Below are positions 1 to 64,000 of a DNA stretch of 64,000 bases, in pieces. Each line of letters starts with the position of its first letter. Positions within the stretch are counted from its first letter, which is position 1. Source of the DNA: Variovorax paradoxus (GTDB taxonomy: Bacteria > Pseudomonadota > Gammaproteobacteria > Burkholderiales > Burkholderiaceae_C); NCBI RefSeq assembly GCF_030815855.1, contig NZ_JAUSXG010000001.1, positions 3,162,001 through 3,226,000 of the forward strand, read 5' to 3'. A program made the position numbers and the translations under genes. Under the pieces are notes generated by a model that searched no databases, was not told the origin of the DNA, and was given only the letters and a program-made list of their open reading frames with translations.

Positions 1-201
1 CTGCCGCGCGGCCGCCTGCGCCCGCGCGCTCAAGCTCTTGGCCCTTGCGTGGCGAGCCTCTTCAGGGGTGAATTCGTGGGCGAGTCCCAGCTCGTGGGCG
101 GTGCGCCCGCCCAGTCTGGCGATCTCCCTCTGGCGTTCAGGATCCATTCCGGCAAAGCCGCGCCGGGTACGAATGCGCCCTTCTTGGTCGTTCATTGACA
201 T
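1..201 (-). CDS. KGG-type general stress protein (partial, C-terminus off window)
   Basis: The N-terminal 67 residues are visible. They contain RRGFAGMDPE followed by ARLGGRTAHE and a conserved HEFTPEEARHA segment, which is the pattern of the short glycine-rich KGG (Con-10/YciG-like) stress proteins. These are small hydrophilic cytoplasmic proteins induced by general stress; their molecular function is not established. The start is ATG at 201, five bases after an AAGGA site; a second in-frame ATG sits at 195. The gene runs leftwards out of the window, so its length is unknown. Its neighbours (DUF892 protein, Mn-catalase) fit a stress-response block. Confidence 0.75.
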   Translation of the reverse strand, partial: MSMNDQEGRIRTRRGFAGMDPERQREIARLGGRTAHELGLAHEFTPEEARHARAKSLSARAQAAARQ

Positions 202-290
202 GCTTTCCTTCGATCCGCGAACCAGTGCGGCCCTGCGCGCGCAACAGTTGCGCGCCAGACCGTCTATGGGCAAGCGGCGTGCCCGCCCGC

Positions 291-788
291 TCACTCCGCG
301 GCCACGGCCTCTTCCATGGCATGCGCCTCGGCCAGCGCGCTGAGCTTGCCGTCGGTGGCCGTTTCCTCCGCCAGCGAAGCTTCGAGCAATGCCACGGCCT
401 CGGTGTGCCCCAGCTGCTTGGCCAGCGTGCACAACGAGTTGTAGCCCGCAATCTCGTAGTGCTCGACCTTGCGCGCCGCGCCGATGAGTGCCGCGTCGAG
501 CACCGGGCCTTTCTCGATCTCGTCGATCAGCGAATCGCCTTCCTCGACCAGTCCGGCCATGCCGTCGCACTTGATGCGCTTGATCTTGATCTGCAGCAGC
601 TCGGCAATTTCTTCGATCCGCTCGACCTGGCCGCGGGTTTCCTCCAGATGCGTCTCGAAGGCCGAAGCCAGGCCTTCGTCGGTGGCCGCGCGGGCGAGCT
701 TCGACAGCGAACGCGTCATCTGCTTCTCCGCGCTGTAGGTGTCGGAAAGCTCGTGGACGAAGAGATCGGAAAGGCTCTTGATCGGCAT
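291..788 (-). CDS. DUF892 (YciE/YciF-like) ferritin-like protein
   Basis: A 165-residue protein beginning MPIKSLSDLFVHELSDTYSAE, the signature N-terminus of the DUF892 family. These are four-helix, ferritin-like proteins with acidic and histidine residues that can bind a di-metal centre. Visible candidates are the Glu residues in the EKQM, EETRG and EHYEIAG segments. Family members are stress-induced; the exact reaction is unknown. The start ATG at 788 follows AAGGAACC closely, so the frame extending further upstream was not used. It is transcribed away from the Mn-catalase gene, so the 221-bp gap between them should hold both promoters. Confidence 0.85.
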   Translation of the reverse strand: MPIKSLSDLFVHELSDTYSAEKQMTRSLSKLARAATDEGLASAFETHLEETRGQVERIEEIAELLQIKIKRIKCDGMAGLVEEGDSLIDEIEKGPVLDAALIGAARKVEHYEIAGYNSLCTLAKQLGHTEAVALLEASLAEETATDGKLSALAEAHAMEEAVAAE

Positions 789-1009
789 GTCGGTTCCTTG
801 AAAAAAAGTGAGTTGAAGGGGAGTGGTGGAGGGAACACGGCCGATGTTTGTGGCGCGCGCAGGGACACCAGGCAAGGCGGTTTCCCATGGCCTTGTCAGC
901 CTTCGCCGCACGCATCGGGGGGCACGCCGCTTGCCGCGAAAAAAGTGCGGCGGCGCCGACACGTGCAGCCGTTCCAACCCCAGAGCCCATCCAACGCAAG
1001 GAGTCCCCC

Positions 1010-1930
1010 ATGTTTTCTCACAACAAGCGATTGCAATACACGGTACGCGTCAGCGAAACCAATCCCGGTCTCGCCAATCTCATGCTCGAACAGTTCGGCG
1101 GTCCGCAAGGCGAGCTCGCCGCGGCCTGCCGCTATTTCACGCAGGCCATCGGCGAGGACGACCCGGGCCGCAAGGACATGCTGTTCGACATCTCGACCGA
1201 AGAGCTGAGCCATCTCGAAATCATCGGCACGATCGTCGGCATGCTCAACAAAGGCGCCAAGGGGCGGCTGGCCGAAGGCGTCGACGAGCAAGGCGAGATG
1301 TACCGCACCATCACCGGCGCGGGCAACGACAGCCACATCACGCAGGTGCTCTACGGCGGCGGCCCCCCGCTGGTCAACTCCGCCGGCGTGCCCTGGACGG
1401 CGGCCTACATCGACACCATCGGCGAGCCCACGGCCGACCTGCGCTCCAACATCGCGGCCGAGGCGCGCGCCAAGATCGTCTACGAGCGGCTGATCAACCT
1501 CACGGACGATCCGGGCGTGAAGGATGCGCTGACCTTCCTCATGACACGCGAGATCGCGCACCAGAAGTCGTTCGAGAAGGCGCTCTATGCCATCGAGCCG
1601 AACTTCCCGCCGGGCAAGCTGCCGGGCGACCCGCGCTTCACCAACGTGTACTTCCGGATGTCGAAGGGCGAGGCGGACCTGCGCGGGCCGTGGAACCAGG
1701 GCGAGCGCTGGGACTTCGTGCCGGTCACGCAAGAGTCGGGGCCGGTGGACGGCGGCGACGGTCTGGCGACGGTCGAGCTCAGCGATGCGGACGCACCGGT
1801 GCTGCAGCAGATGGCCACCCGTACGCAGTCGCGCACCGACGGCGATCCGCTCACCGGCGCGGAGCTCGGCATGGGCGAAGGCCCCGCCTTGCCTGCGGAC
1901 ACCGCCGGCACCGCGCGGCCGAAGAAATAG
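1010..1930 (+). CDS. manganese catalase
   Basis: A 306-residue non-haem catalase that disproportionates hydrogen peroxide at a di-manganese site in the cytoplasm. Metal ligands expected for the family are all present: Glu35, Glu65 and His68 in EELSHLE, Glu151 in AAEARAK and His184 in REIAHQK. The start is ATG 1010 behind an AAGGAG site. The last ~70 residues (from about 235) are hydrophilic and extend past the catalytic four-helix bundle, as in other family members. It faces away from the DUF892 gene, and that pairing of two ferritin-fold proteins suggests oxidative-stress or stationary-phase expression. Confidence in the function is high. Confidence 0.95.
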   Translation: MFSHNKRLQYTVRVSETNPGLANLMLEQFGGPQGELAAACRYFTQAIGEDDPGRKDMLFDISTEELSHLEIIGTIVGMLNKGAKGRLAEGVDEQGEMYRTITGAGNDSHITQVLYGGGPPLVNSAGVPWTAAYIDTIGEPTADLRSNIAAEARAKIVYERLINLTDDPGVKDALTFLMTREIAHQKSFEKALYAIEPNFPPGKLPGDPRFTNVYFRMSKGEADLRGPWNQGERWDFVPVTQESGPVDGGDGLATVELSDADAPVLQQMATRTQSRTDGDPLTGAELGMGEGPALPADTAGTARPKK

Positions 1931-1949
1931 CAGTGCAGGAACGAACAGC

Positions 1950-2969
1950 TCAGCCCGCGTCGAAGCTCGCGGGGCTGGGCGCCTTCATCGTGAGCTTGCG
2001 CAGGGCGGCACTCGCGGCCGCGAGTTCGTCCGCCTCGCGCAGCGACGCTTCGGCATCGCCGAGGCCTTCGCTCACCTGGACTTCGGCGAGCCGGCGCAGG
2101 ATGGCCTCTTTTTCCTGCAGCGTGCGCAAGCCGCACCACAGGGCCGCATCGGTCACTTGCTCCTGCGTGGCGGCCAGGCTGCGCAGGCTGAACGCGTGGC
2201 CCGTGTGGCAGCGGTAGCGCACGGGGTGCTTGTCGTTCAATTCGAAGAGCACGCCGCCGCAATCGGGGCAACTGAATACCGACGGCTCCGCAATCGACTT
2301 CAGGTTCTCCATGGCACGGTCTCCCACACCGAGGGCGTATTCGCGGCGCAGTTCGGCCGGCGGTTCGGCGGGCTGCACTTCGGCGCGGGGTTGCGCCAGT
2401 TCGAACAGCAGGCGGCCCATCTCTTGCAAGCCGACGACGTGGTCCACCTGCACCGCGGCCATCGCGCTTTGCGGCATGCTGGGTTCGTGGGCATCGGCCG
2501 GGTCTTGCACGACGGCAATGCCGCCGCAGTCCTTGATGGCGCGCAGCCCGGCGCTGCCGTCGTCGAGCATGCCCGTGAGAACCACACCCACGGCGCGCGG
2601 GCCGCAGTCCAGCGCGGCGGAACGAAACAGCGGATCGATGGCGGGGCGGGCATGGTGTTCCTTGGGGCCGCGGCTCAAGCGAACCACGCCGCCTTCGAGC
2701 AGCATGTGGTGGTCGGACGGCGCGATGTAGATGGTGCCCGCGGCGGGCACGTCGCCCTCCTTCGCCTCGACCGCGCGGTTGGGTCCGCGGCCGCTCAGCA
2801 AAGAGGCCAGCTGGCTGCGGTGGGCGCCGATGTGCTGCACAAAGAAGATGGGCGCAGGAAAATCGGCCGGCAACGCGGCGACCAGATCGAGCATGGCGTA
2901 GACGCCGCCGGCAGAGGCACCGATGAAGATGGCCTGCTGCCGGCCGGCGGAGTTGGGTATTTTCGACAT
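1950..2969 (-). CDS. stand-alone CheB-type protein-glutamate methylesterase with C-terminal zinc-ribbon
   Basis: 339 residues. Residues ~12-200 are a CheB catalytic domain with the triad Ser19 (GASAGG), His46 (VQHIG) and Asp137 (LTGMLDDG). There is no receiver domain in front of it. A C-terminal segment has CPDC and a later YRCHTGH, a likely zinc-binding site, followed by a helical tail. Classical CheB removes methyl groups from chemoreceptors. With no chemoreceptor or CheA/CheW gene nearby, a role in a different signalling pathway is more likely. It lies 73 bp downstream of the hybrid CheB/CheR kinase on the same strand, so the two may be co-transcribed. The start ATG is at 2969. Confidence 0.85.
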   Translation of the reverse strand: MSKIPNSAGRQQAIFIGASAGGVYAMLDLVAALPADFPAPIFFVQHIGAHRSQLASLLSGRGPNRAVEAKEGDVPAAGTIYIAPSDHHMLLEGGVVRLSRGPKEHHARPAIDPLFRSAALDCGPRAVGVVLTGMLDDGSAGLRAIKDCGGIAVVQDPADAHEPSMPQSAMAAVQVDHVVGLQEMGRLLFELAQPRAEVQPAEPPAELRREYALGVGDRAMENLKSIAEPSVFSCPDCGGVLFELNDKHPVRYRCHTGHAFSLRSLAATQEQVTDAALWCGLRTLQEKEAILRRLAEVQVSEGLGDAEASLREADELAAASAALRKLTMKAPSPASFDAG

Positions 2970-3042
2970 GCGGAAGTACGCGGTTCTGTCTTGTTCGGCA
3001 AGCGGCGTGCCCGCTCGCGGAGTGCCCCGTGGTGGCGTGGCC

Positions 3043-6000
3043 TCAGTCGGACGACAGCGCCGTGCCCTCGCGCGTGCGCAGCAGGCGCTGCACGTCGGTC
3101 GCGGCCACGGGCTTGACCAGGTGCTCGTCGAAGCCCGCTTCGAGTGCGGCGAGCTTGTCCTCGGGCTGGCTCCATCCGGTCGCCGCGACAAGGAGCATGC
3201 CGCGCCCCCAGGGCTGCGCACGGATCCGGCGCGCCACCTCGTGCCCGTCGAGCCCCGGCATGCCGATGTCCAGCACGGCCGCGTCGGGCCGGAAATTCTC
3301 GGCCATCTGCAGCGCATCGATTCCGTTGTCGGCGGTCTTCACGCTGAAGCCCGAAATGGACAGCATCCGGGCCATGCCCCACAGCGCGTCCACGTTGTCG
3401 TCGGCGAGCAGCACGCGCTTCGGGGGTCCTTCGGACGGAGGCGGAAGAGGCGCCGGCGGTGCTTGCGCGGACCCCAACTCGGCTTCGGCCGCACGCGCCT
3501 CGGCCAGCGGAACGCGCACGGTGAACCGGCTCCCGTGCCCCAGGCCCCGGCTCTCGCCCGTGACCGTGCCGCCATGCAGCTCGACGATGTTGCGCACCAG
3601 TGCCAGCCCGATGCCCAATCCGCCGGCCGAGCGCTCGTGCGCATGCACGCTCTGCGTGAACATCTCGAACATGGTGTCGACCGTGTCCGGCTCCATGCCG
3701 ATTCCGTTGTCGGTCACCACGAAGATCGCATCGCCGCCGTCGGCATGCACCGACAGCCGGATATCGCCGCGTTCGGGCGTGTACTTGGCCGCATTGGAGA
3801 GCAGGTTGGAAACCACCTGCGTCAAGCGCATGGGATCGGCGTCGAGCGGTATCTCGGCGGCGGAAATCTCCAGCGCGAGCCGGTGGCGGCCCATTTCCAT
3901 CACCGGACGGGTCGCCTCCACGGCCGCGTCGACGATGCTCTGCGCCGTCACGCGTTCGCGCCGCAGCACCAGCCGGCCCCGGCGCAGGCTGGAGACGTCC
4001 AGCAGATCGCCCAGCAGCACCTTCATGGCCGACGCCTGCCGCCGGACGACACGCGCGGCGCGCGCCTGCTCCTGGGTGGCAAGCTCTTGCGGCGCGAGCA
4101 GTTCCGCGGCGCCGCTGATCGAGGCCAGTGGATTGCGCAGCTCGTGCGAAAGCACCGCCAGAAAGCGGTCCTTGGCGGCATCCGCGGCTTCGAGCGCCTT
4201 GCGCGCGGCCTCGTTGGCGCGCAGCGCGTCGAGCAACTCGCCGCGGCTTCGCTCCACCTCCTGCTGGGCGGCGCGCTGCTCGCTCTGGTCGCGCAGCACT
4301 TTCACCATGCCGACGACGGCACCCTCGCCGTTGTGCATGGGCATGAGCGCGCCGCTGGCCCAAAAGCGGGAGCCGTCCTTGCGCTGGTGCAGCCGGTCGT
4401 CGGCCGCCCTGCCGGCGCTGAGCGCGGTGCGCGCCTCTTCCAGCGGGGCGCCCGCGGCGCGGTCTTCCTCGGTGAAGATGATGTCGGCCGAGCGGCCCAG
4501 GATTTCAGCTTCGGTGTAGCCCAGGAGCCGCTCGGCGCCGGTGTTCCAGCTCTTCACGCAGCGCTCCATGTCGACCGAGAAGATCGCGTAGTCGACGGCG
4601 TTCTCGAGCATGAGCCGGAACCGCTCCTCGCTCTCGCGCAGCGCTTCTTCCGCGGCCTTGCGCTCGCTGATGTCGCTGCAGACGATGAGCGCCGAGTCGG
4701 GCTTGCCGCTCGCATCCGTGAGCACGGTCACGCTCTTGTGCAGCCAGATGAAAGAGCCGTCCTTCCGGATGTCGCGGCTCTCGCTCTGGAACGGCTCGCC
4801 GTGCTGCGCAAGCCGCGCGAGCCGCACCGCCATGGCCTCACGGTCGGCGGCATGCACCAGGTCGAGCGCGCGCACGCCGACGAGCTCGCGCTCGCCGTAG
4901 CCCATGAGCGTGTGATAGCAGGTGTTGGCAAAAGTGATCTCGCCGTCGAGCCGGGTCTGGGCCACGCCCACCGACGCCTGGTTGACGATGGCGCTGAAGC
5001 GCTCCTGCGACTGCCGCAGCGACTCCTGCGCCTCCTTTCGCTCGGTGATGTCGACGAAGGTCAGCACCACCCCGGCAATGCGGTCTTCGATGGTCCGGTA
5101 GGGCCGCACGCGCGCCAGGTACCAGTTGCCGGCGGCATCGCCCACCTCGCGCTCGCTGGGCTGCAGCGTCTCGAGCACCCGGCGCGCGTCCGCGGCGAGC
5201 TGCGGGTAGTCGAGCGGGGTGGTCAGGTCCGAGAGCGGCCGTCCCACGTCGGTGGCGATCAGCTTGAAGATCGCCACCGCGCTGGGCGTGAAGCGGGTCA
5301 CGTGGAACTCGCGGTCGAGAAACACGGTGGCAATGGCGGTCGCGTCCATCAGGTTCAGCATGTCGCTGTTGGCCTGGCCGAGGTCGTCCACCTTGCTCTT
5401 GAGCTCGTGGTTGACGGTGGTGAGCTCCTCGTTGATGGACTGCAGTTCTTCGCGGCTGGTCTCGAGCTCTTCGGTCGCCGAATGAAGCTCCTCGTTCATG
5501 GCGTGCAGTTCTTCGTTGCTCGCCTTGAGCTCCTCGGTCGACGTCTCGTACTGCTCCACGGTCTCGCGCAGCTGCGACTTCATGCGCCCGACCTCCCGCT
5601 CCAGGTGCTCGGCGATGGGCTCCGCGTCGACCCGCGGCACCACGATGCTGCCGCGGCCGCTCGTTGCCGGATCGCCGCTGCGCAGCAGCACCAGCAAGCC
5701 GCCGCCGAACTCTTCCACCGGGATCACGTGCAGCGACACCTCGGCCTCGCCCGCGCCCAGCCGCACCCGCACCGGCGCCACTTCCACCGGCTGGCGCCTT
5801 TCGTTCACGTGATAGAGCGCGGTCTGCAACTCGGCCTTCAGGTCGGGCACGATGGCGCGCAGCACGTTGCGCGACGGCTCGCCGCCGCTGAAGTGCAGGA
5901 ACGGCGTTGCCGCCGGCGAGATATGCAGCATCTCGTGGTCCGCATCGAGCAGGATCGAAGGCGGCGCGAGACGGTCGAGCAGCCGCAGGTGCAGCTCGGC

Positions 6001-7662
6001 CCAGCTCATCGTCCGGCCGCCGGCCAGCGGCAGCGTGGTGCGCTGCAACTGAACGAAGGCCGGCCCCGGAACGACCGGCGACGAATGCTTGAGCTCCAGC
6101 GCGATGGCTGCGCTGCTGCGGCCGGTGGGCACCGGCAGCGCGGCCTTGGGCGAAGTGCGTTGCGCGTAGATGCGGTGCTTCTTGTCGATCACCGAGAACA
6201 GCGGGCTGCTGTCGTCGACCGCTTCCGATGCGCCGAGGAACAACCGACCGCCGGGCAGCAGCGAAAAGTGCAGCGTCTCGAACACCCTGGTCTGCGCTTC
6301 CCGGTTGAGATAGATGAGCAGGTTGCGGCAGGTGGCCAGATCGATGCGCGAGAACGGCGAGTCTTTCAGCACGTCGTGCACCGCGAACAGCACCATCTCG
6401 CGCAACTCGCGGCGCACGCGGTAACCGCGCGGCTCGCGGACGAAGAAACGCCGCAAGCGGTCTTCGGAGACATCCGCCTCGGCAAGCGAGGGGTAGACGC
6501 CCTCGCGGGCGGCTCGCACCGCGTCTTCGTCGAGGTCGGTGGCAAAGATCTGGATGGACGGCGGGCTCTCCAGCGTGCGCGCGTGCTCGTTGAGCAGCAT
6601 CGCGATCGAGTAGGCCTCTTCACCGGTCGCGCACGCGACCACCCAGACGCGGATGGTGTCCGCCGCCGTCTTGTTGCGGAACAGCTCGTGCACCATGCCT
6701 TCGAGCGCGGCAAAGCATTCGCCGTCGCGGAAGAAATTGGTCACGCTGATCAGCATGTCCTGCAGCAGCGCGCCGGCCTCGCCCGGACGGGTGCGCAGGC
6801 AATCGAGGTAGGCGGCGAGATCGCTCACGCCGTTCACCTGCATGCGGCGGCCGATGCGCCGCAGCACCGTGGCGCGCTTGTAGTCGACGAAATCGCGCCC
6901 GCTGCGGCTTCGCACGAATGCCAGCACCTCGCGGAACGTCGCCTCGTCGATATCGGCGGGCGGTGGTGGGTCGTCCTTGCCGTCGTTCGGCAACTGCTCG
7001 GGGGGGAGCCTGAGCTGCCGCTCGATGCGGTAATAGGCATGAATGCGCGCGCCCATCTCGTGCACGGGCAAGACCCAGTCGACCATGCCGGTGGCGATGG
7101 CCGATTGCGCCATGCCGCCGTGCCGGGCCTCCTGCGGGTCCTGCGCGACGGTCAGGCCGCCGCGCTCCTTGATGCGCTTGATTCCGATGGCGCCGTCGCC
7201 GTCCGCGCCGGAAAGAACCACCGCGATGGCGTGCGGGCCATGCGTATCGGCCAGCGTGCGAAAGAAGAAATCGACCGCCACGTGGTGGCCCTGCCCCGGC
7301 GGCAACGCGGCCAGTTCGATGAGTTCCCCGCGCGTGCGCAGCGCCTTGCCGGGCGGAACGACATACACCGTGTCGGGCTCGATGCGCTCCCTGCCGGCCA
7401 CCGGTACCACCCGCATGCGGGTGGAGCGCCGCAGCACCTGGGCCAGCGCGCTCTCGTGCGCCGCCGACACATGGAGAACGACCACGAACGCCATGCCCGT
7501 ATCGAACGGCGTGGCCTCGAAGAAGGCGCCCACGGCCTCGATGCCGCCGGACGAGCCGCCGAGCCCCACGACGGGCAACATGCGGTAGCCGCGCGAGGGC
7601 ACGGCGTCGTCGATCTGGTCGGCCAGTTCTTCCTCGGCATGGTCGGGTTTCATTTCATCCAA
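3043..7662 (-). CDS. CheB-CheR-PAS-histidine kinase-receiver hybrid protein
   Basis: A 1,539-residue fusion. In order: CheB methylesterase domain (Ser37 in GGSSGG, LSGADGDG near 170); CheR methyltransferase (VTNFFRD, ACATGEEAYS, CRNLLIYL, about 240-490); a PAS-like segment; a long Glu-rich coiled coil (repeated EEL units, about 680-750); three further PAS domains (about 760-1150); a HisKA domain with SHELRNP; an HATPase domain (DNGIGM, GLGIGLAL); and a C-terminal receiver (LADDN, LDIGMPGLDG). It joins adaptation enzymes to a two-component phosphorelay in one cytoplasmic protein. No transmembrane segment is seen. A TTG start at 7662 has AAGGAG eight bases upstream. ATG 7653, nine bases further in, is the alternative but is badly spaced from that site. 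Its neighbours suggest a link to the sigma-54 activator. Confidence 0.9.
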   Translation of the reverse strand: MDEMKPDHAEEELADQIDDAVPSRGYRMLPVVGLGGSSGGIEAVGAFFEATPFDTGMAFVVVLHVSAAHESALAQVLRRSTRMRVVPVAGRERIEPDTVYVVPPGKALRTRGELIELAALPPGQGHHVAVDFFFRTLADTHGPHAIAVVLSGADGDGAIGIKRIKERGGLTVAQDPQEARHGGMAQSAIATGMVDWVLPVHEMGARIHAYYRIERQLRLPPEQLPNDGKDDPPPPADIDEATFREVLAFVRSRSGRDFVDYKRATVLRRIGRRMQVNGVSDLAAYLDCLRTRPGEAGALLQDMLISVTNFFRDGECFAALEGMVHELFRNKTAADTIRVWVVACATGEEAYSIAMLLNEHARTLESPPSIQIFATDLDEDAVRAAREGVYPSLAEADVSEDRLRRFFVREPRGYRVRRELREMVLFAVHDVLKDSPFSRIDLATCRNLLIYLNREAQTRVFETLHFSLLPGGRLFLGASEAVDDSSPLFSVIDKKHRIYAQRTSPKAALPVPTGRSSAAIALELKHSSPVVPGPAFVQLQRTTLPLAGGRTMSWAELHLRLLDRLAPPSILLDADHEMLHISPAATPFLHFSGGEPSRNVLRAIVPDLKAELQTALYHVNERRQPVEVAPVRVRLGAGEAEVSLHVIPVEEFGGGLLVLLRSGDPATSGRGSIVVPRVDAEPIAEHLEREVGRMKSQLRETVEQYETSTEELKASNEELHAMNEELHSATEELETSREELQSINEELTTVNHELKSKVDDLGQANSDMLNLMDATAIATVFLDREFHVTRFTPSAVAIFKLIATDVGRPLSDLTTPLDYPQLAADARRVLETLQPSEREVGDAAGNWYLARVRPYRTIEDRIAGVVLTFVDITERKEAQESLRQSQERFSAIVNQASVGVAQTRLDGEITFANTCYHTLMGYGERELVGVRALDLVHAADREAMAVRLARLAQHGEPFQSESRDIRKDGSFIWLHKSVTVLTDASGKPDSALIVCSDISERKAAEEALRESEERFRLMLENAVDYAIFSVDMERCVKSWNTGAERLLGYTEAEILGRSADIIFTEEDRAAGAPLEEARTALSAGRAADDRLHQRKDGSRFWASGALMPMHNGEGAVVGMVKVLRDQSEQRAAQQEVERSRGELLDALRANEAARKALEAADAAKDRFLAVLSHELRNPLASISGAAELLAPQELATQEQARAARVVRRQASAMKVLLGDLLDVSSLRRGRLVLRRERVTAQSIVDAAVEATRPVMEMGRHRLALEISAAEIPLDADPMRLTQVVSNLLSNAAKYTPERGDIRLSVHADGGDAIFVVTDNGIGMEPDTVDTMFEMFTQSVHAHERSAGGLGIGLALVRNIVELHGGTVTGESRGLGHGSRFTVRVPLAEARAAEAELGSAQAPPAPLPPPSEGPPKRVLLADDNVDALWGMARMLSISGFSVKTADNGIDALQMAENFRPDAAVLDIGMPGLDGHEVARRIRAQPWGRGMLLVAATGWSQPEDKLAALEAGFDEHLVKPVAATDVQRLLRTREGTALSSD

Positions 7663-7800
7663 TGCGCTTTCTCCTTGTTGCAGCGGCAAACGGCATACCG
7701 GCCCGGCGGGGGCGCCGGTCGGCACGCAGTTTGCCGGTCGGCCAACGCCTGACGCGAGAACTTCGCCGAACGAAAACCCTCACGCACCCGGAGATACGCA

Positions 7801-8042
7801 TGAATGAACTCAGCAGCTATTTCGCCCGCCATCCCCGTGAAAATCCGGCGAACTATCTGGGAACCGACTTCGATCCCGCCGGCGCCGCGGCGTACAGATT
7901 GCGCCTGCGCAGCTGGAAGGAGCGCTATCGCGCACGAATGCGCACGGCAGCCGCGCCGGGCCATTCCTCATGCGCCCATCGGCATGCACCGGTGCAGCCG
8001 CAGGCACCTTCTCATTGCTGGTATTCCTTCAATCGGTTGTAG
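7801..8042 (+). CDS. small hypothetical protein
   Basis: A possible 80-residue protein starting at ATG 7801, seven bases after CGGAG. The first ~50 codons look coding (aromatic and charged residues, an [13 protein letters not shown] helix). The last part is Cys/His/Pro-rich and its final 31 bases overlap, on the opposite strand, the end of the sigma-54 activator gene. I do not recognise the family. It sits alone on the plus strand between two minus-strand signalling genes, in the 349-bp gap 7663-8011 that holds nothing else I can identify. The gap must also carry the promoter of the hybrid kinase gene. The C-terminal part may be an artefact. Confidence 0.4.
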
Positions 8043-9461
8043 AGCGTCTTCATGCTGATGCCGAGCAGCGCCGCCGTGCGCTCCTTGTGGCGGCCGCAGC
8101 GCTCGTAGGTGGCAAGAATGACACGCCGTTCTACCTCCGCGAGTTGCGTTCCCACTTCGACCACGATCTGGTTCTCGCCGGCATCCGGGGGCGTTGCCAC
8201 GGCGTGCCGCTGGCCATTGAGCGCCGGCGGCGCAAGGGCCTGGCTGCGCGGCGGCTCGGACTCGAATTCGACGCGGGGCCCCGGGCCGGGGCTGGGGCCT
8301 TGCCCTGCGCCGGCGGGGAGCCATTCCTCGTCGATCTCGCTGCCGGAGGCCATCACCCAGGCGCGCTGCACCACATTGCGCAGCTCGCGCACATTGCCCG
8401 GCCAGCGATGCGCGGCCAACCGCGCCAGCGCGCCTAGCGTGAAATGCTTGGTGCCGCCTTCCTGGCGCGCAAGCTCTTGCAGAAAGCTCGTGGCAATGAG
8501 CGCCACGTCGTCGCCGCGCTCCCGCAAGGGCGGCAGCGCAATCGGAAACACGTTGAGGCGGTACAGCAGGTCTTCCCTCATGGTGCCGCGCGCCACCGCC
8601 TCGGCGGCGTCGCGGTTGGTCGCCGCGATGATGCGCACGTCGGTCTGCTGCACCTGCGTGGAACCGACCCGCATGAAGGTGCCGCTTTCCAGCACGCGCA
8701 GCAGTTTCACCTGCAGTTCGGGCGGCATTTCGGTCACCTCGTCGAGGAACAGCGTGCCACCGTGGGCACGCTCGAAAAAGCCCTGGTGCTGGCGCTCCGC
8801 GCCGGTGAAACTGCCGCGCTCGTGGCCGAAGATTTCGCTCTCGATGAGATGCGGCGACAACGCGCCGCAGTTCACCGCGAGAAACGGTTGCTCGCGCCGC
8901 CGGCTCAGGTCGTGCACGGCGCGGGCCACGAGCTCCTTGCCCGTGCCGCTTTCGCCATGAATGAATACCGTGACGGCCGTGCCGGCCACCCGCGAGATCT
9001 GCCGGGTAGACACGCTGCATGGGCTGCGAGCGGCCGATGATGTGACCGAACTGTCCGGTCTCGCGCCACAGTTCCTGCACCTCGTCGAGCTCGGCGCGCA
9101 ATTGCGACGGGGCGATCAGGCGCGACAGCAGGCCCTTCAGATGCTGCGGATTGATGGGCTTGACGAGGTAGTCGGCAGCGCCGAGCCGTAAGGCCTTGAT
9201 GGAGGTTTCGAGACTCGCCTGCCCCGTCATCAGGATCAGCATGGTGTCGCTCACGATCTCGGGATCGTTCAGCAGATCGAACCCGCTCCCGTCCGGCAGA
9301 TGCAGGTCGAGCAGCAGCAGATCGGGCCGCTGCATCGCAATAAGCCGGCGTGCGGCGGCGATCGAGTGCGCGCACATCACCGTGTGCCCCTCGCGCGCGA
9401 CCAGGGCGGCGATCATCTTCGCCGAATCTTCGTCGTCTTCAACAATGAGTGTGTGGCTCAA
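8012..9461 (-). pseudogene. sigma-54-dependent response regulator (NtrC family), frameshifted as read
   Basis: Two overlapping frames together make one ~482-residue NtrC-type activator. The first (start ATG 9461) gives a receiver with Asp52 in LLDLHLPDGSG and a conserved LVKP. It breaks near codon 152. The second frame carries the AAA+ domain: Walker A GESGTGKE, a GSFTGA version of the GAFTGA sigma-54 contact loop, Walker B GGTLFLDE and [10 protein letters not shown] Fis-type helix-turn-helix follows at the C-terminus. Removing one G from the GGG at 9004-9006 (CCC in the gene) restores a continuous frame. Such proteins use ATP to open promoters bound by sigma-54 polymerase. The divergent rpoN paralogue next door fits this. 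It may be a sequencing error rather than a dead gene. Confidence 0.85.
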
Positions 9462-9579
9462 CTTCGTTCCTGGCTCGGTGCCCGTGCTGCGCTGCGGATG
9501 CGTGCGTTTTCAACGCTCCGCGCGCACCCATCTCCCATGATTCGAATCTTGCGCTCTCGGCGAGAGCGCTCCGGACGGT

Positions 9580-9942
9580 TCAATCGTTCAAGCTCTGTGC
9601 GAATTCGTGCACTTGCTCTGTCAGAGACGTCATACGCGCGACCTGCCGCTCGAGCACCTCGATGGCTTCGAGCTGCGTGGCGCTGTCGTCGGCGGTCCGC
9701 AAAAGCTCCAGCGCCACCGCCATGGCGCCCACCGGGCTTCGCAGATCGTGTTCGAGGCGTTGCGCCCGAAGAATCTGCCGGGCCTGGCGCGCGTGATGGA
9801 TCGTCAGCATCTCGTTCGCGGCCCGCGCGGACCGATCTTTCTGCCGGCACAGAAGGCCCAGGCCCGCGAGCGCGGCGCAAGCGGCGACCAGCATTGCCGT
9901 GCATGCCGGATGTTCACCGGCTTCCCCCAATGAATTTTTCAT
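9580..9942 (-). CDS. membrane-anchored orphan histidine-kinase dimerisation (HisKA) domain protein
   Basis: 120 residues from ATG 9942. One transmembrane helix (about residues 12-30, Ala/Leu-rich) is followed by a linker and a HisKA-like two-helix segment containing RLEHDLRSPVGAMAVALELL. The His has the position of a phospho-accepting residue. The second helix ends the protein, and no ATP-binding domain follows in any frame. It could act as a phosphotransfer or docking partner, or modulate another kinase. It lies 118 bp upstream of the sigma-54 activator on the same strand, suggesting a shared transcript. The ribosome site is weak, and an in-frame start at 10008 cannot be excluded. Confidence 0.6.
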   Translation of the reverse strand: MKNSLGEAGEHPACTAMLVAACAALAGLGLLCRQKDRSARAANEMLTIHHARQARQILRAQRLEHDLRSPVGAMAVALELLRTADDSATQLEAIEVLERQVARMTSLTEQVHEFAQSLND

Positions 9943-10088
9943 AGCGCGGAGTTTGCGACAAGGTCCCTGTTCCTGTCTTCCCCGGGAGAACCGCAAGATT
10001 TGCCGCAAGGCTGGCAGGCGGCGTCGGTCAGCCGGCGATTCTGTGAACTTTTAAAGTAATTTTCAAGCCCTCCGGGAGGGAATCGCCC

Positions 10089-10103
10089 TGGCACGACCGT
10101 TGC
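10089..10103 (+). promoter_or_regulatory. sigma-54 (-24/-12) promoter upstream of rpoN paralogue
   Basis: TGGCACG at 10089-10095, four bases, then TTGC at 10100-10103. This matches the TGGCACG-N4-TTGC consensus exactly, with the required GG-N10-GC spacing. The expected transcription start is about 10115, leaving a ~30-base leader before ATG 10145. A sigma-54 gene behind a sigma-54 promoter implies positive autoregulation, or control by the main RpoN with an NtrC-type activator. The match is seen directly; its use is inferred. Confidence 0.8.
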
Positions 10104-10144
10104 GCTGCATTCCCGCCGCCAAGGATCGGAGGCTACGGAGAACC

Positions 10145-11581
10145 ATGAACACGTCGATTGTCTTGCAGGCCCGCCAAGTGCAGGCGCCTGTCTTCTCGCC
10201 CCGGCTGCAGCATGCCGTGCGGCTGCTGCAGATGTCATCGCAGGAGTACGCGCAAGCGCTGCGCGATGCGGCCGAACTGAACCCCTTTCTCGAAATCGAC
10301 ACGGCCGCGCAAGACGACGTCGCCACGGCCGCGCCGGCCGGATCCGAACTCGATGCCGCCGCGGACATCGAAGCCGCCGCCGCGTTCGACAGAATCACCG
10401 CGGCCCCCGCCTCGGGCGAGCGGCACCTGTCGCACGACGAGAGCTTCGACCTGATGCAGCGCGTGCCCTTGCCCGATTCGCTGCGCACCCACTTGCACGG
10501 GCAGCTCGGCGTGCTGCGCCTGTCGGCGCGCGAGATGGCGTTTGCCCGCGCGCTGGTCGAGGCGCTGGACGATGACGGCTACTTGCGAATTTCGCTCGAA
10601 GACATCGGCGCTGCGCTGGGAGAAACCGGCGCCGATGCCGAACGCGAGCTGCGCACCGCCCTGCGGCGCGTGCAAGCGCTCGACCCCGCCGGCGTGGCGG
10701 CGCGCGACGTCGCCGAGTGCCTCTGCCTGCAGCTCGATGCCGCGTCGAACCACGCGAGCGAAGGCACCCGCCGACTCGCGCGCCGGATTCTGGAGGGCCA
10801 CATCGGCCTGCTTGCGGCGCACGATGCCGGCAAGCTGGCCAAGGCGCTCGACGCGTCCGCGCAGGAGGTGCAGTGCGCCATCGACTGCATCCGGCGCCTG
10901 AACCCGCATCCGGGCTGGCAGTTCGGCGAGACCGCTTCGCGCATCGTGATACCCGACGTCACCGTGAAGAAAGTGCGCGGTGCATGGAGAACCTCGCTCA
11001 ACGCCAGCGCCCTGCCCCGCGTGAAGCTGAACACGGGCTACGCGCAACTGCTCGAGAAGCACGGCGCACAGTGCACCGCGATGAAGGAATGCCTGGAGCA
11101 GGCGCGCTGGATGGTCGGCAGCGTGTCGCAGCGCGCATCCACCATTCTCGACGTGGCGCGCGCCATCGTCGCGCGGCAGAAGATGTTCTTCGAGCACGGC
11201 CCGCTCGCCATGAAGCCGCTGGGCCTGCGCGAGATCGCGGAGGAAGTGGGCGTGCATCCATCCACGGTGTCGCGCACCGTGCACAACAAGTACATGGCCA
11301 CGCCGGCCGGCATCTTCGAGTTGCAGCACTTCTTCTCGCGCGGCCTGAACCACGCGGCCGGCGGCGCGAGTGCGCCGGTGGCGCTGCAGGGCCTGATCCG
11401 CGAACTCATCGCGGTCGAAAAACCCGTGGCACCGCTGAGCGATGCGGCGCTGGCGCGTCAGTTGGCACAGCAAGGCTTCCGCATTGCGCGCCGCACCGTC
11501 ACCAAGTATCGCCAGAGCATGAACATCGACCCCTTCGAGCGCCGCCGCGCCCAAGGCGGAGAAATGGGAGCACCGGCCTAG
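10145..11581 (+). CDS. rpoN: RNA polymerase sigma-54 factor (rpoN paralogue)
   Basis: 478 residues with full sigma-54 architecture. Region I is Gln/Leu-rich (QAPVFSPRLQHAVRLLQM, about 10-30). An acidic region II (about 60-90) and the core-binding domain (about 100-290) follow. The HTH domain contains GVHPSTVSRTVHNKYM, and the RpoN box ARRTVTKYRQ is at 448-457. It directs polymerase to -24/-12 promoters and needs an ATP-driven activator. None of the usual rpoN neighbours (lptB, hpf, ptsN) is present, so this is probably a second, accessory copy. Start ATG 10145 follows CGGAGAACC. It has its own sigma-54 promoter and an NtrC-type activator gene transcribed divergently. Confidence 0.93.
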   Translation: MNTSIVLQARQVQAPVFSPRLQHAVRLLQMSSQEYAQALRDAAELNPFLEIDTAAQDDVATAAPAGSELDAAADIEAAAAFDRITAAPASGERHLSHDESFDLMQRVPLPDSLRTHLHGQLGVLRLSAREMAFARALVEALDDDGYLRISLEDIGAALGETGADAERELRTALRRVQALDPAGVAARDVAECLCLQLDAASNHASEGTRRLARRILEGHIGLLAAHDAGKLAKALDASAQEVQCAIDCIRRLNPHPGWQFGETASRIVIPDVTVKKVRGAWRTSLNASALPRVKLNTGYAQLLEKHGAQCTAMKECLEQARWMVGSVSQRASTILDVARAIVARQKMFFEHGPLAMKPLGLREIAEEVGVHPSTVSRTVHNKYMATPAGIFELQHFFSRGLNHAAGGASAPVALQGLIRELIAVEKPVAPLSDAALARQLAQQGFRIARRTVTKYRQSMNIDPFERRRAQGGEMGAPA

Positions 11582-11636
11582 CCGGTTGTCCAGAGCGCCG
11601 CGGTTTACGTCGGCGCCATCGGCACAAGGAGACACC

Positions 11637-11885
11637 ATGTCCATCGAATTCCTGCGAGCGCTCTCGAAGTGCACCCCTCCTCTGACACTGACCCGTCCAC
11701 AGGACGTCGACAACCTCCTGGTGCTGCGGGCCGCGGGCCTGGTCGTGGCCCTGACGCTCAAGCCCGGCACCGGCGGGCGCGAGGTGGCCCGCTTTCTCGC
11801 ACTGACGCCCGACGGCCGCAGCGCTCTCGGCTTGGCGGACGGCGAAGCTCAACGCTCTGGCGGCGCAGAAGCCGCGATGCAGTAA
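11637..11885 (+). CDS. small winged-helix-like hypothetical protein
   Basis: 82 residues, start ATG 11637 after AAGGAGACACC, 55 bp downstream of rpoN and probably in its transcript. I cannot assign a family. It contains LLVLRAAGLVVAL and, 22 residues later, LALTPDGRSALG. An LR..GLv.a strand followed by a xLTPxGrxxL wing is the layout of compact winged-helix domains. Three other small proteins in this window (11905-12135, 12458-12742, 31098-31382) share that pattern. DNA binding is only an inference. Confidence 0.7.
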   Translation: MSIEFLRALSKCTPPLTLTRPQDVDNLLVLRAAGLVVALTLKPGTGGREVARFLALTPDGRSALGLADGEAQRSGGAEAAMQ

Positions 11886-11904
11886 AGGACATAAGGACAT
11901 CGGC

Positions 11905-12135
11905 ATGTCTTACCGCTATCTTGCAAGGCTGGCCCGCCTGCGCCTTCCCGTCTTCGTGGCACGGCCCTCCAAGGTGCGCGTGCTGCGGCAGCTCGCGGCA
12001 ACCGGGCATGTCGACGCCCGCTTCTATCCGCCCGATTCCTGCGCGGAGCAGTTCGGCGAAGTGCGGGCGCTGACGCCCGCCGGCTGGCGCGCGGTTCGCA
12101 ATGTCGACCCATCCGAATCGGAGCACCCGCAATGA
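11905..12135 (+). CDS. small winged-helix-like hypothetical protein, paralogue of the 31.1-31.4 kb protein
   Basis: 76 residues, start ATG 11905 after AAGGACATCGGC. It reads LARLARLRLPVF, then KVRVLRQLAATGHVDARFY, then VRALTPAGWRAV. The same order and spacing occurs in the minus-strand protein at 31098-31382 (LAQLAREALPA, LRSLDRTGHLRARFY, VEAVTPLGLKV), so the two are clearly paralogues. Its stop overlaps the next start by four bases (ATGA), indicating translational coupling. The function is unknown; the fold suggests a small winged helix. Confidence 0.7.
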   Translation: MSYRYLARLARLRLPVFVARPSKVRVLRQLAATGHVDARFYPPDSCAEQFGEVRALTPAGWRAVRNVDPSESEHPQ

Positions 12136-12386
12136 ACGAAGCGCAACGCCACATCTTCCTCTACAGGGGCTGGCGCTTCGCCTATGGCGCCCGCCGCATG
12201 GCCACGGGCGTGTACCGCCCCGAAGTGGTCTGCCTCGGCCAGCAACCGGGCGCGGAGGAAACGATGCTGCCCGACGACACCGACGAGATCGCCTACGCCA
12301 CGGAGGCAGAGGCGCTTCGGCATGCGCAGCAGCAAGCCATGCGCTGGGTGCACGACCGCACGGGCGACGGCCAGGGGCAGCTCTGA
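12132..12386 (+). CDS. small hypothetical protein
   Basis: 84 residues beginning MNEAQRHIFLYRGWRFAYGAR and rich in Glu, Asp and aromatic residues. The middle has an acidic DDTDEIAYATEAEAL stretch, and the C-terminus is a helix ending in VHDRTGDGQGQL. I do not recognise the family. The start overlaps the stop of the preceding small gene by four bases, so it belongs to the rpoN-led run of same-strand genes. No signal peptide or membrane segment is visible, so it is probably cytoplasmic. Confidence 0.65.
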   Translation: MNEAQRHIFLYRGWRFAYGARRMATGVYRPEVVCLGQQPGAEETMLPDDTDEIAYATEAEALRHAQQQAMRWVHDRTGDGQGQL

Positions 12387-12457
12387 AATGCGCACCCGGC
12401 GCAGCGTGGAAACGCTTGCCGCAAAAGATGCCTGGACAGCGCGGCGCGGGCAGCCAG

Positions 12458-12742
12458 TCAGCGCCGCCCGGCAGGAAGGGCCATTGCACTGCGCATCATG
12501 CAGGCGGCGCGGCCTTCGGCCGTGATCGCCGTGACGATCGCGCGTTCGATTCTTCGCTCGCCCGTGCGCAGCACGACCGTCGGCTCGGTCGACGCCTGGA
12601 GCAGCGACGCGCTTCGCAGCGCAAGAATCCTGTGGATGTCGTCGGGCTCCGAGCACACCACGGGCATCTGCCGGCGGCAGAGGAATTCGAGCAGTTCATA
12701 GCACTCGCTGGCATGGCCCGCACGTGGCTGCGATCTTTTCAT
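12458..12742 (-). CDS. small winged-helix-like hypothetical protein
   Basis: 94 residues from ATG 12742 (MKRSQPRAGHASECYELLEF). The ribosome site is weak, and a longer in-frame reading to 12880 is possible but compositionally unconvincing. It contains ILALRSASLLQA and later VTAITAEGRAAC, the same LR..sLl.A plus TxxGR pattern as the small proteins at 11637 and 11905, but encoded on the other strand. The CRRQMPVVCSE segment adds two cysteines. The function is unknown; its stop lies 71 bp from the end of the convergent small gene at 12386. Confidence 0.55.
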   Translation of the reverse strand: MKRSQPRAGHASECYELLEFLCRRQMPVVCSEPDDIHRILALRSASLLQASTEPTVVLRTGERRIERAIVTAITAEGRAACMMRSAMALPAGRR

Positions 12743-12898
12743 GAGAGGACACCCGAGCGTTGAAGGGAAGGAAGCAGAGCCTCGTGCGCAGCAAGCGGCA
12801 TGCCTGCATCCGCGCAGGCACGCGCGTTGCCACGCAGGAAGCGGAGCCCCCGCTCTACCGGGCGGGCCTGAAAACACCATCGTTCAAGGAGAACATCG

Positions 12899-13492
12899 AT
12901 GACCATTCAACGCACTGCATTCCGGCTCGGCGCTGCCGCGATGGCCGCCTGCGCACTCACGGCGGGTCTTCCTGCCGCGGCCCAGAGCGCCAACTCCCGC
13001 GGCGAGCAGGCCACCGGCACGCGAAGCGCGGCCGGCAAGTCGGACCCCGCAGGCAAGCCCTCCAAGGCGGACCAGCGCATGATGAGAGACATCGCGCAAG
13101 CCAACATCGCGGAAATAGAAACCGGAAAGCTGGCACAGGAAAAGGCGTCGAAGGACGAGGTGAAGCAGTTCGGCAAGACCATGGTCGACGACCACAGCAA
13201 GGCCTTGAGCGAACTGCAGGAAATCGCCTCGAAGAAAGGCGTGGAGCTGCCGACCGAACCCGACGCGAAGCACAAGGGCACCGCTACCGCGCTGAAGGCC
13301 CTGAGCGGCGAGACCTTCGACAAGCAGTACATGTCGATGGCGGGCCTTTCCGACCACAAGAAGACGCACGAGATGCTGGAGAAGGTGCAGCGCAACGCGG
13401 CCGACCCGGACCTGAAAGCCTATGCGGCCAAGACGCTGCCCGTGGTTCACGGCCACCTGACCACCGCGCAGCAGGTCATCGGCAAGAAGTAA
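12899..13492 (+). CDS. exported DUF4142 protein
   Basis: 197 residues. A signal peptide covers about residues 1-29 (hydrophobic AAAMAACALTAGL, cleavage after AAAQ). The DUF4142 domain follows, starting KADQRMMRDIAQANIAEIE. This ferritin-like helical domain is predicted to be periplasmic. It has conserved His residues in MVDDHSKAL and LPVVHGHL. The domain is common in soil and plant-associated bacteria, and its biochemical role is unproven. Start ATG 12899 lies behind AAGGAG. Its end faces the DUF1003 gene, with a hairpin between them. Confidence 0.88.
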   Translation: MTIQRTAFRLGAAAMAACALTAGLPAAAQSANSRGEQATGTRSAAGKSDPAGKPSKADQRMMRDIAQANIAEIETGKLAQEKASKDEVKQFGKTMVDDHSKALSELQEIASKKGVELPTEPDAKHKGTATALKALSGETFDKQYMSMAGLSDHKKTHEMLEKVQRNAADPDLKAYAAKTLPVVHGHLTTAQQVIGKK

Positions 13493-13507
13493 GAAAGAAA
13501 GACAAGT

Positions 13508-13528
13508 GCGGCCCCGCTGTAGGGCCGC
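13508..13528. terminator. inverted repeat between convergent genes, possible terminator
   Basis: A perfect 7-bp GC stem, GCGGCCC at 13508-13514 and GGGCCGC at 13522-13528, has a 7-base loop. It lies between the converging DUF4142 and DUF1003 genes. Read on the minus strand, it is followed by a T-rich but interrupted tract, so it more likely stops transcripts from the DUF1003 side. There is no T-run on the plus side. Confidence 0.45.
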
Positions 13529-13529
13529 C

Positions 13530-14090
13530 CTACCCGTCCGGCTGCCCGGGTTCTTTCGACGGATGCTCGATGCGGTCGAGCACCCGGTCCGGCGAAACGT
13601 TCTCGCGGAGTTCGTCGAGCTCCGGGTCGTGCGCAGCCGGAATTTCCATGCGCTTGGCGATCTCCGCGACCAGCGTCATGATCTTCGTGATCTCGTGCTC
13701 GCCCAGAAGACTGATCTGAAGATCGAGGTCGGCGCGCTGGTCCGCAAGCGCGGCCATGCGGTTCTGGCTGATCATCACGAAGGTCGAGATGAAGATGGCC
13801 TCGACCGACGCGACCATGGCCAGCACCACGAAGGTCGGATCGAAGGCGCGCACCATGGGCACCCACCCGAGGTTGACCACGATCCATCCGCCGTAGATCA
13901 AGAGGTGCAGGTACACGAACCTCATGCTGCCCGCGAAACGGGTAATGGCGTCGGCCATCCTGTCCTGCAGTCCGGTGGAAATCTTCTGCTGCTGGCGCCG
14001 TCTTACCAGCGCGGCAATGTTGCGGTCGACGACAGCCGCAACGGGCGGCTCGTCGCTCCGGCCGGGTGGGCGCGATTCAGCCGCCGCCAC
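13530..14090 (-). CDS. DUF1003 membrane protein
   Basis: 186 residues with two adjacent transmembrane helices (about 58-78, FVYLHLLIYGGWIVVNL, and 86-110, FVVLAMVASVEAIFISTFV). A conserved MISQNRMAALADQRADLDLQ segment and a long helical tail with ISLLGEHEITKI follow. This is the standard DUF1003 layout. It is an inner-membrane protein of unknown function. Its start (ATG 14090) overlaps the end of the methyltransferase gene upstream by 14 bases, so it is the last gene of the long minus-strand glycan operon, though it may be only a passenger. Confidence 0.88.
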   Translation of the reverse strand: MAAAESRPPGRSDEPPVAAVVDRNIAALVRRRQQQKISTGLQDRMADAITRFAGSMRFVYLHLLIYGGWIVVNLGWVPMVRAFDPTFVVLAMVASVEAIFISTFVMISQNRMAALADQRADLDLQISLLGEHEITKIMTLVAEIAKRMEIPAAHDPELDELRENVSPDRVLDRIEHPSKEPGQPDG

Positions 14091-14904
14091 GGATCACTCC
14101 CGTGGCCGACTCGTACTGCGAACCATAGAGGGCGCGCGCGCCCTGCGCCCGCGCGTCGGGCACGCACAGGTAGATCTCGTGGCCCGGCCGGGCTTCGATG
14201 CGCAGGCCGCTGGAGCGCAGCATGGCCTCCACGCCGGCATGGTTGGGCGCCCACCAGTTGGTCGGGTCGTTGGCCAGCCGGTGCTCGATGAAGGCCATTC
14301 GCGGCCAGCCGCTTTCGAGCAGCGGCATGCGGTTGTCGATGCTGCAGTCGGCCGTGTCGGTGTAGACGGAGTCTCCCGGCATGGTGAGCGTCTGGAACAT
14401 CATGATGCGGCGTGTCCGCGCAGCCAGCAGGTCGAGCGCGAGCAGCGGATAGCGCAGGTGATAGAAAACGCCCATGAACCAGACCAGATCGAAGCTTTCG
14501 TCGGAGCGCGCCAGGTCGTACACCTGCATTTCGCGAAACTCCACTTGCGACGCCATCCCCAGCTGTCCGGCGGCCCACCGGGCCTGCGCGAGATAGTGCG
14601 CATCGACATCGATGCCCAGCACCGAGGCGCCGCGCCGCGCGAGCTCGAAGCTGTAGAAGCCGGCGTTGCAGCCCACGTCGAGTACGCGCCATCCGCGGAG
14701 GTCTTCGGGAACGAAAGGCTTGATCTCCTGCCACTTGAAGTTCGGGAAGTCGCCGCCTAGAAAATGATGGGGCAGCGTCTGCACGCCGCCCGGCAGGTGC
14801 AGATTGTGGAACCACGGACCCAGCGCCTCGATCTGCTGGCGAACGGAACCCTGTTCCTGGTTGGCGGCGAGCGCGGCGGCCGACTTTGGGTTATGCATGG
14901 GCAT
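14077..14904 (-). CDS. SAM-dependent methyltransferase, Rta_06860-like family
   Basis: 275 residues. An N-terminal extension with GPWFHNLHLPGGVQT precedes a class I methyltransferase fold: motif I VLDVGCNAGFYSFE (about 73-86), the acidic LGIDVD and a FDLVWFMGVFYHLRYPL segment resembling CmoB/TIGR04290-type enzymes. From memory that family was named after a Ramlibacter locus in a similar cluster; this needs a profile search. It probably methylates a sugar or lipid-linked glycan intermediate. Start ATG 14904 or ATG 14898 (MHNPKS); AGGAGGAGG in front suits either. It lies 12 bp after the glycosyltransferase gene. Confidence 0.85.
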   Translation of the reverse strand: MPMHNPKSAAALAANQEQGSVRQQIEALGPWFHNLHLPGGVQTLPHHFLGGDFPNFKWQEIKPFVPEDLRGWRVLDVGCNAGFYSFELARRGASVLGIDVDAHYLAQARWAAGQLGMASQVEFREMQVYDLARSDESFDLVWFMGVFYHLRYPLLALDLLAARTRRIMMFQTLTMPGDSVYTDTADCSIDNRMPLLESGWPRMAFIEHRLANDPTNWWAPNHAGVEAMLRSSGLRIEARPGHEIYLCVPDARAQGARALYGSQYESATGVIRGGG

Positions 14905-14916
14905 GCCTCCTCCTGT

Positions 14917-16014
14917 TCATGCGGGTTCCCGCGCTTGCAGCAGCGTGCGCGCGTAGCCCTCGAGTTCTGCGGCCCGATGGGCTGCGGTGTGCTCCGACAG
15001 AATGCGCCGGCGCGCGCGCTCTCCCACGGCCCGGCGCTCTTCGTCCGGCAGGTCGCGCAAGAGCCGCAGCACCTCGCCGGGAGAATCGGCGAGAAAGATC
15101 TCTTCGCTCGGCACGAGCAGCGACTCGATGCCGTCCCAGCGGTCACTGATGATCGGGGTGCCGCATGCGGCCGCCTCGAAGATGCGCACGCTGGGCGACC
15201 AGCCGGCCTGGATCATGTCGGCGCGGGTCACGTTGAGCGTGAAGCGCTGCCGGTTGTAGAAGGCGCGGTGCTGCGCGGGCGGCAAATGCGCGATGTAGCG
15301 CACGTTCGGCGGCCACTCGATGCCCTGCGGATACTGCGCTCCGGCCACGTCGAAGCGGCCCTCGGGCCACTGCCGCGCGGGCGAAAGCAGCAGGGCTTCG
15401 AGCGTCGGCTGCCGGTCGTCGCTGTAGGTGCCCATGTAGCCGAGGTCGCAGTCCTGCGCCACGGGCTCGGGGTAATACAGCTCGGGATCGACCGAGCAGT
15501 AGAGCTTGCGCGCCGCGGGCGAGCCGAATTCGCGTTCCAGCCGGCCGAGCGTGGGGCCGCCGGTGAAGGACAGGTACATGTCGTAGCCCGCGATCTGCCG
15601 CGCCTCGAGGTAGCTGGTGCCCCCGCGTGCCAGCGCGGCCAGCGTCACCGGCGTATCGATGTCGTAGAAGGCCGTGCGGCCCGGCGCTTCGGACTGCACC
15701 CAGTCGCCGACCGCGACACCGTCGGGCACGAACGAGCCGACGATCACCAGGTCGGCCTCGCCGATCTGCGCCGCATGGTCGCGCTGCAGGCCGGGCAGGT
15801 CGGCATATAGCGCGGTGCGTCCGAAAGGAGGATGGGGCAGGTCGCGATGCTCTGCATACCAGGGCACGTCGCGTTCGAGAAACAGCACGTCATGCCCGCG
15901 CCGCACGAGTTCGCGCACGAGGCCGCGGTACGTGGTGGCGTGGCCGTTGCCCCACGACGAGGTGATCGAAAGCCCGAGGATGACGATCTTGAGCGGCGCA
16001 TCGTGGCTCTTCAT
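14917..16014 (-). CDS. CgeB-like glycosyltransferase (first of three tandem paralogues by coordinate)
   Basis: 365 residues. The N-terminal half resembles DUF3880/CgeB proteins (NGHATTYRGLVRELVRRGHDV). The C-terminal half is a Glyco_trans_1_2 domain with RIFEAAACGTPIISD and, later, EHTAAHRA. It should be a cytoplasmic GT-B enzyme transferring a sugar from a nucleotide donor; donor and acceptor are unknown. Start ATG 16014 overlaps the preceding stop by four bases (ATGA), so it is coupled to the next paralogue. Two further copies of the same architecture follow upstream, pointing to successive additions to one glycan. Confidence 0.88.
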   Translation of the reverse strand: MKSHDAPLKIVILGLSITSSWGNGHATTYRGLVRELVRRGHDVLFLERDVPWYAEHRDLPHPPFGRTALYADLPGLQRDHAAQIGEADLVIVGSFVPDGVAVGDWVQSEAPGRTAFYDIDTPVTLAALARGGTSYLEARQIAGYDMYLSFTGGPTLGRLEREFGSPAARKLYCSVDPELYYPEPVAQDCDLGYMGTYSDDRQPTLEALLLSPARQWPEGRFDVAGAQYPQGIEWPPNVRYIAHLPPAQHRAFYNRQRFTLNVTRADMIQAGWSPSVRIFEAAACGTPIISDRWDGIESLLVPSEEIFLADSPGEVLRLLRDLPDEERRAVGERARRRILSEHTAAHRAAELEGYARTLLQAREPA

Positions 16015-17120
16015 GCCAGCACCTCCAGCGCCTGCACGGCATCGCGGCCCTCGAGCAGCGCCTCCAGTTGCGCCGCGCGGTGCGCATAGGTGTGCTCCGC
16101 CAGCACGCGCCGGCAGGCTGCCTCGCCGATGCGGCGTGCCGCCACGGCATCGAGCTGGCGCACATGGGCTGCGACGCCATCGCCATCGGCTGCCACCAGC
16201 ACTTCCTTTCCGGGTTCGAGAAAGAGCTCGATGCCTTCCCACGCATCGGTGATCAGGCAGGCGGCCGAGCCGGCCGCCTCGAACACGCGAGTGGCCGGCG
16301 AGAAGCCGTAGCGCGCCATGCTGTCGCGGCTCACATTCAGCACGGCCATCGGTGTGCGGTTGAACGCGTTGTGGTCGGCGGTGTAGACATGGCCCACATT
16401 GCGGACGTTGGACGGCATGGGCTTGTCGTCCCAGCCGCTGCCGCCCAGCAGGAAGCGCCGCTCGGGCAACAGGCTCGCGGCGCGAAGAAAGAACTCCTCC
16501 ACGCGCGCCTCGCGGTCGGGCAAGCGGTTGCCGAGGAAGCCCAGGTCAGCCTCGAAGCGCGGATCGGGGCCGACCGGATGGTGCGTGGACGGATCGAGCG
16601 CGTTGTAGATCGGAATGCAGTCGCGCGCGCCGGCGCGGCGATAAGCCTGCACCACGGGATCGCCGCCGCCGTAGGTCAGCACCATGTCGTAGCGCGGCAC
16701 CAGCGCATGAAAAGGGTCCGAGGCATCGGCCTGCAGCCGGTCGAGCGTGGCGGGTGCATCGACATCCCAGAACACGACGCGCGTGCCCGGGCCTTGCAGA
16801 TCGAGCACGGCCTCTTCGAGCAGCGCATCGAACACGCCGACGCCGCTGGCCTTGACCACCAGGTCGGCGCCGCGCGCATGCTCGACCATGCGGCGCGCGT
16901 TGGCATCGCCCTCGCCGGGGTAGACGATGACCTCCGCCCAATCGGGGTCGTCCATGTCGCGGTGCTTTTGCCGGCCGAAGGCATCGGGCTCGTAGAAGCG
17001 CACGCGGTGGCCGCGCTCGTGCAGTGCGCGAACCATGCCGCGGTAATAGGTGGCGGCACCGTTCCAGTAGGCGGACACCAGGCTGGAGGCAAAAAAGGCG
17101 ATGTTCATTTTTTTCTTCAT
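16011..17120 (-). CDS. CgeB-like glycosyltransferase (second tandem paralogue)
   Basis: 369 residues from ATG 17120 (MKKKMNIAFFASSLVSAYWN), ten bases after a GGAG. It has NGAATYYRGMVRALHERGHRV near the N-terminus and RVFEAAGSAACLITDAWEG in the C-terminal nucleotide-binding half, ending with EHTYAHRAAQLEAL. The layout matches both flanking genes. The cysteine-containing AACLITD replaces the more usual ACGTPIISD, so donor recognition may differ. It overlaps both neighbours by four bases. The product is predicted to be a cytoplasmic GT-B sugar transferase of unknown specificity. Confidence 0.87.
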   Translation of the reverse strand: MKKKMNIAFFASSLVSAYWNGAATYYRGMVRALHERGHRVRFYEPDAFGRQKHRDMDDPDWAEVIVYPGEGDANARRMVEHARGADLVVKASGVGVFDALLEEAVLDLQGPGTRVVFWDVDAPATLDRLQADASDPFHALVPRYDMVLTYGGGDPVVQAYRRAGARDCIPIYNALDPSTHHPVGPDPRFEADLGFLGNRLPDREARVEEFFLRAASLLPERRFLLGGSGWDDKPMPSNVRNVGHVYTADHNAFNRTPMAVLNVSRDSMARYGFSPATRVFEAAGSAACLITDAWEGIELFLEPGKEVLVAADGDGVAAHVRQLDAVAARRIGEAACRRVLAEHTYAHRAAQLEALLEGRDAVQALEVLA

Positions 17121-18238
17121 GCAGGAATGCTCCGGAGATGAGAGGGCTCGCCTTCGAGTTCGGCGTGAATGGCGAGCAGTTCGTCGACGCGGTGGGCGCA
17201 GGTGTGACGCGCGAGCACGGTTTCCAGGCCCTGTTCGCGCAATGCGCGCGCCAGGTCCTTGTCGTGCAGCACGTCGCGCAGGTGGCGCCGCATGGCCGCG
17301 CCATCCGGTGCCACCAGGAAATCGCGGCCCGGCGTGAACAGGCTTTCGGCATCGTTCCACGGCGCGGAGACCAGCGGAATGCCGCAGGCCAGCGCCTCGA
17401 ACACGCGAATGGTCGGAATACCCGGCAGCGCCTCGACGTAGGGCCTGCGCGGCACGTGCACCGTGACGCGATGGCGTGCGAAGACGCGCGGTGCGCGGTA
17501 GTTGGGCAGCCAGCCGCCGAAATGGATTCGGGCCGCGCGAAGACGATCCAGTGCCCGGTCGGGGTAGCGCACACCATGCACCCGCGCCTTCAGGCGCAGA
17601 TCGCGCACGGGGCCGAGCAGGAATTCGTCGAGCTCGGCCTCGCGTTCGTCGTCGCCCCAGTTGCCGATCCAGACCAGGTCGCCCTCTTCCACCTCGTCCG
17701 GTATCGGATGAAAGTGCCGCGCGTCGGCGGCTTCATGCCAGGTCCAGGCGCGGCGCGCCCAGCCCTTCTTGCGGTACAGGTCGCGAATCACGTTGCCGAA
17801 GGCCAGCACGCCGTCGTAGTGCGAGAGGTCGTAGCCGGCCATGCTTTTCTCGTCGGTCACCGAGCGGTGGTGCGTGTCGTGAAAGAACAGCCGGTAGCGC
17901 CCCCCATCGCGCCGGTGGAGGCCGATGCGGCGCACCAGTGCGTGGTCGTTCCATTCGTGCACCAGCACCACGTCCGCGCCTTCCAGCGCCTCGTCGAGAT
18001 CGAGCGTGGCGGGGTCGCAGGCGGTGCTGTGAAGCTCCGGGTACACGCGCGCGAATTCTTCGAGCGGTGCCTTGCCGTGCTCGGCCTCGAGGTTGGTTCG
18101 GCTCCATGCGCCGAGCGGCTCATACACCGCAAGCTCATGGCCGCGCGCGAGCAGTTCGCTGCAGATGCCGCGCAGGAAATGAGCGTTGCCGTGGTTCCAG
18201 TCGGAAACGAGCGAATGGCAGAACATCACGAAGCGCAT
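17117..18238 (-). CDS. CgeB-like glycosyltransferase (third tandem paralogue)
   Basis: 373 residues beginning MRFVMFCHSLVSDWNHGNAHF. HGNAHFLRGICSELLARGHEL corresponds to the N-terminal motif of the other two paralogues, and RVFEALACGIPLVSAPWND to the sugar-nucleotide-binding half. Residues around 120-140 are His/Asp-rich (FFHDTHHRS). It is a predicted GT-B glycosyltransferase. Its stop overlaps the start of the next gene (ATGA), and its start lies 13 bases inside the end of the GT4 gene, so translation of the whole set is probably coupled. Confidence 0.87.
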   Translation of the reverse strand: MRFVMFCHSLVSDWNHGNAHFLRGICSELLARGHELAVYEPLGAWSRTNLEAEHGKAPLEEFARVYPELHSTACDPATLDLDEALEGADVVLVHEWNDHALVRRIGLHRRDGGRYRLFFHDTHHRSVTDEKSMAGYDLSHYDGVLAFGNVIRDLYRKKGWARRAWTWHEAADARHFHPIPDEVEEGDLVWIGNWGDDEREAELDEFLLGPVRDLRLKARVHGVRYPDRALDRLRAARIHFGGWLPNYRAPRVFARHRVTVHVPRRPYVEALPGIPTIRVFEALACGIPLVSAPWNDAESLFTPGRDFLVAPDGAAMRRHLRDVLHDKDLARALREQGLETVLARHTCAHRVDELLAIHAELEGEPSHLRSIPA

Positions 18239-19419
18239 GCGGGCTCCTTGGCTTTCCTTCGAGTCCGCCTGGCGCCCGCCGTGCGCGGCGCCGCGGGCGC
18301 GAGCAAACGGGCGTAGGCCGACAGGTAGGCATCCACCATGCGCGCCGGCGTGAAATGCCGCGCGCGCTCCCATGCCTTCAGCGCCATCTGCTGCCGCAAG
18401 GGCGGGTCGTCGATCAACCGCATCAGTGCGGCGTGCAAGGCCTCGTGGTCCTCGGGCTGCACATACAGCGCGGCATCGCCCCAGACCTCGCGCAGGCTGG
18501 GCACGTCGCCCAGCACCAGCGCGCACTGCGACAGCGCAGCCTCCAGCGCCGTGAGCCCGAACGGCTCGTAGCGCGCAGGCAAGGCATAGATCGATGCGCG
18601 CGAGAACTGCGCCGCCAGCGCATCGGGCGCCAGTTCGCCGAGCCACAGCACGCCGGGCGCTTGAATGCCGCACTCGCCGGCGCCGGGCGGTGAGGCAGAT
18701 CCGGCCACGCACACGGGCCAGAGCAACCGCGTGGCGACGGCCTGCAGCGCCGCCAGGTTCTTGGCCGCGTCCCACAGCCGCCCGGCCGAGAGAACGACCG
18801 GCTCCTTGTCGCCCGGAACGAACATCGCGGGGCTGCGGCCGTTGGGGAGCACGAGGCCTCCCTCGATGTAGCCGTAGTCGAGGGCCAGCGACGACAGCAT
18901 GGCTTCCGTCGGTGCGCCGACAACGTCGGCGCCGTCCAGCCCCTGCCGCACGGCCTTCCGGTAGGTGTCCCAACCCGCCGGCGCGAGCTGGCGATGCACC
19001 GCGCGCCACCAGGACGCCACGCACGAATGCGCGACCACGAGCTTCGGCGCGGCGAACGGCAGTGCGCCGAACGCGAACTGGTTCAGGTGAACGACGTCGG
19101 GCTGCACGGCGCGCTCGAGCCCCAGAAGCCAATCGCCTGCGCGCCGCACGTCGTCCCATGGCTCGTTCATCCACTCGAGGCGCCAATCGCTCTCGTGCAG
19201 TTGCAGACCAGGGAGCGATGCGGCCTGCGCGCGCTGCACCGGCGTGAGCGGCGCGCCCATGGTGGCCAGCGAGACACGCACGCCCCCCTCGCCGAGCCCG
19301 GCCGCAAGCTCCAGGGCGTGGCTCCAGACGCCGCCGACGGTGTCGGTTGTCATCAGCACGTGCTGCGGCACATGGGGTGGCGCGCGCTCTGGCGTGTGGG
19401 GCAGCGCGTCAGCGTTCAT
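18226..19419 (-). CDS. GT4-family glycosyltransferase
   Basis: 397 residues. An N-terminal half has TTDTVGGVWSHALELAAGL, the usual glycine-rich opening of GT4 enzymes. The C-terminal half has LSAGRLWDAAKNLAAL and YALPARYEPFGLTALEAALS, whose EPFGLTALEA is the GT4 catalytic and nucleotide-binding motif. It should transfer a sugar with retention of configuration in the cytoplasm. A basic tail (RRTRRKAKE) ends the protein and could touch the membrane. Start ATG 19419 overlaps the end of the oxidoreductase gene by 11 bases; ATG 19428 is an alternative. Confidence 0.9.
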   Translation of the reverse strand: MNADALPHTPERAPPHVPQHVLMTTDTVGGVWSHALELAAGLGEGGVRVSLATMGAPLTPVQRAQAASLPGLQLHESDWRLEWMNEPWDDVRRAGDWLLGLERAVQPDVVHLNQFAFGALPFAAPKLVVAHSCVASWWRAVHRQLAPAGWDTYRKAVRQGLDGADVVGAPTEAMLSSLALDYGYIEGGLVLPNGRSPAMFVPGDKEPVVLSAGRLWDAAKNLAALQAVATRLLWPVCVAGSASPPGAGECGIQAPGVLWLGELAPDALAAQFSRASIYALPARYEPFGLTALEAALSQCALVLGDVPSLREVWGDAALYVQPEDHEALHAALMRLIDDPPLRQQMALKAWERARHFTPARMVDAYLSAYARLLAPAAPRTAGARRTRRKAKEPACAS

Positions 19420-20452
19420 AGATCGCATCCAGTACCGCTGCAACTTCCACCAGGCGCTCGATCTCGGGATCGAAGGCGCCGCCGTTCGCGAGAGCGCGGG
19501 CCCAGTGCACGGCGGCGCGGCCACCCCAATCGTCGGGCGGCGAAGCGAGCGGCATTGCGCGCGTGCCGTCGAAGCGCTCAGCGACGAAATCGTAGAACGA
19601 GCCGCCCACGTTGCGAAACGAGGCGCCGCCGCGCGTGCCGTGAAAGCTGGCCTCGATGACGGCGTCCCGGCCGGCCGGCAGGTTCCAGGAGCACGCGAGC
19701 CGCACCACGCAGCCGCCCGCGAGGTCGATCTGCGCCACCGCATGGTCTTCGACCACGGCCGACGGCAGCGCGAGACGCCGGCCGCCCGCATGCAGGCGGC
19801 TCGATACCGCCTCGACGCGCGGAAAGCCCAGCGTCCACAGCGCCAGGTCGACCATGTGAATGCCGAGGTCGATCACGCAGCCGCCACCGGAAAGCACCGG
19901 ATCGCGAAACCACGGCTTGTCGGGTCCGTAGGCGTTGTGGAACACGAGGTCGATGGCATAGACGTCGCCGATGTCCCCGGCCGAGACGAGCTCGCGAATG
20001 CGCTGCATGCCTGCCGTGCGCCGGTACGACAGGTCGACGCCCAGCAACCGGTTGGCGCGCCGCGCCGCATCGATCACGCCACGGGTCTCCTCGGTGGTGC
20101 GCGCCAGCGGCTTCTGGCAGAACACCGCCATGCCGCGCGCAAGCGCCGCTTCGGCCTGCCGGGCATGAAGCGCGCTCGGCGTGGCGATCACGAGGCCGTC
20201 GAGCTCGTGTTCGAGCAGCGCATCGAGCGAATGTAAGCTGGCCGCGCCGGGCGCCAGCGCGCATGCGGCTTCGCGTGCGTCGTCATGCGCATCGGCGATG
20301 GCGGCAATCTCCGCCGCGCCATCCTTTGCAATGGCTTCCATGCGGTTCCTGCCGATCCATCCGACGCCGAGGAAGCCCAGCCGCGGTTTGCGAAGCGCGC
20401 TGGCCAGCGCAGCCCCGGCGCCGGACGCCGGGCCGGGGTCCAGCGCGTTCAT
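19409..20452 (-). CDS. Gfo/Idh/MocA-family oxidoreductase
   Basis: 347 residues with an N-terminal Rossmann fold (LGFLGVGWIGRNRM, about 25-38), an FCQKPLART segment in place of the usual EKP motif, and the C-terminal Gfo/Idh domain with GGGCVIDLGIHMVDLAL. Members oxidise or reduce sugars, inositols or sugar nucleotides using NAD(P). Given inositol-3-phosphate synthase in the same cluster, an inositol or a nucleotide-sugar substrate is plausible but not shown. Start ATG 20452; 14 bp separate it from the upstream dehydrogenase. Confidence 0.88.
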   Translation of the reverse strand: MNALDPGPASGAGAALASALRKPRLGFLGVGWIGRNRMEAIAKDGAAEIAAIADAHDDAREAACALAPGAASLHSLDALLEHELDGLVIATPSALHARQAEAALARGMAVFCQKPLARTTEETRGVIDAARRANRLLGVDLSYRRTAGMQRIRELVSAGDIGDVYAIDLVFHNAYGPDKPWFRDPVLSGGGCVIDLGIHMVDLALWTLGFPRVEAVSSRLHAGGRRLALPSAVVEDHAVAQIDLAGGCVVRLACSWNLPAGRDAVIEASFHGTRGGASFRNVGGSFYDFVAERFDGTRAMPLASPPDDWGGRAAVHWARALANGGAFDPEIERLVEVAAVLDAIYER

Positions 20453-20466
20453 GGCGTGCGCCGCCC

Positions 20467-21420
20467 TCACGTGGTCACCACCGCTTTCAGGAACCCGTCG
20501 GGCCGCGTGCGCGTGAGCTCGAGCGCCTCGCCCAGCCGGTCGAGCGGCAGGCGGTGGGTGAAGAGCGGTTCCGCGTCGAGCACGCCCGCCGCCATCATGT
20601 CGACGGCTTCGCGAATGCCCTGCACGTACATGCGCGGGTCGCGCTCGTGCGCGTTGATCACGTCGATGCCGCGCCAGTTCCACATCTGCATGTTGACCTG
20701 GCGCGTTCCGTCCTGGTGGTAGCCCGCGACGACGAGGCGGCCGCGCTCGCCGGTGAGCTCGCCCGCAAGGTCGAGCGGCCACTGCAGGCCGACCGCCTCG
20801 ATGGTGCGCTCGCACATCTGCTCGCCGGTGAGGCGCTTGACCTCGTCGAGGATGCGCCAGTGGTCGTCCATCGCGAGGGTGTGCTCGGCGCCGGCTTCGC
20901 GCGCCACTTCGAGTGCGAAGGGCCGGCGCGAGATGGCGATGACCCGTGCACCCGCCCGCGCGGCGAGCCGCGTGAGGATGGCACCCAGAAACCCGATGCC
21001 GACGATGGCCACGGTCTGGCCGGCCTGGATGTCGCTGCGCCGGAAGATGTTGACCGCGCAGCCCAGCGGCTCGCCGGGCATGGCCACATCGGCGAGCGAG
21101 GCCGGCAACGGCACCACCGCGCCCGCATCGGCCACGTCGTACTCGGCATGCGCGCGGTAAGTGAGCGCGGCCACGCGGTCGCCGATGGCCAGGCCTTCGA
21201 CGCCCTCGCCCACCGCGGCCACGCGGCCCCAGCCTTCGTGCCCCGGCGCGCCCGCGGGCTGCGGGTATTCGAACCACGAGCGGCCCTCCCACAGCGGCAG
21301 GCTGGAGGCGCAGACGCCCGAGCCCTCCAGCTTCAGCAGCACCTGCCCGGCGGCCGGCTCGGGCGTTTCCACCCGCCGCACGACCGCCTGTCCCGGCGAA
21401 GCAATGACGCTTGCGAACAT
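20467..21420 (-). CDS. zinc-type medium-chain alcohol/polyol dehydrogenase
   Basis: 317 residues of the MDR superfamily. Catalytic zinc ligand candidates are Cys37 (GVCASS) and His61-Glu62 (GHEGWG). The coenzyme-binding segment is VAIVGIGFLGAIL. The protein is shorter than typical zinc dehydrogenases and lacks the four-cysteine structural zinc loop, as in some sorbitol/inositol-type dehydrogenases. It probably acts on a sugar alcohol, inositol or sugar nucleotide made by the cluster. Start ATG 21420 follows GGGAGGTGAGC closely. It sits two bases from the end of the epimerase gene. Confidence 0.87.
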   Translation of the reverse strand: MFASVIASPGQAVVRRVETPEPAAGQVLLKLEGSGVCASSLPLWEGRSWFEYPQPAGAPGHEGWGRVAAVGEGVEGLAIGDRVAALTYRAHAEYDVADAGAVVPLPASLADVAMPGEPLGCAVNIFRRSDIQAGQTVAIVGIGFLGAILTRLAARAGARVIAISRRPFALEVAREAGAEHTLAMDDHWRILDEVKRLTGEQMCERTIEAVGLQWPLDLAGELTGERGRLVVAGYHQDGTRQVNMQMWNWRGIDVINAHERDPRMYVQGIREAVDMMAAGVLDAEPLFTHRLPLDRLGEALELTRTRPDGFLKAVVTT

Positions 21421-21422
21421 GC

Positions 21423-22549
21423 TCACCTCCCGGCCGCTGCCAGCACGACGCCGCGCTGTGCGGCCTTGCGGACGGAGGCCGGCTGGGCGCGCATCTCGCG
21501 CAGCCACTGGTGCAGGCGCTCGATGCCGTGCCGCGCATCGACGGCCGGCCGCCAGCCGGTGGCCGCCTCGAAGCGGCGCGTGTCCGAGACGTAGTAACGC
21601 TGGTCGCCGGTGCGCCAGTCTTCGTACGTGGTCTCGGGGCGCTTGCCGTCGAGCGCTTCGATCTGGTCGAGCAGGTCGAGCAGGCTGATCACGTTGCGCG
21701 GGCCGCCGCCGATGTTGAAGGCGCCGCCCGCGAGCTTGCCGATATGGCGCTGCGCCAGCACGAAGGCGTCGACAAGGTCGTCGACGAACAGGATGTCGCG
21801 CACCTGCTTGCCGTCGCCGAACAGGGTAATCGGCTCGCGGTCGAGCGCGCGCAACAGGAAGTGCGCCACCCAGCCCTGGTCTTCGGTGCCGAACTGGCGC
21901 TGGCCGTAGATGCAGCTCATGCGGAAGACGACGGTCTTCAGGCCGTAGCTGCGCGCATAGTCGTGCACGTACTGGTCGGCCGTTCCCTTGGAGCAGCCGT
22001 AGGGGCTGTGGAAGTCGAGCGGCCGCGCTTCCGAGATGCCGTGGCTCGCAATGTCCGGCGCCACCGGTTCGTAGCGCTGGCCCTCAAGCTTGAGCTCGAC
22101 GTCTTCGAGGCCGCCATAGACCTTGTTGGTCGAGGTCATCAGCACCGACGGCGGCACCGGCTGCGCGCGGGCCGCCTCGAGCACGTTGAGCGTGCCCAGT
22201 GCGTTGACCGAAAAATCCTCGCGCGGATCGACCAGGCTGGTGGTGACCGCCACCTGCGCCGCGAAGTGAAAGACATGGTCGGCTCGTGCCACCGCGCGCT
22301 CCACCGCGGCGGCATCGCGAACGTCCGCCACCATCACGTCGAGCCGGGTCGGGTGGTTCTGCCGAAGCCACTCGAGATTGCGCTCCACGCCGGGCCGCGA
22401 GAGGTTGTCGAACACCAGCACGCACCGCCCGTCGGACAGCAGCCGGTGGGCGAGGTTGGCTCCGACGAAGCCCGCGCCACCCGTGATGAGCGTGACCCGA
22501 TCCTTGCCGTTGAGCGCGCGCCGGGGAGTGAGTACGGGGTCCCGGCTGT

Positions 22550-22553
<4 letters not shown>
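21423..22553 (-). CDS. NAD-dependent sugar-nucleotide epimerase, CDP-paratose 2-epimerase-like
   Basis: 376 residues, extended SDR family. GGAGFVGANL (about 25-34) binds NAD. MTSTNKVYGG and HSPYGCSKGTADQY supply the Ser/Thr and the YxxxK catalytic pair. MSCIYGQRQFGTEDQGWVAHF closely resembles CDP-tyvelose/CDP-paratose 2-epimerases (RfbE). It should invert a hydroxyl on a nucleotide-linked sugar. No CDP-glucose pathway genes are present, so the true substrate may be another nucleotide sugar. It overlaps the upstream epimerase gene by four bases. Confidence 0.88.
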
Positions 22554-23668
<1,115 letters not shown>

Positions 23669-23965
23669 GAAACCCCTTTTTGTTTGAGTCGCCGGCGAAG
23701 CGTCGAGAAAAGGAAAATCGTTTTCCAACGCCCTGGCGAAGCTCGAAATTCGTCGAAAAATTGCCGCCTTCATGTGCGAAGGTACTTACCTGTGTGTAGG
23801 CGCGCTGCCCTGTTACGCCACTGCTGAGTTGGTGATGTGCATCGCGGGTGTTTCGGGCGCGCGCAGGGCCTCAAACGAGCGTAGATTGCCAAGCAACAAA
23901 GCTTTGGCTTCGGTTCATCACGCCCGCCGCGCGCTCGTGCGGCGGCACTCGCAAAAGGTTTTCAC
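23669..23965. promoter_or_regulatory. divergent intergenic region of the glycan cluster
   Basis: 297 bp without a convincing gene, between the first gene of the minus-strand operon and inositol-3-phosphate synthase. It must carry promoters for both directions. It is locally less GC-rich near 23690-23770. I see an imperfect dyad CCAAGC...GCTTTGG around 23888-23906 but no consensus promoter I would defend. Confidence 0.5.
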
Positions 23966-25117
23966 ATGAGCAAGGTACGTGTCGCGATCGTCGGTGTGGG
24001 CAACTGCGCCTCCTCGCTGGTGCAGGGTGTCCACTTCTACGGCAACACCCAGGGCGCCGACTTCATTCCCGGTCTGATGCATCTCGACCTGGCGGGCTAC
24101 CGCCCGTCGGACATCGAGTTCAGCGCGGCCTTCGACGTGCATGCGCGCAAGGTCGGCCGCGACCTGGGAGAAGCCATCTACGAGGCACCCAACAACACCA
24201 TCCGCTTCGCCGATGTGCCCAAGCTCGGCGTACCCGTGCACCGCGGACCCACGCACGACGGCATCGGCACCTACCTGAAGGACGTGGTGCCACTTGCACC
24301 CGGCAGGGCGCAGAACGTGGCGAAGATCCTCAAGGAGACGAAGACCGACGTGGTGGTCTCTTACCTGCCGGTGGGCTCCGAGAAGGCCACCCAGTGGTAC
24401 GCAGAGCAGGTGCTGGAGGCCGGCTGCGCCTTCGTCAACTGCGTGCCGGTGTTCATCGCCTCGCGGCCGGAATGGGAGCGGCGCTTTGCCGAGCGCGGCC
24501 TGCCGATCATCGGCGACGACATCAAGTCGCAGGTGGGCGCCACCATCGTGCATCGCATCCTGACCGACCTGTTCAGGAAGCGCGGCGTTCGGCTGGACCG
24601 CACCTACCAACTCAACTTCGGCGGCAACACCGACTTCCTCAACATGCTCGAACGCGAGCGCCTGCTCTCGAAGAAGATCTCGAAGACGCAGGCCGTCACG
24701 AGCCAGCTCGGGCACCCCATGAAGGGTTCCGACGTGCACGTGGGGCCGAGCGACCACGTACCGTGGCTTGCCGATCGCAAGTGGTGCTACATCCGCATGG
24801 AAGGCACCACCTTCGGCAACGTGCCGCTCCAGTGCGAGGTGAAGCTCGAGGTGTGGGATTCGCCGAACTCCGCCGGCGTGGTGATCGACGCGGTGCGCTG
24901 CGCCAAGCTCGCGCTCGACCGCGGCGTGGGCGGCGCGGTGCTGGCGCCTTCGAGCTACTTCATGAAGTCGCCGCCGCAGCAGTTCACCGACGACGAGGCC
25001 CGCGAACTGGTGGAGGCGTTCATTCGCGGCGATGCCGAGGCCGCGGCGCCGCCCGAGCGCAAAGCCCATGCGCACGAACCGGCCCCGCGCCATGCGAAGA
25101 GGAGCAAGCTCGCATGA
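23966..25117 (+). CDS. inositol-3-phosphate synthase (myo-inositol-1-phosphate synthase)
   Basis: 383 residues. [12 protein letters not shown] (about 10-21) is the NAD-binding motif. [38 protein letters not shown] and LNFGGNTDF are characteristic of the prokaryotic family. It isomerises glucose-6-phosphate to inositol-3-phosphate in the cytoplasm. The last ~35 residues are low-complexity (Ala, Pro, His, Lys) and outside the catalytic core. The enzyme is uncommon in this bacterial group. No inositol monophosphatase or phosphatidylinositol-type synthase is in the window, so the fate of the product is open. Its stop overlaps the glycosidase start by four bases. Confidence 0.93.
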
Positions 25118-26070
25118 TCGAAGCCGTCAAGTTCTGGAACGAACCCAACAACAAGTCGCACTGGGACCTCGAACTCGACCCCGACTGGTCGGCCTATGCG
25201 CAGATGGTCAAGCTGGCCTCGAGCGCGGTGCGCGCGGAGAACAGCACGCTCACGCAGGTGCTCGGCGGCATCTCGCCCATCGACGCGCACTTCATGGCGG
25301 GCTTGCGCGACCGCGGCGTGCTCGACGGGCTCGACGCGGTGGCGGTGCACGGCTTTCCGCTCGACTGGAACAACTGGCAGATCCACGAATGGCCGCGCCG
25401 CATCGCCGAGATCGAGGCGGTGACGCACCTGCCGGTGTGGGTGACCGAGGTCGGCGTCTCGACCTTCGGCGCCGAAGAGGTGCAGGAGTTCGGCTTGCGC
25501 CGCACGGCCGAGCTGCTGATCGGCCGCGTGCCGCGCATCTTCTGGTATTCGCTCTACGACCTGCCCCAGGCCTGGCCCGCGACCACGCGGCACCGCGAGG
25601 CCGAAGGGTCGAGCTACTACCGGCACTTTCACATGGGGCTGCTGCGTGAAGACGGCACGCCCAAGATCGCGTGCGAGCAATTCGCCAGCTACACGCCCGC
25701 GATGGGCATCTGCCAGTGGTTCCACTTCGAAGACCACCGCCTCGACGAGGCGGTGCGCTGGCTCGAACGGCTGGGCGTGCGCCATCTGCGCACGGGGCTC
25801 AGCTGGGCCGACAGCTTCCGCCCGAACGCCGAGCGATGGTTCGACCGCCAGATGCGTGCGCTGGAAGATTTCGACGTCACCCTCACCTTCTGCTTCACGC
25901 CCGAACACCGCGGCATTGCGCCGCACCACACCAGCCCGCCGCAGCAACCCGAGGAATTCGCCGAGTTCTGCGCGGGCATGGTGCGCCGCTATGCGTCGAA
26001 CCGGGCGTGCACCGTCTTGCCTTTCGCGGCCGCCGGAACCACGGCGCCGTCGCGCATGCCCGCGAGCTGA
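25114..26070 (+). CDS. clan GH-A-like glycosidase with apparently circularly permuted barrel
   Basis: 318 residues. FWNEPN places the acid/base Glu at residue 10 and WVTEVGVS the nucleophile at Glu112. These are beta-4 and beta-7 features of a retaining TIM-barrel glycosidase (GH39/GH5-like). In such enzymes ~130-150 residues normally precede the NEP motif. Here the missing first half seems to follow: residues ~205-300 read [29 protein letters not shown] and [13 protein letters not shown], which look like beta-1 to alpha-3. No signal peptide is visible, so it is probably cytoplasmic. The last 82 bases overlap the convergent UDP-xylose synthase gene, and the C-terminal ~25 residues are probably not part of the fold. 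Confidence 0.75.
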
Positions 26071-27041
26071 GCCGGCGACAGTTCACCGGCCGAGAGCAGG
26101 CCATCGAAATACTCGATGGTCTTGCGCAGGCCCTCCTCGAGCTGCACGCTCGGCTGCCAGCCGAACATCTTCTTTGCGAGCCGGATGTCGGGCCGGCGCT
26201 GCATCGGGTCGTCCGAGGGCAGCGGCGCAAACGTCAGCTTCGACGACGAGCCCGTCAGCCGGATGACCTGCTGCGCAAGCTCGCGCACGGTGAACTCGAC
26301 CGGGTTGCCGATGTTCACCGGCCCCGGGCCGCCGGCCGAAGCGTCCATGAAGCGGTTGAGCCCTTCCACCAGGTCGTCGACGAAGCAGAAGCTGCGCGTC
26401 TGCAGGCCCTCGCCGTAGATGGTGATCGGGTCACCGCGCAGCGCCTGCACGATGAAGTTCGACACCACGCGTCCGTCCCGCGGATGCATGCGCGGCCCGT
26501 AGGTATTGAAGATGCGCGCCACGCGAATGTCGACGCGGTGCTGGCGGTGGTAGTCGAAGAACAGCGTCTCGGCGCAGCGCTTGCCTTCGTCATAGCAGCT
26601 GCGAACGCCGATGGGGTTGACCTTGCCCCAATAGCTCTCCGGCTGCGGATGCACGTCGGGGTCGCCGTACACCTCGCTGGTCGACGCCTGGAGAATGCGC
26701 GCGCGCACGCGCTTCGCAAGGCCCAGCATGTTGATGGCGCCGTGAACGCTGGTCTTGGTGGTCTGCACCGGGTCGTGCTGGTAGTGCACGGGCGACGCCG
26801 GGCATGCGAGGTTGTAGATCTGGTCCACCTCCACGTACAGCGGAAAGGTCACGTCATGGCGCATCAGCTCGAAATGCGGATTGCCGAGCAGGTGCTCCAC
26901 GTTGCGCCGTGTTCCGGTAAAGAAGTTGTCGGCGCACAGCACGTCGTGCCCCTGCGCCAACAGGCGCTCGCAGAGATGACTGCCCAGGAAGCCCGCGCCT
27001 CCGGTCACGAGGATGCGGCGCTGGGTGTTGTAGATACGCAT
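25989..27041 (-). CDS. UDP-glucuronate decarboxylase (UDP-xylose synthase)
   Basis: 350 residues. [14 protein letters not shown] binds [13 protein letters not shown] and [12 protein letters not shown] give the Ser and the Tyr-x3-Lys. [16 protein letters not shown] and [10 protein letters not shown] are diagnostic for UXS. It converts UDP-glucuronate to UDP-xylose and CO2. The enzyme is about 30 residues longer than usual; the extra C-terminal segment (after FDGLLSA) is what overlaps the glycosidase gene. The UDP-glucose dehydrogenase gene lies 28 bp upstream, so the pair would deliver UDP-xylose from UDP-glucose. Confidence 0.93.
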
Positions 27042-27069
27042 GATCGAAGCTCCTGTTTTCGGTATTTGT

Positions 27070-28455
27070 TCAGCGCCCGATGGCCAGGTAGTCGAAGCCC
27101 TGCGAGCGGATCTCCGGGTCGTACAGATTGCGTCCGTCGAAGATCAGCGGTTGCTTCAGCGCGGTCTTCAACGCGCTGAAACTGGGGCTCTTGAACGCCT
27201 TCCAGTCCGTGAGGATGACCAGCGCATCGGCGTCTTCCACGGCCTGCATCGGGTTCTCGACGTAGCGCAAGCGGGCCACCAGCTCGGGCATGCCATCGAG
27301 GTCGCCCGCAAGAACCTTGCGCGCTTCGGCAATGGCGACCGGGTCGTGCGCGACCACCTCGGCACCGCGCACCAGCAGCGCCTTGATCACGAGGCGGCTC
27401 GGCGCTTCGCGCATGTCGTCGGTGTCGGGCTTGAAGGCCAGGCCCCAGATGCCGAAGCGGCGGCCGCGCAGGTCTTCGCCGAAGCGGCGGACGATCTTTT
27501 CGATCAGCACCAGCTTCTGCGCATCGTTCACGGCGCGCACGGCCTCCAGCACCTGCAGCCGCTGGCCATGCGTGGCGGCGGTGTGCACCAGCGCCTGCAC
27601 GTCCTTGGGAAAGCAGCTGCCGCCGTAGCCCAGGCCGGCATAGAGAAAGCTGTAGCCGATGCGCGGATCGGAGCCGATGCCCCGGCGCACCTGCTCGATG
27701 TCGACACCGACCTTTTCCGCAAGGTTCGCGAGCTCGTTCATGAAGCTGATGCGCGTGGCGAGCATGGCATTGGCCGCGTACTTGGTGAACTCGGCCGCCT
27801 TCACGTCCATGTGGATCATGCGGTCGCGCTGCCGGTTGAACGGCGCATACAGGCGGGTCATCACGTCGCGCGCCTGCTGCCCGGCCTCGCCGGGTTCGGT
27901 GCCGACCACGATGCGGTCGGGCCGCATGAAGTCGTCGACGGCCGCGCCTTCCTTGAGGAACTCGGGGTTGGACACGATGGCGACCGGAAGCCCCTGCAGG
28001 CCGCTGCCGGCCGCGTGGTCGCCTTTGCTGCGCCGCTCCGAAAGCTCTTCCTCGATGGCCGCGCGCAGCTTGCCGGCGGTGCCCACGGGCACGGTCGATT
28101 TTTCGACCACCACCTTGAAGCCCTGCATGTGGCGGCCGATGCTGCGTCCGGCGGCGAGCACGTATTGCAGATCGGCGCTGCCGTCTTCACCGGGCGGCGT
28201 TCCGGCCGCGATGAAGATCAGGTCGCCGTGGTGCACGGCCCGTGCGACATCCGTCGTGAAGTGCAACCGGCCGGTGCGCACGTTGCGCTCGATGAGCTGC
28301 GGCAGCCCCTCCTCGTGGATCGGTACGCCCCCCGATTGCAGGATGTCGACCTTGCGTTCGTCGACGTCGAAGCAGACAACTTCGTTTCCGATCTCCGCCA
28401 GGCAACTGCCCGTGACGAGACCTACATAGCCGGTACCGAGGACTGAGATTTTCAT
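27070..28455 (-). CDS. UDP-glucose 6-dehydrogenase
   Basis: 461 residues. [17 protein letters not shown] is the N-terminal NAD motif, [10 protein letters not shown] holds the catalytic Cys, and [18 protein letters not shown] the C-terminal UDP-binding domain. It oxidises UDP-glucose twice to UDP-glucuronate, the substrate of the UXS encoded just downstream. Start ATG 28455 has only a weak ribosome site. The region in front (about 28490-28545) is notably AT-richer than its surroundings, as expected for a promoter. Confidence 0.94.
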
Positions 28456-28689
28456 GGGGGGAGCGAGTGGATGCCGATTTGCGTTGTTGATGTAAGCGTG
28501 TTGAAAAAACCTAGCAGAAATTTTTCCGGGAAGGAACAGGACAGCACCGTGGCGCGCCGTTGACTGCATTGATGAGCGCAAGTAGCGTGGCGCCACGGAC
28601 TCGCGCCACAGCCGTCGGGCATGCCGGTTGCCGTGATGCTGTTGCCGCGGCCTTGCACGCGGCGGTCCGCCCCTGCCGACAATGAACGA

Positions 28690-29223
28690 ATGACAACAAC
28701 CTGGACACCCAACTTCAGCTGGATCACGCACGCGCTCGCGGTGGGCGGCAGTTTTCCGTCGGAGCGCGCCGAAGAGCTTGCGTCGGCGCACGGCATCCGG
28801 TCGGTGGTCGACCTGCGCAATGAAGCAAAGGACGACGAGGCATTGCTGCACCGGCACGGCATCACGCTGCTGCACTTGCCGACCGAGGACATGTGCGGCG
28901 TCGATGCCGCGCAGCTCGATGAAGGCGTGGCCTTTGCCGATGCCGCGCTCGACCGCGGCGAACGCGTGCTCATTCACTGCGAGCACGGCATCGGCCGCTC
29001 GGCGACGCTCGCCCTTTGCGTGATGGTGTTTCGCGGCGAGCGTCCGCTCGACGCACTCGAACAGATGAAAAGCCGCAGGGCGTTGGTGTCGCCCTCCCCC
29101 GCGCAGTTCGCCTGCTGGAGCGAATGGCTGGCGCGCCACCGCGAACTGCAGGGCACGCCGTGGGAGGTGCCCGACTTCGATGCGTTCCAGGCCATTGCCT
29201 ACCGCCACCTGCGGACCGGCTGA
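28690..29223 (+). CDS. dual-specificity-type protein phosphatase
   Basis: 177 residues with the Cys-x5-Arg active site [10 protein letters not shown] (Cys97, Arg103) and an upstream [12 protein letters not shown] containing the likely general-acid loop region. The size and fold are those of small cysteine phosphatases that act on phosphoproteins, phosphoinositides or other phospho-metabolites. Start ATG 28690 (MTTTW) has no clear ribosome site; an in-frame ATG at 28621 is a less likely alternative. Its TGA shares one base with the ATG of the next gene (TGATG), so the two are translationally coupled. It is divergent from UDP-glucose dehydrogenase across 234 bp. Confidence 0.85.
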
Positions 29224-31008
29224 TGCTCGTCTACGGCGACGCCACGCGGCGGGAGCCTGCCGCACAAATGCTGGCGCGGCTGCGCAATCTGCTCTCGGCC
29301 GCGCAGGCCTCGCCGGCGGGCATCGGCAGGCACAGCCTGCTCGTGGACGCGCTGATCGAAGCGGGCGAACTGGTGCAGGGCCTTGCCGACGCGCGCTTCC
29401 ACGCCGCCGGCCAGCGCGACGTGCGCTCGCCGGAGGTGGACGCCGCCATGGCGCTCGCAATGGCAGTGGCCAGGCTGTGCGCGAGGTCGTGGGAAACATC
29501 GTTCTCCCCCGAGCCGCCCGCGCTCGAAAGCGCCCGCCGGCAAGGCGCCCCGGAAGACGCGCTTGCCGCGTGCGAAGCCCTGCTGTCCCCGTTCGAGGAA
29601 GTCGACGTGAAGCAGCCCGAGGGATACGCCTTCTACGCGCTGTACCCCGACGGCCATTTCGTTGCTGCGAAGCGGCTGCAATGCAGGCCCTGGCGCGTGA
29701 TCGGCCTGCGCAGCATCGGCACCAGCCTCTCCGCCATGGTGGCGGTGGCACTCGGCGATGCCGCGCCCCTGACGCTGAGGCCCGTCGGCCATCCTTTCGA
29801 CCGCCGCCTCGCGCTGGGGAATGCCTCGCTGGCGATGCCGGCCGCGCACCACGCCATCGTCGATGAAGGGCCGGGCCTCTCGGGCTCGTCGATGGCGGGC
29901 GTGATCCGGCAGTTGCGCAATGAAGGCGTGCCGGCGGACCACATCCATCTGTTTCCCGGCCACGCGAACGGCCCCGGTGTCCGATCGGGCCCGGAGGTGC
30001 GAGCGCTGTGGGCACAGGCCGCGACGCACGTGGTCGGATTCGACGAGCTGATCTTGCGCGCGGAGAATCCCGCGCACCGGCTGCAGAGCTGGGTCGAAGC
30101 GCTGATCGGCCCGCTTCATGCGCCGCTCTCGGAGGTCACCGCCGGGGAATGGCGCCACGCGCACGATGGCACGCCTGACGAACTGCCCCCGGCCCATCCC
30201 TGGCAGGAGCGCCGCAAGTTTCTGGCAAGCGGCGGCGACGGGTGCTGGCTCGTGAAGTTCATCGGCCTCGGCCACGCCGCGCGGCAGCGCTTCGGCTGTG
30301 CCAAGGCGCTGGCGGAGGCCGGCTTCTCCCCTGCCGTTGCCGGCCTGTGCCACGGCTTCATGGTGGAGCGCTGGCACGGCGACATGGCGCCGCTCTCGCC
30401 TGCGCGCCTCGGCAATGCCGCGCTCCGCGCACGGCTGATCGAAGGCCTAGCGGACTACATCGCCTTTCGCGCGCGAAGCTTTCCCGCGCCCGGCGAAAGC
30501 GGCGCCCTCGCTGCAGGCCTTGTGCGAGATGGGCCGTCACAACAGCATCGAAGCCCTCGGCAGCGGCTTTGCGGACGCATGGAAGCGCCACCGCAGCGAG
30601 GCGGATCGGCTGCAGGGCCGGGTACGGCGCGTGAAAACGGACAACCGCATGCACGCATGGGAATGGCTGGCGAATGGCGAGCGCCTCTTGAAGACCGATG
30701 CCGTGGACCACCACGCAGGCCACGACCTGATCGGCTGCCAGGACCCGGCCTGGGACGTTGTCGGCGCCGAGGCGGAGCTCGGGCTGCACGCCGATGAATC
30801 GCATGCGCTGGTCGACGGTCTTTCGCGGCGCGGCTGCTTCATCGATGGGGAACTGCTGGGCTTCTATGCGCCGGCCTATCTCGCATTCCAGCTCGGCCAC
30901 TTCCGGCTAGCGGCGCAGGACGCCCGTTCACCTACCGAGAGAAGGCGCCTCGAAGCGCACGGCGAACGCTACGCGCGCGCGCTCCGCCGCCATCTTGCGA
31001 ACAGCTGA
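29223..31008 (+). pseudogene. large unrecognised protein with phosphoribosyltransferase-like motif, frameshifted as read
   Basis: Two overlapping frames make one ~594-residue protein. The first (ATG 29223) runs to about codon 427, where removing one C from CCC 30505-30507 continues it into the frame containing MCEMGRHNSIEAL and ending at 31008. A central [18 protein letters not shown] resembles the PRPP-binding loop of type I phosphoribosyltransferases, preceded by [12 protein letters not shown]. The C-terminal part has WEWLANGERLLKTDAVDHH and LIGCQDPAWDVVGAEAEL, recalling aminoglycoside kinase-like folds, but I cannot name a family. It is coupled to the phosphatase, suggesting a joint pathway. 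The frameshift may be a sequencing error. Confidence 0.7.
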
Positions 31009-31097
31009 CGTCCTCCTCTCCCCTTCGGGGCGCCGCCTCCCGGTAAGTTCTACCTCTCCGGCTGCAGCAAATTGTGCGGCGGAGTGGCCCGGATTCT

Positions 31098-31382
31098 TCA
31101 GAGCGCCGCGGCCGAGCCCGGCGCTTCGGCCTCGCGCACACGGAACGCCCAGAACGCCGTGGTGAGACGAGGCGAGGGCCGATGGCGAAAGCAACTGATG
31201 ACCTTGAGGCCCAGCGGTGTCACCGCCTCCACGGTGGCGAGCGGCGTGTCGTCGACCGAATAGAAGCGAGCCCGGAGGTGGCCGGTCCGATCCAGCGACC
31301 GCAGCATCGCGATCTTTGCCGGCTCGTCGACAGTCGCGGGCAGAGCCTCGCGTGCCAGTTGCGCCAGATAGGCCATGTGCAT
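31098..31382 (-). CDS. small winged-helix-like hypothetical protein, paralogue of the 11.9-12.1 kb protein
   Basis: 94 residues from ATG 31382 (MHMAYLAQLAREALP) after GAGG; ATG 31376 is an alternative. KIAMLRSLDRTGHLRARFY and VEAVTPLGLKVISCF align in order and spacing with the 76-residue protein at 11905-12135. A C-terminal extension (FRHRPSPRLTTAFWAF) is absent from that paralogue. The pattern suggests a compact winged helix; the function is unknown. It lies between the frameshifted phosphatase partner and the ZIP transporter on the opposite strand. Confidence 0.65.
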   Translation of the reverse strand: MHMAYLAQLAREALPATVDEPAKIAMLRSLDRTGHLRARFYSVDDTPLATVEAVTPLGLKVISCFRHRPSPRLTTAFWAFRVREAEAPGSAAAL

Positions 31383-31653
31383 GGTGGGCGCCTCGCTTTG
31401 ATGTGAATGCAGCTTCGTCGGCAAGCCGCATGCCCGCGCGGCCGGGCTTTCGATCCGAGCCTCGATGGCGCTCCGGGACGGGTCTTGCGAACCGAAGTTT
31501 TCAAAGCAGCGGCTCGAACGCACCGCATGTAGTCTGCGCTCGCGGGCCACACGAGAAACGTTCCTACGCGAAGCGCCCGGGCGCGACTTGAATCTTCGAT
31601 CGGGTGACAACAACACCGACTCGAACGCCTGATCTCTCCGTGGGTGCGAGTTT

Positions 31654-31684
31654 GGCGGCGGCCGTGGTGGCCGCCGCCTTTTTT
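31654..31684 (+). terminator. strong intrinsic terminator just upstream of ZIP transporter gene
   Basis: A perfect 10-bp stem, GGCGGCGGCC (31654-31663) with GGCCGCCGCC (31669-31678), has a 5-base loop and is followed by six T. It ends nine bases before ATG 31693. The 310-bp stretch 31383-31692 holds no protein gene I can support. The terminator therefore ends either an untranslated RNA or small RNA read from that stretch, or an attenuated leader of the transporter gene, or read-through from 31008. Confidence 0.85.
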
Positions 31685-31692
31685 GCAGGCTC

Positions 31693-32613
31693 ATGGCCTG
31701 GCCGAAGATGACGACTCTTGATCTGCTGTTTGCGCGCGGCTCCAGAATGCGGCCGGTGCGGCGCTTGCTGGGCTTCTGCATCGTTGCGGTGGGCCTCGGC
31801 CTGCTGGCGTTCGAGGCCGCCGAGGCGATGGTGGCCGGCGATGCACGGGTGCGCGGCGCCCTGCTCGGCGGCAGCCTGGCCGCACTGGCCACGGCGCTGG
31901 GCACGCTGCCCGTGCTGCTGTCGCAGCAGTTTTCGCAGCGCAGCTACGACACCATGCTCGGCTTCGGCGCCGGCGTGATGCTCGCGGCCACATCGTTCTC
32001 GCTCGTGATTCCGGGGCTGGACGCGGCCAGGGCCCAAGGCGCCGGCGCATGGGCGGCGGGCGGCATCGTGGGCGGCGGCGTGCTGCTGGGGGCAGCCTTG
32101 CTGCTGGCCATCGACCGCCTGGTTCCCCACGAGCACTTCGTGAAGGGCCTCGAAGGGCCGAAGGCCAAGAAACTGAAACGGGTGTGGCTCTTCGTGCTGG
32201 CCATCGCACTGCACAACCTGCCCGAGGGCCTGGCCATCGGTGTGGCCTTTGCGGGCTCCGACCCGGTAGCGGCCACGGCGCTGGCCACCGGCATCTCGAT
32301 TCAGGACGTGCCCGAAGGCATGGTCGTGGCGCTCGCGCTGCGAGGCGTCGGCTACGGGCGGCTCATGTCGGTCGGCCTGGGCGTGGCCTCGGGGCTGGTG
32401 GAACCGGCCATGGCGGTGCTGGGTGCCACGGTGGTCACGCTGACGGCCAGCCTGCTGCCCTGGGGCCTTGCACTGGCGGCCGGCGCGATGCTGTTCGTCA
32501 TCAGCCACGAGATCATTCCCGAATCGCACCGGCAAGGGCACGAAGCCTATGCCACGGGCGGCCTGATGATCGGCTTCGTGGTGATGATGGTGCTCGACAC
32601 GGCGCTGAGCTGA
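31693..32613 (+). CDS. ZIP-family metal transporter
   Basis: 306 residues, about eight transmembrane helices. HNLPEGLAIGVAFAG and QDVPEGMVVALAL are the paired metal-binding helices of ZIP proteins, and SHEIIPESHR is the conserved later segment. It imports zinc or related divalent metals (manganese or iron possible) across the inner membrane. Position 31693 is the first ATG after the terminator hairpin but lacks a good ribosome site; ATG 31708 (MTTLDLL) or 31747 (MRPVRR) may be the true start. The terminator immediately upstream suggests leader control. The Mn-catalase earlier in the window makes manganese an attractive but unproven substrate. Confidence 0.9.
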   Translation: MAWPKMTTLDLLFARGSRMRPVRRLLGFCIVAVGLGLLAFEAAEAMVAGDARVRGALLGGSLAALATALGTLPVLLSQQFSQRSYDTMLGFGAGVMLAATSFSLVIPGLDAARAQGAGAWAAGGIVGGGVLLGAALLLAIDRLVPHEHFVKGLEGPKAKKLKRVWLFVLAIALHNLPEGLAIGVAFAGSDPVAATALATGISIQDVPEGMVVALALRGVGYGRLMSVGLGVASGLVEPAMAVLGATVVTLTASLLPWGLALAAGAMLFVISHEIIPESHRQGHEAYATGGLMIGFVVMMVLDTALS

Positions 32614-32627
32614 GATTCCGGTCTTTC

Positions 32628-32651
32628 GCAGAGAAGCAGAGAAGCAGAGAA
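32628..32651. repeat. short tandem repeat, three copies of GCAGAGAA
   Basis: Three perfect head-to-tail copies of an 8-base unit lie in the 53-bp gap between the ZIP gene and the next small gene, ending 15 bases before its ATG. This purine-rich tract may influence ribosome binding or vary in copy number. Confidence 0.6.
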
Positions 32652-32666
32652 GAAGGGGCGCATCGC

Positions 32667-32927
32667 ATGACCGCATTGGACCTTTTGAACCTGGATGTGC
32701 TGCTTGCGCGCAGCGTGCTGCTGCGCGCCGACTACCTGCAGCTGCAGAGCCGGATCAGCGCCTCGCTTGCCCGACGCAACGGCGATGCGGGCAACGGTCC
32801 GGCAGATGGCGATTTCGAAGAGCTGATCATCGCGATGAGCCGTTCGCTCTCGGCGGACGCCCGCTATCTCTGCACGCTTTCGATCACCGTGCGCGGAATC
32901 ATCGAGCGCGCAAAAGCCGCGGCCTGA
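32667..32927 (+). CDS. small hypothetical protein
   Basis: 86 residues from ATG 32667 (MTALDLLNLDVLLARSVLL), largely helical, with no cysteine pair or membrane segment. AGAAGGGG precedes the start by a few bases. I do not recognise it. It follows the ZIP transporter by 53 bp on the same strand and ends immediately against the convergent DUF2269 gene, with no spacer between the stops. Confidence 0.6.
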   Translation: MTALDLLNLDVLLARSVLLRADYLQLQSRISASLARRNGDAGNGPADGDFEELIIAMSRSLSADARYLCTLSITVRGIIERAKAAA

Positions 32928-33401
32928 TCAGGCGCCGAGCGCGGGCTTGGCGATCATCAGCCAGAACAGCGCCAGAAAGAGAAAGAAGGCCGGCACGCCG
33001 AGCGCCACCCACCACCTGAAGAAAACCCAGTAACGCGGAGACAGCGGCGTGCCGTCGCGCGCCGCCTGCGCCGCCAGGTCGCGCAGCCGCATCTGTAACC
33101 ACACGACCGGAAGCCAGCATGCGATGGCCAGCGCATAGCAGGCCAGCGAGGCCGCCAGCCACGGTGTGGACAGAGGCAGGCCCATGCGATGCACGAGCCA
33201 GAGCCCGGTGAGCGGCTGCAGCACCGCGGTGGTGGCGGTGAAGAGCCAGTCGGCGCGCACCACCATGCGCGAAACCACCGCCACCGCCCGCACGTCGCGC
33301 GACAAGGTGGTGGCCAGCAGGTAGAAGGCCGATCCGATGCCGGTACCGAACAGCAGGGTCGACGAGATCACGTGCACGTATTTCAGGACGAGGTATTCCA
33401 T
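32928..33401 (-). CDS. DUF2269 membrane protein
   Basis: 157 residues with four predicted transmembrane helices. The opening YLVLKYVHVISSTLLFGTG and the following AFYLLATTLSRD are typical of DUF2269. The conserved His in the first helix recalls haem or metal binding in related integral membrane families, but no role is established. Start ATG 33401 lies 19 bases inside the end of the upstream SDR-DoxX gene, so the two are translationally coupled. Confidence 0.88.
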   Translation of the reverse strand: MEYLVLKYVHVISSTLLFGTGIGSAFYLLATTLSRDVRAVAVVSRMVVRADWLFTATTAVLQPLTGLWLVHRMGLPLSTPWLAASLACYALAIACWLPVVWLQMRLRDLAAQAARDGTPLSPRYWVFFRWWVALGVPAFFLFLALFWLMIAKPALGA

Positions 33402-34750
33402 GGCGGCTCTCCGGGTGGCTTCGGTGCGGCACGCGCGTTGCGGCGCGTGGGCGGCTCCATGGTCCACAGCAGCGCGATGGCCGCGCACATCGGCAGATTC
33501 TTCGAGAGCGGACCGAAGGGATGCAGCCAGAACTCCGGCATCGCCCACGTGATGGCCGCGGTATAGAAGGCAATCAGCGCGAGTTGCAGCGGCCACAGCA
33601 CGCGGCTGCGCCAGGCAGCGGGCAGCGCGAGCGTGCCGATGCCCAGCGCGAGGTCGAACACCGCCGCACCGTCGAGCAGCAGTTCGGCCCACCCGCCGCT
33701 GGCAGCCACGCGCGCCAGCAGCGCCAGGCTCTGGTCGCGCGGATAGAGCCCGATGGAAACGACGAAAGTCCACATCCACACCAGCGCGACGGCCCAGCGC
33801 AGCAGCGGCAGCATCCATTGCAGCCACGCGGCGCGGCGCAGCGCCTGGACCCGATGAGCGGGAACGAACGCGCGGTGCGAGCGCGGTGCATGTCCCAGCC
33901 AATGCGCGAAATCGTCCGCGGGCGCGGCGTTGCCCTGCAGCAGCATGCCCGCCGTCTCGGCGTCGAGAAAGCTGCTTTTCCACCGGCCCGCCAGCATCGC
34001 GCCGAACCGGAACAGAGTCACCGGCATCGGCAGCACCCATGCGGCGTGCGCATAGCCCAGCTGCCGGCGCAGGTCGGCCAGGTAGTCCCGCAGGTTCAGC
34101 GGTTCGGGGCCCACGAAAGCGAGGGTGCGGCGGCCCACGGGCCGCGCCTCGGCCAACGCCAGCACGCCCGCCACCACGTCATGCAAGTGAACGGGCTGCA
34201 GCCATTGGCGGCCTCCGCCCGGCAACAGCAGCATCGGCATGACAGCCAGCGCCGCGAACAGGCGCGCGCTCGCGCCCTCGTCGCCCCACACCAGCGAAGG
34301 CTGCACGACGGCCGATGCGACGCGGCACTGCCTCAGATGGCGGTCGGCCTCTCCCTTGCTGCTGAAGTAGCCGCCGGCCGCGTCGGGCGCCGCGCCCAGC
34401 GCCGAGACCTGGATCACCAGCGCGGCACCCGCCGTGGCGCAGGCCTCGAAAAGCTGCACCGGCCCGCGGTGATGCACGGCGTCGAACTCGCCCGCACGGC
34501 CCTCGCGCAGGATGCCGGCCGCATTGACGACCACATCGCCGGGGCGCAATTGCGCCAGCCAGAACGAGGCCGGCGGAACCTCTGCAAGATCGGCCGATAT
34601 CCACTGCGCATGCGCTTGCGGCCAAGCCGCCTCGGCGCGCGCCTCGTCTGCATTGCGTGCGGTACACAGCAGGTCGGCGCCCCGATGCGCGAAGGCTTCG
34701 GCCATTGCGCGCCCGAGAAAGCCGGATGCGCCGACGATGACCACTCTCAC
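33383..34750 (-). CDS. SDR/NmrA-like NAD(P)-binding protein fused to a DoxX-like membrane domain
   Basis: 455 residues from GTG 34750 (VRVVIVGASGFLG), about ten bases after AAAGG. Residues 1-~290 are an atypical SDR with GASGFLGRAMAEAF and VVVNAAGILREG. Residues ~310-440 carry four hydrophobic helices (WMLPLLRWAVALVWMW, AVFDLALGIGTLAL, LALIAFYTAAITW) like the DoxX-like family. The fusion is known in SDR proteins of unknown substrate. It is a predicted inner-membrane protein with a cytoplasmic Rossmann domain, coupled to the DUF2269 gene by a 19-base overlap. Confidence 0.87.
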   Translation of the reverse strand: MRVVIVGASGFLGRAMAEAFAHRGADLLCTARNADEARAEAAWPQAHAQWISADLAEVPPASFWLAQLRPGDVVVNAAGILREGRAGEFDAVHHRGPVQLFEACATAGAALVIQVSALGAAPDAAGGYFSSKGEADRHLRQCRVASAVVQPSLVWGDEGASARLFAALAVMPMLLLPGGGRQWLQPVHLHDVVAGVLALAEARPVGRRTLAFVGPEPLNLRDYLADLRRQLGYAHAAWVLPMPVTLFRFGAMLAGRWKSSFLDAETAGMLLQGNAAPADDFAHWLGHAPRSHRAFVPAHRVQALRRAAWLQWMLPLLRWAVALVWMWTFVVSIGLYPRDQSLALLARVAASGGWAELLLDGAAVFDLALGIGTLALPAAWRSRVLWPLQLALIAFYTAAITWAMPEFWLHPFGPLSKNLPMCAAIALLWTMEPPTRRNARAAPKPPGEPPWNTSS

Positions 34751-34785
34751 AGTTCGCCTTTCGCCATGCGTCGGCCCATGCGGCC

Positions 34786-35307
34786 TCAGCGCTGCCGCTC
34801 GCGGTTCGCGACCGCGCAGCCCAGCGCCAGTCCGACGGCAAAGCTCGCGTACACCGCGGCCATGGCACTTTTCGACAGGTGATGCTCGAACCCCGGCGTC
34901 AAGCGCCGCGGCGTTGCCAGATAGTCGACCGCGCATGCCGTGGCCGCCGCGACACCGGCACTCCCGAGCGCCGCCGGCACCGATTGCACGGGGCGGCGGT
35001 TGGCGTGAAGCCACGCATAGAGAACCGCCCAGAAGGTCGCGGAGCCGTGGTGAATCGCATAGCCGAGCACCGTGTGCCGGAGCGACGGAGACTTCTTGAA
35101 CAGGGCCTCGCGGTCCCACACCCAATGGCTGATGGCGTTGGTGGGCGCCGCGGAACTCCCCGCCTCGTAGCGGCCGAATATCGCCAGCGCGATGCTCGAC
35201 GCCACGCTGGCGAATGCGCCTGCGATCAGCCCGGTCCTGAGCGCCGATGTCGTGGGGGTTCCGGTCGACGTGTCCGTGCTTCGAGATTTACTTGCTCTTT
35301 GCTGCAT
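34786..35307 (-). CDS. membrane protein of unknown function
   Basis: 173 residues with about four hydrophobic segments: LIAGAFASVASSIALAI, ATFWAVLYAWL, a central Ala-rich stretch and AAVYASFAVGLALGCAV. The N-terminus is Ser/Thr/Arg-rich. I do not recognise the family. It lies 35 bp upstream of the SDR-DoxX gene on the same strand, so the three membrane genes 32928-35307 may form one operon. Start ATG 35307; the ribosome site is weak. Confidence 0.7.
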   Translation of the reverse strand: MQQRASKSRSTDTSTGTPTTSALRTGLIAGAFASVASSIALAIFGRYEAGSSAAPTNAISHWVWDREALFKKSPSLRHTVLGYAIHHGSATFWAVLYAWLHANRRPVQSVPAALGSAGVAAATACAVDYLATPRRLTPGFEHHLSKSAMAAVYASFAVGLALGCAVANRERQR

Positions 35308-35540
35308 GCCTGGAGCTTGAGCGCTTCGAGACGCCGCGCGAGTGCGGCTCGGAGCACGACGGCGTAGGCGGGTGGCGATACAGCGCCGTCTCCATCGACC
35401 GACACGCCAACCGGCCCGCGCATTGCTACACGGGGCGGCCGCCGTTCGGCGGTTTCGCGACAGGGGTGCGCGCCGCTGTCCGACACTCTGCCCCCGCGCG
35501 CCGGTGCACCGTTGGCGGACTGCATTGAAGGATGATCGAG

Positions 35541-35741
35541 ATGAAGGTTCAACAAGCCCGAAGCGACGAACGTGACAACAGGCGTGTCTTTCGATGGGGC
35601 ATTGGCGCGGCCATCGTCGTGTTCCTGCTGGCGCTGGCCTACAACCTCCTGACGCAGACGCGGGAGGAAGGCCCGGTCAAGCCGGACACGCCGACCCAGA
35701 GTGCGCCTCAGCCGGCTCCGGCGAATCCGCCGTCAAAGTAG
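35541..35741 (+). CDS. small single-pass membrane protein
   Basis: 66 residues from ATG 35541 (MKVQQARSDERDNRR), eight bases after GAAGGA; ATG 35532 is an alternative. A charged N-terminus is followed by one transmembrane helix (WGIGAAIVVFLLALAYNLL) and a Pro-rich tail (TQSAPQPAPANPPSK) probably in the periplasm. The function is unknown. The gap 35308-35540 in front holds no recognisable gene. A perfect palindrome CGGTGCCGGCACCG (35762-35775) lies between its end and the convergent regulator gene. Confidence 0.6.
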   Translation: MKVQQARSDERDNRRVFRWGIGAAIVVFLLALAYNLLTQTREEGPVKPDTPTQSAPQPAPANPPSK

Positions 35742-35775
35742 GTGCAGGCGCGGCCGAGGGCCGGTGCCGGCACCG

Positions 35776-36306
35776 TCACAAAGATCCGTTCCAGCTCAGA
35801 AGGCCCTTCTGAGTGGCCTCGCACACGGCCTGCGTGCGCGACTTGACGGCCAGCTTGAAGTAGATGCTCTTGAGGTGGGCCCTGATCGTGTGCGTCGATC
35901 GCTGGCTCTCATCGGCGATCTGCCGGTCGGTCTTGCCCTCTGCGATCAGCCGCAGCACGTTCAGTTCGCGAGGGGAAAGCAGCCCTTTCGGATCGAGGTG
36001 TTCGGAGCGCGGCGCCTTGCCGGCGGACAGTTTTGGCTCGGCGTGCGCGGCCATACCGCCCACGATCCGCCGCGCGACCTGCGAAGCCGCCAGGGAGTCG
36101 CCGAGCTCGATCGAACGCATCAGGAAAGCCAGGTCCGTTTGGTTCGCCTCGGCGAAGAGATGGCGCGCGGCGCCGGCCGCCATGGCGGAGTTCATCTGAA
36201 GACCATCACGTTGCAAGCTCCGCAGGACATTGACGACCGAACCCAATGTACGCAGAAGCGCGGCTTGCGGCATCCGCTTTCGAACCACGGATGTGTGCCA
36301 CGTCAC
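35776..36306 (-). CDS. LuxR-family transcriptional regulator
   Basis: 176 residues. The C-terminal ~65 residues are a LuxR helix-turn-helix (LLSPRELNVLRLIAEGKTDRQIADE, HTIRAHLKSIYFKL). The N-terminal ~105 residues are helical and match no receiver or PAS pattern: there is no phospho-acceptor Asp-Lys set. It binds DNA and is presumably controlled by an unknown input. Start taken as ATG 36306; ATG 36273 (MPQAALL) is equally possible because neither has a good ribosome site. It lies 50 bp from the Crp-type gene on the same strand. Confidence 0.82.
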   Translation of the reverse strand: MTWHTSVVRKRMPQAALLRTLGSVVNVLRSLQRDGLQMNSAMAAGAARHLFAEANQTDLAFLMRSIELGDSLAASQVARRIVGGMAAHAEPKLSAGKAPRSEHLDPKGLLSPRELNVLRLIAEGKTDRQIADESQRSTHTIRAHLKSIYFKLAVKSRTQAVCEATQKGLLSWNGSL

Positions 36307-36356
36307 ATGCGGGAGCGAAAAACACCCGCTTCGGCCACAGGGGCCCGAGCGGGGCT

Positions 36357-37097
36357 TCAGTCGTTCGGGGAACAGGGATTCAGCGAAGACGCGGCAGGCC
36401 CGAAAGCGCCTGGGTCGGCCATCAGCGACTGGAAATCGGTTGCGGCGAACTCCGCGGGTACATGCAAGCCGTGCTCATCGCGCCGCACCAGCCCGCGGTC
36501 TTCCATGTTGCGCATCGTCTTGTTCACCACCTCGCGCGAAAGACCCGAATACGACGCGATCACCGCCTGGGTGATGCGCTTGTCGTAACCCCCCGTGGAC
36601 GACGGCGCCAATTGCGCCAGCTGATGAAGCACGCGGCCCACGAGATCTTCGGACGAAAACGACGAAACCCTGCGCAACTGCCCGCGCATCGCACTCATGC
36701 GCTCCATGGCAATCGCGAGCAGCTTCAAGGTAATTTCGGGATGCGATGCGCAAAGCCTCCGCATCTCGGACACCGGAATGAGATACACCGACGAGGGAAG
36801 CGCCGCGATCAGCGTGTGGGCGACCCGGTAGCGGTCTTCGCCGAACGAAGGACCGAGAAAGAAATCGTCCTGGCGGATGAAGTCGGTGGTGACATCGCCG
36901 CCGCTGCTGCTGCCATGCGCCACGACGCGCAGCAGCCCGCTCGCGACACAGTAGATGCTGTCGGTCCACTCGTCGGCGGCCAGCACGCTTTCGTTGCGCC
37001 GGTAGGAACGAAGTTCGGTGGCCTGGACCAATGCCGCGCGCTCTGCCTGGGGCAGGCTGGCGACCAGCGTGTGCAGATACATGCATGCATGGTGCAT
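36357..37097 (-). CDS. Crp/Fnr-family transcriptional regulator
   Basis: 246 residues. An N-terminal cyclic-nucleotide-binding-like barrel (LQ...LRSYRRNESVLAADEWTDSIYCV, GDVTTDFIRQDDFFLGPSF) precedes a winged-helix C-terminus with ITQAVIASYSGLSREVVNKTMRNMEDRGLV. The barrel lacks an obvious cAMP-binding RxS signature, and there is no Fnr-type cysteine cluster, so the ligand is unknown. The start is uncertain: ATG 37097 and 37082 are both in frame within a repeated GCATGCATG context, with no clear ribosome site. Confidence 0.82.
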   Translation of the reverse strand: MHHACMYLHTLVASLPQAERAALVQATELRSYRRNESVLAADEWTDSIYCVASGLLRVVAHGSSSGGDVTTDFIRQDDFFLGPSFGEDRYRVAHTLIAALPSSVYLIPVSEMRRLCASHPEITLKLLAIAMERMSAMRGQLRRVSSFSSEDLVGRVLHQLAQLAPSSTGGYDKRITQAVIASYSGLSREVVNKTMRNMEDRGLVRRDEHGLHVPAEFAATDFQSLMADPGAFGPAASSLNPCSPND

Positions 37098-37220
37098 GAC
37101 GGCGCCACCGGGCGGAACCCATAAACAGGGGATGCGGGAGGAGATGCCGGAGGGGATGCATCCCGGGCATGGCTCCACGACAAGGCAAGCGCAGCGGAAC
37201 GGCCCCGGCGTTGCGAAAGC

Positions 37221-38162
37221 CTAGCGTTCGGCTTTCACCTTGGCTGCGCGCCGAAGGCATTCGATCAGTTGCTGCGTGCTGGGCGTTCGCCTGCGTCCGC
37301 GCATGGTGATCAGGCCGACCGGCGGCAGATCGATGGGCACCTTGAGCGGGAGCACCTTCAGCATTCCCTGGTGTTGGAAGTGCCGTGCCACGGAGCGCGC
37401 CATGAACGCCACGGCATCGCGTTGCTGCAGGAAGCTGATCTGCGCCAGGAAAGAGGCCGATTCGATGATGTCGGCGGGCGGATGAACCCCGTCGCGAAAG
37501 AACATCTGGTCCAGCTTGACGCGCAGCGATGCCCAGGGCGGCGGCATCACGCAGCGCTCCTTCGCGAGGTCGGCCCAGTTCAGCCGGCGCTTCGCCGCCA
37601 GCGGATGCCCGGGCCGCGCCACCGCCGCCATGGGTTCGGCAAGCAGCGCCTCGGTTTCGAGGTCGGGTGCCGCATAGCCGGGCTCCAGCCGGCCCACGAA
37701 CAGGTCCAGCTCGCCCAGGCGCAGCTTGGGCAGCAGCCGCGTGAGGTCGCCCTCCTCGACCAGCACGGTGGTCTGCGAGGAATGCGTCTTGAGCATTTCG
37801 ACGGCGCGGGCCATCAGTACCGGCATGGCGACCACCATGGCACCCACGCTGGTGCGGCCCGCGGCACCGCTGGCCACGGCGGCAATCTCGTCGCGCGTGC
37901 GGTCGTAATCGGCGAGCACCGAGCGCGCGAAACGCACCACGCTCTCGCCATAGGGCGTGGGCTCGGTCCCGCGCGTGGAGCGCTCGAACAGCGCAAGGCC
38001 GAACATGCGTTCGATTTCCACCAGCGATTTGGAGACCGCCGGCTGCGTGACCGACAGAAACTCGGCCGCGCGGCCGAGGTGCCGAAATTGATCGAGCGCC
38101 ACCAGCATCTGCAGGTGGCGCAATTTGAGGTTGGAACGCAAAACGCGGTCGATCTGGCTCAT
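37221..38162 (-). CDS. LysR-family transcriptional regulator
   Basis: 313 residues. The helix-turn-helix at about 17-75 (HLQMLVALDQFRHLGRAAEFL, TQPAVSKSLVEIERMFG) is followed by a LysR substrate domain of the GbpR/PBP2 type. It is divergent from the Bug-dehydratase-aldolase operon at 38297-41728, so it most likely controls that operon in response to a sugar acid or its breakdown product. Two dyad sequences in the shared 134-bp promoter region are candidate operators. Confidence 0.92.
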   Translation of the reverse strand: MSQIDRVLRSNLKLRHLQMLVALDQFRHLGRAAEFLSVTQPAVSKSLVEIERMFGLALFERSTRGTEPTPYGESVVRFARSVLADYDRTRDEIAAVASGAAGRTSVGAMVVAMPVLMARAVEMLKTHSSQTTVLVEEGDLTRLLPKLRLGELDLFVGRLEPGYAAPDLETEALLAEPMAAVARPGHPLAAKRRLNWADLAKERCVMPPPWASLRVKLDQMFFRDGVHPPADIIESASFLAQISFLQQRDAVAFMARSVARHFQHQGMLKVLPLKVPIDLPPVGLITMRGRRRTPSTQQLIECLRRAAKVKAER

Positions 38163-38189
38163 CGTGGGTGCCAGCGGGCTTTCGCCTAC

Positions 38190-38239
38190 ATAACCTCCAG
38201 GCTATGAAGCGAGTCCGCTATTTCATTGGATTGCAATGA
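38190..38239. promoter_or_regulatory. candidate LysR operators in divergent promoter
   Basis: Two dyads occur in the 134-bp gap. ATAACCTCCAGGCTAT (38190-38205) is symmetrical except for its centre and one base per arm. TCATTG-N5-CAATGA (38223-38239) is a perfect 6-bp inverted repeat. They are 17 bp apart, a usual spacing for the recall and activation sites of LysR proteins. Binding is inferred from position and symmetry. Confidence 0.5.
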
Positions 38240-38296
38240 TTGTCTACTGAAGAATGCGCTCTGCTTTCATCGAACTACAAACCGTCGGAGACAGAC

Positions 38297-39292
38297 ATGA
38301 CCTTCAATCGCTCCCCACGGCGACGTCAATGGATGCTGGGCGGCCTCGGCGCCGCCGCACTGGCCACCGCACCTGCCCGCGCATTCGCGGCCGACTATCC
38401 GGACCGCCCGATCACCTTCATCTGCCCCTGGCCGGCCGGCGGTACGGCCGACCGTTCGATGCGTGCCATCTGCCAGATTGCCGCGCGGGAACTCGGGCAG
38501 CCCATTGCGCTGGAAAACCGTGCGGGCGCGTCCGGAATGATCGGCACCAAGGCCCTGGCTTCCGCCCGGCCCGACGGCTACACCATCGGGCAGATCCCGA
38601 TCTCGGTCACGCGCTTCGCCCAGATCGGCACCGTGCAGATCGATCCGCTCAAGGACCTGAGCTACCTGGCCCGCACCTCGGGCCAGACCTTCGGCATCGC
38701 GGTGCCCGCGAGCTCGCCGTTCAAGTCGCTGCGGGACATGGTGGCGCAAGCCAAGGCCAAGCCGGGCGTCATCACCTATGCGCACGCGGGCGTCGGCGGC
38801 GCCACCCACGTGGGCATGGAGCAGTTCGCGCAGGCGGCGGGCGTGAAGTTCAATGCCATCGCCTACAAGGGCGGTTCCGCCGCGCTGCAGGACGTGCTGG
38901 GCGAACAGGTCGACATGCTGGCCGACAGCAGCTCCTGGGCGCCGCACGTGGAAAGCGGCAAGCTGCGCCTGCTCGCCACCTGGGGCGAGGCGCGCACGCC
39001 ACGCTTCAAGGACACGCCCACGCTGAAAGAACTGGGCTACGACGTGGTGGTGGAAGCGCCCAACGGCATCGGCGCGCCGCGCGGGCTGCCGGCGGCGGTG
39101 GAAAAGAAGCTGCGCGACGCGTTCCGCGTTGCCGTCAACAGCGAAGAATTCAGGAAGGTCGCCGAGAGCATCGATGCGCCGGTCATGTACCAGGACGGCC
39201 CCGACTACCAGAAGTACGTCGAAGCCGTGTACCGGCAGGAGACGGAGCTGATCCGCAAACTCAACCTCAAGGAACTGATGGCGAAGGGCTGA
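38297..39292 (+). CDS. Bug-family (tripartite tricarboxylate transporter) substrate-binding protein
   Basis: 331 residues. The signal region contains SPRRRQWMLGGLGAAALA, resembling a twin-arginine-type leader, with cleavage near AFAADYP. The mature protein begins with the family motif YPDRPITFICPWPAGGTADRSMR, and NRAGASGMIGTKALA and YAHAGVGGATHVG follow. It captures a carboxylate or sugar acid in the periplasm. No TctA/TctB membrane subunits are nearby, as is typical for orphan Bug proteins. It is the first gene of the operon leading to the dehydratase and aldolase. Start ATG 38297 after CGGAG. Confidence 0.92.
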   Translation: MTFNRSPRRRQWMLGGLGAAALATAPARAFAADYPDRPITFICPWPAGGTADRSMRAICQIAARELGQPIALENRAGASGMIGTKALASARPDGYTIGQIPISVTRFAQIGTVQIDPLKDLSYLARTSGQTFGIAVPASSPFKSLRDMVAQAKAKPGVITYAHAGVGGATHVGMEQFAQAAGVKFNAIAYKGGSAALQDVLGEQVDMLADSSSWAPHVESGKLRLLATWGEARTPRFKDTPTLKELGYDVVVEAPNGIGAPRGLPAAVEKKLRDAFRVAVNSEEFRKVAESIDAPVMYQDGPDYQKYVEAVYRQETELIRKLNLKELMAKG

Positions 39293-39340
39293 GCGGCCAC
39301 GCCCCCGGCCCTCCTCTACAGCCTTCCACGCACCCTCTTC

Positions 39341-40864
39341 ATGACCGACAGCCCCCTGCTTCGCCTGCATCCGCACGACAACGTGCTGGTTGCCAAGACC
39401 CCGATCGCGCTGGGTGAAACCATTGCCGAATTCGGCGTGCGCGCCCGCGCGCAGATTCCCGCGGGGCACAAGATCGCGTCGCGCGCGATTGCGGCCGGCG
39501 AGCAGGTGAAGAAGTACGACACCGTGATCGGCGTCGCCTCGCGCGCCCTGGAGGCGGGCGACTACGTGCACAGCCACAACCTCACGCTGGTGGACTCCTA
39601 CCGCGACCCGGCCTTCTGCCAGGACGTGCGGCCGGTGGCCTATGTGCCCGAGGCGGAGCGCGCCACGTTCATGGGCTTCGTGCGCGCCGACGGCCGCGTC
39701 GGCACGCGCAACTTCATCGGCATCCTGTCGTCGGTCAATTGCTCGGCCACCGTGATCAAGCGCATTGCGGCGCACTTCACGCCCGAGCGCCTGGCGGCCT
39801 TTCCGAACGTCGACGGCGTGGCCGCCTTTGCACAGACCAGCGGCTGCGGCATGTCCTCGCCGAGCGAGCATTTCGACGTGCTGCGCCGCACGCTCGCGGG
39901 CTACGCGCGCCACCCCAACCTGGCCGGCGTGCTGATCGTGGGCCTGGGCTGCGAGCGCAACCAGGTCGATGCGCTGGTCGATTCGCAGGGGCTCCAGCAG
40001 GGCCGGCTCATGCGCACGATGGTGATGCAGGAGGTGGGCGGCACCCGCCAGACGATCGAAGCCGGCATTCGCGCCATCGAGGACATGCTGCCCGAAGCCG
40101 ATGCCGCGCGGCGCACCCGCGTCGGCGCCAACCATCTGAAGATCGGGCTGGAGTGCGGCGGGTCGGACGGCTTCTCGGGCATCACGGCCAACCCCGCGCT
40201 CGGTGCGGCAATGGACGTGCTGGTGCGCCACGGCGGCACGGCCATCCTCTCCGAAACGCCCGAGATCCATGGCGTGGAGTTCATGCTCACGCGGCGCGCC
40301 GCCACGCCCGAGGTCGGCCAGAAGCTGCTCGACCGGCTGGCATGGTGGGAGCGCTATGCCGCGGGCCAGAATGCGCAGTTCAACGGTGTGGTCGGGCACG
40401 GCAACCAGGCCGGCGGGCTGGCCAATATCTTCGAGAAATCGCTCGGCTCGGCCATGAAGGGCGGGACCACGCCGCTGCAGGCGGTGTACGAATATGCGGA
40501 GACCATCGACAAGACCGGCTTCGTCTTCATGGATTCGCCGGGCTACGACCCCGTGGCCGTCACCGGCCAGATTGCCAGCGGCGCGCAGTTGATCTGCTTC
40601 ACCACCGGACGCGGCTCGATGTTCGGCAGCAAGCCGGCACCGACGATCAAGCTGGCCAGCAACACGCCGATGTTCAAGCGCCTGGAAGAAGACATGGACA
40701 TCAACTGCGGCGTGGTGATCGACGGCGAACTCTCCGTGCCCGAGATGGGGCAGCAGATCTTCGAGCAGATCCTTCGCCATGCCTCGGGCGAGCGCACGCG
40801 CAGCGAGGCGCTGGGCCTGGGCGACCACGAGTTCGTGCCGTGGCACCTCGGCATCGTGAGCTGA
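39341..40864 (+). CDS. UxaA-family sugar-acid dehydratase (altronate/galactarate type)
   Basis: 507 residues. An N-terminal SAF domain (about 1-95, LLRLHPHDNVLVAKTPIALGE) is fused to the UxaA/GarD catalytic domain. This shows FVRADGRVGTRNF, QTSGCGMSS, GLGCERNQ and LECGGSDGFSGI; the conserved cysteines fit an iron site. It removes water from an aldonate or aldarate to give a 2-keto-3-deoxy acid. The aldolase gene 60 bp downstream and the binding protein 48 bp upstream complete a catabolic module. The precise acid (altronate, galactarate or another) cannot be told. Confidence 0.9.
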   Translation: MTDSPLLRLHPHDNVLVAKTPIALGETIAEFGVRARAQIPAGHKIASRAIAAGEQVKKYDTVIGVASRALEAGDYVHSHNLTLVDSYRDPAFCQDVRPVAYVPEAERATFMGFVRADGRVGTRNFIGILSSVNCSATVIKRIAAHFTPERLAAFPNVDGVAAFAQTSGCGMSSPSEHFDVLRRTLAGYARHPNLAGVLIVGLGCERNQVDALVDSQGLQQGRLMRTMVMQEVGGTRQTIEAGIRAIEDMLPEADAARRTRVGANHLKIGLECGGSDGFSGITANPALGAAMDVLVRHGGTAILSETPEIHGVEFMLTRRAATPEVGQKLLDRLAWWERYAAGQNAQFNGVVGHGNQAGGLANIFEKSLGSAMKGGTTPLQAVYEYAETIDKTGFVFMDSPGYDPVAVTGQIASGAQLICFTTGRGSMFGSKPAPTIKLASNTPMFKRLEEDMDINCGVVIDGELSVPEMGQQIFEQILRHASGERTRSEALGLGDHEFVPWHLGIVS

Positions 40865-40924
40865 GAAGGTGCGAATAGACCCGGATCTGCAGCGCAACAC
40901 CGACCACTGAAAAGAAAAGACCCC

Positions 40925-41728
40925 ATGCCCGCCCACAACCCCTTCAAGACCGCATTGGCCGCGCGCCGGCCGCAAATCGGCCTCTGGCTCTCGATGGCCG
41001 ATCCCTACATGGCGGAGGTGAGCGCCACCGCCGGTTTCGACTGGCTGCTGATCGACGGCGAACACGCGCCCAACGACCTGCGCTCGACCCTGGCCGCGCT
41101 GCAGGCCGTTGCGCCCCATGCCGCCCAGCCGGTGGTGCGCGCGGTGCAGGGCGACACGGCGCTCATCAAGCAGTTGCTCGACATCGGCGCAAAGAACCTG
41201 CTGGTCCCAATGGTCGACACCGCCGAACAGGCCCGCGCGCTGGTGTCGGCCACGCGCTACCCGCCGCTGGGCATCCGCGGCGTCGGCAGCGCCGTGGGGC
41301 GTGCGTCGCAGTGGAGCGCTCGCACCGATTACCTGGATGTCGCCGACGAAGAAATCTGCCTGCTGGTGCAAGCGGAAACCGTGACGGCGCTTTCCAACCT
41401 GGCGGAGATATGCGGCGTGGACGGTATCGACGGCGTCTTCATCGGACCGGCCGACCTGGCCGCTTCGATGGGCCATCGGGGTCGACCAGGACATCCTGAG
41501 GTTCAGGCTGCCATCGAAGCCGCCATGCGGACCATCGTGGGATCCGGCAAGGCGGCAGGCACGTTGACCTCGGACCCGAAGCTGGCGCGCCGCTACCTTG
41601 AGCTGGGTTGCACCTTCGTTGCGGTGGGTGTCGACCTGCTGCTGTATGCCGGCGCCGCACGAAAGCTGGCCGCCGACTTCACCGGCGCGCCACCAGCCGC
41701 CGAGCCGGCGTCCCGCGCGGCCTACTGA
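40925..41728 (+). CDS. HpcH/HpaI-family class II aldolase (2-dehydro-3-deoxyglucarate aldolase-like)
   Basis: 267 residues, TIM-barrel. [46 protein letters not shown] and [13 protein letters not shown] are family signatures. The metal-binding Glu lies in the QAET segment and an Asp near FIGPADLA. It cleaves a 2-keto-3-deoxy sugar acid into pyruvate or a related keto acid and an aldehyde, completing the pathway begun by the dehydratase encoded upstream. The C-terminal ~15 residues ([12 protein letters not shown]) are low-complexity. Confidence 0.92.
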
Positions 41729-41767
41729 AGCCCCACGCGTCCTCCAGCGCGGCGGCGGCGCATCGGA

Positions 41768-42307
41768 TCAGCCTTCCTGATTCCAATAGCCGCCGTTCAT
41801 CAGGCTTTCCCGCACCATCGCGCGGGCGCGGTGCAACCGGCTTTTCACGGCCTCCACGCTCACGCCCAGGCTTGCCGCGACTTCGGGGGCGGTCAACTCC
41901 TCGACATCGCGCAAGACCAGCGCAATGCGGTAGGCCTCCGGGAGCGCGGCAATGGCCTTCGTCAGGTCGAGCCGCAGGTCGGTGGGAATTTGCGGCGCTG
42001 CGGCTTCTGCAGCGGAAGGCTCTGAAAAAGCGCCTCCCGCGGAGCTGCGCCTGAATATCCGGTAGCACTCGCGCTCGACGATGCGGAACAGCCAGGTGGC
42101 AAAGGCGGCCACTGTGCCCAGCGTGCCGATCTTTCGATGCAGCTGCCAGAGCGCCACTTGAACCGCATCTTCGGCGTCTTCGCTGCTGGCGCATGTCCGG
42201 CGCGCGAATCGCTTGAGATCGGGCTGGCAGACGGAAAGCAATTGGGACAGCGCGCGCTCGTCTCCCGCGCAGGCGGCCTCGATGAGCGGCGCGGACGCAC
42301 GGATCAT
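41768..42307 (-). CDS. ECF-type RNA polymerase sigma factor
   Basis: 179 residues. Region 2 (CASSEDAEDAVQVALWQLHRKI, LFRIVERECYRIFRR) and region 4 (ALPEAYRIALVLRDVEELTAPEVA, SVEAVKSRLHRARAMV) are present, and there is no region 1 or 3 domain, as expected for an ECF sigma. ATG 42307 overlaps the stop of the small membrane protein gene by four bases, so the two are coupled. No anti-sigma factor with the usual zinc motif is found alongside. It ends 40 bp from the convergent aldolase gene. Confidence 0.9.
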   Translation of the reverse strand: MIRASAPLIEAACAGDERALSQLLSVCQPDLKRFARRTCASSEDAEDAVQVALWQLHRKIGTLGTVAAFATWLFRIVERECYRIFRRSSAGGAFSEPSAAEAAAPQIPTDLRLDLTKAIAALPEAYRIALVLRDVEELTAPEVAASLGVSVEAVKSRLHRARAMVRESLMNGGYWNQEG

Positions 42308-42552
42308 TTCGCCGGGCCCGGCGCTTTTCGGCCGAGCATCGCGCAGGCCGGGCAGAAGCCGACGATGGCGGTGGACGCAAGCATTCCGGCCATGGCAAAC
42401 CCCAGGAGGCGAAGCGTTCCGGCCGGCAAAAAGTAGAACGCGCCCGCGGCGGCGAAGGTTCCCAGGCACAGGCGAACGATGCGCTCCCACGCGGGGAGAT
42501 TGCGTTTGAGATGGAACACGTTGAACACTCCGGTTGATGTTGACCCTTGCAT
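42304..42552 (-). CDS. DUF2892-like small membrane protein
   Basis: 82 residues from ATG 42552. NLPAWERIVRLCLGTFAAAGAFYFL followed by a second hydrophobic hairpin (LLGFAMAGMLASTAIVGFCPACAMLG) is the DUF2892 layout. The family usually reads GxCPlyaLlG at the second helix; here CPAC gives a two-cysteine pair. It might sense redox or metal state for the coupled ECF sigma factor, but that is only positional inference. The start could lie further upstream, in frame. Confidence 0.75.
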   Translation of the reverse strand: MQGSTSTGVFNVFHLKRNLPAWERIVRLCLGTFAAAGAFYFLPAGTLRLLGFAMAGMLASTAIVGFCPACAMLGRKAPGPAK

Positions 42553-42647
42553 AGAGGGCACTTCATGGCCAGAAGGATTCAGGAACTCTAAAAGAAATTC
42601 CGCCGCGGGCCGCAAAGGCCCCGCGGCTGTTCTACGACGCCGCGGCG

Positions 42648-43637
42648 TCAGTCCGCGGTGGCGCCCGACTTCTTCACCAGTTCGGCCCAGCGCGGAATCT
42701 CGCGGGCCATGTGGTCGCGCAGTTCCTCGGGCGTGCTGGCGGCGATGTCCATGGCGAGTTGGCCCGAGAGCTTGGCCTGCACGTCCGGCTGCTTGAGCGC
42801 CTTCACGATCTCGGCGTTCAGGCGCTGGATGATGGGCTTGGGCGTGCCCTTGGGCGCGTACACGGCCTGCCAGGACGACATCTCGAAACCTGCCACGCCC
42901 GATTCGATCATGGTCGGCAGCTCGGGCACGAGCGCGATGCGCTTGCCCGTGGTCACGGCCAGCAGCTTGAGCTTGCCGCTCTTGACGAGCGGCAGCGCGG
43001 CGGTCACCTGGTCGAACATGAAGGGCACCAGGCCCGATGCGACGTCGGTCATCGCGGGCGGCGTGCCCTTGTACGGCACGTGCGTGAGCTTCACGCCGAT
43101 CATGTCGGCGAACATCTCGCCCGCCAGGTGCGTCGAGGTGCCCGCGCCGGAAGAGGCGAAGGTGCGCTTGGATTCGTCTTTCTTGAGCAGCGCGATCAGC
43201 TCGGCCACCGAGTTCACGCCGAGCTGGCTGTTGACGATCAGCACGTTGGGCAGCCGGCCGACCAGCGACACGGGCTCGAAGTCCTTCATCGGGTCATAGG
43301 GCAGCTTCTTGTAGAGGCTGGCATTGATGGCGTGCGTGCTGATGGTGCCGCCGAACAGCGTGTAGCCGTCGGGCGCGGCCTTGGCCACATAGGCGGCGCC
43401 GATGCCGCCGGCCTGCCCCGGCCTGTTGTCGACCACCACCGACTGGTGCAGGCTCTCCTGCAGCTTGTTGGCGAGGATGCGCCCCACGATGTCGGTCGAG
43501 CCGCCGGCCGTGAAGGGCACGACGTAGGTGATGGTCTTGGCGGCGGGCCATTCGGCCTGTGCAAGCGCCAGAGCGGGAGCCAGTGCGAAGGCGGATGCAG
43601 CGAACAGCAGCCGTGCGGCACGGTGGATGAAGGGCAT
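42648..43637 (-). CDS. Bug-family (tripartite tricarboxylate transporter) substrate-binding protein
   Basis: 329 residues with a clear signal peptide (FAASAFALAPALALAQA, about 10-27). The mature part has ITYVVPFTAGGSTDIVGR, VDNRPGQAGGIGAAYVAK and KLTHVPYKGTPPAM, all typical Bug signatures. It is a periplasmic carboxylate-binding protein without adjacent TctAB genes. It is the last gene of the minus-strand operon dehydratase - RraA-like - Bug, and so probably captures the same sugar acid. Confidence 0.92.
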   Translation of the reverse strand: MPFIHRAARLLFAASAFALAPALALAQAEWPAAKTITYVVPFTAGGSTDIVGRILANKLQESLHQSVVVDNRPGQAGGIGAAYVAKAAPDGYTLFGGTISTHAINASLYKKLPYDPMKDFEPVSLVGRLPNVLIVNSQLGVNSVAELIALLKKDESKRTFASSGAGTSTHLAGEMFADMIGVKLTHVPYKGTPPAMTDVASGLVPFMFDQVTAALPLVKSGKLKLLAVTTGKRIALVPELPTMIESGVAGFEMSSWQAVYAPKGTPKPIIQRLNAEIVKALKQPDVQAKLSGQLAMDIAASTPEELRDHMAREIPRWAELVKKSGATAD

Positions 43638-43680
43638 GGTCTTGTCTCTCTTTGTCGTTGTCGGGGAAAAAAGCAGGCCG

Positions 43681-44391
43681 TCAGCGGCCGCGGGCCTGCC
43701 GCCAGGCAGCGAATTCGGTGCGGCTCTGCTCCTCGGTCGGCGGGTAGAGGCCGAGGATCGAGCGGCCTTCGAGCACCTTCTCTTGCACGAAGTCTTCGAA
43801 GACGGTCATCTCGGTGGCCTCGGCCGCAACTTCGTCGGCAATGTCCGCCGGAATCACGATGACGCCTTCGGCATCGCCCACCACCACGTCGCCGGGCCAC
43901 ACCGCCACGTCGCCGCAACCGATGGGCACGTTGATGTCGATGGCCTGGTGCAGCGTGAGGTTGGTCGGCGCGCTCGGGCGCTGATGGTAGGCGGGAAAGC
44001 CCAGCTTCGCAATGTCGGGGCTGTCGCGAAAACCGCCGTCGGTGACCACGCCGGCCACGCCGCGCTTCATGAGCCGGCTCACCAGGATGCCGCCAGCCGA
44101 TGCGGCGCGCGCGTCCTTGCGGCTGTCCATCAGCAGCACCGCGCCCACCGGGCATTGCTCCACGGCCTGGCGCTGCGGATGGTTGCGGTCGTTGAACACG
44201 GTGATCGGGTTCAGGTCCTCGCGCGCGGGCATGTAGCGCAGCGTGAAGGCCTCGCCGACCATGTTGGGCAGCGATGGATTGAGCGGATGCACGTTCTGGA
44301 TGAACTGGTTGCGCAGCCCGCGCTTGAACAAGGCCGTGCACAGGGTGGCGGTGCTGACCTGCATCAGCTTCTCGCGGGTTTGGGAATTCAC
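43681..44391 (-). CDS. RraA-like/HMG aldolase-type class II pyruvate aldolase
   Basis: 236 residues of the RraA fold. VVTDGGFRDSPDI contains the GGxRD metal-binding segment shared by 4-hydroxy-4-methyl-2-oxoglutarate aldolases. CPVGAVLLMDSRKDARAAS and the GCGDVAVWPGDVVVGD stretch are also family features. The context, between a sugar-acid dehydratase and a binding protein, favours a catabolic aldolase or related lyase over RNase E regulation. It is 51 bp downstream of the dehydratase gene and 43 bp upstream of the Bug gene. Confidence 0.88.
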   Translation of the reverse strand: MNSQTREKLMQVSTATLCTALFKRGLRNQFIQNVHPLNPSLPNMVGEAFTLRYMPAREDLNPITVFNDRNHPQRQAVEQCPVGAVLLMDSRKDARAASAGGILVSRLMKRGVAGVVTDGGFRDSPDIAKLGFPAYHQRPSAPTNLTLHQAIDINVPIGCGDVAVWPGDVVVGDAEGVIVIPADIADEVAAEATEMTVFEDFVQEKVLEGRSILGLYPPTEEQSRTEFAAWRQARGR

Positions 44392-44442
44392 GTCGGGGTC
44401 TCCGTTTGCTTGATCGTTGGTTCGGTAGGGGGAAAGAGGTCT

Positions 44443-46170
<1,728 letters not shown>

Positions 46171-46249
46171 CGGAGGGACTGCGGTCTTCGTGAAATCAAC
46201 TACATTAAAACACTAATATATCAATTCAGCAAAGCGAGAATTCCTGCGA
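46171..46249. promoter_or_regulatory. AT-rich divergent promoter between dehydratase and GntR genes
   Basis: A 79-bp gap with a striking AT-rich core around 46200-46227 (TTAAAACACTAATATATCAATT) in very GC-rich surroundings. TAATATATCA forms an imperfect dyad centred near 46218. It must hold both promoters and probably the operator of the GntR regulator. No single -35/-10 pair can be assigned with confidence. Confidence 0.55.
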
Positions 46250-46942
46250 ATGACCGCCCTCCTCCCCCAGATCCGACTCGACCGCACACGCCTCGCAGCC
46301 CCCCAGGTCCTCGAGAAACTGCGCGACGCCATCCTTTCGCTCGAACTCGTGCCCGGCACGGTGCTGGTGCGGCAGGAGCTGGCCGACAGGTTCGGCGTGA
46401 GCCAGACGCCGGTGCGCGAGGCCTTGCTGCGCCTGGCGGAAGAAGGCCTGGTGGATGTGTTCCCGCAGCACGCGACGCTGGTCAGCCGCATCGACATCGA
46501 CGCGGCCAGGCAGGCGCACTTTCTGCGCCGCTCGATCGAACTCGAAATCGTGCACCAATTGGCCGAACAGGCGACGCCCGATCTCGTGGCGCAGCTGAAA
46601 ACACAGATCGCGCTGCAGGCGACCTTGGCAGCCGAGCGGCAGTACAGCGACTTCGTCGGTGCCGACCGCAAGTTTCACCACCTGATGTACGAAGCCGCGG
46701 GCGTGCCGAGCCTGTGGGACATGGTGAGCCGCGTCTCGGGCCACGTCGACCGGCTGCGGCGCCTGCACCTGCCCACCGCCGGCAAGACCGAGGCGATCCT
46801 TCGCGACCACCGCGCCATCGTGCGTGCCATTGCACAAGGCGACGGCGACGGCGCGCAGAAGGCCTTGCGCGAGCACCTCTCGGGCACGTTGAGTTCGCTG
46901 CCGGAAATTTGCGCGCGCTACCCGGACTTCATCGCGCCGTGA
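46250..46942 (+). CDS. GntR-family (FadR/FCD subfamily) transcriptional regulator
   Basis: 230 residues. The winged helix (about 20-85) contains LELVPGTVLVRQELADRFGVSQTP and VREALLRLAEEGLVDV. An all-helical FCD domain follows with DRKFHHLMYEAAG, where Asp and His residues bind a metal and effector, and a later DHRAIVRAIAQGD. It most likely represses the divergent dehydratase-RraA-Bug operon until the sugar acid is present. Confidence 0.92.
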   Translation: MTALLPQIRLDRTRLAAPQVLEKLRDAILSLELVPGTVLVRQELADRFGVSQTPVREALLRLAEEGLVDVFPQHATLVSRIDIDAARQAHFLRRSIELEIVHQLAEQATPDLVAQLKTQIALQATLAAERQYSDFVGADRKFHHLMYEAAGVPSLWDMVSRVSGHVDRLRRLHLPTAGKTEAILRDHRAIVRAIAQGDGDGAQKALREHLSGTLSSLPEICARYPDFIAP

Positions 46943-47015
46943 CGCCTGCTTGGCATCGGCAAACCTGAGGCAAGCGCAGACGCCGCGTGCGCGCATCCTC
47001 CGAGATCGACGAACC

Positions 47016-50000
47016 TCAACTTTCCCGAATACGCTGCGCGGTTTTCCGCTGCGAAGAGATCAGTTCGCGCACTTCCGAGGCCGGCAGCGGTCGGGCGAAC
47101 AAGTAGCCCTGCGCCTCGTCGAAGCCCTCGAGGTTGACCACTTCCAGCTGTTCCGCTGTCTCGATGCCCTCCACGGTGGTGGTGATTCCGAGGCTCTTGC
47201 CGATGCCCGCGACAGCCCTCACGATGGCCAGCGATTCCTTTCCTTGAGGGAGATCGGAGATGAAGCTGCGGTCCACCTTGATCTTGTCGAAAGGAAAGCT
47301 CCGCAGGTAACCCAGCGACGAGTATCCCGTTCCAAAATCGTCCATCGCGATCTTCACGCCGAGCTGGCGAATTTGCTCCAGGGTCTGCAGGTTCCTGTCG
47401 TCTTCGTCGAGGAGCACCGATTCCGTGATCTCGAGCTGCAGGCGCGACGCGGGAAGTCCCGCTGTGTCCATGGCCTGCCTGACGGTCTCCACCAGATGGG
47501 GGCTCTTGAATTGCACGGGCGACAGGTTCACGGCCACGCTGATGTCGTCCGGCCAGCTCGCGGCTTGCCGGCAGGCTTCCTGGAGAACCCACGCGCCGAT
47601 CTGCACGATGAGGCCGGTCTCCTCTGCAATCGGAATGAAGTCGGCGGGAGAGACCAGGCCCTTGTCCGGATGCCTCCAGCGCAGCAGTGCTTCACACGTG
47701 GTGACCTGCTTCGACCGGAGACTGACCAGCGTCTGGTAGTGCACCTCGAATTCGCCTCGGGCCAGCGCCTCGCGAAGAGACAGCTTCAAGGCCAGGCGGG
47801 CCTGAAGCTGCGCGTCCATGCCCTCGACATACCGGAAGTACGTTCCCCTTCCGGCGGCCTTTGCCCGATACAGAGCCACGTCCGATGCCTTGGTGATCTG
47901 ATAGGCGCTGGTGCCATCGTCCGGCGCGACCGAGATACCGACGCTGGCACCGATGACCACGCTGGGCCCGTCCATGTCGAAAGGCTGGGAGAGCACGGCT
48001 ATCAAGCGGCGCGCCATCTCCCCGGCGTCGTCCGGCCGACGCAGCCCGGGCAAGCCCACGGCGAACTCGTCGCCTCCGAGCCGCGCAACAAAATCGGTAT
48101 CCCTGACGCAATGGCGCAAGCGCTCCGCGGCCTGGCGCAGCAGGCTGTCGCCGGCATGATGGCCATAGCTGTCGTTGACGGCCTTGAAGTCGTCGAGGTC
48201 CACCGTCAGCAAAGCCAATGCGAAGTTCGCCGTCGCGTGGCGCAGGTGCTCTTCCATGGCCTCGACAAAAGCCACGCGGTTGGGAAGGCCGGTCAACACA
48301 TCGTGCCGGGACATGTGGAACACCTGCTTCTGTGCATGGAAGCGTTCCTGCTCGGCCGCCCGACGCGCCGAGGTGTCGCGGAAGAAGATGGAGAGGCCGA
48401 CCGGCGTGGGCGAGGCATGGACTTCGAGCCACACGCCCAAGGTGGGCAGGTATTCCTCGAAGGACACAGGCTTGCCGCTCGTCAATGCTCGCCGGCAATG
48501 GTCCGCGAAAGGTCCATTCAACTCCGTGGGGAACAGGTCCAGCAGCCCATAGCCGATCGCCTCGTGGTCCAGTTTCAGGAATTTTCGTGCGTTCTGGTTC
48601 ACGTAGGTGATTCGCCATGAGCGATCGATGGCCACGACGCAGTCCATCGTGGCCTCCAGGGCTGCCGACAGTTGTCGCGCCGCATCTTCGGCTTCGCGGC
48701 GTGCCGCTTCTGCATCATCGTGCGCGGCCTTCGCTTCCGTGATGTCGCGCCAGATGGTCACCGTCCGGGCCGGTGTGCCGCCTGCATTGAACACGGGTGC
48801 CGCAATCACGTCCAAGTACCGGTGATTGCCCCGAGCGTCAATCGCTCCGGCCTCCAATCTCGCCGTGCCCCCTTGCCGAACACTTTCGAGTGCGGCCTCC
48901 AGCTTGGGCATATCGTGCTCTGAAAAAATCTTCTTCCATGTCTGGCTCTCGATGCCGTCCGTCGAGCTCAGCCCCAGGAACTCCCGCCCGGCCCTGTTCA
49001 TGAGCAGCGGCCTGCCCTCCATGTCCAGCAGGCGAATGCAATCCGGGCTGCTGTCGAAGATGCTTCTGACCGAAGCTTCGCTCTCCTGCAGCGCCAGTTC
49101 GGCGACGCGCCTGTCCGTGATGTCGAGGATGGAACCGGCATAGCCGAGCAACTCGCCGCTGGCGGAGAGCCGGGGCGCGCCGGTGTCGATGACCCAGGCC
49201 CAGCTCCCGTCCGAGCGCCGCAATCTGTATTCGAGCGTGACGAAGGCGCTGTTGGCCAGGTCCTTGGCGAACTTGTCCAGTACGGAGGCGAGATCGTCCG
49301 GATGAACAGCGCGGCTCCATCCGTCTCCAAGCGCATCGGTTTCGCTTTGACCTGTCAGCTCGAGCCATCGCTTGCTGTGATATGTCGCGCGGCCGTTCTG
49401 GTCGGTGAGCCACATCATCACGGGGACACTGTCGGCGATCCCCCGGAACAGTTCCTCGCTCTCGCGCAAGGCGTCCATCGCGAGTTTCTGTTGATGAACA
49501 TCCTCGAGCAGGCCGTACCACTGCACCACGTGGCCGGCCTCGTCGCGACGAGGGGCCGCGCGATTTCTGAACCAGCGGTATTTGCCGTCGGAAGGACTCG
49601 ATATCCTGCATTCGACATCCAGCGGTTGGCCTTGCCGGACGGACACTGTCCACTTGGCACGAATTTCTTCCAGATCGTCGGGGTGAACAGAGTTCTCCCA
49701 GCCTGAGCCCAGCGCTTTCTGAGGCGGCATGCCCGAGACCTGCCGCCAGCCCGGACCGATCTCCGTCACCGCACCGCGCGCATCGGCGGTCCAGGGAGTC
49801 TGTGGATGCAGTTCCACGAACGCGCGGTGGTGCTCTTCAGCGGCCTGCAGAATGGCTTCCGCATTGCGCAGGCCGGTGACATCGGAGATGACGACCACGA
49901 GCAGCTTGCCAGTCGCGAGACCCGGCACAACGATGCGCTGCTTCCTTGTGAGCAAACTTCTTACCGTGCCGTTTTCGAGCGTGATGTGTTCTTCGAAAGT

Positions 50001-50258
50001 ACGCTCCTGACCGTTGTTCAGCACCTCAAGGTCTGCTTGCCTGAGCCGGTCAGCCTGTTCTCTCGTCAGAAAGTCGTGGTCTGTCTTTCCTCTCAACTCA
50101 TCCAGAGAAGCGTTGAGCAGGGCGCAAGCCGCAGCGTTGGCGTGCACGAACCGCGACGCCTCGTCCTTGACGATGACGGCCTGCTCGACCAGGTCGAGAA
50201 CGAGGGAGAACGGCAGAAGGCCCCGCGAGGGATCGCAGTGCATCGGAGAGGGGCTCAT
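47016..50258 (-). CDS. multi-PAS diguanylate cyclase/phosphodiesterase (GGDEF-EAL)
   Basis: 1,080 residues. Five PAS domains in series (ends near 133, 262, 385, 510 and 640, each closing with a DxT-type element such as ILDITDRR) precede a GGDEF domain with intact GGDEF in ARLGGDEFAVG. An EAL domain with CEALLRW and DDFGTGYSSL follows, so both activities could be present. It makes or degrades cyclic di-GMP in response to several inputs. No transmembrane segment is seen. Start ATG 50258 is chosen for lack of a better ribosome site; 50243 and 50330 are in-frame alternatives. It is divergent from the MEDS-kinase gene. Confidence 0.92.
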   Translation of the reverse strand: MSPSPMHCDPSRGLLPFSLVLDLVEQAVIVKDEASRFVHANAAACALLNASLDELRGKTDHDFLTREQADRLRQADLEVLNNGQERTFEEHITLENGTVRSLLTRKQRIVVPGLATGKLLVVVISDVTGLRNAEAILQAAEEHHRAFVELHPQTPWTADARGAVTEIGPGWRQVSGMPPQKALGSGWENSVHPDDLEEIRAKWTVSVRQGQPLDVECRISSPSDGKYRWFRNRAAPRRDEAGHVVQWYGLLEDVHQQKLAMDALRESEELFRGIADSVPVMMWLTDQNGRATYHSKRWLELTGQSETDALGDGWSRAVHPDDLASVLDKFAKDLANSAFVTLEYRLRRSDGSWAWVIDTGAPRLSASGELLGYAGSILDITDRRVAELALQESEASVRSIFDSSPDCIRLLDMEGRPLLMNRAGREFLGLSSTDGIESQTWKKIFSEHDMPKLEAALESVRQGGTARLEAGAIDARGNHRYLDVIAAPVFNAGGTPARTVTIWRDITEAKAAHDDAEAARREAEDAARQLSAALEATMDCVVAIDRSWRITYVNQNARKFLKLDHEAIGYGLLDLFPTELNGPFADHCRRALTSGKPVSFEEYLPTLGVWLEVHASPTPVGLSIFFRDTSARRAAEQERFHAQKQVFHMSRHDVLTGLPNRVAFVEAMEEHLRHATANFALALLTVDLDDFKAVNDSYGHHAGDSLLRQAAERLRHCVRDTDFVARLGGDEFAVGLPGLRRPDDAGEMARRLIAVLSQPFDMDGPSVVIGASVGISVAPDDGTSAYQITKASDVALYRAKAAGRGTYFRYVEGMDAQLQARLALKLSLREALARGEFEVHYQTLVSLRSKQVTTCEALLRWRHPDKGLVSPADFIPIAEETGLIVQIGAWVLQEACRQAASWPDDISVAVNLSPVQFKSPHLVETVRQAMDTAGLPASRLQLEITESVLLDEDDRNLQTLEQIRQLGVKIAMDDFGTGYSSLGYLRSFPFDKIKVDRSFISDLPQGKESLAIVRAVAGIGKSLGITTTVEGIETAEQLEVVNLEGFDEAQGYLFARPLPASEVRELISSQRKTAQRIRES

Positions 50259-50504
50259 GTTTGGGTTCAGCCTGGGATTTTTTGTTGGCGCGCCCTTTTC
50301 GCGGTGTAGGTCGAGAGCCCGAAACGCCATGAACGGGGCCGCGATCCGATCGGGTGGATGAGGTTGCCTTCGCAGAACGGAGCGGGACGGTTCCGCCGCA
50401 TGTCTGAAGGAAACAACTGCCGGGGCGTGGTGGGTGTGGAAAGCGTGTCGGACAGCGTCCCGTGTTGAATCCGAATGGATTAAACGGGCGCGAAAATATC
50501 CGGC

Positions 50505-53105
50505 ATGAGCGCCAATACCCTCTCTGCCAGGCCCGCGGCAGCCCCCTGCGCGCACCAGGTGCAGTTCTATGACGACGAAAAGATTCTGATCGCGTCGGCA
50601 TCGGACTTTCTGGCCGAGACTTTGGCTGAAGGCGGCTGCGCGCTGATTCTTGCCACCGCGGCGCATCGCCGCAGCTTCTGGACGCGCCTCAGCGGGCTTT
50701 GCCCGAGCGAAAAAATCCTTTTCGTGGATGCAGCCGAAGCGCTTGGGCAAGTCGTGGTGAACGGCAAGCCCGATGAGCGCCTGTTCAACAAGGTCGTCAC
50801 AGGCTTGCTCGATGCCATGGCGAGCCATGGAAAGCTGCGCATCTACGGGGAACTGGTCGCTCTGCTTTGCGCGGACGGCAAGCACGAAGATGCCATCGAA
50901 CTCGAGAGGTACTGGAACCGGCTGGCGGCGCGGCGCGATTTCGAGCTTTTTTGCGGCTACCCGCTGTCCGTATTCCCGGGCACCGAGCATGCCTCCGCCT
51001 TCCGCCACGTCTGCCAGGCGCATTCCACGGTGATACCGATCCGGGGCACCGCGGCCATGTCCCCCGCGGAGATGGCAATGCTCCAGCAGAAGGTGCTGTC
51101 GCTGGACGACGAGATTGTTCGCCGCCGCCAGGCGGAAGAATCCACGCGTGCACGCGAGCGTGAGCTGGCGGAGTTCGTCGAAAACGCCGCGGAGGGCCTG
51201 CATCAGCTGGCTGCCGACGGCACGATCCTGTGGGCCAACCGGGCCGAGCTGGATCTGTTGGGCTACAGCGCCGACGAGTACCTGGGCCAGCACATCTCCC
51301 GGTTCTATCTCGACCCGCCGGTGATCGAAGACATGCTCGCACGGCTCGGCGCCGGCGAGACCCTGCGCAACTATCCTGCCCGTCTTGTCTGCAAGAACGG
51401 CGCCATCAAGCATGTTCTCATCCAGTCGAACGGCCGATTCGAAAACGGCGTGTTGCGCTACACGCGCTGCTTTTCGCGCGACGTGACCGAGCGCGTCGCG
51501 CGAGAACAAGCGGAGCGCGAACGAAACGACCTGCTGCGCCAGGCACCCGTGGCCGCTGCCTTGCTGATGGGCGCCGAACACCGGTTCGAACTGGCCAACG
51601 ATGCCTACAAGTCCATGGTCGGCAAATCCGATCTCGAAGGAAGGACCTACGCCGAAGCATTGCCCGAACTTTGCAGGCGCGAGGACACGCTTCGCGTTCT
51701 GGATGAAGCCTTCGGCTCCGGGCTGCCGTACGTGGCCGAGGAGCATCCGGCGCTCATCGACCGCACGGGCAGCGGGCAGTTCGATGAACGGTATTTCAAA
51801 CTCAGCGTGCAACCGCTGAAGCGGGTCGACCGCGTCTACGGCCTGATGGTGATTGCGGTGGACGTGACCGACCTGGTCCTCGCCCGGCGCGGCCAGGAGC
51901 GGGCCAGTGCCGAGCGCGAAGCGCTGCTGCAGGAGCTCGAGCGTGCCAGCCGCACGAAGGACGAATTTCTCGCGGTGCTGGGGCATGAGCTTCGCAACCC
52001 GCTGGCTCCAATCGTCACGGCGCTCGAGTTGATGAAGCGGCGCGGCGACCTCAAGACCTCCCGCGAGCAAGACACGATTCAGCGCCAGGTTCAGCACCTG
52101 ATCCGGCTCGTCGACGACCTGATGGACGTGTCCCGCGTGACCCGGGGCAAGTTGACGCTGCGGCAGGAGACCGTGCAGCTGGCATCGGTGCTGGCGAAGG
52201 CGGTCGAGATGGTGAGCGTGCTGATGGAGCAGCGCCAGCACACCTTGAATGTCGTCTATCCAGACGAGCCGCTGCTCTGGCATGGCGATCCGGCCCGCCT
52301 GGCGCAAGTGATCAGCAACCTGCTGACGAATGCTGCGCGCTACACGCCTGTGGGCGGCCTCGTTCAACTGAAGGCAAGGCAGCAAGAAGACGGCGTGGTC
52401 ATCTCCGTGACCGACAACGGACGAGGCATCGATGCGCATGCGCTGCCGCAGGTCTTCGATCTGTTCTATCAAGGGGCGCAAACCATCGAGCGTGCCGCCG
52501 GCGGCCTCGGTGTCGGCTTGGCGCTCGTCAAGAGCCTGGTTGCGGCGCACCACGGGACCGTGGAAGCCCGCAGCGCCGGACCGGGGCAAGGCAGCGAGTT
52601 CACGGTTCGCCTGCCCCTGCCCTCCCACGAACGGCTGAATCCCGTGGCGCCCAAGGCTCCCGCGCTCTCGCAAGTGGCGAGCCATCGGCGGCGGGTCTTG
52701 ATCGTCGACGACAACCAGGATGCCGCGGATCTGCTCGGCGCCCTGTTCCGGGAACACGGGCACGACGCGAGAGTGGCGTACGACCCGGCCACGGCCCTGA
52801 TGCTGGTCCCGTCCTTCAAGCCGGAAGTCGCCTTTCTGGACATCGGCCTGCCCGTGATGGACGGCTACGAATTGGCCGGTCTGCTGCGAAAGGAACTGGG
52901 TGAAGCGGCGCCTCTCAAGATTTTTTCGCTGACGGGTTTCGGCCAGCCGGCCGATCGGGAAAAAAGCATGCACGCCGGCATGGACGGCCACTTCGTCAAA
53001 CCCGTGGAAGCAGACCAGGTGCTGCAAGCCGCGCTGTCGGTCGATACGGCCGATGCTGCCGATGCTGCCGATGCAGCCGACAGGGCCGAACAAGTTCAGG
53101 CTTGA
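50505..53105 (+). CDS. MEDS-PAS-PAS hybrid histidine kinase with receiver
   Basis: 866 residues. Residues ~15-185 match a MEDS (DcmR-type) sensory domain: HQVQFYDDEKILIASASDFL, GKLRIYGELVALL. Two PAS domains follow (about 220-340 and 345-465). HisKA has GHELRNP and HATPase has DNGRGI and GLGVGLAL. The C-terminal receiver has VDDNQDAADLL and LDIGLPVMDG. It is a cytoplasmic hybrid kinase whose phosphate would pass to an unseen regulator. The tail encodes repeated Ala-Asp-Ala from 9-bp DNA repeats near 53048-53080. Start ATG 50505 has a weak ribosome site. Confidence 0.92.
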   Translation: MSANTLSARPAAAPCAHQVQFYDDEKILIASASDFLAETLAEGGCALILATAAHRRSFWTRLSGLCPSEKILFVDAAEALGQVVVNGKPDERLFNKVVTGLLDAMASHGKLRIYGELVALLCADGKHEDAIELERYWNRLAARRDFELFCGYPLSVFPGTEHASAFRHVCQAHSTVIPIRGTAAMSPAEMAMLQQKVLSLDDEIVRRRQAEESTRARERELAEFVENAAEGLHQLAADGTILWANRAELDLLGYSADEYLGQHISRFYLDPPVIEDMLARLGAGETLRNYPARLVCKNGAIKHVLIQSNGRFENGVLRYTRCFSRDVTERVAREQAERERNDLLRQAPVAAALLMGAEHRFELANDAYKSMVGKSDLEGRTYAEALPELCRREDTLRVLDEAFGSGLPYVAEEHPALIDRTGSGQFDERYFKLSVQPLKRVDRVYGLMVIAVDVTDLVLARRGQERASAEREALLQELERASRTKDEFLAVLGHELRNPLAPIVTALELMKRRGDLKTSREQDTIQRQVQHLIRLVDDLMDVSRVTRGKLTLRQETVQLASVLAKAVEMVSVLMEQRQHTLNVVYPDEPLLWHGDPARLAQVISNLLTNAARYTPVGGLVQLKARQQEDGVVISVTDNGRGIDAHALPQVFDLFYQGAQTIERAAGGLGVGLALVKSLVAAHHGTVEARSAGPGQGSEFTVRLPLPSHERLNPVAPKAPALSQVASHRRRVLIVDDNQDAADLLGALFREHGHDARVAYDPATALMLVPSFKPEVAFLDIGLPVMDGYELAGLLRKELGEAAPLKIFSLTGFGQPADREKSMHAGMDGHFVKPVEADQVLQAALSVDTADAADAADAADRAEQVQA

Positions 53106-53165
53106 GATTCGAGCCGATGGCTGCGGGGGCAGAATGCCCGCCTCTCACTCGTTCTTTCCGCCGCG

Positions 53166-54140
53166 ATGCAGCCGCCCAGCAAAGCCACCCACATCCAGCT
53201 CGACCTCACGTCCGATCTTCAGAAATGGCGCGCTTTCCTCGCCATTGCCGAGCTGGGCAGCCTGACGCGGGCCGCGCTGTTTCTCGACAGCAGCCAGTCG
53301 CTGCTGAGCCGCCATCTCAATGCGCTCGAACGCGAGTGCAACGCACGCCTGTTCAACCGCACCGGCCGCGGCGTGCAGCTGTCGGAGGTGGGCCAGCGCC
53401 TCTTTCCGCATGTGAAGGCACTGCTGTCGGATGCCGAGCAGCTCGAGCTTGAAATCCGCGGCGAGGCGCGCGAGCCGGCCGGCCGCGTCACCATCGGCTC
53501 GCTGCCCTCCATCACCAACCCGATCGTCGGCAAGCTGTTCAGCCGCCTGCAAGCGCGCCATCCCGGCATCCAGCTCAGAATCCTCGAAGGATCGAGCGGA
53601 CAGGTCGAAGAGTGGCTGGCCGACGCTCGCGTGGACATCGCGATTCTGTACCGCTACGGCACCACGCTGCCCGAGCAGGAACAGGCGCTCGCAACAGTCG
53701 ACAGCTATCTGATCGGCACCGCGGGCGACCGTCTCACCGCCCAGCCGGAGCTGCCCTTCAAGGCGCTCGACGGCCTGCCGTTCATTCTTCCGGGCGCGCC
53801 CAACGGCCTGCGCAGCGCGCTCGATGCGCTTGCACGCCAGCATCACATCGCCCTTGCGCCGGTGCTCGAAGCCGACTCGCTGCCGCTGATGCGTTCGGTC
53901 GTCGCGCAGGAGCGGCTCTATACCGTGCTGCCGCTGCACGCCGTCTGGGCCGAGGTGAAAGAGGGGCGCCTGCAGGCGTCCAGGATCGTCTCGCCCGGCC
54001 TGCAACGCATCGTCTCCATGGCCACGGCGCGCAGCAAGGGGCCGGGCAAGGCGGTCTCGGCCGTGGCTGCGCAGATCGTGCAGGCGGTGGAGGAAAGCAC
54101 GCGCCTGGGACTGTGGCGCCCGGGCGCCCCCGCTGCATAG
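53166..54140 (+). CDS. LysR-family transcriptional regulator
   Basis: 324 residues. The helix-turn-helix (about 19-77) includes WRAFLAIAELGSLTRAALFLDSS and LLSRHLNALERECNARLF. The effector domain (about 110-310) has VTIGSLPSITNPIVGKLF and a C-terminal helical tail. It belongs to the Nac/CbbR-like branch with single-protein control of catabolic genes. It is followed by an alpha/beta hydrolase, a carboxymuconolactone decarboxylase-like protein and an amidohydrolase on the same strand, its likely targets. Confidence 0.91.
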   Translation: MQPPSKATHIQLDLTSDLQKWRAFLAIAELGSLTRAALFLDSSQSLLSRHLNALERECNARLFNRTGRGVQLSEVGQRLFPHVKALLSDAEQLELEIRGEAREPAGRVTIGSLPSITNPIVGKLFSRLQARHPGIQLRILEGSSGQVEEWLADARVDIAILYRYGTTLPEQEQALATVDSYLIGTAGDRLTAQPELPFKALDGLPFILPGAPNGLRSALDALARQHHIALAPVLEADSLPLMRSVVAQERLYTVLPLHAVWAEVKEGRLQASRIVSPGLQRIVSMATARSKGPGKAVSAVAAQIVQAVEESTRLGLWRPGAPAA

Positions 54141-54223
54141 CAGCCTTTCGCGGCCATGCATGGGTCGGGCGGACATGGCGGCCTATGCTTCGCGCAAGCC
54201 GTGCCCCGAGGAGACAACACGCC

Positions 54224-55108
54224 GTGCCGTTCAACTTTTCCGTATTGCGCCAGCGCCGAGCCGCACTGATGGCACTGGCTTGCGCACTCCCGCTCGGCGC
54301 CTGCGCGCCTTTCGCTTCGGGGCGTGCCGCGGCGCGCCGGCGCGTCCTGCTGACCGATGGCGATGTACGCATCGACGTGATCGTCGACGGCGAAGGGCCC
54401 ACGGTCGTGCTGCTGCCCTCTTCCCAGCGCGACTCCGAAGACTTCGACGACCTGGCGGCACGCCTGGCCGCAGCCGGCTTCAAGGTGCTGCGGCCGCAGC
54501 CGCGCGGCATGGGTGCATCGAGCGGACCGATGAGCCACCTGAGCCTGCACGCGCTCGCCGCCGACGTCGCGGCCACGGTCCGGCAGCTGGGCGGCGGCCG
54601 TGCCGTGCTGGTTGGCCACGCCTACGGCCACTTCGTGGCGCGCGTCACGGACCTCGACCATCCCGGCCTCGTGCGCGGCGTGGTCGTCGCGGGCGGCGCC
54701 GCGCGCACCTTCCCGCCCGGCATGGCGCAGGCGCTCGCCGTCGCCAGCGACCCGGCGCAGCCCCGCGATGCGCGGCTGGGGGGACTGCGCACAGCCTTCT
54801 TCGCGCCCGGCAACGATCCCACCCCCTGGCTCGAAGGCTGGCATCCGGAACTGCGCGAGACCTATCGGCGCGCCGGCAGCATTCCGCCCAAGGAAGCCTG
54901 GTGGCCCGTGAGCCACTCGCCCATTCTCGACCTGCAAGGCGCCGAAGACCCCTGGCGCCCGCCCGCCACGCGCAACGAACTCAAGGATGTGCTGGGCGAC
55001 AAGGTGACGGTGCAGGTCGTGCCGCGCGCCAGCCATGCGCTCATTCCCGAACAGCCGGAGACTGTGGCGCGCGCCATCGCCGGCTGGATTTCCACCCTTC
55101 CCCGCTGA
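54224..55108 (+). CDS. alpha/beta-hydrolase fold lipoprotein lacking the usual nucleophile serine
   Basis: 294 residues from GTG 54224, behind GAGGAG. The N-terminus has a signal with a lipobox-like LGAC (Cys27), so the protein is probably anchored in the periplasm. The hydrolase fold is clear (TVVLLPSSQRDSEDF, RPQPRGMGAS). But the nucleophile elbow reads GHAYGH, with Ala133 where Ser is expected in GxSxG. An acid (QGAEDPW) and a His (RASHALI) are present. Either it is catalytically altered or it binds rather than cleaves its ligand. It ends 14 bp before the decarboxylase-like gene. Confidence 0.82.
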   Translation: MPFNFSVLRQRRAALMALACALPLGACAPFASGRAAARRRVLLTDGDVRIDVIVDGEGPTVVLLPSSQRDSEDFDDLAARLAAAGFKVLRPQPRGMGASSGPMSHLSLHALAADVAATVRQLGGGRAVLVGHAYGHFVARVTDLDHPGLVRGVVVAGGAARTFPPGMAQALAVASDPAQPRDARLGGLRTAFFAPGNDPTPWLEGWHPELRETYRRAGSIPPKEAWWPVSHSPILDLQGAEDPWRPPATRNELKDVLGDKVTVQVVPRASHALIPEQPETVARAIAGWISTLPR

Positions 55109-55122
55109 CATTCCCAAGCCCC

Positions 55123-55696
55123 ATGCCACGCATCTCCCTGCCCCCGCCGGAAACCATGAATGCCGCCCAGCGCGCGGTCCACGACAAGATCGTGTCGGGC
55201 CCGCGCGGCAAGGTGCAGGGACCGCTGCGCGCCGCACTGCACAACCCCGAACTGGCCGACAAGTGGCAGGCGCTCGGTGCGCTGTTGCGCTACGGCACCA
55301 CCTTGCCGCCGCGCCTGTCGGAGCTTGCCATTCTGGTGACCGGCCGCGCCTGCTGCTCGCCCTTCGAGTGGTACGCGCACCGCCTCGAAGCCGAAAAGGC
55401 GGGCATCGAGCAGCCGGTCATCGAAGCCATCCTGGCCGAAGCGGACCCGCCCGGCCTTTGCGCGGACGACGCAGCGGTGTACCGCTACGCAGTCGAGCTC
55501 AACCGCCCACAACTCGGTCTCCGATGCAACCTACGCCGCCGCGCTCGCGCGCTTCGGCGAACGGACCGTCGTGGAACTGACGGCGCTGATCGGCTACTAC
55601 ACGATGGTGGCGATGACGCTCAACGCCCACGAGATACCGCTGCCCGAAGGCGTGGCACCCGCCTTTGCACTGCCGCAGCAGTCGGAGCTCCGATGA
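55123..55696 (+). pseudogene. carboxymuconolactone decarboxylase-like protein, frameshifted as read
   Basis: The first frame (ATG 55123, MPRISLPPPETMN) gives ~128 residues of the AhpD/CMD fold (LSELAILVTGRACCSPFEWYAH). It then goes off frame after VYRYAVELNR. Removing one C from the CCC at 55506-55508 restores HNSVSDATYAAALARFGER and VELTALIGYYTMVAMTLNAHE, the expected C-terminal half, ending at TGA 55694-55696 (total about 190 residues). The restored stop overlaps the amidohydrolase ATG by four bases, strong support for that reading. The family includes decarboxylases and peroxidases in aromatic-acid breakdown; here it may be fully functional if the insertion is a sequence error. Confidence 0.85.
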
Positions 55697-56514
55697 GCAC
55701 CGCAGCCGCAGCGGCGGGTTGGGACTGCCACGCCCACTTGTTCGGCCCCTACGAACGCTTTGCGCTCGCGCCCGATCGCAGCTACACGCCGCCGGAGGCA
55801 CTCGAGGCGCACTACCTGGACCTGCTTGCCAGGCTCGGCCTCGCGCACGGCGTGCTGGTGCACCCGAGCGCCTACGGCGACGACCCCGCACTGCTGCTGC
55901 ACACGCTCGCACGGCAGCCCGCATTGCGCGGGGTGGTCGTGGTGCGGCCGGGCGGCGCGCTGGCGCTGCGCGGCCTGCGCGAGCGGGGGGTGCGAGGCGC
56001 CCGCTTCAGCCATCGCAGCGGTGCCGACGCCAATTTCGCGGGCAGTGCATCGTTCGACGATTTGCGCGAACTTGCGCCCGCGCTCGCCGAAGCGGGCCTG
56101 CATGCCGAGCTGTGGACGGACTGCGATGCGCTGGGCAGCATCGCCGATGCGCTGATGGCGCTGCCGGTGCCGGTCGTGATCGACCACATGGGAGGCTTCG
56201 GTGTGGATGCGGGCATCGATGCGCCGGGTTTTCGCACGCTGCTCAAGCTGCTGGCGTCCGGCAAGGTGTGGGTCAAGCTCTGCGCCTACCGCAACCTGCT
56301 GAACACGCCCGACTGGCAGGCGGGTCGTCCGTTCCAGCAAAAGATGGTCGAAGTCAATCCCGGCCGCCTGCTGTGGGGAAGCGACTGGCCGCACCTGCGT
56401 GTGGCGCCGGCGCCCGACGCCGTGCGGCTGCTCGCAATGTTCAAGGACTGGGCAGGCAGCGAAGCCGTGGTGCGGCAAGTGCTCGAGACCAATCCCGAAC
56501 ACCTCTACCGATGA
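55693..56514 (+). CDS. amidohydrolase-family protein, 2-pyrone-4,6-dicarboxylate hydrolase-like
   Basis: 273 residues from ATG 55693 (coupled to the upstream CMD gene by ATGA). DCHAHLFGPYERF gives the metal-binding HxH-type motif. LVHPSAYGDDPALL, VIDHMGGF and WGSDWPHLRV are typical of the LigI/amidohydrolase-2 group. It opens lactones such as 2-pyrone-4,6-dicarboxylate in aromatic-acid pathways. The exact substrate is not known, since other members act on sugar lactones. It faces the GST gene, with a 13-bp gap between stops. Confidence 0.88.
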   Translation: MSTAAAAAGWDCHAHLFGPYERFALAPDRSYTPPEALEAHYLDLLARLGLAHGVLVHPSAYGDDPALLLHTLARQPALRGVVVVRPGGALALRGLRERGVRGARFSHRSGADANFAGSASFDDLRELAPALAEAGLHAELWTDCDALGSIADALMALPVPVVIDHMGGFGVDAGIDAPGFRTLLKLLASGKVWVKLCAYRNLLNTPDWQAGRPFQQKMVEVNPGRLLWGSDWPHLRVAPAPDAVRLLAMFKDWAGSEAVVRQVLETNPEHLYR

Positions 56515-56527
56515 GGCGCGGGGGCCC

Positions 56528-57148
56528 TCAGCCGTCGACCGGTTCGGAGAACTGGAACGAGGGCCGTTCGCGCAAGACCTCGAACCAGCCGGCGAGCCGG
56601 GGCGCGAGCTCACGCCACCCGAGCATTCCGAAGCGATAGTCGAAGTACCCGAGCGCGCAGCCGAGCGCCACGTGGCCGATGGAGAACGGCGCATTGCCCA
56701 GTGCCTCGGCCTCGCCGTCGAGCTGCTTGAGCGACGCGCGCATCTTGAGGTCGAAAGCGTCGATCAGCACCTGAAGCGGCTGCTCGCGCTCTCGCTCGTT
56801 GCGCCAGAGAATGAGTGCGTCGAGCATTCCATCGCCCAGTGCATGCCAGCGCAGCGCCCGCCAGCGGGCGCCGCCGCTCGCCGGAAAAAGCCCGCCGTTG
56901 CCGAGATCGTTCAGGTACTCGCAGATCACGGCGGAATCGAACAGCGTGCGCCCGTCGGCGAGCACCAGCGTCGGTATTTTCGAAAGCGGGTTGTCGGCCA
57001 TGAGGGCCGGGTTCGGCTTCAGCATGGCGGCCACCGAGCGCACGAACTCCAGGCGCGGCAGCAGGCCCAGCTCGTGCGCGCAAACCACCACCTTGCGCAC
57101 ATAGGGCGACTTGGGCGACCAATGCAGCTTCATCGTCGGCTCGTCCAT
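56528..57148 (-). CDS. glutathione S-transferase family protein
   Basis: 206 residues. An N-terminal thioredoxin-like domain (HWSPKSPYVRKVVVCAHELG; SKIPTLVLADG with the cis-Pro) precedes an all-helical C-terminal domain (IGHVALGCALGYFDYRFGML). Ser/Tyr in the SPKSPYVRK stretch are candidates for thiolate activation. Start ATG 57148 follows GGGAG; its first base is shared with the stop of the CoA-transferase gene (TGATG), so the two are coupled. ATG 57133 (MKLHW) is an alternative. A detoxification or isomerase role in the local acid catabolism is plausible. Confidence 0.9.
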   Translation of the reverse strand: MDEPTMKLHWSPKSPYVRKVVVCAHELGLLPRLEFVRSVAAMLKPNPALMADNPLSKIPTLVLADGRTLFDSAVICEYLNDLGNGGLFPASGGARWRALRWHALGDGMLDALILWRNEREREQPLQVLIDAFDLKMRASLKQLDGEAEALGNAPFSIGHVALGCALGYFDYRFGMLGWRELAPRLAGWFEVLRERPSFQFSEPVDG

Positions 57149-58377
57149 CAGATGGCTCCCGCGCTGCGCAGCGCCTCGATGGCGGCGGCGTCGTAGCCGA
57201 GTTCGGCGAGGATGTCTTCGCTGTGCTGGCCCAAGAGCGGCGGTGCGCTCCGGGCCTGCAAGCCGGCCTCGGCAAATCGCATCGGGCTGGCCACCTGCGG
57301 CACGTCGACGCCATGCGGATGCGGCACGTGGCGCAGCATTCCGCGCGCCTTGACCTGCGGATCTTCGAACACCTCGGCCAACGAGTTGATGGCGCCGCAT
57401 GGCACGCCGGCCTTGTCGAGCGCGGCCACAAGCGCCGCGCGGGTCCATCCGGCGAACGCATTGCGCAGCAGGGCCGACAGCTCGCCGAGGTTGCGCACGC
57501 GCTGCGCGTTGGTGGCAAAGCGTTGGTCGGCCGCCCATTCGGCGCGGCCGAACACGCCGCACAGCCGGGCGAACTGGCTGTCGTTGCCGACCACCAGAAT
57601 CACATCGCCGTCGGCACAGGCATACACGTCTTGCGGCTGGATGTTGGGATGGGCATTGCCGCTGCGTTGCGGCACCTTGCCCGAGACCAGATAGTTCATG
57701 GCCTGATTGGACAACGCGGCCACCTGCACGTCGAGCATGGCGATGTCGATGCTGTCGCCCGTGCCGGTCTCGTTGCGGCGCGCCAGTGCCGCGAGCACGG
57801 CCACTGCGGTATACATGCCCGTCATCAGGTCGACGATGGGAACGCCGACCTTCTGCGGGCCGCCGCCGGGCCGGCCGTCCTTCTCGCCGGTCACGCTCAT
57901 CAGCCCGCCCATGGCCTGGATCAGGAAATCGTAGGCGGGCTGGTCGCGGCGCGGCCCGGTCTGGCCGAACCCCGTCACCGAGCAATAGACGAGGCGTGGA
58001 TTGACCTTGCGCAGCGAGGCCTCGTCCAGGCCGTAGCGCGCCAACGTGCCGGCCTTGTAGTTCTCCAGCACGATGTCCGCCCGCGCGGCGAGTGCCTTCA
58101 CGATCTTCTGCCCTTCGGGCTTCTCGAGGCTCACGGTGATCGAGCGCTTGCCGCGGTTCACGGCAAGGTAATACCCCGCCTCTCGCGTGTCCCTGCCCTG
58201 GGCATCCTTCAGGAAGGGCGGCCCCCACGAGCGCGTGTCGTCGCCGGCGCCGGGCCGCTCGACCTTGATGACCTCGGCGCCAAGATCGGCGAGTATCTGG
58301 CCGGCCCATGGCGCAGCGAGGATTCGGCTGAGATCGAGCACCCGCACATGCGACAGCGGGCCGTTGGCAATGGTCAT
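57148..58377 (-). CDS. CaiB/BaiF (family III) CoA-transferase
   Basis: 409 residues. LSRILAAPWAGQILADLGAEVIKVERP is the family N-terminus. The catalytic Asp is in PIVDLMTGMYTA, and a CVSTGFG-type segment occurs as SVTGFGQTGP. It moves CoA between acyl-CoA and a free carboxylic acid. It is divergent from a Bug binding protein gene over 199 bp and coupled to a GST gene, so it probably activates the acid delivered by that binding protein. Confidence 0.93.
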   Translation of the reverse strand: MTIANGPLSHVRVLDLSRILAAPWAGQILADLGAEVIKVERPGAGDDTRSWGPPFLKDAQGRDTREAGYYLAVNRGKRSITVSLEKPEGQKIVKALAARADIVLENYKAGTLARYGLDEASLRKVNPRLVYCSVTGFGQTGPRRDQPAYDFLIQAMGGLMSVTGEKDGRPGGGPQKVGVPIVDLMTGMYTAVAVLAALARRNETGTGDSIDIAMLDVQVAALSNQAMNYLVSGKVPQRSGNAHPNIQPQDVYACADGDVILVVGNDSQFARLCGVFGRAEWAADQRFATNAQRVRNLGELSALLRNAFAGWTRAALVAALDKAGVPCGAINSLAEVFEDPQVKARGMLRHVPHPHGVDVPQVASPMRFAEAGLQARSAPPLLGQHSEDILAELGYDAAAIEALRSAGAI

Positions 58378-58466
58378 TCAATGGTCTCCTTGGATGGAGA
58401 TCGATTCTGGGCAGCCCTCCCGCCCCGGGCTACCGGCCGGGCGGCAACCCTGTGATGTGCCGGGCG

Positions 58467-58512
58467 GCATAGCTGCGTGCAGCGCCTTCGGCCTGCCGCA
58501 TAGCAGCTATGC
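58467..58512. promoter_or_regulatory. candidate operator palindromes in divergent promoter
   Basis: GCATAGC-A-GCTATGC (58498-58512) is a perfect 15-bp palindrome. A related half-site GCATAGCTGC lies at 58467-58476, its exact reverse complement being 58503-58512. Both sit in the gap between the CoA-transferase and Bug genes. This arrangement suits a dimeric regulator, but no regulator gene is adjacent. A stem-loop is the alternative reading. Confidence 0.5.
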
Positions 58513-58576
58513 GCCGCAGGTTGCTGCCGTGCGGCTTCCCGCTGCCTAGAGTTCGCTCATAACCGGAGACAACTGC

Positions 58577-59545
58577 ATGAACAGATTCTTGAGATGCGCG
58601 GCCGCAGTGGCATTGGCATCGAGCGCCGTCGCAGGCTGGGCGCAGGCCTGGCCGTCCAAGCCCATCCGCATGATCGTGCCCTTTCCCGCGGGCGGGCCGG
58701 TCGACCAGACGGCGCGCGCGCTGGGCACCAGGGTCGGCGCCGCACTGAAGCAGCCGCTGCTCATCGACAACAAGGGCGGCGCCGCAGGCGTGCTCGGCGC
58801 CGATGCGGTGGCCAAGGCGCCCGCGGACGGCTACACCCTGCTCTTCTCGTCGGCCGGCGCGCTGTCGATCGTGCCGAACATCGCGCCCTCGATGCCCTAC
58901 AACCCGCAAAAGGATCTGCAGGCCGTGACACTGGCCGTCAAGGTACCGACGGTGCTGGTCGTCTCGGCCGACTCGAAATTCAAGACGCTGGCCGACCTGC
59001 TCGATGCGGCGCGCGCGAATCCCGACAAGCTCAACTACGCCTCGGCCGGCAGCGGGACCACCACGCACCTGGAGGTCGAGCTGCTCAAGCGCGAGGCCAA
59101 GGTCCAGATGAACCACATTCCATACCGCGGCGCCGCTCCGGCGCTCACCGACCTGATGGGCGGACAGGTCGACCTGATGATGGCCGACGTGCCCGTGGTT
59201 CTGCCCTTCATCAAGGCCGGCAAGATGCGCGCATTGGCAGTGACCGGCATCCGCCGCATTCCGGTGCTCAAGGAAGTGCAGACCACGGCCGAACTCGGCC
59301 TGCCCAAGGTCGAGGTCTACAACTGGTACGGCATGCTGACTCCCGCGCGCACCCCGCCCGAGATCGTCGATCGCCTCTACCGCGAGGTGAACACCGCATT
59401 GCGCACGCCGGAGCTCAAGGAGAGCTTCGCGCAACAGGGCATCGAAGTGGTGGGCAGCCGGCCCGAAGAGTTCGGCCCCTACATCTTTGCGGAAACCGCA
59501 CGCTGGGGCGCCCTGGCCCGCGCCGTGGGCGCCAAGCTGGACTGA
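58577..59545 (+). CDS. Bug-family (tripartite tricarboxylate transporter) substrate-binding protein
   Basis: 322 residues with a signal peptide (AAAVALASSAVAGWAQA, about 7-24). The mature part starts WPSKPIRMIVPFPAGGPVDQTAR and continues with IDNKGGAAGVLGADAVAK and YASAGSGTTTHLEVE. It is a periplasmic carboxylate-binding protein with no TctAB genes near. Divergence from the CoA-transferase and convergence with an acyl-CoA dehydrogenase point to an acid that is then converted to a CoA ester. Start ATG 58577. Confidence 0.92.
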   Translation: MNRFLRCAAAVALASSAVAGWAQAWPSKPIRMIVPFPAGGPVDQTARALGTRVGAALKQPLLIDNKGGAAGVLGADAVAKAPADGYTLLFSSAGALSIVPNIAPSMPYNPQKDLQAVTLAVKVPTVLVVSADSKFKTLADLLDAARANPDKLNYASAGSGTTTHLEVELLKREAKVQMNHIPYRGAAPALTDLMGGQVDLMMADVPVVLPFIKAGKMRALAVTGIRRIPVLKEVQTTAELGLPKVEVYNWYGMLTPARTPPEIVDRLYREVNTALRTPELKESFAQQGIEVVGSRPEEFGPYIFAETARWGALARAVGAKLD

Positions 59546-59571
59546 GCGCCCCCTTCGCTTCCTGCGCTCAG
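59542..59571. terminator. hairpin across two convergent stop codons
   Basis: CTGAGCGC (59542-59549) and GCGCTCAG (59564-59571) form a perfect 8-bp stem with a 14-base loop. It covers the stop codons of both the Bug gene and the convergent acyl-CoA dehydrogenase gene. There is no T-tract on either side, so termination is only a possibility. Confidence 0.4.
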
Positions 59572-60803
59572 CGCGCGGCGGCAGGCTGCGCGCGCTTGGC
59601 CAGCTCGAGCTTGGCGATGGCGTTGCGGTGCACCTCGTCGGGCCCGTCGACGATGCGCACCGTGCGCTGGTGCGCATAGGCTTCGGCGAGCCAGAAGTCC
59701 TGGCTGACGCCGGCGGCACCGTGCGCCTGGATCGCCCAGTCGACCACCTTGCACGACATGTTGGGTGCGACCACCTTGATCATCGCGATCTCGGCACGCG
59801 CTTCCTTGTTGCCCACGGTGTCCATCTTGTAGGCCGCATTGAGCGTCAGCAGGCGGGCCTGGTCGATCAGGCAGCGCGACTCGGCGATGCGCTCGTGCCA
59901 GATCGACTGCTCCGCCAGCGGGCGGCCGAAGGCGACTCGGCTGCGCAACCGGTCGCACATCAACTCGAGCGCGCGCTCGGCGGCGCCGATGGAGCGCATG
60001 CAATGGTGAATGCGCCCCGGGCCGAGCCGCCCTTGCGCAATCTCGAAACCGCGCCCTTCACCCAGCAGGATGTTCGCCGCGGGAACGCGCACGTCTTCCA
60101 GCAGCACTTCCATGTGGCCGTGCGGTGCGTCGTCGTAGCCGAACACCGAGAGATGGCGCAGCACCGTGATGCCCTTGGAGTCGCGCGGCACCAGCACCAT
60201 CGACTGCTGCGCGTGGCGCGGCGCGTCGGGGTCGGTCTTGCCCATCACGATGAAGATCTTGCAGCGCGGGCTGCCCGCGCCGGAAGAGAACCACTTGCGG
60301 CCGTTGATCACGTACTCGTCGCCTTCGCGGCGGATGGTGCACTGGATGTTGGTGGCATCCGACGAGGCCACGGCCGGCTCGGTCATGAGAAAGCCCGAGC
60401 GGATTTCGCCGGCGAGCAGCGGCGCCAGCCACTCGTCCTTGTGCGCCTCGGTGCCGTAGCGCTCGATGGTTTCCATGTTGCCCGTATCGGGCGCCGAGCA
60501 GTTGAACACCTCGCCGGACCAGGAGACGCGGCCCATCACCTCGCACAGCGGCGCATAGTCGAGATTGGAGATGGCGGGGACGTCGCGGTGCGCATGCGGC
60601 AGGAACATGTTCCAGAGACCGGCCGCGCGCGCAATCGGCTTCAGTTCCTCGATCAGCGGCGACACCTGCCAGGCGTTGCCCTGGCGCCGGAAGGCATCCA
60701 TCTCGTGGTGGTAGCGCGCCTCGTTGGGATAGATGTGCTGGTCGAAGAACTGCTGAAGTCGATCGAGCAGCGCGCGGGTCTTGGCGGAGGGTTCGGCAAA
60801 CAT
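59568..60803 (-). CDS. acyl-CoA dehydrogenase (ACAD10/11-like)
   Basis: 411 residues with the three ACAD domains. The flavin-contacting [14 protein letters not shown] is in the middle domain. [18 protein letters not shown] and [20 protein letters not shown] lie in the C-terminal helices. The segment [12 protein letters not shown] replaces the YEGT-type catalytic glutamate region of classical enzymes, as in ACAD10/11-like proteins. It oxidises an acyl-CoA to the enoyl-CoA with FAD. It lies 107 bp downstream of the enoyl-CoA hydratase gene on the same strand. Confidence 0.92.
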
Positions 60804-60910
60804 GAGGTTCCTTGTGTGGGTTTGGAGAATTCAAACACCACCGATGCTTGCGAGCCGTCCCGAAAGTGACGCGAGAGCGGCACGCGGGCGTGCGCAGCAC
60901 GCGTCGCAGC

Positions 60911-61687
60911 TCAGCGTCCGGTGAACACCGGCTTCCTCTTTTCGGCGAAGGCGCGCTGGGCTTCTTTCGCGTCGTCGGTCTTCGCGATCTGCGCCGTCAT
61001 GTCCTGCTCGTAACGATAGCCGTCGCGCAGGCTCATGTCCTCGATCACGTTGAGCGTGTGCTTGCCCATGCGGGTGGACACCGGGCTCTTGGATGCAATG
61101 GCCGTGGCGATATCGAGTGCGGCGGGCATCAGTTCATCGGGGGCCACGCAAGCTTCGACGATTCCAAGCCGGTAGAGTTCGGCGCCGGTGACGCGCATGC
61201 CCGTGAGCATCATGCGGCGCAGGCGCGAGTGGCTGAAAAGCCGCATTGCATGGCGGCCTCCGCCGAGCAGGCCCACGTCGACTTCGGGCAGCCCGAGCGT
61301 GGCCTTTTCGGAAGCGATCAGGATGTCGCTCGACGCGGCCATGGCAAGGCCCGAACCGAGCGCGGCGCCGTTGATGGCGCAGATCACGGGCTTGGCGCAT
61401 TCGCGAATGGCATGAAAGCACTCGCGCGTGCGGCGCGAATGCGCCGGGAGATCGCCCGGTCCCTTGATGACCGAGGCGCGCCCCTTCAGGTCGGCGCCGG
61501 CGCAGAACACCTTGCCTGCGCCCGTCAATACGACGACACGCACGTCGTCCAATTCCGAGATGCGATCGAGCGCGAGCGTGAGCTCGTCATTGAGCACGCG
61601 CGTGAGTGCGTTCACCGGCGGGCTGTTGAGCGTGAGCGTTGCGACGTGGTCGTGCAGTTGGTAGTCGAGCTGGGTCAGGTCGTTCAT
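60911..61687 (-). CDS. enoyl-CoA hydratase/isomerase
   Basis: 258 residues, crotonase fold. The oxyanion-hole elements are VFCAGADLKGR (about 63-73) and INGAALGSGLAMA (about 105-117). The acidic LPEVDVGLLGGGRHA holds a likely catalytic Glu. It hydrates or isomerises the enoyl-CoA made by the neighbouring dehydrogenase. Start ATG 61687. The 201-bp gap upstream (61688-61888) holds no gene I can support. Confidence 0.92.
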   Translation of the reverse strand: MNDLTQLDYQLHDHVATLTLNSPPVNALTRVLNDELTLALDRISELDDVRVVVLTGAGKVFCAGADLKGRASVIKGPGDLPAHSRRTRECFHAIRECAKPVICAINGAALGSGLAMAASSDILIASEKATLGLPEVDVGLLGGGRHAMRLFSHSRLRRMMLTGMRVTGAELYRLGIVEACVAPDELMPAALDIATAIASKSPVSTRMGKHTLNVIEDMSLRDGYRYEQDMTAQIAKTDDAKEAQRAFAEKRKPVFTGR

Positions 61688-61888
61688 CGTTGCTTGTCTC
61701 CGGGGCCTGCCTCGTGCATCGTGCCGAGGGGCCGTCCGGCCAGTCTATCGACGGATGCACGCGGGGAGGCTCCGCGGCGTGCAGACCTGATATGGCCTTC
61801 GATGCATACCGGCGCCCGTACGAGCGGGGCGCTCGCCTGGCCCGGCTACCGATCGTCCGGTGCAAGCTGCGGAATCGACGGCAGGAGG

Positions 61889-62380
61889 CTACTTGCCGGT
61901 CGCGACATGCCGCTTGTCCAGCGAGCTGGATGCGTTCATGCCGGCGTCTTCATCGACGCCGATGCCCAGGCGGTCCACCAATTCGCCACCCAGCCAGGCC
62001 GTGACCATCGCGAGGCCGGCGCCCGCGAAGGACCAGATCATCTGGGCCAAGCCCGGGGCATAGTCCTCCCTGTCGCGCAATAGAAAGCTCAGGACGAACA
62101 GGAGCAGGACGACGACGTTGCCGGCGCCGTGCATCGCGCCGATGCGCTTCGCCCGGGTCCCTGCCGGAATGCCCAGCCAATCGATGGTGCCGAAAGGCGC
62201 GGCAAGCAGGCCGCCCACGAGCCCTGCCGCGATCATCCAGTAAGAGACGGCGGCCATGACCTGGCTGCTGCTGATCAGGTAAATGATGTCGAACACCACC
62301 GCCGTGGCGAGCAGTCCCAGCGGAAACACCACCAGCATCTGGTGCACCGGGTGGCCGAGAAAACGGGCTCTTGCGTGCAT
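61889..62380 (-). CDS. DUF2231 membrane protein
   Basis: 163 residues with four transmembrane helices. RARFLGHPVHQMLVVFPLGLLATAV is the diagnostic first helix with its conserved His-Pro. Helix three contains the GAMHGAGNVVVLLLFVL segment. The family is an inner-membrane, possibly haem-binding, module of unknown role. Start ATG 62380 lies seven bases after an ideal GGAGGTG site. It is divergent from the iron permease-like gene across 230 bp. Confidence 0.9.
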   Translation of the reverse strand: MHARARFLGHPVHQMLVVFPLGLLATAVVFDIIYLISSSQVMAAVSYWMIAAGLVGGLLAAPFGTIDWLGIPAGTRAKRIGAMHGAGNVVVLLLFVLSFLLRDREDYAPGLAQMIWSFAGAGLAMVTAWLGGELVDRLGIGVDEDAGMNASSSLDKRHVATGK

Positions 62381-62610
62381 GGGATCACCTCCGTTGACTG
62401 AGACCGCCATCTGAGCCACAACGGCGGCACCCCCGCGCGGGCCGCCGCCGCCAGTCAGGGTCGGCACTGTCCTACCCTCGCACGGCAGCGCGCACTACGC
62501 CGTCAAGCGAGCAGATAGCTCGCCACCCACACCTCCAAAGGGAAATTTCAACTTCCTTTTATCGGCGATGGATGACGCCTCGCGCGCCCCGATGCATCAG
62601 GCTTCGCGGC

Positions 62611-63054
62611 ATGGACAAGTTCTTTGCATCTTTCGCCAATGCCACGGCGCACGCGGCCGGCAGTCCACTCGCCTTTCTGATCTGCATCGCGCTGGTCATC
62701 GCGTGGGCGGTTTCGGGCCCGTTCTTCCATTTTTCGGAAAACTGGCAGCTGACCATCAACACGGGCACCACCATCATCACGTTCCTGATGGTGTTCCTGA
62801 TCCAGAACACGCAAAACCGCGACGGGGCGGCGCTTCAGACCAAGCTCGACGAGTTGATCCGTTCGTCGAGCGCCGGTGACGAGTTCATCGGCATCGAGAA
62901 GTTGACGGACAAGGAACTGGCCGAACTGCACGAGAAATGCGAACGGGCAGCCAAAGTGAGCCACGCGGCGCTCGACAAGACGCGCAACGAACGCGTGCGG
63001 CGCGCGCACAAGGGCGTAGTCAACGAAGCAACCAGAGCGGAAAGCAAAACATGA
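62611..63054 (+). CDS. low-affinity iron permease-family membrane protein
   Basis: 147 residues from ATG 62611 (MDKFFASFANATAHAAGSP). Two transmembrane helices (FLICIALVIAWAVSG and INTGTTIITFLMVFLIQ) are followed by QNTQNRDGAALQTKLDELIR, the hallmark of this family. Despite the family name, bacterial members have no proven iron transport role. The C-terminus is charged and cytoplasmic. Its stop overlaps the next start by four bases. A longer reading from 62572 is possible but adds an unlikely basic leader. Confidence 0.88.
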   Translation: MDKFFASFANATAHAAGSPLAFLICIALVIAWAVSGPFFHFSENWQLTINTGTTIITFLMVFLIQNTQNRDGAALQTKLDELIRSSSAGDEFIGIEKLTDKELAELHEKCERAAKVSHAALDKTRNERVRRAHKGVVNEATRAESKT

Positions 63055-63470
63055 AGAAATCGATTTGGAAACTGTACGGCTATGGGTGGGTCACCCTCGG
63101 CTTCTTCCTCGTTTCGTTGGTCGGGCATTGGGTCTTTGGCTGGTTCGCCTATGTCGACGAGCAAAAGAACTTCGGCGTTCCGCCGGAGATGTCGGGCTAC
63201 TTGATCCAGATGTCGAGGGACACCCTGGAGAACTGGCAGTCGGAGTTCCTGCAACTGCTGTGGCAGATCGGGGGCCTGGCTTTCCTTCTCTATGTCGGCT
63301 CGCCGCAATCCAAGGAGGGAGACGACCGGATGGAGGCCAAGATCGATGCGATCCTGGCGGCGGTGGACCCGAAGAATGCCGATGTCCTGATCGACGAAAT
63401 CGACCAGGAATACGCGGGACGGCACACCGATCGGCGCTGGACAAAGCTGGCAGAGAAAGACGCGTCGTAA
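63051..63470 (+). CDS. DUF6766-like small membrane protein
   Basis: 139 residues. The first helix (YGYGWVTLGFFLVSLVGHWVF) and a second (LQLLWQIGGLAFLLYV) flank a periplasmic loop with FAYVDEQKNFGVPPEMSGY. The C-terminal 55 residues are acidic and cytoplasmic. The pattern resembles DUF6766 proteins, function unknown. Translational coupling (ATGA) with the iron permease-like gene suggests the two membrane proteins work together. Confidence 0.75.
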   Translation: MKKSIWKLYGYGWVTLGFFLVSLVGHWVFGWFAYVDEQKNFGVPPEMSGYLIQMSRDTLENWQSEFLQLLWQIGGLAFLLYVGSPQSKEGDDRMEAKIDAILAAVDPKNADVLIDEIDQEYAGRHTDRRWTKLAEKDAS

Positions 63471-63511
63471 GTCGCCCGCGTGCAAAAAGGAAAGCCGGGA
63501 AGCCTTCATTC

Positions 63512-63934
63512 ATGCTCGAGCAGACAACGACAACGCTCGACTTCGGCACCCGCGGCCGGGGCCTTGTCGAGATCACCGGCGCCGTTGGCCAGTGGGTGGA
63601 GCGCTCCGGCCTTCAGACCGGCCTGTTGACGCTCTTCGTCCGGCATACGTCGGCCAGTCTGCTGGTGCAGGAGAACGCGGATCCGGATGTCCAGGCGGAC
63701 CTCGACCGCTTCTTCGCGCGGCTGGTACCCGACGGCGACTCTCTTTTTAGGCACCGCGACGAAGGACCGGATGACATGCCCGCGCATGTCCGTGCGGCGC
63801 TGACCGCGGTTCAGCTGTCGATTCCGGTCACGCAGGGCCGCATGGCGCTAGGCACCTGGCAGGGCATCTATCTCTGGGAGCACCGGCTGAAGCCGCATTC
63901 AAGGCAAGTGGTCCTGCACTTGATCGGCTCCTAG
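63512..63934 (+). CDS. YjbQ-family protein
   Basis: 140 residues. RHTSASLLVQENADPDVQADL and GTWQGIYLWEHR are the two signature segments of the YjbQ/UPF0047 family, with DDMPAHVRAAL between them supplying further conserved His/Asp residues. Members have weak thiamine-phosphate synthase activity in vitro; the physiological role is unclear. Start ATG 63512; the ribosome site is poor. It follows the DUF6766-like gene by 41 bp. Confidence 0.9.
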   Translation: MLEQTTTTLDFGTRGRGLVEITGAVGQWVERSGLQTGLLTLFVRHTSASLLVQENADPDVQADLDRFFARLVPDGDSLFRHRDEGPDDMPAHVRAALTAVQLSIPVTQGRMALGTWQGIYLWEHRLKPHSRQVVLHLIGS

Positions 63935-63941
63935 CGTCGCT

Positions 63942-64000
63942 TCAGTGGCTCGCGGCCCTCAGCGCCTCGCTGCGCTGGGCGAAGCGGGCCGCCCATTCTT
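63942..64000 (-). CDS. C-terminal end of a gene entering from the right (partial)
   Basis: The last 18 codons of a minus-strand reading frame, ending EWAARFAQRSEALRAASH at TGA 63942-63944. The composition looks coding, and the end lies seven bases from the YjbQ stop, as convergent genes often do here. Too little is visible to name it. Confidence 0.45.
   Translation of the reverse strand, partial: EWAARFAQRSEALRAASH

Follow-up and report, generated by a model that had tools for sequence, protein, structure and literature searches.

Between positions 13530 and 28455 of the window (the whole 64,000-nucleotide stretch of Variovorax paradoxus DNA analysed here) lies a run of genes for glycosyltransferases, sugar oxidoreductases and epimerases, an inositol-3-phosphate synthase, a glycosidase and a methyltransferase, which raises the question of what product such a combination could build. 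A sequence-only reading of the region had proposed a small glycan carrying inositol and xylose, made by neither a mycothiol nor an ordinary O-antigen or capsule locus.

Gene content of the cluster

Pfam and NCBIfam profile matches located all of the genes named in that reading at 13530-28455. With the divergent intergenic region and the genes that follow to the right, they are arranged as follows:

13530..14090, minus strand, DUF1003 protein (PF06210, 95.7 bits; 14-bp overlap with MT)
14077..14904, minus strand, MT, SAM methyltransferase of the TIGR04290 (Rta_06860) family, last gene of the core operon
14917..16014, minus strand, CgA, CgeB-like glycosyltransferase (PF13524, 140.3 bits)
16011..17120, minus strand, CgB, CgeB-like glycosyltransferase (PF13524, 135.3 bits)
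17117..18226, minus strand, CgC, CgeB-like glycosyltransferase (PF13524, 135.1 bits)
18226..19428, minus strand, GT4-type glycosyltransferase (PF00534/PF13439)
19409..20452, minus strand, GFO, Gfo/Idh/MocA oxidoreductase (PF22725/PF01408)
20467..21426, minus strand, MDR, zinc-type dehydrogenase (PF00107/PF08240)
21423..22553, minus strand, SDR1, NDP-sugar 2-epimerase-like, CDP-tyvelose 2-epimerase subfamily by bit scores to 9rl0 and 1orr
22550..23668, minus strand, SDR2, extended SDR, NDP-sugar epimerase/dehydratase-like (PF01370/PF16363)
23669..23965, no strand, divergent intergenic region between two transcription units
23966..25117, plus strand, MIPS, inositol-3-phosphate synthase of the M. 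tuberculosis Ino1 type (1gr0 match, PF01658)
25114..26070, plus strand, GH, predicted circularly permuted clan GH-A-like glycosidase (segment order, model, tree)
25989..27041, minus strand, UXS, UDP-glucuronate decarboxylase-type SDR, predicted UDP-xylose synthase (PF16363/PF01370)
27070..28455, minus strand, UGD, UDP-glucose 6-dehydrogenase (PF03721, PF00984, PF03720)
28621..29223, plus strand, DSP-type phosphatase (PF00782, 52.8 bits)
29223..31008, plus strand, companion gene with no Pfam match (in two pieces here, one match per locus elsewhere)

The gene overlaps were likewise as first described, with 4 bp at CgA/CgB, CgB/CgC, MDR/SDR1, SDR1/SDR2 and MIPS/GH in addition to the 14 bp at the DUF1003 gene, and the convergent GH and UXS genes overlap by 82 bp. 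The three CgeB-like transferases share 28-36% identity with one another. GFO scored 98 bits with the IolG model, far under its cut-off of 355, and the solved chains closest to MDR are ketose reductase/sorbitol dehydrogenase. SDR1 scored 306 bits to 9rl0 and 275 to 1orr, the next extended-SDR family reaching 140, so that by sequence the CDP-tyvelose 2-epimerase subfamily is clearly preferred over other extended SDRs. The SDRs found at the position of UXS in other clusters are annotated as UDP-glucuronic acid decarboxylases.

The DUF1003 protein, which adjoins the cluster in some loci only, is probably a neighbour outside the pathway. On the other side, the cluster probably continues rightward to the DSP-type phosphatase and the recurring companion gene, which carries what we take to be a PRPP-loop-like motif. 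In the window genome the companion gene is broken across two reading frames near 30466-30521: the 582-aa companion protein of S. meliloti gave one match in each of 9 other loci and two pieces in the window. One of the companion-gene searches used the window query including its out-of-frame tail.

Two known systems were compared with this gene set. The locus resembles mycothiol biosynthesis in its Ino1-type synthase and in a distant similarity of the GT4 transferase to MshA, but it has no ligase among the cluster genes, MIPS falls below the TIGR03450 cut-off (527.9 of 638 bits) and the GT4 transferase reaches 39.1 of the 462.5 bits required for MshA (TIGR03449), in agreement with the initial exclusion of a mycothiol locus. 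On the other hand, MT belongs to the TIGR04290 family (352.9 bits, curated cut-off 300), and a Bradyrhizobium cluster with the same methyltransferase family also has a member of TIGR04295 (708 bits), a family also labelled rhizo-twelve. The name of this second model, B12_rSAM_oligo, hints that its curators were thinking of an oligosaccharide; the descriptions of both models give no function. Searches of the open-licence literature for Rta_06860, TIGR04290, TIGR04295, rhizo-twelve, SMb20238 and SMb20240-20244 (the last two being, we assume, the S. meliloti cluster genes) found no paper.

Conservation of the cluster and of inositol synthesis

Joint conservation of the genes, proposed earlier as a check, was assessed in the best 80 of 203 related loci, 65 of which had at least 8 kb upstream of MT; the 15 with less than 8 kb were left out. 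The full set of eight upstream genes (both SDRs, MDR, Gfo/Idh, GT4 and the three CgeB-like transferases) stands before MT in the order of the window in 46 of these 65 loci, a count that takes same-strand upstream genes only and leaves inverted genes uncounted; several Rufibacter loci are truncated by the stretch examined. The genes are thus conserved as one cluster, which is not a rigid unit: MDR, SDR1 and SDR2 lie on the opposite strand in locus L074, none of the eight upstream genes is on the MT strand in L081, Gfo/Idh and MDR are inverted in S. meliloti, and neither is present within the stretch examined in Bradyrhizobium L116. The search had been suggested for Comamonadaceae; the genes are indeed kept together, but they are no speciality of that family, as the cluster was seen in Pseudomonadota, Bacteroidota, Acidobacteriota, Armatimonadota, Gemmatimonadota, Planctomycetota, Ignavibacteriota and others, its carriers being soil bacteria of many phyla.

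Among 398 Pseudomonadota genomes, MT and GH were found in the same 14, with zero discordant cases. Since the co-occurring genomes are related (9 genera, 6 families), the p-values of this co-occurrence overstate independence; GH in genomes G362 and G518 and MIPS in G362 and G370 were matched through a TGA. Twelve of the 14 carry the permuted form of GH, and in the 11 of these besides the window's own genome MT and GH are spaced by 5-68 bp and MIPS lies 0.6-2.5 kb from MT, against some 9 kb in the window.

MIPS matched 1gr0 over residues 2-355 with 486.9 bits and contains the Inos-1-P_synth domain (PF01658, 123 bits), as expected of a synthase. The rarity of inositol synthesis claimed for this group was borne out by a draw of 200 genomes from the family: the synthase occurred in 2, the same 2 that carry TIGR04290 over its cut-off; the only other genome of the genus in this draw (G122) has neither. 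The synthase is present in all 12 permuted-GH genomes, in neither of the 2 with a canonical GH and in 21 of the other 384.

A wider survey, covering 42 of the 80 loci, found an Ino1-type synthase in 16 carrier genomes (the set taken for follow-up, with strong synthase matches), a weak eukaryote-type match only in 11 and none in 15. As 26 of 42 carriers are without an Ino1-type synthase, inositol is likely a feature of a single cluster type and may be peripheral to the pathway. The same count, together with the 21 of 398 genomes that have MIPS without MT and GH, would suit a passenger gene that belongs to a different pathway and is only carried along with the glycan cluster. We regard this as unlikely, given that MIPS occurs in 12 of 12 permuted-GH Pseudomonadota genomes, within 2.5 kb of MT in 11 of them, and that three of the 80 loci, all from Rufibacter, carry a different, eukaryote-type MIPS some 4 kb from MT, as if inositol synthesis had been recruited independently there.

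A DSP- or histidine-phosphatase gene was detected within 4 kb of MIPS in 13 of 14 close loci (6 DSP, 7 histidine phosphatase). The earlier statement that the locus lacks an inositol monophosphatase therefore stands for the cluster itself, two PF00459 genes being located elsewhere in the window genome, but phosphatase genes do accompany MIPS. The DSP-type phosphatase is a candidate for dephosphorylating a pathway intermediate.

Circular permutation of the predicted glycosidase

The product of GH, singled out from the start as an unusual glycosidase, turned out to be a circular permutant, a feature that had escaped notice. Its only Pfam match is sub-threshold (PF11790, 19.6 bits against a cut-off of 21), and the known enzymes that come closest to it are retaining glycosidases of clan GH-A, in particular PslG (GH39-like) and GH1. 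Compared with canonical relatives, which run from strand 1 to strand 8, strands 4-8 come first and strands 1-3 are at the C-terminus. The protein begins at barrel strand 4 with the motif WNEPN (Glu10), and the nucleophile motif WVTEVG (Glu112) follows about 100 residues on, an arrangement of NEP-motif acid/base and nucleophile glutamates characteristic of clan GH-A; both residues are kept without exception in the 22 permuted proteins that were aligned. The predicted model is a complete barrel of eight strands (pTM 0.82).

In fold searches the permuted model matched mostly non-GH-A barrels (GH20, GH84, epimerases and aldolases), with the GH5 enzyme 7r2d at rank 21 (TM 0.35) among the 50 Foldseek matches listed. 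A control search with a canonical relative returned clan GH-A enzymes as best structural neighbours, and we read the generic-barrel matches of the permuted model as an effect of sequential alignment. Because that model matched generic barrels only, the predicted glycosidase activity rests on the canonical relatives and the two glutamates. Segment order, predicted model, fold control and tree together identify GH as a clan GH-A-like barrel that has been circularly permuted.

An artefact of assembly or gene calling could in principle produce a swapped order, and two split genes nearby in the assembly, at about 9012 and at 30466-30521, make local sequence errors plausible. However, the permuted order is shared by 23 sequences of several phyla on one side of a fully supported branch, and the 120 database relatives among the matches listed align in one piece over 92-100% of the window protein. 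An artefact is refuted by the tree and by the comparison of segment order with canonical relatives, and we assign it a vanishingly small probability. Among the open-licence papers found on circular permutation of glycoside hydrolases, one concerned permuted domains in a GH13 enzyme and none appeared to deal with clan GH-A.

In 26 of 29 copies, the canonical-order relative is fused to a CDP-tyvelose-2-epimerase-like SDR, the counterpart of SDR1; such fusions occur in Bacteroidota, Xanthomonas and others, and the nucleophile glutamate is lost in 2 of the 29 copies. The fused canonical copies of L108 and L117, labelled as permuted after one motif failed, stand outside both the 29 and the tree. 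The permuted GH and its fused canonical sister provide a clean natural pair for studying how well a barrel tolerates recutting.

Location of the product and proposed pathway

None of the 13 pathway proteins has a signal-like N-terminus or a clear transmembrane span by hydropathy; the only strongly hydrophobic stretch seen here is in the neighbouring DUF1003 protein. This fits a soluble small glycan and is silent on lipid-linked acceptors made elsewhere. The flippase, polymerase and initiating transferase of a Wzx/Wzy-type O-antigen or capsule locus are absent from the cluster itself, as had been noted, the 13 listed genes filling 14077-28455.

The GT4 and CgeB-like transferases and the NDP-sugar SDRs are nevertheless typical of surface glycans, and the S. 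meliloti cluster is located on pSymB, a replicon rich in exopolysaccharide genes, so the cluster might make a surface polysaccharide or decorate LPS, protein or lipid with exporter and initiating transferase supplied from other parts of the genome. We consider this somewhat unlikely, as the gene-packed region leaves no room for exporter, polymerase or initiating transferase, and a cytosolic glycosidase would be odd for such a product. No polysaccharide exporter was recognised among the 45 largest clusters of flanking ORFs, judged from their sequences; most of these families were tied to particular lineages, among them NUDIX in 27 Bacteroidota loci as well as stress and regulator genes. A flanking ABC-transporter ATPase family (8 loci: L044, L045, L047, L048, L074, L083, L114 and L115) was rejected as a conserved exporter and taken as an importer, because in Ramlibacter it sits with permease and binding-protein genes.

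The flanks also bear on a role of the product as a solute or protectant against drying, osmotic stress or starvation, with the locus as part of a stress island, which would be compatible with a soluble glycan. A second rpoN, a sigma-54-type response regulator and DUF1003 are near the cluster here and in four Variovorax-type loci, three of which also have DUF4142; nutrient-deprivation, BON, DUF3618 and DUF4142 genes follow the S. meliloti cluster within about 12 kb, and treZ is close by in Bradyrhizobium. Against this, neighbouring genes vary between loci and the intergenic region of the cluster holds no good sigma-54 site, which leaves a stress role doubtful. A weighted-consensus scan gave weak matches only in 23669-23965 (10 to 10.5 of 15), and sigma-54 control was discarded; a better match (13 of 15) falls inside SDR2. 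The response regulator was also dismissed as a constant partner: it had matches in 10 loci, those in L104, L105, L113 and L117 covering the AAA domain only (42-46%).

Gene content and order, joint occurrence, permutation and fusion are established here. As to the product, we favour, tentatively and with slightly less than even confidence, a short O-methylated oligosaccharide with inositol and xylose, built by predicted cytosolic enzymes and trimmed or recycled by the permuted GH. MIPS would make Ins-3-P, and inositol would be released from it by a nearby phosphatase, of the DSP type in the window and of the histidine type in Ramlibacter and Bradyrhizobium. The UDP-glucose dehydrogenase and UXS families form an established route to UDP-xylose, which UGD and UXS would supply. 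Further epimerised or oxidised sugar building blocks could come from SDR1 (2-epimerase subfamily), SDR2 and the MDR and Gfo/Idh pair, and the GT4 and three CgeB-like transferases would attach the sugars serially. The TIGR04290 methyltransferase would cap the chain, a role suggested by its usual position behind the transferases or beside the glycosidase.

As a works-like analogy, the mycobacterial methylmannose polysaccharide (MMP) cluster combines a glycosyltransferase, a methyltransferase and a dedicated primer-making glycosidase, MmpH, which cuts the polysaccharide to defined primers (PMC9883506). MMP has other sugars, and we claim no homology between the enzymes. By this analogy GH, predicted to be cytosolic and with both catalytic glutamates kept, might cut the finished glycan to defined primers. 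A bolder and, in our estimate, improbable extension is that an inositol-primed, xylose-bearing, methyl-capped cytosolic oligosaccharide copies itself by cut-and-extend, GH cutting the mature chain into primers; here the swap would put the acid/base glutamate at the extreme N-terminus of the operon partner of MIPS. If this holds, clan GH-A would have its first natural strand-4 permutant, and self-recycling of a methyl oligosaccharide would be known for the first time outside mycobacteria. Our literature searches gave no product for this widespread pathway of some twelve genes, which is shared by rhizobia, Variovorax, Ramlibacter, Xanthomonas, Pontibacter and uncultured soil phyla; its co-occurrence and fusion patterns allow direct tests in harmless laboratory strains.

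Gene order and distribution of the cluster

The genes that the sequence-only reading had placed at 13530-28455 are present as claimed, forming two back-to-back units in the window, and are laid out together with the genes beyond them as follows.

Minus strand, leftward in this order, mostly with 4-bp overlaps: extended SDRs SDR2 and SDR1, a zinc-type dehydrogenase (MDR), Gfo/Idh, a GT4 transferase, three CgeB-like glycosyltransferases and the TIGR04290 methyltransferase (MT)
Plus strand, rightward, 4-bp overlap: inositol-3-phosphate synthase (MIPS), then a 318-aa glycosidase-like protein (GH)
Minus strand, beyond GH: predicted UDP-xylose synthase (UXS) and UDP-glucose dehydrogenase
Plus strand, beyond UXS and UDP-glucose dehydrogenase: a DSP-type phosphatase and a companion gene

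MIPS is single-copy in the genome (5.95 Mb, one contig), which also holds one TIGR04290 gene over the cut-off. The MT profile was scanned against one genome per species, and the best 80 of 203 relatives were kept. These came from Burkholderiales, Lysobacter, Xanthomonas, Geobacteraceae, Cytophagales, Armatimonadota, Acidobacteriota, Gemmatimonadota, Planctomycetota, Ignavibacteriota, a cyanobacterium and others. In 65 of these loci the sequence reached 8 kb or more upstream of MT. Counting only MT-strand genes in these 65, all eight upstream genes occurred in the window's order in 46, at least seven in 49 and at least three in 63, with no gene out of order in any. The three CgeB-like genes were adjacent in 71/80 loci. 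Exceptions were L081 (none of the eight on the MT strand), L074 (MDR, SDR1 and SDR2 on the opposite strand) and S. meliloti (Gfo/Idh and MDR inverted). The cluster is a real, conserved system, whose kind the sequence-only reading had sensibly guessed. Its breadth across phyla is new. MT was also found on 130 plasmid records, 64 of them from Sinorhizobium. Within the window's own family the distribution is patchy, MT exceeding the cut-off in 2 of 200 genomes drawn, the same two that carry MIPS.

Genome G097, whose coordinates are those of the L048 genome (Ramlibacter ginsenosidimutans), has two TIGR04290 genes over the cut-off, the second of which shares its contig with the sole MIPS. In 27 Bacteroidota loci there is a gene of one NUDIX hydrolase family, and in L077 such a gene (10896-11456) directly follows MT.

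Two regulatory genes lie nearby. The second of the genome's two rpoN copies occupies 10100-11581 (+), and a near-perfect sigma-54-type site (TGGCACGACCGTTGCG, 14.5/15) at 10089 immediately precedes its probable start. Another, weaker site (13.5) is found ahead of a DUF4142 gene at 12816; both come from a weighted consensus scan. An NtrC-type response regulator (8012-9461, minus strand) is split over two frames near 9012, reflecting either sequencing error or decay; in L050, a close relative, the two parts are in frame with each other. Both rpoN2 and the response regulator also occur near the cluster in L037, L038, L041 and L050. On S. meliloti pSymB (L115), nutrient-deprivation, DUF3618, BON and DUF4142 genes follow within ~12 kb, hinting at general stress control.

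Pairing of methyltransferase, glycosidase and inositol synthase

Among 398 Pseudomonadota genomes (E up to 1e-40 for MT and MIPS, 1e-20 for GH), MT and GH were each found in 14, and these were the same 14 (Fisher p 4e-26, uncorrected for kinship among related genomes of 9 genera). Twelve of the GH matches were end to end of a circularly permuted form, a clan GH-A-like barrel with strands 4-8 first and 1-3 last; in G500 and G550 the match covered only residues 5 to 187 or 188, in fusion-like frames of 784 and 703 aa. MIPS was present in 33 genomes, comprising 12/12 with permuted GH, 0/2 of the others and 21 lacking MT and GH. Some matches among the twelve read through a TGA (GH in G362 and G518, MIPS in G362 and G370). 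In the 11 permuted-form genomes other than the window's, 5-68 bp separate MT from GH, and the distance from MT to MIPS is 0.6-2.5 kb (~9 kb in the window). That methyltransferase and glycosidase pair so strictly is new, as are the permutation itself and the link, in Pseudomonadota, between inositol synthesis and the permuted type.

In 14 Burkholderiales loci examined around MIPS, GH adjoins it in all and UXS is nearby in 13. Beyond GH, seven carry the companion gene, six of these with a DSP phosphatase, and the other seven a histidine phosphatase; companion gene and histidine phosphatase never occurred together within the stretch examined. A GT9-like gene accompanies the histidine phosphatase; it was observed directly in L128, L129, L130 and L134, and antisense frames at the corresponding position indicate it in L131, L132 and L135. 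Bradyrhizobium adds a fourth CgeB-like transferase, a nucleotidyltransferase, a phosphopentomutase and a TIGR04295 B12-radical SAM protein.

The GT9-like gene recurs near permuted GH or histidine phosphatase in Ramlibacter, Rufibacter and Bradyrhizobium (L128, L129, L130, L134, L070, L116 and others), matching PF01075 at 24.5 bits in L070 and not at all in L130. The window's companion gene (29223-31008, plus strand) is split over two frames near 30466-30521; it is a single match in L115, L122-L127, L133 and Ignavibacteria (L114), and in Gemmatimonadales L083 the match begins at residue 111. The L122 relative had no Pfam match, and its PDB matches were no better than E 0.61.

Glycosidase fusion and probable cluster types

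In 26 of the 29 canonical GH copies (usual strand order) in the loci examined, the glycosidase is the N-terminal and SDR1 the C-terminal half of one frame. This fusion, also new, occurs in Bacteroidota, Xanthomonas, Geomesophilobacter, an armatimonad and others, and is annotated in X. sacchari as a single 632-aa protein. SDR1 groups with CDP-tyvelose 2-epimerases (306 bits vs 140 for the next family). Since the fusion couples the glycosidase with the provision of sugar nucleotides, this enzyme probably belongs to the pathway and is no mere passenger. In canonical copies L096 and L114 (476-2590), Ala replaces the nucleophile Glu of the fused glycosidase; L114 additionally has an intact permuted copy.

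An Ino1-type synthase scoring above 430 bits was present in 16 of 42 carrier genomes; 11 had weak eukaryote-type matches only and 15 none. These counts speak against inositol being general to the system. In a Gaiellaceae genome and a deltaproteobacterial MAG, both among the 16, no cluster gene lay beside the synthase within the stretch examined. Permuted GH occurred without Ino1-type MIPS, in the stretch examined, in Rufibacter and relatives L070, L073, L079 and L087. In Rufibacter L058, L069 and L088 a eukaryote-type synthase lies ~4 kb from MT (PF07994, 350 bits in L058; the others 92-97% identical to it). This uneven distribution makes it likely that there are two cluster types, one combining inositol with a stand-alone permuted glycosidase, the other having the canonical glycosidase in fused form and lacking a linked synthase.

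Proposed product

Hydropathy revealed no signal-like N-terminus or clear membrane span in the 13 pathway proteins. The cluster combines predicted enzymes for making UDP-xylose with SDRs of the epimerase type, a pair of oxidoreductases, four transferases, a methyltransferase and a glycosidase; the simplest product of such a set would be a short, methylated, cytosolic oligosaccharide, in which inositol would serve as primer or unit where MIPS is present. A cytosolic glycosidase dedicated to a synthesis cluster would best be explained as trimming the product or making primers, as in the synthesis cluster of the mycobacterial methylmannose polysaccharide (PMC9883506).
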